In this document: positions 1-20,912 of the stretch, piece by piece
Layout: each line of letters opens with the position of its first letter
Position numbering within the stretch: position 1 is the stretch's first letter
Virus record (IMG/VR): IMGVR_UViG_3300023180_000489
Coordinates: 1 to 20,912 of that record
DNA length: 20,912 nt
Strand: one strand, 5' to 3'
Source: a virus
The notes under the pieces: generated by a model
The model's database searches: none
What the model was told of the DNA's origin: nothing
What the model saw: only the letters and a program-made list of their open reading frames with translations
Position numbers and translations under genes: made by a program

Positions 1-51
1 AGCATTGATAGGAGAAACTTGTACGGGTTGAAGAATCTTATGATCGACTAA
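1..51 (+). CDS. C-terminal end of an unidentified plus-strand gene (partial)
   Basis: Plus-strand frame 1 is open from the first base and reads SIDRRNLYGLKNLMID before a TAA stop at 49-51. That stop overlaps the TAG stop of the convergent minus-strand co-chaperonin gene (plus-strand bases 48-50), the same stop-on-stop arrangement seen at 13321-13326. The 16 visible residues look like ordinary protein but match no family I can name. With so little sequence the reading frame could be chance. The main support is the otherwise unexplained 47 bases and the neat convergent overlap. Confidence 0.35.
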   Translation, partial: SIDRRNLYGLKNLMID

Positions 52-491
52 TCGTTTCCTGGCAGAGATGTCATCTGGCGCATTCCGCCTGTGTTGATGT
101 AGCCGGCCCTGTGCCTGTTCTGTTCTGGCTCGTCATCCGACACAAGAAGTATATCATTCTCGTCGATCATTCTCACCTCTAGTTCGATACCTTTTTTCTT
201 GACCTTGAACGCCCGGCTCCATCTGCCGTGTGCCACGAGAACCCACTGTCCGATCTGGACGTCTTCCTGTTCCTTGCCCACTGCGTAGACCTTGGCCCAT
301 CTAGGGTGTATGCCATCCGCTGATCCGTCATCGTCTATGAGAATGATACCACCTTTTGATTTTGTCTCGCCGAAGTGCATGTCTGATACCAGCACACGCT
401 TCTTGAGTGGTGTTATATCGTAGTCAACGGTGTACTGCTTTCCGCCGTGTGATCCAAATCCCTTTGATTGTAAGTCTTCTATCTGTCCCAT
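48..491 (-). CDS. GroES-like co-chaperonin
   Basis: This 147-residue protein resembles the Hsp10/GroES family, whose heptamer caps the GroEL chamber in the cytoplasm. T4 gp31 plays this role in folding the major capsid protein. Residues 29-118 carry the fold: PLKKRVLVSD opens it, a mobile loop ETKSKGGIIL lies at 42-51, WAKVYAVGKE at 65-74 matches the usual GEVxAVG strand, and ENDILLVSDD at 111-120 matches the closing SDILAIVE strand. The mobile loop is almost identical to that of bacterial GroES, including the hydrophobic GGI that contacts GroEL. The protein is longer than GroES (about 95 residues) because of a 28-residue N-terminal extension and a charged C-terminal tail. A strong sigma70-like promoter lies directly upstream and there is no Shine-Dalgarno sequence, so expression is probably early. 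Helping the host GroEL fold virion protein is an inference. Confidence 0.88.
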   Translation of the reverse strand: MGQIEDLQSKGFGSHGGKQYTVDYDITPLKKRVLVSDMHFGETKSKGGIILIDDDGSADGIHPRWAKVYAVGKEQEDVQIGQWVLVAHGRWSRAFKVKKKGIELEVRMIDENDILLVSDDEPEQNRHRAGYINTGGMRQMTSLPGND

Positions 492-500
492 TGTAGGATT

Positions 501-529
501 ATTTTAACAGATTTATTTTGCTTCGTCAA
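501..529 (-). promoter_or_regulatory. Sigma70-like early promoter of the co-chaperonin gene
   Basis: On the minus strand TTGACG (524-529) is followed after 17 bases by TAAAAT (501-506), then nine bases to the ATG at 491. The -35 box lies inside the last codons of the lipoprotein gene. The expected start of transcription falls two or three bases before the ATG, so the mRNA would have almost no leader. Confidence 0.6.
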
Positions 530-710
530 GTGCCACACACTGATCTTTTGTGGCAGGTAAACCTGTCTTCTTGTCATACAGCCAAACGTACGAATAAGTG
601 ATCTTGTCATCATTTACTTCACATTTTTTTCCAAATGACAGTCTTGGATCTTTGATTGAACAGGCGGACATTAAAAATAAAATTGATAATGTTACTATAA
701 TTTTTTTCAT
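513..710 (-). CDS. Small secreted lipoprotein
   Basis: This 65-residue protein has a classic lipoprotein signal: MKKII, a hydrophobic stretch to residue 16, and a lipobox LMSAC with the lipidated cysteine at position 17. The mature part is only about 48 residues, with one Cys pair (C30 and C58) that could form a disulphide in the periplasm. It is expected in the cell envelope of the infected host. The gene starts five bases after the stop of the upstream gene (716-1174) and has no clear ribosome site of its own. Phage lipoproteins of this size include superinfection-exclusion proteins and outer spanins, but nothing here decides between such roles. Function unknown. Confidence 0.7.
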   Translation of the reverse strand: MKKIIVTLSILFLMSACSIKDPRLSFGKKCEVNDDKITYSYVWLYDKKTGLPATKDQCVALDEAK

Positions 711-715
711 CTATT

Positions 716-1174
716 TTATTCTAATCCGTCAAGAGCCGCGTCTATACCTTTTTTGTCGGTGCTCTCTGTCTTGGGTTTGAATGTTGAGACCGGCGTTGGT
801 TCTGCTTCCACAACAGGCTCTGGTGCCACTACCTTCTTGGGTGTGGGTGCTACCGTCTTCTTGGCCGCTGGTTTTGGTGCCACTGGTGTGATATTCTGTA
901 CCGTCTTCACTGGTTCCACTGTGGGAGCCGGTGTTGGTTTGTTCTTGGTCGGTGTATCATCTACCATGCCTTTGGGTTGCTCGTAGTATTTCCTCATGAT
1001 GGTCTCTTTGGGTGTTATAACTTGTCCACCTGCTCCCAACTGATCTCCCCTGGCGTTGACCTTCATGTTACCAACCGCTGGAATTGACTCATTGGCCGCT
1101 CTCAGTTTCTCTATGTCTATCATGCGTCCCTGCATGGTCCTGTACATTTTTTTTCTGGGTGCTCTTGCTACCAT
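716..1174 (-). CDS. Pro/Ala/Thr-rich phage protein, function unknown
   Basis: This 152-residue protein has two parts. Residues 1-70 are basic and may fold (start MVARAPRKKMYRTMQGRM). Residues 75-135 are a low-complexity linker rich in Pro, Ala, Thr, Val and Lys with repeated PTP, APK and PVV patterns, and a short charged tail ends in AALDGLE. Such a linker suggests an extended tether or a virion-associated protein. I do not recognise the family. AGGAG lies nine bases before the ATG, so translation initiation is conventional, unlike at the co-chaperonin gene. It is followed after five bases by the lipoprotein gene and preceded by a 28-base gap after the DnaE-like gene. Confidence 0.6.
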   Translation of the reverse strand: MVARAPRKKMYRTMQGRMIDIEKLRAANESIPAVGNMKVNARGDQLGAGGQVITPKETIMRKYYEQPKGMVDDTPTKNKPTPAPTVEPVKTVQNITPVAPKPAAKKTVAPTPKKVVAPEPVVEAEPTPVSTFKPKTESTDKKGIDAALDGLE

Positions 1175-1202
1175 AATAATATGCTCCTATATTGATTACT
1201 TA

Positions 1203-1724
1203 TCATCGCAGGAATTCAGTGATGTCCAAATTGTACAGCAAGGGATTGATCTTGTGTACACCTATCAGGAACAAACAGAAACTGGCTACCGAACTGCCCC
1301 TGCCCACTCCCCATACTATGTTGTTGGCCCTGAGTGTGTCTACGAAATAGATCAAGAACTGTAATACTTTAATAAATCGTTTTTTCTCGAACAGGCCATA
1401 TTCTAACTGTACCCTCATTCTTTCCTCGTCATTCTGGCATCTCTCCAACAACCATTGTAACACATTGATCTGGTAATAAGATTCTGGCATGTGCCAATTG
1501 TTAATATTTTCATCATCAAACTCCTTTAACGATTTCCTAACAGGTGCTTGACTAATGATTGGTAGGTCCAGACCTAATTCCTTTAGTGAACTACTATATT
1601 TGGTGATGTCATTTAAAAATAATTTTGATATGTCAAAGTTGGGATCAGTGTATATCAGATCAATGACGTCGTCTTCCGTGAATATGACGTCACCGTGCTC
1701 ATTTGTCTTTGTCTTTTCCACCAT
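1203..1724 (-). CDS. DnaE-like (DNA polymerase III alpha) fragment lacking the catalytic aspartates
   Basis: Residues 80-173 of this 173-residue protein resemble the region of bacterial DnaE (family C polymerase alpha subunit) leading into the palm. The pattern is Y-x(n)-RCQNDEERMRVQLEYGL, a helix resembling GFxxYFLIVxDxV (VLQFLIYFVDTLRANNI), then WGVGRGSSVASF (138-149) matching VGPGRGSAAGSL, and IGVHKINPLLYNL with ITEFLR matching ITDIDPLxYxLLFERFLN. The protein stops exactly there, before the PDFDxDF segment that holds the metal-binding aspartates of true DnaE. It also lacks the PHP, fingers and beta-binding parts of the usual roughly 1,100 residues. The N-terminal 75 residues are not recognised. 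A polymerase activity is therefore excluded; it may bind DNA, nucleotide or a host replisome partner. It overlaps the upstream gene by 26 bases. Confidence 0.72.
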   Translation of the reverse strand: MVEKTKTNEHGDVIFTEDDVIDLIYTDPNFDISKLFLNDITKYSSSLKELGLDLPIISQAPVRKSLKEFDDENINNWHMPESYYQINVLQWLLERCQNDEERMRVQLEYGLFEKKRFIKVLQFLIYFVDTLRANNIVWGVGRGSSVASFCLFLIGVHKINPLLYNLDITEFLR

Positions 1725-2334
1725 CTAGAACCTTTGGGTTGAACTCGAATATTTTAGCATGTTCCTGGTGTCTCTTGTCAATGGTAATCTCATTGTTGCT
1801 CCAACTGTAGTGTCCCGTGTATATGCCCTTGTCCAGTTCCTGATCATAAGTTGCCGTGTCCGGCCTCAACCACCACGGATCAAACTTGCTGAACTTCGCC
1901 GAGAACCAGTCAGGCCTATCTAATAGTATAAGCTCATTGCTGTCCTTGTCAACCGTGTAGGTAATACCATCTCCCTGCCATGAGCTGAGATCTATGTGGT
2001 TTATGGTTATCTTGCTATCCAGTATGCTGTTGGCCTTGCAGAAGCACACCGCGGCCATGATCTGGTCATAGGGTGGTTTTGGTAATTCAATGAACCTGTT
2101 GGTGCTGTTCTTCTTTAAAATGTTATACAGCGGTTCGTCCCGCCACGTGGTTATGGTGTTGGCGAACACCTGCTCGAACAGGTTCTTCAACCTGTCAAAG
2201 TACTCGGTCTGCTCTTTCAAACTTGGGGTGTGTGGGGTCAGTGATACGTTCAACTTGTACTCATTGGCGAACAGTTCACCGTCCACTATGATGATGCTCT
2301 TGAATCGGGTCTTCCAGGTGAATGTGTTTGACAT
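1699..2334 (-). CDS. Conserved-looking phage protein, function unknown
   Basis: This 211-residue soluble protein has no signal peptide or membrane segment. It is rich in aromatic residues, with clusters SKFDPWWLRP and TGHYSWSNNE, and ends in a short KDKDK tail. I recognise no domain. The ATG has no Shine-Dalgarno sequence. The 12-base gap before it is largely filled by a perfect inverted repeat that ends two bases before the start codon. The 3' end overlaps the DnaE-like gene by 26 bases, suggesting coupled translation of the two. Confidence 0.6.
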   Translation of the reverse strand: MSNTFTWKTRFKSIIIVDGELFANEYKLNVSLTPHTPSLKEQTEYFDRLKNLFEQVFANTITTWRDEPLYNILKKNSTNRFIELPKPPYDQIMAAVCFCKANSILDSKITINHIDLSSWQGDGITYTVDKDSNELILLDRPDWFSAKFSKFDPWWLRPDTATYDQELDKGIYTGHYSWSNNEITIDKRHQEHAKIFEFNPKVLDGGKDKDK

Positions 2335-2336
2335 CA

Positions 2337-2353
2337 GGAATATTTACTATTCC
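2337..2353. repeat. Perfect inverted repeat at a gene junction
   Basis: GGAATA, five bases, TATTCC: a perfect 6-base-pair arm with a 5-base loop. It spans the stop codon of the 83-residue gene (TAG) and ends two bases before the ATG at 2334. In RNA it would be a small hairpin at the place where a ribosome site should be. It could be a translational operator, an RNA processing site, or a protein-binding palindrome in DNA. Confidence 0.4.
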
Positions 2354-2598
2354 ATGTTGATCAGGTCGCCTAGGTCTGGTTCGTTCCTCAGTTTCTTGTG
2401 GTTCTTGTGCCATTCCTCGATCCTTCTCTCTCGGATGGCGTTCTGGTAGGTCTGTAGGGCGCGCTGGAGGTTCATCAGCATCTCTGGATTCCTGCCACGC
2501 CTGGCTATGGCAACTTTTCGAGATAACTCCTTGATCCGCTTGGATATGTCCTCGTCACTCATGTTGCCTATCTCTTCTTGTAATGGATGGAAGTACAT
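2347..2598 (-). CDS. Small charged helical protein, function unknown
   Basis: This 83-residue protein is strongly charged and almost certainly helical. Residues 12-70 show a heptad-like pattern (ISKRIKELSRKVAIARRG, then LMNLQRALQTYQNAIRERR) suggesting a short coiled coil or helical hairpin. AAGGAG sits six bases before the ATG. It lies 16 bases after the short fibre-like gene and 12 bases before the next gene. No family was recognised. Its place at the end of the fibre block would fit a small assembly or accessory protein, but that is only context. Confidence 0.6.
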   Translation of the reverse strand: MYFHPLQEEIGNMSDEDISKRIKELSRKVAIARRGRNPEMLMNLQRALQTYQNAIRERRIEEWHKNHKKLRNEPDLGDLINME

Positions 2599-2614
2599 CA
2601 GACTCCTTTACTCG

Positions 2615-3178
2615 TTAGGCGTATTGTTTGCCCAGTTGGTGCATCAGCACCGTTGTGCCACCGTCCGGTGACATGAATTCATACAAAGCACGACCTAGAC
2701 CTGGTGCTATGGTGTCTGACGTGCCGTCACTGCCGTAAACGTTGTCTGCCTTTATCACGGCACTTGGAAAGATCAGATTGGTCGCTCCCGATGACACAGT
2801 CACATCTAGTATGATCCTGCCCAATGCACCTGAAGGTGGAAAGTTTATAAAATCGAATGTGGTGTCCGCGGTTATGGTCAGTGTCTGGTAGTGTCCGTTC
2901 TCGTGATTGAGTGTTACCGAACCACTAGCAACTGATCCGTGTGGGTACACTGTCTCTGATGTGTCCTTGAATTTTGCCCTCGTTACTTCGTTATCGGTAA
3001 AGTTACTAGATGCATTAAGATTAGCCTTGTTTGTTTGTAAATCTTCAATCTCACTTTTTGCACTCATGAAATTACTTTTAGTCGCACTGAAGTTGTCTCT
3101 AAATCCCTGAGAGTTGTTATCTTGACCCGCTTTTGGAAAAGATGTAGTTATGTTACCTGGTACTATGTTGCTTGCCAT
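2615..3178 (-). CDS. Short fibre-like structural protein
   Basis: This 187-residue protein has the two-part layout of short phage fibre proteins. The N-terminal segment (IVPGNITTSFPKAGQDNN, then GFRDNFSATKSNF) resembles the attachment segments of marine phage fibres and is followed by a coiled stretch at 33-55 (SEIEDLQTNKANL). Residues 75-187 are a beta-rich C-terminal domain with alternating Thr/Val strands (YQTLTITADTTFDFINFP). The same C-terminal domain type closes the 738-residue fibre at 10800-13016. The ATG overlaps the stop of the upstream Ig-like gene by one base (TAATG). AAAGGA and a late-promoter octamer lie upstream inside that gene's 3' end. Confidence 0.65.
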   Translation of the reverse strand: MASNIVPGNITTSFPKAGQDNNSQGFRDNFSATKSNFMSAKSEIEDLQTNKANLNASSNFTDNEVTRAKFKDTSETVYPHGSVASGSVTLNHENGHYQTLTITADTTFDFINFPPSGALGRIILDVTVSSGATNLIFPSAVIKADNVYGSDGTSDTIAPGLGRALYEFMSPDGGTTVLMHQLGKQYA

Positions 3179-5694
3179 TAGAATATTCCTTTATCTCTAA
3201 ATCTTAGATATTTATCGTTAGATCTTTCTACCCTGATAATTGTGCCTGCTGAAGGCACTTCCTTAGTAAAGGTTATCGTGGTCTTCCTATTTGTGGTGTC
3301 GTGTGTGAGCTCAATTCCGTACTCGTGATCTGATGATCTCAAGGTGTTGTCCGCAGTCAACCATGCGGGATCGATGTTGTTGTCTGCCGTGACACCGTTA
3401 CCCACGTAGACACGGCTGGTACCTTCCAGAACCATGATGTCTTGTTCATGCACTATCTCATTCAACTGGAATGTTGTGGTGGTTCCATCCGCTGTGAATT
3501 CCTCTGGGGACACCACGCTCTTGCTGACCTGGTACCTGTCTATGGTGAACGCTATGTTCTTAAAATTCAATTCCTTGTCCTGTATCCTCTTCTTTATCAG
3601 TGCGGCGGTTCCTGGTTTACAGTAGCATATGGGAACTGCCATCACGTAGCCCAGTGGTGCTAGTCCGCCCACCTGTGTGGTCTTCATCCACAGTGGCAGG
3701 TAGTCCCATTCCTTGTGTCCTAGACTTTTCATCCTGGACCTCATGTTGGCCACAGCGTTTGGATATATCTTCTCCATGTATCCCAGGTCCGCGCTCAGTT
3801 GGTTGGCGTACCTGACCTTAGATCCTGATGTGCTGAATGCCAGACCACCGTCCGTGGTCACTTCGTATTCCACGTAGTCCGCTGTGGCGTTCATGCTTGA
3901 CGCCCTAGGTCCCAGCATGGGTTTGACCACGTCGTCCCTCAGTGTTATTGAACTGGAAACTGACATCCCGCTGTTGTTGACCAGGTTGTCCTTGATCTCT
4001 ATGTAGACCACTTCGTATTTGGTCATGGTGCCTTCCTTGGCTATGGCAGTCTTGAGATCACCAAAATATAAAGTCTTGGGTGCGTGGTTCTGTTCCATCT
4101 GTTGTTGGAACGCAGTCAGTGTCTGTGCCTCCAGTCCCGACAGCATCAGCATGTCGGGCTTCTGTCTCATTCCGAAATTTGGATCCTCTGGCCTGTACAC
4201 ATAGGCCGGCGAGTTGATGTTGGGATCCTGTGCTATGTTGTAAAATATGTTCTGGTCTATGAACGAGGTGGCGTGTCCGGTCATGTTGCCATACTCGGTC
4301 TGCGTGTATGGTATGTTGATGTTGAGCGTGAACTCCTTGGAAGTGGCCGCCGCCTGGTACTGGTCACTCACAGTCACTGTGAACGTGTATGTGTATGCTG
4401 TTGTCGAGTCTTGTATATCTCGGAAATCGCTTGGATCTATGATTCCTATCAGGTTGCCCTGTGATGACAGCGTGATTCCCGGGGGCAGTGCGCCGGATGT
4501 CACTGAATAAGAAAGTACCCTGTCCGTCTGTTCCGCCACGGCTTCTATGGCCAAAGTGCTTGGTATGTCCGCGGTCAGCGTGCCTATCACGGCGGGCGTG
4601 GTGAACGCTATACCTATATCTATCTCGCCTATCACCTTCATGGTGAATGCCTGGTCAGTGTAAACGTACACTCCCGGTGATATCGTCCTGTTGGCCCTGA
4701 CTGTGAAGTTGTAGTCCACTTCCACAGTCGACTGCCTGGCCAGCGTTCCGTATATCTCGCCTGAAGTGAGGTCTATGGCCAGTCCAGATGGCAACGCGCC
4801 CGACTGTATGCTGTACTCCAGATCCGCCTGTAAGGGATCGAAATCCTCCACATCGATCTTGATCACTACTTCGTTGTCATGCCTGAAAGTTCCCAGGTCG
4901 CTGGCCGTGGAGAAGATGGGTCTCCTGCTGGCGCTGAAGTCTATCGTCAGTGGCGAACCACCTAAGGTGTCCATGTCTATGGTAATCTCGGTGTTGTCTA
5001 TCCTCCAGTAGTCCGCCGAGTAAACGAATATGCTGTTGTTCTGTTCAACGTAACTGGTGCCGTCCGAGACCCTGACGATGAAATCGAAATTCTTGGTAAC
5101 ACTCTTAGTGGTCACCGTGCGGTCAAAGATGTTGTTGAATCTGTCGTCTGCGCCATCACCAGAATATCCACCACGTGGTTGTGATTTGTTGTCCTCGGTG
5201 AGTTGCACAATACCTGAAATCAGTCCAGACCTGCTCATTGTCACTCCTGGTGGCAGTGAACCCTGCACTATCTCGTAAACCAATGTCTGTCCGGCCTCGG
5301 TATCCGTGTCCGTGGCCTGCATCTGTAGTGATATGCTTGAACCATCTAGAATCCAGTACAGTCCCACACGTGTGGAATCATCCAGTTGCAGTTGTCCTGA
5401 TGCTGTGGTGAAAGTTGGTGTGTCCGCGCCCTGCACGTCCAGACTAAATGTCCTGTCTGTGATTTGGGCACCGGCCGTGGCTCGCACGACGAAGGTGTAA
5501 AGAGTTCTTTTGGCAACCTCGGCCGGAGTACCTGTCAGTAGGCCTGTAGATGTGACCTGCATTCCTGCGGGTAGGCTTCCTGCTATCACGGAGTAAGTCG
5601 TGGCATTGGTAGCATCTAGTTGTAGCGAAAATGACGCCTGTTCTTCAATAGTTGCTAGTTTACCTGCTGTGGTTGTCCACACTGGTGTTGCCAT
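3178..5694 (-). CDS. Large virion/fibre protein with four putative Ig-like (He_PIG) domains
   Basis: This protein has 838 residues. The signature of putative Ig-like He_PIG/cadherin-like repeats (Y-S-[IV]-x-x-G-[SA]-L-P-x-G-[MVIL], five to seven residues, G-x-[IL]-x-G) occurs four times, near residues 34-57, 140-162, 294-317 and 396-418. Each copy is followed by a YxFxVRA or YTFTVTVSD strand. Linkers such as TPTFTTASG and RPIFSTASD mark domain starts. Residues 465-838 form a different region without obvious repeats, probably the tip or an attachment domain; it contains a central part rich in Met and Tyr and ends in YLRFRDKGIF. Such Ig-like domains on phage virions are thought to aid weak carbohydrate binding. 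AAGGAG precedes the ATG, and a late-promoter octamer sits 20 bases upstream. Fibre or adhesin role is inferred from composition and neighbours. Confidence 0.75.
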   Translation of the reverse strand: MATPVWTTTAGKLATIEEQASFSLQLDATNATTYSVIAGSLPAGMQVTSTGLLTGTPAEVAKRTLYTFVVRATAGAQITDRTFSLDVQGADTPTFTTASGQLQLDDSTRVGLYWILDGSSISLQMQATDTDTEAGQTLVYEIVQGSLPPGVTMSRSGLISGIVQLTEDNKSQPRGGYSGDGADDRFNNIFDRTVTTKSVTKNFDFIVRVSDGTSYVEQNNSIFVYSADYWRIDNTEITIDMDTLGGSPLTIDFSASRRPIFSTASDLGTFRHDNEVVIKIDVEDFDPLQADLEYSIQSGALPSGLAIDLTSGEIYGTLARQSTVEVDYNFTVRANRTISPGVYVYTDQAFTMKVIGEIDIGIAFTTPAVIGTLTADIPSTLAIEAVAEQTDRVLSYSVTSGALPPGITLSSQGNLIGIIDPSDFRDIQDSTTAYTYTFTVTVSDQYQAAATSKEFTLNINIPYTQTEYGNMTGHATSFIDQNIFYNIAQDPNINSPAYVYRPEDPNFGMRQKPDMLMLSGLEAQTLTAFQQQMEQNHAPKTLYFGDLKTAIAKEGTMTKYEVVYIEIKDNLVNNSGMSVSSSITLRDDVVKPMLGPRASSMNATADYVEYEVTTDGGLAFSTSGSKVRYANQLSADLGYMEKIYPNAVANMRSRMKSLGHKEWDYLPLWMKTTQVGGLAPLGYVMAVPICYCKPGTAALIKKRIQDKELNFKNIAFTIDRYQVSKSVVSPEEFTADGTTTTFQLNEIVHEQDIMVLEGTSRVYVGNGVTADNNIDPAWLTADNTLRSSDHEYGIELTHDTTNRKTTITFTKEVPSAGTIIRVERSNDKYLRFRDKGIF
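3209..3216 (-). promoter_or_regulatory. T4-type late promoter octamer (GATAAATA)
   Basis: GATAAATA followed by TC lies in the last codons of the Ig-like gene, 30 bases before the ATG of the short fibre-like gene, with AAAGGA between. The same CGATAAATAT word recurs at 7476-7483. T4 late promoters have TATAAATA in place of a -10 box and no -35 box. One mismatch from consensus; chance occurrence is possible because the bases also encode Asp-Lys-Tyr. Confidence 0.45.
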
Positions 5695-5713
5695 TAAAAT
5701 ACTCCTTACACGG

Positions 5714-5722
5714 GTATTTATT
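5714..5722 (-). promoter_or_regulatory. T4-type late promoter octamer (AATAAATAC)
   Basis: AATAAATAC lies 20 bases before the ATG of the Ig-like gene, in the short gap after the 50-residue gene, with AAGGAG between. One mismatch from the T4 late octamer. This is the cleanest promoter, ribosome site and start in the fibre block. Confidence 0.55.
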
Positions 5723-5727
5723 GGCGA

Positions 5728-5880
5728 TTACCTGCTATTATTCTGTGTACGAATCCAGTGTTCCAGGTGCTGTCTGAGTCGTTCACGCTCGATCTTGTCT
5801 GATTCACGCCGTATGGCCTCTTCAAGCCTTGCGATTTCTGATCGTGGTGATCGTCCTCTCCTGTCGTGGTGTCTCTTCAT
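5728..5880 (-). CDS. Small basic coiled-coil protein (50 residues), function unknown
   Basis: A complete reading frame of 50 codons fills most of the 220-base gap between two fibre genes. It starts MKRHHDRRGRSPRSEIARL and ends in HWIRTQNNSR before TAA. Residues 1-13 are strongly basic; residues 14-45 form one amphipathic, Glu/Arg-rich helix (RLEEAIRRESDKIERERL) likely to be a coiled coil. Codon use and strand match the neighbours, and without it this would be an unusually long gap for this genome. No clear ribosome site is seen; a small inverted repeat (GTTTC, five bases, GAAAC) lies just before the start. It could bind nucleic acid or be a small chaperone for the neighbouring fibres. Function unknown. 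Confidence 0.6.
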   Translation of the reverse strand: MKRHHDRRGRSPRSEIARLEEAIRRESDKIERERLRQHLEHWIRTQNNSR

Positions 5881-5914
5881 AATTGTTTCGTTTTGAAACT
5901 ATGTTTTAGCTCTA

Positions 5915-7450
5915 TTACGCTTCGTCGTAGAACGGTATTACCCTAGTCGTACCAGCGATCTTGATCTTGATGTAACCGGTAGGTGTAGCCGGCAGTGCGT
6001 TGGCACCTCCCGCCGATCCAACTGTGGTCTGTGTTGGTGTCAAGATGTCGATCAATCCTGTACCGTCAGTATCTAGTTGCAGGTCAGCGTTAGAAACGTA
6101 AGTGGTGATCTTATTATCAGTAATTGCAATTTGATCCACTACCACTGATCCTGTACCGTTGGCTTCTAATATTAGATCTTCGTTTGTTACGTTGGATTGA
6201 ATCTTTGCTCCGGTGTTGATGAATAATGTATCCTGCACTAGTGCTGTTGTCAATGCCATGATCCCTGGGACAGATATTGTTGTTGCGTTGAGGGTAATTG
6301 CACCAGACCCATTTGGTTCAATTGTTAGACCGCCATTACTGTTTGTGGTGCTTATCGTGTTGCCGTCGATTCTGATGTTATCAACATCTTGCTGTCCGGT
6401 GATATTGACATTACCTGTTATGGTTTGTCCGACCGTGGTCATCGTATTTTGAATGTCGATCACTCCAGTACCGGACGCCGCAAGTTCTAGGTCGGCGTTG
6501 GTGGCGTTAGTTGTAATTTTGTTGTCTTTGATTCGTACGTAGTCGACATCAGACTGTCCTGTTACCGTGTGTGTACCTGTGGTGGTTATGTCTGCAGTGG
6601 TCAATGTACCTGACACAGAGGCGTTGCCCGTGATGTTGGTGTTAGACTGCAGTTCCACCGTGCCTGATCCTGAGGCAACCAACTCGAGGTTGGCATTTGA
6701 GGCGTTGGTCGAAATGGTGTTGTCATCGAATGTCAGAGAGTCAACAGTTACCGATCCTGTCATCGTAGCACCGTTGATTGTTGGTGCGGTCAAAGTTTTA
6801 CCAGAAAGTGTTTGTGAGCCGGTCAGTGTGGCCACTGTAGAATCGATGTTGATCGTAAGTGTCTGTCCAGAACCTGCTGTATCTATTCCCGTGCCCCCTG
6901 CTACGGTGAAAGTCTGTGAATCGAGATCCACAGAGAGTGCTCCACCTGAATCACCTTGGAAGTCTAAGTCCTGTGCAGTGACCTGTGAGTCAACGTAGGC
7001 CTTGATCGACTGCTGTGTGGCCAAGGCAGTTGCGGAATCTGATCCCATGGCGTCCTCGTCTAGTATTGACGTGACAGTGGCCCCAGATGCCAGTGCCAGT
7101 GAAGTGCTTAGTGTGGTTGCACCATCTACTGTTAAATTTCCTGTTGCTCTTATGCTGTCGTCGACGAGAATCTGTGTGGAGTCCTCTGAGCTGATTGTAC
7201 TCCCAGCTATCCTTATGGCTGAAGCGATCACCCCGCCCGTGCCCGCTGGTAAGATCCTGATGTCTTCGTTTGATCTAGTTGAAACTATGTTCCAACCGTT
7301 GATGTCTAGATTGGCGGCCAGTGTGTTTGAGTCACCGTCATCACCATACAGTTCTGTGAAATTTTCGTTAATTTTTGTAAAGGCAGTTCTTAACGGATCA
7401 CCTGTTCCGTCATTTGCTGTTGTTCCTATATTAATTGTCTGTTTTGCCAT
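5915..7450 (-). CDS. Repeat-containing tail fibre protein (paralogue 1)
   Basis: This 511-residue protein is rich in Thr, Ser, Asn, Asp and Gly. Residues 1-35 form a head module (INIGTTANDGTGDPLRTAF, then KINENFTELY) shared with the starts of the proteins at 7512-8546 and 10800-13016. The body holds six copies of a 25-28-residue beta repeat of the form D-N-x-I-x-T-x-x-[ST]-N-x-[DN]-L-x-L-x-x-x-G-[TS]-G-x-[IV]-x-[IL]. It also has one copy of a second repeat, STISSEDSTQILVDDSIR. Residues 145-160 (ALATQQSIKAYVDSQV) resemble the ATxxYVD coiled motif of trimeric fibres. The C-terminus YIKIKIAGTTRVIPFYDEA probably forms the tip. An AAAGGA ribosome site and a late-promoter octamer precede it. Host recognition is inferred. 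Confidence 0.75.
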   Translation of the reverse strand: MAKQTINIGTTANDGTGDPLRTAFTKINENFTELYGDDGDSNTLAANLDINGWNIVSTRSNEDIRILPAGTGGVIASAIRIAGSTISSEDSTQILVDDSIRATGNLTVDGATTLSTSLALASGATVTSILDEDAMGSDSATALATQQSIKAYVDSQVTAQDLDFQGDSGGALSVDLDSQTFTVAGGTGIDTAGSGQTLTINIDSTVATLTGSQTLSGKTLTAPTINGATMTGSVTVDSLTFDDNTISTNASNANLELVASGSGTVELQSNTNITGNASVSGTLTTADITTTGTHTVTGQSDVDYVRIKDNKITTNATNADLELAASGTGVIDIQNTMTTVGQTITGNVNITGQQDVDNIRIDGNTISTTNSNGGLTIEPNGSGAITLNATTISVPGIMALTTALVQDTLFINTGAKIQSNVTNEDLILEANGTGSVVVDQIAITDNKITTYVSNADLQLDTDGTGLIDILTPTQTTVGSAGGANALPATPTGYIKIKIAGTTRVIPFYDEA

Positions 7451-7475
7451 GTGTTGTTTATCCTTTTGTTATGGA

Positions 7476-7483
7476 TATTTATC
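7476..7483 (-). promoter_or_regulatory. T4-type late promoter octamer (GATAAATA)
   Basis: CGATAAATATCC on the minus strand lies 25 bases before the ATG of the 511-residue fibre gene, in a 61-base gap between genes, with AAAGGA in the leader. It is one mismatch from TATAAATA and repeats the CGATAAATATC word at 3209-3216. Its position in a true non-coding gap makes it more convincing. Confidence 0.55.
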
Positions 7484-7511
7484 GTAGATTCTATAAACCT
7501 AATGTGATTTA

Positions 7512-8546
7512 TTAGACGTTTATCACTGTTTTTATAAATTTGAACGTGGTGCTATCGCTAGACAGAGGAGTCACCCTAAGTCTTACATTTCCTGTGTTGA
7601 TGTCTACTGAGAACGTAGATCCTGTACCTGCGGTTGAACTCACCACTGATGAAGTCATGTAGGCCACTGATCCGTCATGTACCACGTGTATGCTGTGTAG
7701 AGTGTATCTTCCGTTAGTGTTGTCGGTCTCTACCATATCGTATCTCGCCGCTCTGTAAGAGGCTGTGGCAAAGGTATCCACGTTGGTGGTCGTGGAACTG
7801 GACGTGGTCACCGTACCATCTGATGTGTCACCATGTGTCAGTGTGACTAGTCCTTCTATGTTATTCGCCTTGAGTGTGCCTGATATGTTGACGTCGTCGT
7901 TGATCTGTATGGCCGAACTGTCATCACTGCTCAGTTCATTGGTGACGATGATGGGCGCGTTCAGTGTGCCCGTAATTCTCACGGCATCCTCGATCAGTAT
8001 CTGACTGGAGTCGTCTGATCCAATAGTGTTTACTGAAAGGTCACCCCTGACAACAAGGTCCTGTGTCGTGGTGTCGCCGCCATTGACTATCAGGCCGCCG
8101 CTGACGTTCACAGAATCATCCAACTGTATTGCGCTGGAATCGTCTGATGTTATGGTGTTGACCCGTAGTGTCTCCGCGATCTTGATCGCTGTGGAATCAT
8201 CTGAACTGATGGATGTGCCATGCAGTCTCAGTGCACCCAGCACAAGGTCTCCCGTGCCAGATGGCGTTACATAGAGGTCCTCGTTGGATCTGGTGCCCTC
8301 TATGTGGTTGTCCCTGATCTGTATGCCCTCCAGTTCTATAACTCCCGTGCCTGACGCTGAAAGTTTGAGGTTGGCGTTTGAGGAGTTGGCTTTGATCTCG
8401 TTGCCCTCTATGGTGATCTGTGAAGTGACCGGTGATGCCGCGTACAACTCCGTGAACATGGAGTTGATAGAGATCATGGCTGACCTCAGCGTGTCGCCCG
8501 TGCCGTCGTTTGCGTTAGATCCTACGTTTAGTACTGTCTGTGCCAT
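7512..8546 (-). CDS. Repeat-containing tail fibre protein (paralogue 2)
   Basis: This 344-residue protein belongs to the same family as the 511- and 738-residue proteins. Its head module is VLNVGSNANDGTGDTLRSAM then FTELY (residues 4-35). Two copies of the GTG beta repeat follow (IEGNEIKANSSNANLKLSA and IRDNHIEGTRSNEDLYVTP). Then come four tandem copies of the second repeat built on SSDDSxAIxIxDxVxxSGTL, between about residues 108 and 230. Residues 235-344 form a distinct Thr/Ser-rich C-terminal domain (YDMVETDNTNGRYTLHSIHV, later VRLRVTPLSSDSTTFKF) that is probably the tip. There is no Shine-Dalgarno sequence; a late-promoter octamer lies 11 bases before the ATG, suggesting a very short leader, or read-through from upstream. 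Confidence 0.72.
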   Translation of the reverse strand: MAQTVLNVGSNANDGTGDTLRSAMISINSMFTELYAASPVTSQITIEGNEIKANSSNANLKLSASGTGVIELEGIQIRDNHIEGTRSNEDLYVTPSGTGDLVLGALRLHGTSISSDDSTAIKIAETLRVNTITSDDSSAIQLDDSVNVSGGLIVNGGDTTTQDLVVRGDLSVNTIGSDDSSQILIEDAVRITGTLNAPIIVTNELSSDDSSAIQINDDVNISGTLKANNIEGLVTLTHGDTSDGTVTTSSSTTTNVDTFATASYRAARYDMVETDNTNGRYTLHSIHVVHDGSVAYMTSSVVSSTAGTGSTFSVDINTGNVRLRVTPLSSDSTTFKFIKTVINV

Positions 8547-8556
8547 AAATTTTAAA

Positions 8557-8565
8557 CTATTTATG
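8557..8565 (-). promoter_or_regulatory. T4-type late promoter octamer (CATAAATAG)
   Basis: CATAAATAG follows directly after the TAA stop of the adhesin gene and lies 11 bases before the ATG of the 344-residue fibre gene. One mismatch from the T4 late octamer. The implied leader would be about six bases and has no Shine-Dalgarno sequence, so either initiation is leader-poor or the octamer is fortuitous. Confidence 0.4.
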
Positions 8566-8566
8566 G

Positions 8567-10789
8567 TTACGGAGCACTGCTCTTGTACGGGTGGTCGACT
8601 GGCAGATTAGCCGTCAAACCCCACTTGTGGGCCAGGTATCCTTCTGCTTTTTGAAAATCTGCTATGTTTGTGCCACCCGTGCCGGGCGCACCTGCCACTG
8701 TGAAAAATTCGGCAACACGACCATCAGTCCTTTCGTTGGCCCTGTTACGCATTATCCTCACATCTTGATTTTGATTTATAGCATTATCGTAATCATTGAC
8801 CGGCGTGAATGCATCACTGCCGTTTGTTCTCACTGCAATTTGGTTTCCGGTCTTGTTGAATATGGTGCCCACAATATGGTAGTTGTCTAGGCTGAGTCCG
8901 CTATCAAATGCCTCTAGGTTACCTATGGTGCTGGATATCCTGTTGGAACCCAAAGCGTCCAGGTCCAACTCACCGTTGAACACACTGGCGTTACCGGCGC
9001 TGACGGCATAGTCCCTCTTGCTGGTGCCTGACACTGTGTTGTTTTCAAAACTGTAAAGACTGTCTTGAGAATCATCTACTGAATCAATCAAGAACACACC
9101 AATGGCCCAGTGGTTGCCCGATCCGTCTGTCTGAGCCTGTTCGCTTGTTGTTGTGAAATCTTCGTTTGACGAGGCAAGGAAATCAAACACCGGTTTACTG
9201 TTGAGTGCTGAACTTACCACGGTAGGTGTGCCGTTGACTGTGAATGAGTAGTTGCCTGCTTTATCTGTGACTGCTGTGACTGTGGATCCGCTCGTTGTGT
9301 AACTAGTAGCATCACTGGCATCAATCCAAACAGCAGTGGTGATGTCCGTGCTAGGATCCCAAGCCGCTTGTCCCCATTTCAGAATTACAATACCTGAGCC
9401 ACCTGCTCCACCACCTGCTGAATTAAATGAGGGTGAAGATCCACCGCCACCACCATTACCACGATTGGTTGTGCCAGCGGCACCATCGAAAGGACCACCA
9501 TTATAGCCTCCTGTGCCTCCCACACCATACGTGACGCTTGAACCCGATAGACTTGAAGCAACTCCGGCACCACCCGCTCCTGGGGATCCACCTCCAGCGC
9601 CACCGGCTCCTCCAGCGCCACCTCCACCGCCACCGTCAGTACCACCACCATTGCCATCACCTCCAGTGGGTGCTGTTGTGGTGCCTACCTGTGCGGCTTC
9701 ACCTGTGCCTGTGTTTGTTCTTGATCCTTTGCCGTATCCACCGCCCAATGACGTGATTCGACCAAATACGCTGTCATCTCCATCTTGACCACCTGTGTTG
9801 GTTCTTGTGTCTGGTCCACCTGCTCCGCCGGCTCCCACAGTGATGTCGTAGGCCTTGTTGGGCCTCACGTTCATTGTGCCTGTGCGAACCATACCACCGG
9901 CTCCACCGCCACCACCAGCGTTGTCATATCCAGTACCGCCACCACCTCCACCGCCTACCACAAGGTATTCGACTGAAGTTACTCCCAATGGGGCAGTCCA
10001 GGTGTCATCACCAGTGCTGGTGAATGACTCCACTGTCTGTGAAACAGTGACGTCTCTGCTTGATTTGTTTAAATTACGTTTGATGTCAGGACGATTTAGT
10101 TTCCTATCATACACTCGCATATATCTAAGTTCACCATCGAATGTTGTGCCATCACCTTGGTTGGTGATATCTGACGTGCCGAACGCCACGTGAAATGCGC
10201 CTGCACTGTCCATGGGATCATCCCAGGTGGCGGCCACGTTGCAGACCTGCCTACCATTTATGAATCCCTTGAAACGAGTGCCATTATAGGTCAAACAGAG
10301 ATGATACCACCTTCCAAATTCAATGGCTTCTGTTGCACCTGAACTTGTGATGCTTGACCCTCCCCAGAGACCAAATTCTACGTTGCCTGAAACGATTTCA
10401 ATGGCACTATGATGATAACCTGCTGTGGGATCAGACTGTCCCGCGTAGGTGACCACTACTCCGTTGTTGGTTGGTTTACAAAAAACTTCAACGGTGTGAG
10501 CGGGATCCACTCCCGTGATATGATCTGAGATGTCAGGTGTGACAATGTAGTCACCAGATGTCCAGACAAACTTGTCCACGCTGAATGACGGTGCGCCAAC
10601 TATGGTGCCGTTGTTGCCGTTGCTGGTCAAATCTGTGAACGTGGTTCCGCTTCCACCGTAACTGGAACTGTCGCTGGCATCGTAGTGAACGACCAAACCG
10701 TTTTTCTTGATAGTGGCGAATCCAAATGAATCTGTACTTGCTCGACGACCACCTGTGAATGAGCCATTATAACTGCTTACGAAAGGCAT
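8567..10789 (-). CDS. Adhesin-like tail protein: LamG-like domain, polyglycine domain, second lectin-like domain
   Basis: This protein has 740 residues in three parts. Residues 28-240 form a LamG/concanavalin A-like domain: GLVVHYDASDSSSY opens it, GRWYHLCLTYNGTRFKGFI (159-177) is the typical central strand pair, and GELRYMRVYDRKLN (219-232) is the typical closing strand. Residues 250-472 are a glycine-rich domain starting with the usual WTAPLGVTSVEYLVVGGGGG, with long GGAGGAGGAGGGSPGAGG runs, ending GAGGSGIVILKW. Such regions form packed polyglycine helices in phage adhesins. Residues 480-740 begin TAVWIDASDATSY and appear to be a second lectin-like domain, related to the first at its start. 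A sugar-binding, receptor-recognition role is inferred. AGGAG lies six bases before the ATG and the gene follows its upstream fibre by 10 bases, so they are probably cotranscribed. Confidence 0.78.
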   Translation of the reverse strand: MPFVSSYNGSFTGGRRASTDSFGFATIKKNGLVVHYDASDSSSYGGSGTTFTDLTSNGNNGTIVGAPSFSVDKFVWTSGDYIVTPDISDHITGVDPAHTVEVFCKPTNNGVVVTYAGQSDPTAGYHHSAIEIVSGNVEFGLWGGSSITSSGATEAIEFGRWYHLCLTYNGTRFKGFINGRQVCNVAATWDDPMDSAGAFHVAFGTSDITNQGDGTTFDGELRYMRVYDRKLNRPDIKRNLNKSSRDVTVSQTVESFTSTGDDTWTAPLGVTSVEYLVVGGGGGGGTGYDNAGGGGGAGGMVRTGTMNVRPNKAYDITVGAGGAGGPDTRTNTGGQDGDDSVFGRITSLGGGYGKGSRTNTGTGEAAQVGTTTAPTGGDGNGGGTDGGGGGGAGGAGGAGGGSPGAGGAGVASSLSGSSVTYGVGGTGGYNGGPFDGAAGTTNRGNGGGGGSSPSFNSAGGGAGGSGIVILKWGQAAWDPSTDITTAVWIDASDATSYTTSGSTVTAVTDKAGNYSFTVNGTPTVVSSALNSKPVFDFLASSNEDFTTTSEQAQTDGSGNHWAIGVFLIDSVDDSQDSLYSFENNTVSGTSKRDYAVSAGNASVFNGELDLDALGSNRISSTIGNLEAFDSGLSLDNYHIVGTIFNKTGNQIAVRTNGSDAFTPVNDYDNAINQNQDVRIMRNRANERTDGRVAEFFTVAGAPGTGGTNIADFQKAEGYLAHKWGLTANLPVDHPYKSSAP
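9394..9958 (-). repeat. Polyglycine-coding low-complexity tract
   Basis: This is the GC-rich, CCACC/GCC-rich stretch (plus strand) that encodes residues 278-466 of the adhesin. Many near-identical GGT/GGC/GGA/GCT triplets make it prone to slippage and recombination, so copy number may differ between related phages. It also creates spurious Pro-rich and Val-rich open frames in other frames. Confidence 0.6.
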
Positions 10790-10799
10790 TGGTTACTCC

Positions 10800-13016
10800 T
10801 TATCCAAAGTCAACCAATTGTCCTAGCACTGTGTAGGTTCCGCCCACATTCAAGATACTGAAACTCACGACGTCAATGCCGTTGTCTGTGCCGATTGGCT
10901 GTGAACCACCCTGCCAGTTCAGTGTCTGTGCCGAACCACCGATCTGTACCGCTGTTGGAATGTATGCTGTGGCACCCTGCACGATCACTAGAGTCAGTGT
11001 GGTTGCGTAACTGCTGGTTAGACTTAAATTGGTAAAGTTTGCCGTCCAGTTGGCACTTGGTGTGGTGTGTCTAAACACGTGACCGTTGTCACAATCGTGT
11101 GTGACTGTGCCAGTGGCGCTGGTGAGTGTGCTGAAGGATTCTTGAACTCCCGTGTCGAACAGGGCATCACCGTTGAAATTAAATGTTGCGTTGGCCACAA
11201 TGTTGCCTGTGCCTGATGTGGTCAGAGTCAAATCACCATTGGAAGGTGAACTGATGGTGCTTCCTGTGATGGTCAAGTCACCAGTTGAACCACCGCCAAC
11301 TGAATCTGCGTATGCTTTCACAGCCGCTGATGTTGGGATTGTGGTGTCGTTGTTGTTTGAACCTATGCCTTCCGCGGCAGTGACAATGGCCGCGGCCTTG
11401 AAGTCTGCCACGTCGATGTTTGAGATCGAGTTACCTGTGCCTTCAACGTCAAATGTTTTGTTCGTGAATGTTAAAGTGTCTGACGCTATGTTGGCGTCCT
11501 GTGCATCCACGTAGTCAATTATGGCACCTGCTGTGACCAGTGCTGTGTCTGAATCATTTGATGCAAGTGTTTCTGCAACATTTATAATGGCCGATCCGGC
11601 AAAGTCCGCAACTTCTAGATTGCTTATACTATTTCCAGTGCCGTTGGCATCTATTGTTTTGTTTGTCAGTGTGTCCGATGAACTGGCTGTGATGTAACTT
11701 GTAAGATCTGGTCCTGTGATGGTTAATGTGTCACCTGAAACTGCTGTGGTTATACCTGTGGCACCTGCCACTTTGAATGTCTCTCCCAGTGTTACCGCTG
11801 TTCCTGATGAGTCATCTCCCACCACTGTTACGGCTGTCGCTGTTGAACTGGCGGCGTCCGTTATTCCATAACCTGAAAGAGTCGTTGGTGTCGAGGTCAG
11901 ATCACCAAATGCCACGCTTGTTAGGTAGGTGTTGGCGTCGATGGAATACGTTCCAGCGCCATCGGTCTTCATGAATCCAGCACTGGCAAAATCGCCGTCC
12001 ACCAGTACATCCGCGTGTGATGTCTCTGAGGTTAGGTAACTTGATAGGTCTGGACCTGTTATGGTCAGAGTGTCACCTGACACTGCTGTTGTTATATTTT
12101 GTGTTCCCGCTATCTTGAACGTCTCTCCTGAATTTATTGTTGTGCCTGTAGAGTCGTCACCCACTATGGTCGTGGTCGAATTTGTTATGTAGCCCTGTGA
12201 TGTCACGTATGACTGCGTGGCGTATGAACTCAGGTCTGGTCCTGTGATAGTTAAAGTGTCTCCACTCACTGCCGTTGTGATGTTCTGTGTTCCTGCTATC
12301 TTGAATGTCTCACCCGAATTAACTGCTGTTCCGGTTGAGTCATCTCCAACGAACGTCAATGCCTGTGATTGGTTTTGTGCGTCAACATAGGAGGTCGTGG
12401 CGTATGAACTCAGGTCCGGTCCTGTTATCGTCAGGGTGTCACCTGACACTGCTGTTGTAATATTTTGTGTGCCAGCGAACTTGAATGTCTCGCCCTGTGT
12501 CACAGCGGTTCCCGTTGAGTCATCACCAACGAAAGTTATATTGTGTGATGAAGAAGACAGTTGCGTGTCCACGTAGTTCTTCGTCGCGGCGTCCTGTGCT
12601 GATGTTGGGTCCGCCAGGTTGATGATCTTGTTGCCACCTAGATCCACCTGTTCATTGATCTGTATCTGTGTGCTGTCCGCTGAGCTCAAACTGGTGCCAT
12701 TGAATGTGACTCCCTCTATGGTCACACCACCTGTGCCGTTGCCCGTGATTGCGATATTTCCGTTTGTGACCAATGATGTGATGTCATCATCGGTGATTTT
12801 CAATCGATCTATCTCGATGATGCCCACACCGTTGGGCTGTATCCTCACGTCGCCATTGGTCACGTCGGTGGTCAGTAGTCCACCCGTGGAATCAGATCTC
12901 ATAAGACCAATGTACAACTCGTCAAAATTGGCGTTGACCTTGGTCATCGCCGTTCGTAGCGTGTCCCCCGTCGCTGGATTTCCTGCTGTTCCTGTGTCTA
13001 TCGTAAGTTTCGCCAT
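10800..13016 (-). CDS. Repeat-containing tail fibre protein (paralogue 3)
   Basis: This protein has 738 residues. The head module (LTIDTGTAGNPATGDTLRTAM then FDELY, residues 4-35) matches paralogues 1 and 2. Two GTG beta repeats (up to residue 100) and one SSADSTQIQINEQVDL repeat follow. Next, DAATKNYVDTQL (142-153) has the ATxxYVD coiled motif. Four long repeats of about 44 residues then begin VGDDSTGT and end DTLTITGPDLSSY, at about 162-205, 222-265, 284-327 and 398-441. Later segments DTLTNKTIDANGTGNSISN and DTLTFTNKTFDVEGTGNSI are another repeated pair. The last 115 residues form a C-terminal domain of the type also found in the 187-residue protein. There is no Shine-Dalgarno sequence; a late octamer lies 13 bases upstream. 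Trimeric fibre architecture is inferred. Confidence 0.75.
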   Translation of the reverse strand: MAKLTIDTGTAGNPATGDTLRTAMTKVNANFDELYIGLMRSDSTGGLLTTDVTNGDVRIQPNGVGIIEIDRLKITDDDITSLVTNGNIAITGNGTGGVTIEGVTFNGTSLSSADSTQIQINEQVDLGGNKIINLADPTSAQDAATKNYVDTQLSSSSHNITFVGDDSTGTAVTQGETFKFAGTQNITTAVSGDTLTITGPDLSSYATTSYVDAQNQSQALTFVGDDSTGTAVNSGETFKIAGTQNITTAVSGDTLTITGPDLSSYATQSYVTSQGYITNSTTTIVGDDSTGTTINSGETFKIAGTQNITTAVSGDTLTITGPDLSSYLTSETSHADVLVDGDFASAGFMKTDGAGTYSIDANTYLTSVAFGDLTSTPTTLSGYGITDAASSTATAVTVVGDDSSGTAVTLGETFKVAGATGITTAVSGDTLTITGPDLTSYITASSSDTLTNKTIDANGTGNSISNLEVADFAGSAIINVAETLASNDSDTALVTAGAIIDYVDAQDANIASDTLTFTNKTFDVEGTGNSISNIDVADFKAAAIVTAAEGIGSNNNDTTIPTSAAVKAYADSVGGGSTGDLTITGSTISSPSNGDLTLTTSGTGNIVANATFNFNGDALFDTGVQESFSTLTSATGTVTHDCDNGHVFRHTTPSANWTANFTNLSLTSSYATTLTLVIVQGATAYIPTAVQIGGSAQTLNWQGGSQPIGTDNGIDVVSFSILNVGGTYTVLGQLVDFG
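11694..12533 (-). repeat. Four copies of a ~132-bp coding repeat in fibre paralogue 3
   Basis: The copies lie at about 12402-12533, 12222-12353, 12036-12167 and 11694-11825. At the protein level the first three share GTQNITTAVSGDTLTITGPD exactly, and the fourth differs in a few positions. The DNA copies have drifted at third positions, which means the protein sequence is kept by selection rather than by recent duplication. Confidence 0.65.
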
Positions 13017-13028
13017 AATCTGTTATGC

Positions 13029-13037
13029 GTATTTATT
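13029..13037 (-). promoter_or_regulatory. T4-type late promoter octamer (AATAAATAC)
   Basis: AATAAATAC lies 12 bases before the ATG of the 738-residue fibre gene, in the 31-base gap between divergent genes. It is identical to the octamer at 5714-5722. The leader would be about eight bases without a Shine-Dalgarno sequence. This would be the first promoter of the large fibre transcription unit. Confidence 0.5.
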
Positions 13038-13047
13038 AAATAGTGAT

Positions 13048-13326
13048 ATGTTCATCGAGACGCTGAAGACCCTGAGATTACACAACAGGGAGAGCAAACT
13101 GGGTGTCCCCCACACCTTCCGACGCACCTACACCATATACGTTTTCCAGTGTGACGCCTGTTCCAACATCTTCATGAGGCCCAAATCGCGGGTCGACGTG
13201 CAGAGGGCATCCAACGACTACAAGCACGTGTGTCATCTCTGTGACAGCAAGAAGTTCGCCCAGAGCGTGGGTGTCAAGATGCGTAGGGTGTATCAGTTGG
13301 ACGCCAGCAGTACCAGGGCTTTATAA
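13048..13326 (+). CDS. Zinc-ribbon protein on the plus strand
   Basis: This 92-residue protein is the only complete gene on the plus strand. Two Cys pairs, CDAC (35-38) and CHLC (62-65), are separated by 23 residues, as in treble-clef or zinc-ribbon folds. The C-terminal part SKKFAQSVGVKMRRVYQLD is basic and may contact nucleic acid. The ATG at 13048 was chosen because upstream codons in this open frame are the antisense of the fibre gene. There is no ribosome site; the bases around the start (AATAGTGATATGTT) are the same 14 found at the start of the gene at 17624. The gene ends in TTATAA, which supplies its own stop and the stop of the convergent gene. The small size and Cys pattern fit a DNA-binding or regulatory protein; it may also be a relic of an HNH-type element. 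Confidence 0.7.
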   Translation: MFIETLKTLRLHNRESKLGVPHTFRRTYTIYVFQCDACSNIFMRPKSRVDVQRASNDYKHVCHLCDSKKFAQSVGVKMRRVYQLDASSTRAL

Positions 13327-14064
13327 CTTACGCCACTTTATGTCGTCACGCGAGCCGGAGATCCATCTCTGTAGGTCAGCGTATATGCCCGACCTTATGT
13401 TGGGTTGGTCGAAGTACCATCTCAGGTACGGATTGCCCTCGAGGTATTCCTTGCGATTTATGAAGTAGAAATTGGTCTTTGGGAAACGCCTGAAGGTCTG
13501 CCTCAGTTGGTACATCCATTCGTACTTGAGATAGGCCTTCATGCTCTCGCGTCCGGGGTAGTTTATTGAGTCCTTGTAGATGTTGTTCTGTATCCGGCTG
13601 GGCGTGTCCATCTCCCACTGCTGGGCACCCATTATGTCGAACGCCAGTATCACTATGTTCCTTATGCCCGACTCCGCCGCCATCAGCACCGCACTGCATC
13701 CTGACCCTCTGGCCTCAGAGAAATCCTTGGTCTTGATCCGGCCACCCTTCTTGGTGTCGCCACCACGCCACATCCTGTAGATTTTCAGTCCAGTAGGTAC
13801 GTCCATCTCCCTATCTCCGTCGCAGATGTAGTTCCAACCGCTGATGTCGTTGATGCTGTATATTTTTGGTGATTCTTTACCGTTGTTGTGCCACCGTGCG
13901 AGTTCTTCATACATCTCGGGGCTCACGGCCACTATGTGATCACACAGCATGGGATGGTCCCTGTAGATGGCGTTGCAACCATACACCACTCCCTTGCCTT
14001 TTAAATTCTGTATTGGAAATATGTTCCTGGATTCACCGTTGCCTATTACGAATGCGGTGTCCAT
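13321..14064 (-). CDS. GT42/DUF115-like putative glycosyltransferase (paralogue A)
   Basis: This protein has 247 residues. The N-terminal GNGESR (8-13) and GCNAIYRD (29-36) resemble the nucleotide-binding GNGPS and RCNQFY motifs of GT42 sialyltransferases and of the related DUF115 proteins. GSGCSA (120-125) and VILAFDIMG (138-146) resemble the second conserved stretch of GT42 (SGxYMCAxAIALGYKEIYLxGID). The substrate is unknown; transfer of a sugar to a glycan or protein is inferred. The start used here forms TGATG with the stop of the IscA-like gene. A start 30 bases further upstream is possible but would run through IscA coding sequence. The paralogue at 19269-19907 keeps the same motifs. 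Confidence 0.6.
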   Translation of the reverse strand: MDTAFVIGNGESRNIFPIQNLKGKGVVYGCNAIYRDHPMLCDHIVAVSPEMYEELARWHNNGKESPKIYSINDISGWNYICDGDREMDVPTGLKIYRMWRGGDTKKGGRIKTKDFSEARGSGCSAVLMAAESGIRNIVILAFDIMGAQQWEMDTPSRIQNNIYKDSINYPGRESMKAYLKYEWMYQLRQTFRRFPKTNFYFINRKEYLEGNPYLRWYFDQPNIRSGIYADLQRWISGSRDDIKWRKL

Positions 14065-14399
14065 CAGATGCCAAATGACTCTCCACAACCGCATGCGGAA
14101 GTTGAATTGGGATTGCTTATCTCGAACTGTGATCCAAAGGTCTCCTCGATCCAGTCTATCTTGGTTCCTATCACATACAGCATACTTGTCTCATCCACCA
14201 CGAAACGTCCCGTGCCCCAGTCCTCTACGTGATCTCCCTTGTTCACGCTTTCCCGATCATCCGCGAATCCCCATTCGTACTTGAAGCCCGCGCAACCACC
14301 TCCCAGCACCGCCAGGCTGACAGCGTACTTGCCGGGATTTTTCTCCAGCAGTCGTTCTATCTGTTGTTTCGCCGCCTCTGTTATTTCGAATGGTTTCAT
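14064..14399 (-). CDS. IscA/HesB-type iron-sulphur carrier protein
   Basis: This 111-residue protein is an A-type Fe-S carrier, which receives or delivers clusters to apoproteins in the cytoplasm. The three ligand cysteines are present: C36 in GGGCAGFKY and C103/C105 in the terminal CGCGESF. The start MKPFEITEAAKQQI matches the usual family N-terminus (ITxxAxxxI), so the longer frame reaching back to 14519 is rejected. The length is normal. It lies 14 bases after the 108-residue gene and shares one base with the next gene (TGATG). The radical SAM enzyme in the same block is an obvious possible client; another is the host Fe-S machinery during infection. Confidence 0.9.
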   Translation of the reverse strand: MKPFEITEAAKQQIERLLEKNPGKYAVSLAVLGGGCAGFKYEWGFADDRESVNKGDHVEDWGTGRFVVDETSMLYVIGTKIDWIEETFGSQFEISNPNSTSACGCGESFGI

Positions 14400-14413
14400 A
14401 CTAGTAATTATGC

Positions 14414-14740
14414 TTACCTGTTGCCCATGTTGTTGACTCCGATGGCCAACCAGAATCTGGAAGCGTCCCTTTTCTTCTGGAAGCTCATGTAGGCGTTCTG
14501 CTCCTCCCAGTTGTGCCACTGCTCGTCGTACAAATTTTTATTCTCGAACCACCAACCCCACTTACCCTCGCAGTTGACCTGGCACCACTCGATGCAGTCG
14601 CCCATTATGCCGTTGCTGTTCATGTCTATGTTGTAACGGAACTTCTTCTCGTAGCCGCAGTCCTCGGGTATCTCGTCCAGGTGTGCCCTGACCCGCTTGA
14701 CCTTGGCCGCTTGGTAGTACTTCTTCTCCAGTAAGCTCAT
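14414..14740 (-). CDS. Trp/Tyr-rich phage protein, function unknown
   Basis: This 108-residue soluble protein contains three cysteines close together (DCIEWCQVNCEGKWGWWFEN) that could bind metal, and many aromatic residues. The C-terminal half (AYMSFQKKRDASRFWLAIG) looks like a helix. I do not recognise a named family. A consensus sigma70 promoter ends five bases before the ATG, with no ribosome site, so it is likely an early gene with a leaderless message and heads the 14740-to-13321 transcript carrying IscA and the GT42-like gene. Confidence 0.6.
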   Translation of the reverse strand: MSLLEKKYYQAAKVKRVRAHLDEIPEDCGYEKKFRYNIDMNSNGIMGDCIEWCQVNCEGKWGWWFENKNLYDEQWHNWEEQNAYMSFQKKRDASRFWLAIGVNNMGNR

Positions 14741-14745
14741 TCTTT

Positions 14746-14774
14746 ATTATAGGATGACTACTTCCAGTTGTCAA
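14746..14774 (-). promoter_or_regulatory. Consensus sigma70 early promoter
   Basis: TTGACA (14769-14774), 17 bases, TATAAT (14746-14751), five bases, ATG at 14740. Both hexamers match consensus exactly. The -35 box lies in the last codons (Ile-Asp) of the glycosyltransferase gene. The predicted transcription start falls at the ATG itself. Confidence 0.75.
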
Positions 14775-15453
14775 TGACAAACTGGTCCGCGCACTCCATC
14801 GGGTTGGGAGATCCGTGGAACACGGCCACTCGGTTGCCGGCCTCAATCTTGGCAGGTGTTCGGAACCACTTCTTACCATCCTTGGTCAGTAATTTCGTGT
14901 CCTTCAATCCCACCATCTCCCACTTGTAACTTCGTATCCACTCGTCTGGGAACCAGGTGATGTCGTCCTTGGCCCTTTTCGTGATCCAATCCTGGTCGCC
15001 ATGGTTCTGTTGCATGATCTGTGCGGACCTGTCCTTGAACTCGTCCCACAGGTAGTGCATGGTACCTGACTGCCAACGCATACAACTGGAGTTTGAAAGT
15101 TTCCAGTCCTTGACCCTGCACCTGTTGAAGTCTCTGATTATGTTGAACTTGCCCGTGTGTGAGAACAAGGGATCTATGTTGTCAAATATCACCACGTCCA
15201 GGTCGAAGAACAGTATGTTGCCTTTGATGGGCATCTCGGGTGCGAACATCCACAACTTGCTCCACCATGACTTGATCCATGGGTCCTTGGGCAGTTGGAC
15301 CACGTTGATGTCTGGATCCAAACCCGTGGGATCGTCTGTTAGACAGTGGAACTGGTAGGGCACCGTGGTGTGCCTCGCGACCATGTTCTTGAGAATGTTT
15401 GCATACTTGCTGATGTACTTGTTGCCCCACTTGACGCACACTACGTGATTCAT
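14758..15453 (-). CDS. GT8-like glycosyltransferase
   Basis: This 231-residue protein has the GT-A pattern of GT8 and related families. NHVVCVKWGNKYISKYANIL begins the nucleotide-sugar domain, and FFDLDVVIFDNIDPLF carries the metal-binding DxD (D84, D86) followed by the usual hydrophobic D-x-[IL]-x-P-[LI]-F. Near the end VAVFHGSPNP holds the HG (H213) that commonly helps bind the metal. SWWSKLWMF at about 63-71 matches the KxxxW segment before the DxD. It should move a sugar from an NDP-sugar to an unknown acceptor in the cytoplasm. The start forms ATGA with the stop of the upstream gene; the ATG 30 bases further upstream lies inside that gene. The last codons contain the -35 box of the next promoter. 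Confidence 0.75.
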   Translation of the reverse strand: MNHVVCVKWGNKYISKYANILKNMVARHTTVPYQFHCLTDDPTGLDPDINVVQLPKDPWIKSWWSKLWMFAPEMPIKGNILFFDLDVVIFDNIDPLFSHTGKFNIIRDFNRCRVKDWKLSNSSCMRWQSGTMHYLWDEFKDRSAQIMQQNHGDQDWITKRAKDDITWFPDEWIRSYKWEMVGLKDTKLLTKDGKKWFRTPAKIEAGNRVAVFHGSPNPMECADQFVIDNWK

Positions 15454-16568
15454 TTGAGGGCCTCTATTTGTGTCTGTTTCCAATTCTCATCATTCAGTGA
15501 GTAAGGGTATTTGCATTCCACGGTCATGTTTGTTATCGTCTTGATGTTGGTTATATTTAAATTTTTACACATCGTTTGGTATGTTTTTTTATAATCGGCT
15601 TTTTTTCCAAAAGTTCCATCGATGTCTATCTGTCCTATCTTTATGTAACCCAGTGCCAGTGTTGGATCCTCCCAATCGTATCCATTCAATCCCAACCATG
15701 CTCTGTATTGGTCCATCTCCTCCTTCTTGAAATCGTGTGTGTGCTCGGTCACAGTCTGCCCCCATTCCACGTCAAACTCCCCCGAATAGTAACGCTGGTG
15801 ATTGATTTCCGAACAGGTGACCTCATCCATCTTCATCCCCCCTTCATCACGGAAAACCTCGTACAGTGTCTTGCCGACCTGGCTCCAGTGCAGATACACA
15901 CCGCCGAGTTCTCGATCGTATCTGTTCTGTTTGAATAGTTCGAAGTCCTCATCACGCAGATTATATCTGGGTGCTTTGAGGAACGTGGTTATCTGTGCAG
16001 GCCTCATCCAGTCTGGTTCGACAACACTTTTCCTGTATGATTGCACCCAACACTCTATCTCATGGCAGAGGTTGTTCAGTTGCCTTATGGCATATCTGGT
16101 ATCTGAGTCCGCTTGCTTGTAAAGTTCTGACAAACGCCACGCAGTGCCCTGCAGTTCCTCAAAGTACCTGTGTAATTGGTTGCAGGCATCGTGTTTCAAT
16201 CTCAGTCCTGGCTTTGACATCTCGTCACCATACTCACAGAGGCCCGTTGGAAGTTTATCGCTGTACTGGAAATCGTCCGCAACGAAAGGATGTATTTTCT
16301 CATAGGGTGGATCAAAATCGAATGAGTTTATCTGTGTCACGTTCTTGTTGAGTTCGTTGACCAGATAGTTGAGATCTCTTTCAGAATCAGCGAATCCCAG
16401 GAAGCAGAAGTTCTTCTCTAGTATCCTTTTGTTCCTTAGATTATCTTCCAGTGCTGACAACCACCTCCGGCCCAATGGAGTGTCGTATATATTGATTGTG
16501 TAGGAAATATCAGTTAGTCCTACTTCCACCCGGTCTTTGAGAAATTTATTTCCTGCTGTAGATTGCAC
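15450..16568 (-). CDS. Large conserved-looking protein, function unknown
   Basis: This is a soluble protein of about 370 residues with no recognised domain. It contains ITYTINIYD-like and LGRRWLSALEDNL segments near the start, a Trp/Tyr/Asp-rich centre, and a late repeat-free part ending TQIEALK. The frame extends to an ATG at 16619, but that would overlap the QueD-like gene by 74 bases and adds an unusual Trp-rich peptide. GTG at 16568 with GGAG six bases upstream gives a 23-base overlap and is preferred; GTG at 16529 is another option. It ends with ATGA shared with the glycosyltransferase start, so the two are probably made together. That pairing hints at glycan work, but the sequence itself does not show it. 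Confidence 0.6.
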   Translation of the reverse strand: MQSTAGNKFLKDRVEVGLTDISYTINIYDTPLGRRWLSALEDNLRNKRILEKNFCFLGFADSERDLNYLVNELNKNVTQINSFDFDPPYEKIHPFVADDFQYSDKLPTGLCEYGDEMSKPGLRLKHDACNQLHRYFEELQGTAWRLSELYKQADSDTRYAIRQLNNLCHEIECWVQSYRKSVVEPDWMRPAQITTFLKAPRYNLRDEDFELFKQNRYDRELGGVYLHWSQVGKTLYEVFRDEGGMKMDEVTCSEINHQRYYSGEFDVEWGQTVTEHTHDFKKEEMDQYRAWLGLNGYDWEDPTLALGYIKIGQIDIDGTFGKKADYKKTYQTMCKNLNITNIKTITNMTVECKYPYSLNDENWKQTQIEALK

Positions 16569-16995
16569 TGTTGGCTCCGTGTTCCATGCACTCCACACTC
16601 TCCACGAAACATCTGCCATCGGTCATGTCCTTGACCAACTGGTCTGCGAAATGGAAGGCGTGCTCCGCGAACTTCTCGGCACCTACTCCGTCAAACTCCA
16701 CTATCTCAGCGAGATCATATTTCTCTAATTCCTTGAGTTTGTCCAGGTGTGGGTCTTTCTTGTCCACCGCGGTCTTGTGATCGAAGTGATCCTCCAACCA
16801 TTTCTTGAGTGGTTTCAGTCCCCCGAAGTCCACTGCCCAGTTCTTGTTGTCCAAGTTTTTACAACCAAATGTGAATCTGAATGCCAGGCTGTATCCATGT
16901 AGCAAATGGCAGTGTGAGTGGTCCGCGTTGGGTTGTCTGAACACGCAGGCCAATCCTATGTTGTGTCCGTATGTTTTAGTCGAGTAGTAAGTCAT
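16546..16995 (-). CDS. QueD/6-pyruvoyl-tetrahydropterin synthase-like protein
   Basis: This 149-residue protein belongs to the PTPS/QueD family, which makes carboxy- or pyruvoyl-tetrahydropterin. Family marks are CHLLHGYSLAFRFTF (29-43) with the catalytic-type Cys29, WAVDFGGLKPLKKWL (53-67), the FDHK motif with D72/H73, and EHGANSA (138-144) near the end. Odd points: the classical metal-binding HGH reads HGY here, and the usual early AAH reads ACVF, so metal binding must differ or use H26/H28. The length is slightly above the usual 120-140. In phages this family may feed 7-deazaguanine DNA modification or tetrahydropterin supply, but no QueC, QueE or transglycosylase gene lies in the window. 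AAGGAG and a late-type octamer precede the ATG. Confidence 0.78.
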   Translation of the reverse strand: MTYYSTKTYGHNIGLACVFRQPNADHSHCHLLHGYSLAFRFTFGCKNLDNKNWAVDFGGLKPLKKWLEDHFDHKTAVDKKDPHLDKLKELEKYDLAEIVEFDGVGAEKFAEHAFHFADQLVKDMTDGRCFVESVECMEHGANSAIYSRK

Positions 16996-17025
16996 CTTTT
17001 CTCCTTGCGTTGATGACTTGCAGAG

Positions 17026-17033
17026 TGTTTATA
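17026..17033 (-). promoter_or_regulatory. Possible T4-type late promoter (TATAAACA)
   Basis: TATAAACA on the minus strand, one mismatch from TATAAATA, lies 30 bases before the ATG of the QueD-like gene in a 69-base gap. AAGGAG follows in the leader. The gap contains no reading frame worth reporting. Confidence 0.4.
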
Positions 17034-17064
17034 GAGGGGTGAAAGTCTTGAGTCCTCTCGATCA

Positions 17065-17319
17065 TCAGTTCAACTTCTTGTTCATCTTCTGATCAATCTC
17101 CAACTGCATGGCCGAGTCTCTTATCTTATCGGTCAGCTCGTTGGGTATATTTAATTCTCCGTCTATGATGCTCTTGAGGAAATGCACCAACACCGAGAAC
17201 TCCGGCCTGTTGGCCACGGTCTCTGGGTCTATGCCATGCGTCTCCATGGCGTTGAGCAGTGCCTCTGATGTGTCCACCAGTGCCCGCATACCCCTGCTGT
17301 GTTTCTCGAAGTGCTTCAT
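17065..17319 (-). CDS. Small phage protein, function unknown
   Basis: This 84-residue, mainly helical, acidic protein (LVDTSEALLNAMETHGIDPE, later NIPNELTDKIRDSAMQLEI) has a short Lys/Asn tail. No cysteines, no membrane segment and no recognised family. The ATG shares one base with the TGA stop of the Sm-like gene (TGATG), so translation is probably coupled to it and both come from the promoter at 17631-17658. Confidence 0.55.
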   Translation of the reverse strand: MKHFEKHSRGMRALVDTSEALLNAMETHGIDPETVANRPEFSVLVHFLKSIIDGELNIPNELTDKIRDSAMQLEIDQKMNKKLN

Positions 17320-17624
17320 CAGGTTATGATCTTGGGTTTGGCAGGTGTCTGTATGGTCGAGAATATCCTCTTGTACTCTCCCTCGATCTTGTCGTTGATG
17401 TACGCGATCGCGATCACCTGTGCCTTGGCTATCTTTATCACTTCATCCTGTCTGGCAGTGGAGAAAAACGTGCCGAACGCCAGGCCCTGAGGTCCCTGCA
17501 TCAGCACGAGTGCCTTCTCTATGCTCACGCTAGAGTCGTCGTTGCCTTTGTAATTCGCTATGACCTCTTCCCCTGAAGCCAGTTTTAGAGTGATGAGATC
17601 TCCATCTTTGTATTTTTCAAACAT
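17319..17624 (-). CDS. Small beta-rich protein, possibly Sm-like
   Basis: The first half of this 101-residue protein reads as short strands: DGDLITLKLASGEEVIANYK, then SVSIEKALVLMQG. This resembles the Sm1 pattern of LSm/Hfq-type proteins (G-x-x-V-x-V-x-L-x-x-G, then D-x-S/M-x-I-x-x-A). After a central loop, VIKIAKAQVIAIAYIND resembles the Sm2 strands that mediate ring contacts. The resemblance is by pattern only and a generic small beta-barrel is equally possible. If Sm-like, it would be an RNA-binding ring acting on phage or host transcripts. A consensus sigma70 promoter ends six bases before the ATG and there is no ribosome site. Confidence 0.5.
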   Translation of the reverse strand: MFEKYKDGDLITLKLASGEEVIANYKGNDDSSVSIEKALVLMQGPQGLAFGTFFSTARQDEVIKIAKAQVIAIAYINDKIEGEYKRIFSTIQTPAKPKIIT

Positions 17625-17630
17625 ATCACT

Positions 17631-17658
17631 ATTATAGACTATTGTGCGAGCTTGTCAA
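17631..17658 (-). promoter_or_regulatory. Consensus sigma70 early promoter
   Basis: TTGACA (17653-17658), 16 bases, TATAAT (17631-17636), six bases (AGTGAT), ATG at 17624. Both hexamers are perfect. The -35 box sits in the Ile-Asp codons near the end of the DNA glycosylase gene, and the -10 box begins after its stop. The first transcribed base should be the A of the ATG. Confidence 0.78.
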
Positions 17659-18049
17659 TGTATTTCCGCAACTCCTTGTCCTGTACGTCGGCGGGAATCC
17701 TATCCATGAAGAATATCTGGTAACTGTCCGAACCGTACTTGCCGATGCCGTGTAGGTCACTGGCCTCTTTTTTATCCCATGCGAGATACTGCTCGGTCAT
17801 TTTACGTATCCTCTTGGATCTCACCTCCCACATGCCCAGTGGCTTCAGCATCTGCTGTTGTGTCTTCAACCTGCCACGCAGGTAGGCCCGTGGATTGGGG
17901 TATCTCTTGAACAGTCGTGGTAGGATTATCTTGACGTGCTTACGGTAAGTGAGGTTCAGGCACATCACGGCCACCATGTGTTTCCACTCTCGGTGTGGTC
18001 CGCGTATCTGCTGTTGCACCATCAGGTGCTCCACCATTGGTTTGATCAT
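17639..18049 (-). CDS. MBD4-like HhH-GPD DNA glycosylase
   Basis: This 136-residue protein matches the catalytic domain of vertebrate MBD4, a helix-hairpin-helix glycosylase that removes T or U opposite G. Corresponding parts in order: CLNLTYRKH with LNRTSGK, PLGMWEVRSKRI with PLGLYDLRAKTI, the hairpin LHGIGKYGSDSYQIF (99-113) with LHGIGKYGNDSYRIF, and DKELRKY with DHKLNKY. The catalytic aspartate is D124, first residue of DKELRKY. The usual Fe-S cluster of the EndoIII branch is absent. The start is uncertain: ATG 18049 lies exactly where the promoter would begin the RNA, while ATG 18022 has GGAG six bases upstream; a TTG at 18064 falls inside the promoter. Likely role is repair of deaminated cytosines, or processing of modified host or phage DNA. 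Confidence 0.8.
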   Translation of the reverse strand: MIKPMVEHLMVQQQIRGPHREWKHMVAVMCLNLTYRKHVKIILPRLFKRYPNPRAYLRGRLKTQQQMLKPLGMWEVRSKRIRKMTEQYLAWDKKEASDLHGIGKYGSDSYQIFFMDRIPADVQDKELRKYIDKLAQ

Positions 18050-18055
18050 ACACAA

Positions 18056-18083
18056 ATTATACAAGCGATTTTAGTTTTGTCAA
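18056..18083 (-). promoter_or_regulatory. Consensus sigma70 early promoter
   Basis: TTGACA (18078-18083), 16 bases, TATAAT (18056-18061), six bases (TTGTGT), ATG at 18049. The TGA within the -35 hexamer is also the stop codon of the radical SAM gene. Both hexamers are perfect. Confidence 0.75.
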
Positions 18084-19276
18084 GAAAGCAGGAATGAAAT
18101 CTCTGGCCACAGTCTATCGAAATAACCAACTTTGTCAAACAGTTTTTCATTCCTGTCAATGTGTTCTTTGAAATCTTGTTTGGTTCGTTCATCGGTGACA
18201 CTTTTTACTTTTTCAAAATTCGTAATTTTGGATAGGAAATACTCTTTTTCATTTGGCGTGACATCGGTCAGTAGATATTTGTGTATCTCAGCAATTACCT
18301 TGCTCAACACGTCCACACCATAATTTTCCATAGCAAGTTCTTTTGGTGCTGAATAATTTTGCCAGACAATCTCGATATTCTTTTGCGGGTGGTTTGATCC
18401 ACTGAACTTATGAGGAAACAACGATATAGTTTCTTTGGCAAACTCCTTGTATTCACACAATCGTGTGGCACTAAGCAAGTGGAACAAACTCATGAATTGT
18501 ATCTCATGGTCATTGATTTCTGGCGGGTTTCTAACTTCATTACCTAGAATTTTTAGATTATCGAGTAACTGTTGCCATCGAGATCCCTGTCTCACGTACT
18601 CGTATCTTTCTTCAACATTCTCGAGGCTGATGTGCCAGTTTACCTTCCGTCTCTTGAGTAATTTTTCAAATACTTTGCTCTTGGTTATGTCTGTGCTGAA
18701 ATTAGAAATAACATCTACTTTCACATTGTCGGGAATAACATCGAGTAAGTCGGCGTTTTCTTTCATGAGCAACGGCTCGCCGCCCACCATGGCCACAGTT
18801 TTGAGTCTGTCACTGTTTTCTGAGAAGAACAATTTTATTTTATCCTGTTGGTCTTTCACTGGTTTCGATTCCTTAGTGGCAAGCAAAGAGGCCCACTTCG
18901 AACTGAAAAAAGGTGAACAGTAGGTACAGGTGCTGTTACAAGTATTGTTCCATCTCGCATCGAAAATAACAGGAAACTGATATTCATCACTGGCAAGATT
19001 AATATCGAAATCCTCATTCAAAGAATTGTGCCAGTCTCTTTCGCTAGATATTTTATTGTTGGATGCGTGGATGCATGATTTACAGTATTCTTCTGGTATA
19101 CCTCCAGACTTCATCATTGTTCTTATTTCTTTTAATTTTTTGTGTGAAAGTGCAGATTCGATTGTATCTGTATTAATGTTTCCAAATTTAATTCCACCAG
19201 CACAACAGGTAGATATCCCACCGTCCACTTGAATGTGTAGGCCTCTCCACGGAGCCGCACAAAATGTTTTAGTCAT
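18080..19276 (-). CDS. Radical SAM protein, twitch/SPASM-like type
   Basis: This 398-residue protein carries the radical SAM signature CNSTCTYC (C113, C117, C120; CxxxCxxC) in a segment reading RWNNTCNSTCTYCSP. The GGEP motif (165-168, VAMVGGEPLL) binds SAM, and ISNFSTD and WHISLENVEERYEYVRQG are later core strands. An N-terminal cysteine set, CAAPWRGLHI (C6), CC (24-25) and CKSC (65-68), resembles the auxiliary-cluster module of twitch or SPASM proteins, here placed ahead of the core. The enzyme would cleave SAM to a radical and modify a peptide, sugar or other substrate; which one is not visible. It overlaps the upstream GT42-like gene by eight bases, indicating a shared message. It may depend on the IscA-like carrier for its clusters. 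It is more AT-rich than its neighbours, which may reflect a different origin. Confidence 0.85.
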   Translation of the reverse strand: MTKTFCAAPWRGLHIQVDGGISTCCAGGIKFGNINTDTIESALSHKKLKEIRTMMKSGGIPEEYCKSCIHASNNKISSERDWHNSLNEDFDINLASDEYQFPVIFDARWNNTCNSTCTYCSPFFSSKWASLLATKESKPVKDQQDKIKLFFSENSDRLKTVAMVGGEPLLMKENADLLDVIPDNVKVDVISNFSTDITKSKVFEKLLKRRKVNWHISLENVEERYEYVRQGSRWQQLLDNLKILGNEVRNPPEINDHEIQFMSLFHLLSATRLCEYKEFAKETISLFPHKFSGSNHPQKNIEIVWQNYSAPKELAMENYGVDVLSKVIAEIHKYLLTDVTPNEKEYFLSKITNFEKVKSVTDERTKQDFKEHIDRNEKLFDKVGYFDRLWPEISFLLS

Positions 19277-19907
19277 TTTTTTTCAACTGCTTGTTGATGA
19301 ATCGGGCCATGCCGTCGTAGGTCTCCTGGAACACGTTTGGATGCTGTTTCCATTCCTCTGGCATCTCCCAACGGTCATGGTTCACCACTATCCATCTCAC
19401 ATCGGGATCCGAATAGCCCATCAGTTTGTGGAATTGGTAGATCCAGTAAGATGGATCAACTGGTCTCTTGATGTAGGTGTAGCCCTCTGAGCCGGTGTAC
19501 ATGTTGTTGATCCGATCCTTCTCCAGAGGGTGTAGATCGAAACCCAACATGAATATGGCCTTGGGTCGGAACGTCAGTGCCAGGTTCGCCGCATGCGGTC
19601 CTGTGCCCCAGTGGAAAGGATCGTCCTGTCTTTTGTCGCCGGAATATGGTAAGTCTGGTAATTTCTTTACATTGGGCCATGCCGCGAACTGGTCCGACCA
19701 TTTACCTCTGGTGAATATAGTTGTGCCTTTGCCCACAGCGTTGGCGGCCTGCTGGCACATATGCTTGTCAGCACACACCAAATACTCTGTGATGAAATCC
19801 CTGTAAATGGCATTACATCCAATTACCGTACTGAACGCTTTGAGTGGACTTATGTCAAATCCCCTCCTGCTCTCACCATTGCCTATTATGCTCACATACT
19901 TGGTCAT
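19269..19907 (-). CDS. GT42/DUF115-like putative glycosyltransferase (paralogue B)
   Basis: This 212-residue protein is a paralogue of the protein at 13321-14064. It shares IIGNGESRRGF (7-17), VIGCNAIYRD (28-37), GTGPHAA (101-107) and IFMLGFDLHP (118-127), in the same order. These correspond to the GNGPS, CN and SGxYxxAxA...GID stretches of GT42 and DUF115 proteins. The middle and C-terminal parts differ from paralogue A, so acceptor specificity probably differs too. The gene overlaps the radical SAM gene by eight bases (ATGACTAA). Upstream, AGGGG lies about 14 bases before the ATG. The function as a sugar transferase is inferred from motifs. Confidence 0.6.
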   Translation of the reverse strand: MTKYVSIIGNGESRRGFDISPLKAFSTVIGCNAIYRDFITEYLVCADKHMCQQAANAVGKGTTIFTRGKWSDQFAAWPNVKKLPDLPYSGDKRQDDPFHWGTGPHAANLALTFRPKAIFMLGFDLHPLEKDRINNMYTGSEGYTYIKRPVDPSYWIYQFHKLMGYSDPDVRWIVVNHDRWEMPEEWKQHPNVFQETYDGMARFINKQLKKND

Positions 19908-19927
19908 CGTCGTATTTAATCACCCCT

Positions 19928-19987
19928 TTAGACGCACACAGAAGCACGTACACTGCTGGTAAAATTCAAATTGGAATAGTTGTACAT
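19928..19987 (-). CDS. Possible 19-residue leader peptide or micro-ORF
   Basis: An ATG one base after the stop of the upstream 76-residue gene opens a frame reading MYNYSNLNFTSSVRASVCV, then TAA. It almost fills an 81-base gap that otherwise holds nothing recognisable. Its stop is followed at once by AGGGG, so it could couple translation to the GT42-like gene. The frame is short enough to be chance; the AGTGATATG around its start matches the starts at 17624 and 13048. Confidence 0.22.
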   Translation of the reverse strand: MYNYSNLNFTSSVRASVCV

Positions 19988-19988
19988 A

Positions 19989-20219
19989 TCACTCATTTTC
20001 GTTGATTAAATGCCATATGGTGCGATATTGATCCCATGCTTTCTTCAGCGCAGGATGTTTCCTCCTGAGCTCTATGGCCTCCGCATTTACCATTTCAGCC
20101 TCTTCGTACGCCTGTTCTTCGTCCCGGGCCCGTTGTGACTGTTCCACCAGTTTCCTGTCACCGTTTGGTAATTGTTCGTACACGGTCTCACCACCATCCG
20201 GCGACACGTATATGGGCAT
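19989..20219 (-). CDS. Small acidic/helical phage protein, function unknown
   Basis: This 76-residue protein begins MPIYVSPDGGETVYEQLPNG, followed by a charged helix rich in Glu, Ala and Arg and an aromatic end WDQYRTIWHLINENE. The opening resembles short proteins of T4-like marine phages that start with a YxSPDGGxTVY motif, but no function is known to me. An upstream frame extends to 20318, but it overlaps the HIT gene and reads as Lys/Arg-rich shadow sequence. ATG 20219, 13 bases after the HIT stop and nine bases after AGGAAG, is preferred. Confidence 0.6.
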   Translation of the reverse strand: MPIYVSPDGGETVYEQLPNGDRKLVEQSQRARDEEQAYEEAEMVNAEAIELRRKHPALKKAWDQYRTIWHLINENE

Positions 20220-20232
20220 TGGTATTATCTTC

Positions 20233-20682
20233 CTACTGATCTTCTTTTTTCTCTTTGTTCTTTTCATATGTGTCATCTTCTGAGTAATATTCATAGTGGT
20301 CCGCTCCTGGGTGTGCATGTCTCATTCCACCCTTTTGCTTGGCGTCACCGTCGTGCCTGGGTATGAAGTGTATGTGTGGCCACATGATGGTCTGTCCGGC
20401 ACAGCGTCCGATGTTCATGCCTATGTTGAATCCCGCTATCCTGCCTTTCTTGATCTGTTCATGACCGTAGTCGTAGGCCATGCCGTAGGACCTGCCCACG
20501 AAGTGCGAGTTGTTCTCCTTTGGTATGAATAATCTATGCCCCTCGACACAAGGATATCTGTCATCGAAAACGAAGGTGAAATCTGATTCCATGACCGGTG
20601 TGTCGTTGCTGAACCACACGCTCTCGTCGACCGTGTCGACTTTCTCAAATGGCTTCTTGTAGATAGGTTTTCTCGATGGCAT
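20233..20682 (-). CDS. HIT-family nucleotide-binding protein with altered triad
   Basis: This 149-residue protein resembles HIT hydrolases and transferases acting on nucleoside phosphoramidates or dinucleoside polyphosphates. The GQTIMWPHIHFIPR segment (96-109) corresponds to the usual GQTVxHxHxHxxPR. The second and third His are present (H103, H105) but the first is replaced by Trp (W101), so the HxHxH triad is WxHxH; H103 aligns with the nucleophile. GHRLFIPKE at 48-56 matches the GHxLIxPK strand typical of the family. A C-terminal tail rich in Glu, Asp, Lys and Tyr (from about residue 128) is outside the fold. It overlaps the upstream gene by 38 bases. Confidence 0.75.
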   Translation of the reverse strand: MPSRKPIYKKPFEKVDTVDESVWFSNDTPVMESDFTFVFDDRYPCVEGHRLFIPKENNSHFVGRSYGMAYDYGHEQIKKGRIAGFNIGMNIGRCAGQTIMWPHIHFIPRHDGDAKQKGGMRHAHPGADHYEYYSEDDTYEKNKEKKEDQ

Positions 20683-20908
20683 TGGTTTCTATTATTCCTA
20701 TCCTTATATTACTGGAATTTGGTCTGTGTCGCAACCTGATTTCCTGCCAGTACTTGGTCTTGGGCACACTGGGATTGTGATCATGCACGTCCAGTAGGTT
20801 TACCAGGGCCTTCCTGACCTTCTCCGCCCCACCGTGTTTGCGACAGGTATCTGATCTGCCCACGTGTACGATCTTGTTTCCAATTTTGATTTTATACACA
20901 CAGGACAA
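20645..20908 (-). CDS. Small protein, possibly GIY-YIG-like (5' end uncertain)
   Basis: About 87 residues. The start near VYKIKIGNKIVHVGRSDTC has the spacing of the GIY-YIG nuclease signature (VY, about ten residues, HVG), followed by Arg residues (CRKHGGAEKVRKALV). The end RIGIIETNAIEKTYLQEAI has glutamates where the catalytic Glu of such folds could lie. The Tyr of YIG is replaced by His, so nuclease activity is doubtful. The start is uncertain: the frame opens at a TTG four bases from the window edge, a GTG lies nine bases further in, and the gene may begin outside the window. It overlaps the HIT gene by 38 bases. Confidence 0.45.
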   Translation of the reverse strand: MSCVYKIKIGNKIVHVGRSDTCRKHGGAEKVRKALVNLLDVHDHNPSVPKTKYWQEIRLRHRPNSSNIRIGIIETNAIEKTYLQEAI

Positions 20909-20912
20909 TCTT

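Follow-up and report, generated by a model that had tools for sequence, protein, structure and literature searches.

Genes for the tips of phage tail fibres are hard to annotate because binding domains change quickly. In T-even phages, gene 38 follows gene 37. The gp38 adhesins of T2, S16 and PP01 combine a fibre-specific N-terminus with a glycine-rich part and determine host range, and the adhesin described here was likened to them. In one report, PP01 gp38 did not restore plaque formation to T2 without gene 38, whereas a chimera carrying the N-terminal 113 residues of T2 gp38 did, and loops of the glycine-rich domain of PP01 gp38 contact OmpC (PMC12892980). In KP32, a short conserved N-terminal peptide anchors RBP2 on the branching domain of RBP1, and the C-terminal end of RBP2 has CBM and lectin-like domains (PMC13082707). 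The cyanophage fibre Pam3 gp24 places a glycine-rich domain beside a TNF-like beta-sandwich, with glycine-rich loops as proposed receptor sites (PMC9608196); the term LamG has 0 occurrences in that paper (PMC9608196), and gp24 is an entire fibre whose helices dock to the baseplate, unlike our adhesin. The genome paper of cyanopodophage Pan3 is without mention of tail fibres or receptors (PMC9837993). Finally, the Hafunavirus adhesins of haloarchaeal phages are glycine-rich tail-fibre proteins that set host range from a hypervariable locus, and their described variation lies in hypervariable stretches of that protein rather than in lectin-domain exchange (PMC8651126).

We analyzed the window, i.e. 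the whole 20,912-nt stretch of IMG/VR virus record IMGVR_UViG_3300023180_000489. This record is a single 20.9-kb contig, probably a fragment, of a virus whose hosts are probably aquatic bacteria; positions 1-20000 gave zero megablast matches to phage records. Labels such as L001, L014 and L082 denote numbered related loci compared with the window. The ORF of interest starts with ATG (Table 1). Our comparisons suggest that it probably encodes a detachable distal adhesin of the tail fibre, which would attach to the fibre tip through a short leader. The phage would have T4-type baseplate-fibre proteins and this ORF would supply the receptor-binding fibre end, its leader of ~17 residues docking on the tip domain that ends the fibre encoded directly upstream at the C-terminus. 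The leader would thus act as a plug, the tip as a socket, and the LamG, glycine-rich and C-module domains as cargo; receptors could be switched by placing new cargo behind a constant plug, or by exchanging plug and socket together.

On the best reading, the adhesin would work like gp38 or KP32 RBP2 without belonging to either. As with gp38, its gene lies directly downstream of a fibre gene, at a distance of 10 nt. Unlike in gp38, the conserved start comprises only ~17 residues, lectin folds form the main parts, the glycine domain is conserved among the four relatives compared, and the profile of the fibre tip gave no match in a PDB sequence search; Pfam, searched to E 1, also returned no gp38 family for the adhesin. 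As in KP32 RBP2, the short N-terminal peptide of the adhesin may anchor it on a domain of a partner protein. However, the socket would here be the C-terminus of a fibre and not a branching domain before an enzyme, and no depolymerase or other enzyme domain was present among the Pfam or PHROG matches of the adhesin.

Table 1. Positions of the adhesin gene, its parts and its neighbours in the window.
Feature	Positions	Strand	Basis
Adhesin gene (740 aa), a mosaic of leader, LamG, glycine-rich domain and C-module	8567..10789	-	ORF, Pfam, structure model
R-type leader at the N-terminus (residues 1-17, MPFVSSYNGSFTGGRRA), putative plug for docking	10739..10789	-	Comparison across loci
First LamG domain, residues ~28-246	10052..10708	-	Pfam PF13385; 42% identity to L105 LamG
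Glycine-rich domain PF21722, residues 257-472	9374..10021	-	Pfam; DNA identity to L082, L105
C-module (residues 475-740), the second jelly roll of LamG type	8570..9367	-	Model, relatives; no Pfam match
Upstream fibre protein, 738 aa, ending in tip domain	10800..13016	-	N-terminus = phrog_677, baseplate wedge-fibre connector
Tip domain of the fibre (its residues 610-738), R class, putative socket	10803..11189	-	80 related loci; beta-sandwich model
Portion of fibre shaft	11205..11899	-	90.7% DNA identity to P-tip relatives L014, L174
Next downstream gene, phrog_677-like	7512..8546	-	PHROG; relatives

An earlier note on this DNA had drawn attention to three domains of the protein, but the ~17-residue leader together with the upstream fibre tip is more informative. 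In the sequences compared, leader type and adjoining tip class mostly match, while what stands behind the leader is freely variable. Among loci gathered by their C-module, LamG or glycine domain and not by the tip, and with leader classes that are patterns written after the starts were seen, all 16 rows with an R leader had an R tip upstream (13 distinct pairs, that of the window among them) and all 27 P leaders preceded by a gene (18 distinct) followed a P tip, whereas D, K and V leaders had neither tip in 23 of 23; this listing omits 5'-open ORFs, has L084 and L086-L088 added from other searches, and counts the second halves of frame-broken L057 and L059 as unclassed rows. An R tip also occurs in one of the unclassed rows, L056. 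A looser leader flag (36 yes, 37 no, 7 not C-terminal and 1 none among 81 rows) gave false positives and was not used.

The converse was examined in loci gathered by R tip, excluding contigs used for training. Here 24 of 50 distinct genes after R tips scored as R leader above a bar of 13.1 bits, the 99th percentile of 386 background starts. The four highest of these background starts are alternative starts of the same genes, ranks five and six come from L118 and L121, and rank seven scores 7.8 bits. The R leader passed in 22/31 cases where the tip was at least 55% identical to that of the window, but in only 2/19 below 55%. Some of the 26 failing genes start with MPFLAAISAGF or MPRINSLNTFV, and the genes behind R tips in L112 and L158 are probably not adhesins. 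After P tips, 51 of 61 genes start with MP[LIF]Gxx[RK], before unlike cargo. The proteins behind R tips (n=48) include 14 with Laminin_G_3 and 7 with Gly_rich_2, others having He_PIG, F5/8-C, PA14 or GLEYA domains. The alignment of R-tip entries (A5) holds 48 of the 55 listed; those omitted (L137, L133:1107, L150, L142:1474, L158, L161 and L162) all lack an R leader, which biases its consensus towards the leader. The P-tip alignment (A6) holds 28 of 40 entries, nine near copies being omitted along with L206:2063, L214:799 and L229, whose next gene is without a P leader, and the invariant M-P in it is therefore conditional. Of 15 isolate records, six were inspected. Cultured phages in which such a gene comes after a tip include Syn30, S-H38 and S-CAM22.

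When tips, leaders and cargo of 105 sets were compared by identity, mean leader identity was 0.18-0.25 for tips less than 50% identical, only 0.33 for tips 60-70% identical and 0.76-0.94 for tips more than 80% identical, a correlation that is partly the contrast of R and P sets. Among pairs with leaders at least 60% identical, 62 of 350 had unrelated cargo, and related cargo stood behind leaders less than 30% identical in 192 pairs. The match could also have arisen from adjacency and joint homologous recombination, with the leader serving another step such as translation start, chaperone binding or baseplate attachment, an explanation that we regard as rather unlikely although several facts agree with it. 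Tip and leader adjoin on the DNA, mostly with 0-11 nt from tip stop to leader start; few recombination breaks would part them over so short an interval, and linkage alone could therefore hold them together. Where tips are more than 80% identical, 0.89-0.99 of pairs share cargo too, and common descent thus explains the leader match there. Moreover, a different leader, MPGFNS, stands behind the P tip in L195, L199 and L220, whose tips have 80-81% identity to the query; variant starts follow the P tip in L200 and L222, and L206, L214 and L215 have a further fibre gene behind one P-tip fibre. However, the leader is conserved as protein: change at its synonymous sites approaches saturation (pS 0.70 and 0.65; pN 0.29 and 0.34, in leaders chosen by motif, which biases to low pN), so it is not conserved as DNA, and a DNA-level cause of its conservation was set aside. 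In addition, the R and P tips, which are homologous (hhalign 94.9%), accompany two different leaders. Fusions of tip and cargo also occur: in L119 and L121 a binding domain is joined straight to the fibre tip, although in L118, L119 and L121 a separate gene with an R-like start is also present after the fusion.

With docking by the leader as the preferred reading, a plug-and-socket system common to many phages of aquatic bacteria, in which small beta-sandwich tips, at least of the homologous R and P classes, accept matching leaders of 11-17 residues as a leader-socket code, appears to us a little short of an even chance. Such a leader would mount any adhesive domain, be it LamG, glycine-rich, Ig-like, F5/8-C, PA14 or propeller-like, and the code may separate incompatible adhesins when genomes recombine; leaders such as MPGFNS and RINTAQ..IWP would extend its vocabulary. 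If the leader is a plug, binding domains could be swapped like tool heads. A leader matching the tip class would locate the receptor-binding protein in metagenomic phages despite unknown cargo, and the match makes receptor switching via module exchange directly testable. No description of a leader-tip class match was found in the literature searched, which covers part of the field's papers.

By sequence, the window adhesin is a recombinant or mosaic, with sharp breakpoints. Positions 8539-9368, with the C-module, are 94.1% identical in DNA to L001, where this relative is a gene of 281 aa; positions 9376-9974 (glycine domain) are 71-72% identical to L082 and L105, positions 10733-11155 (tip and leader) 73.6% to L090-L092, and the shaft most closely resembles L014 and L174. 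Both of the latter have a P tip; the leader of L014 is P and that of L174 lies past its contig end. The best 40 shaft relatives listed are all loci of P-tip phages. The nearest relatives of both shaft and C-module have P tip and P leader, and a block of R tip, R leader, LamG and glycine domain sits between them: the shaft is nearly as in P-tip relatives (at most 91%), whereas tip and ~17-residue leader differ together. Sharp breaks in a contig that is probably a fragment might also suggest an assembly chimera from two phages. We consider this very improbable, since both junctions are crossed in frame, L090-L092 (one protein) have another leader-LamG-C-module arrangement, and one profile, phrog_2295, runs from LamG through the glycine domain into the beginning of the C-module.

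The tip domain was modelled as a beta-sandwich with pLDDT 92. Its fold matches to phage attachment proteins (Z 5-8) are not decisive for a partner domain of T4 gp10 type as in KP32-like branched receptor-binding proteins; the weak ones include CBA120 TSP4, in its N-terminal part (Z 6.2), and T4 gp9 (Z 5.1), entries 8 and 9 of the list (Z 5.6 and 5.3) were non-phage proteins, and Foldseek gave none at E <0.001. The best match was a capsid spike (Z 8.2), and 'head and packaging' PHROG families match the related LamG proteins of L105 and L110, as might be expected if the adhesin were a free-standing lectin of the baseplate or capsid surface that is merely encoded beside the fibre. This seems quite improbable to us, as the position directly after the fibre is constant and tip and leader are paired. 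On the other side of the adhesin, the downstream gene has a full-length relative in L013 (62% identity) and N-terminal matches in other loci.

With regard to the cargo, the occurrence of a LamG, a glycine-rich and a second lectin-like domain in one ORF, as claimed in the earlier note, proved real from Pfam and the C-module model. Laminin_G_3 (PF13385) matched residues 78-236 (E 1.1e-15; 58.6 bits against a gathering cut-off of 27.6) and Gly_rich_2 (PF21722) matched with E 1.6e-23 (84.4 bits against 24.3). In the monomer model, pLDDT was ~30 for the leader, ~40-85 for the first LamG and mostly <50 for the glycine-rich domain (throughout for residues 348-463). A PDB sequence search with the whole adhesin gave no credible match (a pentraxin at E 0.13), and close relatives of the LamG half alone were not found in viral contigs at the sensitivity used. 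The order of domains, which had been called unusual, turned out to be one of several arrangements: LamG precedes the glycine domain in L082 and L083 and follows it in L105, LamG with an insert precedes a C-module in L090-L092 (three contigs, identical protein), the C-module stands without the other modules in many loci, and LamG plus glycine domain forms an independent 478-aa protein in another locus. Most of the order is also covered by phrog_2295 (function unknown; 1183 profile positions), which aligns to residues 33-527 in a single stretch (E 9e-27), i.e. LamG, glycine domain and start of the C-module, and also matches L105 and L082.

The glycine-rich domain had further been proposed to present variable loops on a polyglycine core. 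A polyglycine-II sandwich with hypervariable loops as main receptor site, comparable to gp38 of T2 and S16 and with the lectins accessory, would agree with the Gly_rich_2 match, with that of phrog_863 'tail fiber assembly' to residues 252-521 (E 3.2e-9) and with the roles of glycine-rich loops in PP01 gp38 and Pam3 gp24. However, non-glycine columns were 69-77% identical among only four proteins (window, L082, L083 and L105), against 21-42% for their LamG domains (73% for L082-L083). Variable loops are thus unsupported, the hypervariable-loop reading was set aside on these four sequences, and we judge such a receptor site unlikely. The domain would instead be mainly a stiff spacer or scaffold in the window protein. 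Gly_rich_2 was found in 0 of 10 records of relatives, and a PDB sequence search with the glycine-domain profile returned no chain.

The C-module was found in 80 viral loci. For residues 475-740, Pfam gave nothing at E up to 1, Laminin_G_3 included; a PHROG scan of the C-module by itself gave no match, and PDB sequence searches with its profile and with a KBS-S-2A relative gave no credible one. Nevertheless, the presence of jelly-roll (LamG-like) domains at both ends is supported by Pfam, the monomer model (C-module pLDDT ~95), superposition and profile comparison. A local hhalign alignment of LamG (10 sequences) and C-module (32 sequences) profiles had a probability of 93.8% (E 1.8e-7), the fibre-tip profile as control scoring 0.1% against either; the phrase repeated between the two domains (YDASDSSSY and WIDASDATSY), with which the C-module opens, is accordingly beyond chance. 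By their fold, LamG and C-module may bind cell-surface glycans; the three receptor contacts suggested earlier for this one protein would be hypothetical. The C-module superposes on ConA/LamG-type domains with Z 19-20 (AbnA: Z 19.9, 2.6 A, 194 residues). Matches to clostridial neurotoxin and trans-sialidase reflect the common ConA-like fold and were dropped as indications of function. The Pan3 tailspike (PDB 9vyh chain p, 269 residues) also has the C-module fold (Z 19.0, 225 aligned residues, 3.3 A), with an identity of 10%.

Adhesin-type genes in the window and in related viral contig loci (L001 and others) begin with a short leader (about 17 residues in the window), of class R in the window and of class R, P, D, K or V elsewhere, and the fibre protein encoded just upstream can end in a tip of class R, as in the window, or P. 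Among 81 rows gathered by cargo (the binding domains behind the leader), an R tip was found upstream of R leaders in 16 of 16 rows, the window's own included, and a P tip upstream of all 27 P leaders having an upstream gene. Neither tip accompanied the D, K and V leaders (23/23). Twelve rows whose leader fell in no class had an upstream gene; 11 of them lacked both tips and the other (L056) had an R tip. The R-tip and P-tip profiles were homologous (hhalign 94.9%), and therefore the two plugs appear to go with two versions of one proposed socket.

Conversely, 80 loci were gathered by the window's tip alone. Leaving aside the training-set contigs, they had 50 distinct genes downstream of the tip, and 24 of these scored above the threshold for a leader, the 99th percentile among 386 background starts: the tip was ≥55% identical for 31 genes, 22 of which passed, and less similar for the other 19, of which 2 passed. 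For class P, 68 loci gave 61 genes after a P tip. Fifty-one started with MP[LIF]Gxx[RK], three were the next fibre gene and four were others; the remaining three (L195, L199 and L220) started with MPGFNS..TYEP directly after the tip with no gap, and thus had another leader behind the same tip class despite tips 80-81% identical to the query. Judged from these sequences, leader and tip appear to go together, with exceptions, as an association. L033, L042, L049 and similar loci had a leader MDRRINTAQ..IWPTGS behind a small protein ending in ITPVSGTLYI(I/V)QG, possibly a third plug and socket.

The main rival explanation is that linkage of neighbouring genes accounts for the pairing. Across 105 tip/leader/cargo sets, which take in related phages so that the figures are not independent events, leader identity tracked tip identity (Spearman 0.50 for tips <90% identical), a correlation of which the R versus P contrast is part and in which tips >80% identical mostly have common cargo. 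Among pairs with unrelated cargo the coefficient was 0.44, a value equalled in 0 of 500 permutations, and of the 350 pairs whose leaders were ≥60% identical, 62 had cargo unrelated by BLAST. Synonymous sites were near saturation in these leaders, picked by motif, which argues against the leader being conserved as DNA.

In six isolates (S-BM3, S-CAM22, S-H38, Syn30, DSL-LC01 and CRP-3), the region around a related tip contained a later gene starting with MP[VFIL] and a serine nearby, second after the tip in S-CAM22 and about 200 nt off in CRP-3; these starts differed from the R leader proper. From these isolate relatives we infer that the window's host is aquatic.

In L119 and L121 the R tip was followed by about 315 residues of repeat cargo in the same ORF; L118, a copy of L119 by gene list, had the same fusion. 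Behind the fusion, all three also had a further gene whose start was R-like. Kin of the repeat cargo (38-44% identical) also belonged to proteins encoded apart from the R tip that they followed: the L098 protein had an R leader and a C-module (our name for residues 475-740 of the window's adhesin) ahead of this cargo, and those of L102 and L104 had the start MPFLAAISAGF, a sequence that fails the R score. These fusions support the view that the tip and its cargo function as a unit. By their names, cargo domains were mostly adhesive or sugar-binding: Pfam matches in 48 proteins behind R tips were Laminin_G_3 (14), Gly_rich_2 (7), He_PIG (4), F5/8 type C (3), FG-GAP (2) and, one each, PA14, GLEYA, sialidase N-terminal and others, and Laminin_G_3 occurred in 7 of 28 proteins behind P tips. 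One protein matched gp15 and is probably no adhesin.

We propose that the fibre would terminate in the tip domain, that the adhesin leader would dock on it, and that LamG, the glycine domain and the C-module would point outwards and bind surface glycans, with docking, geometry, ligands and copy number all postulated. The working would resemble that of gp38 on gp37 and of KP32 RBP2 on RBP1, but the variable glycine loops of the former and the depolymerase of the latter were not found here. We regard the adhesin as a novel variation on receptor-binding proteins of the detachable or branched kind. Passages of PMC7029224 describe a host recognition island with concanavalin-type and other binding domains in pelagimyophages and cyanomyophages, and parts of PMC3909814 the variability of marine fibre tips; no description of a leader-tip code was found in the literature searched.

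DNA identity changed stepwise along the locus (see table), and LamG had no DNA match among those listed. L001 and L014 have a P tip and P leader between shaft (the fibre part ahead of the tip) and C-module, and the best 40 rows for the shaft all came from P-tip phage loci. Together, these data show that the window is a recombinant, in whose lineage a block comprising an R tip, its R leader, LamG and the glycine domain occupies the place of its relatives' P tip and P leader. On one flank, the outer genes were syntenic with loci such as L010, L018 and L028-L031, and on the opposite flank with loci such as L013, L021 and L028.

Coordinates of features in the window and in related records
Feature	Record	Positions	Details
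Adhesin ORF	window	8567-10789 (minus)	single ORF, 740 aa
C-module and beyond	window	8539-9368	94.1% DNA identity to L001
Glycine domain	window	9376-9974	71% DNA identity to L082, 72% to L105
Fibre tip and leader	window	10733-11155	73.6% DNA identity to L090-L092
Fibre shaft	window	11205-11899	90.7% DNA identity to L014 and L174
Fusion of fibre tip and repeat cargo	L119	4545-6308	
Fusion of fibre tip and repeat cargo	L121	4530-6299	
Adhesin with LamG insert	L092	5379-7847	insert without Pfam match
C-module gene in two frames	L057	3363-4222	
C-module gene in two frames	L059	3691-4526	
Match to Pam2 gene annotated botulinum neurotoxin	ON014754.1	57610-57756	end of C-module
173-aa ORF	window	1203-1724	PF07733, E 6.6e-10
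ORF starting VIGNGESR	window	13321-14094	weak sialyltransferase PHROG match
A-type iron-sulphur carrier	window	14064-14519	PF01521, E 1.2e-13; adjoins fibre cluster
6-pyruvoyl tetrahydropterin synthase family protein	window	16546-16995	PF01242
Radical SAM protein	window	18080-19276	SPASM match N-terminal
ORF starting IIGNGESR	window	19269-19907	

In the adhesin, Pfam placed Laminin_G_3 at residues 78-236 and Gly_rich_2 at 257-472, both well above cut-offs, and gave no match for the C-module. In an AlphaFold2 model from a 47-row alignment, pLDDT was about 95 for the C-module, about 40-85 for LamG and <50 for the first 33 residues and for most of the glycine domain. VIA-align matched the modelled C-module to an AbnA domain (Z 19.9, 194 residues, 2.6 A), a GH54 arabinofuranosidase (Z 19.4) and cyanopodophage Pan3 tailspike chain p (Z 19.0, 225 residues, 3.3 A, 10% identity), pointing to a ConA/LamG-like fold. 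The LamG and C-module profiles also aligned (probability 93.8%, E 1.8e-7), with the fibre-tip profile as a control at 0.1% against each. Thus, the phrase that the earlier note had seen in both end domains marks two homologous jelly rolls. The Pam2 neurotoxin name is probably a misannotation, since the ConA-like fold is common to both. The domain order, which that note considered unusual, is not wholly new, as phrog_2295 (function unknown in PHROG) matches residues 33-527 as a single segment (E 9e-27).

A whole-protein search of viral contigs found 80 loci; in nearly all of them the match was confined to the C-module, and most had genes of about 275-300 aa with a short leader and a C-module. 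The LamG-Gly half was free-standing in L082, as a 478-aa protein stopping where the window's C-module starts, and in L083, there cut by the contig end; L105 had the reversed order, leader-Gly-LamG. L090-L092 encoded identical 823-aa proteins with a leader, a LamG domain interrupted by about 300 inserted residues, and a C-module. The C-module genes split into two frames in L057 and L059 reflect sequencing error or decay.

Variable loops on the glycine core had also been expected, and the comparison spoke against them: in the window, L082, L083 and L105, non-glycine columns of the glycine domain were 69-77% identical, versus 21-42% for LamG (73% between L082 and L083). In this small sample of four sequences, the variable part was the lectin, in contrast with gp38 and haloarchaeal adhesins, where parts of PMC12892980 and PMC8651126, respectively, describe varying segments of the glycine-rich protein.

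The tip domain was modelled confidently with ten strands (pLDDT 92), and had neither a PDB sequence match nor a strong fold match. Its top rows were all phage proteins, namely the Pa223 capsid spike (Z 8.2), a KP1 chain (Z 7.2) and the N-terminal part of CBA120 TSP4 (Z 6.2), with T4 gp9 (Z 5.1) ranked behind two non-phage rows; the tool itself warns that Z <8 may mean little.

Among the other window genes, the 173-aa ORF matched part of a bacterial DNA polymerase III alpha NTPase domain, is far too short for a polymerase and had a relative in L003 and L004. Distant relatives of the radical SAM protein (22-24% identity) occurred in L024, L032 and L078. The two ORFs with similar starts (VIGNGESR and IIGNGESR) were linked through relatives of the former, which were 29-48% identical in parts to the latter.
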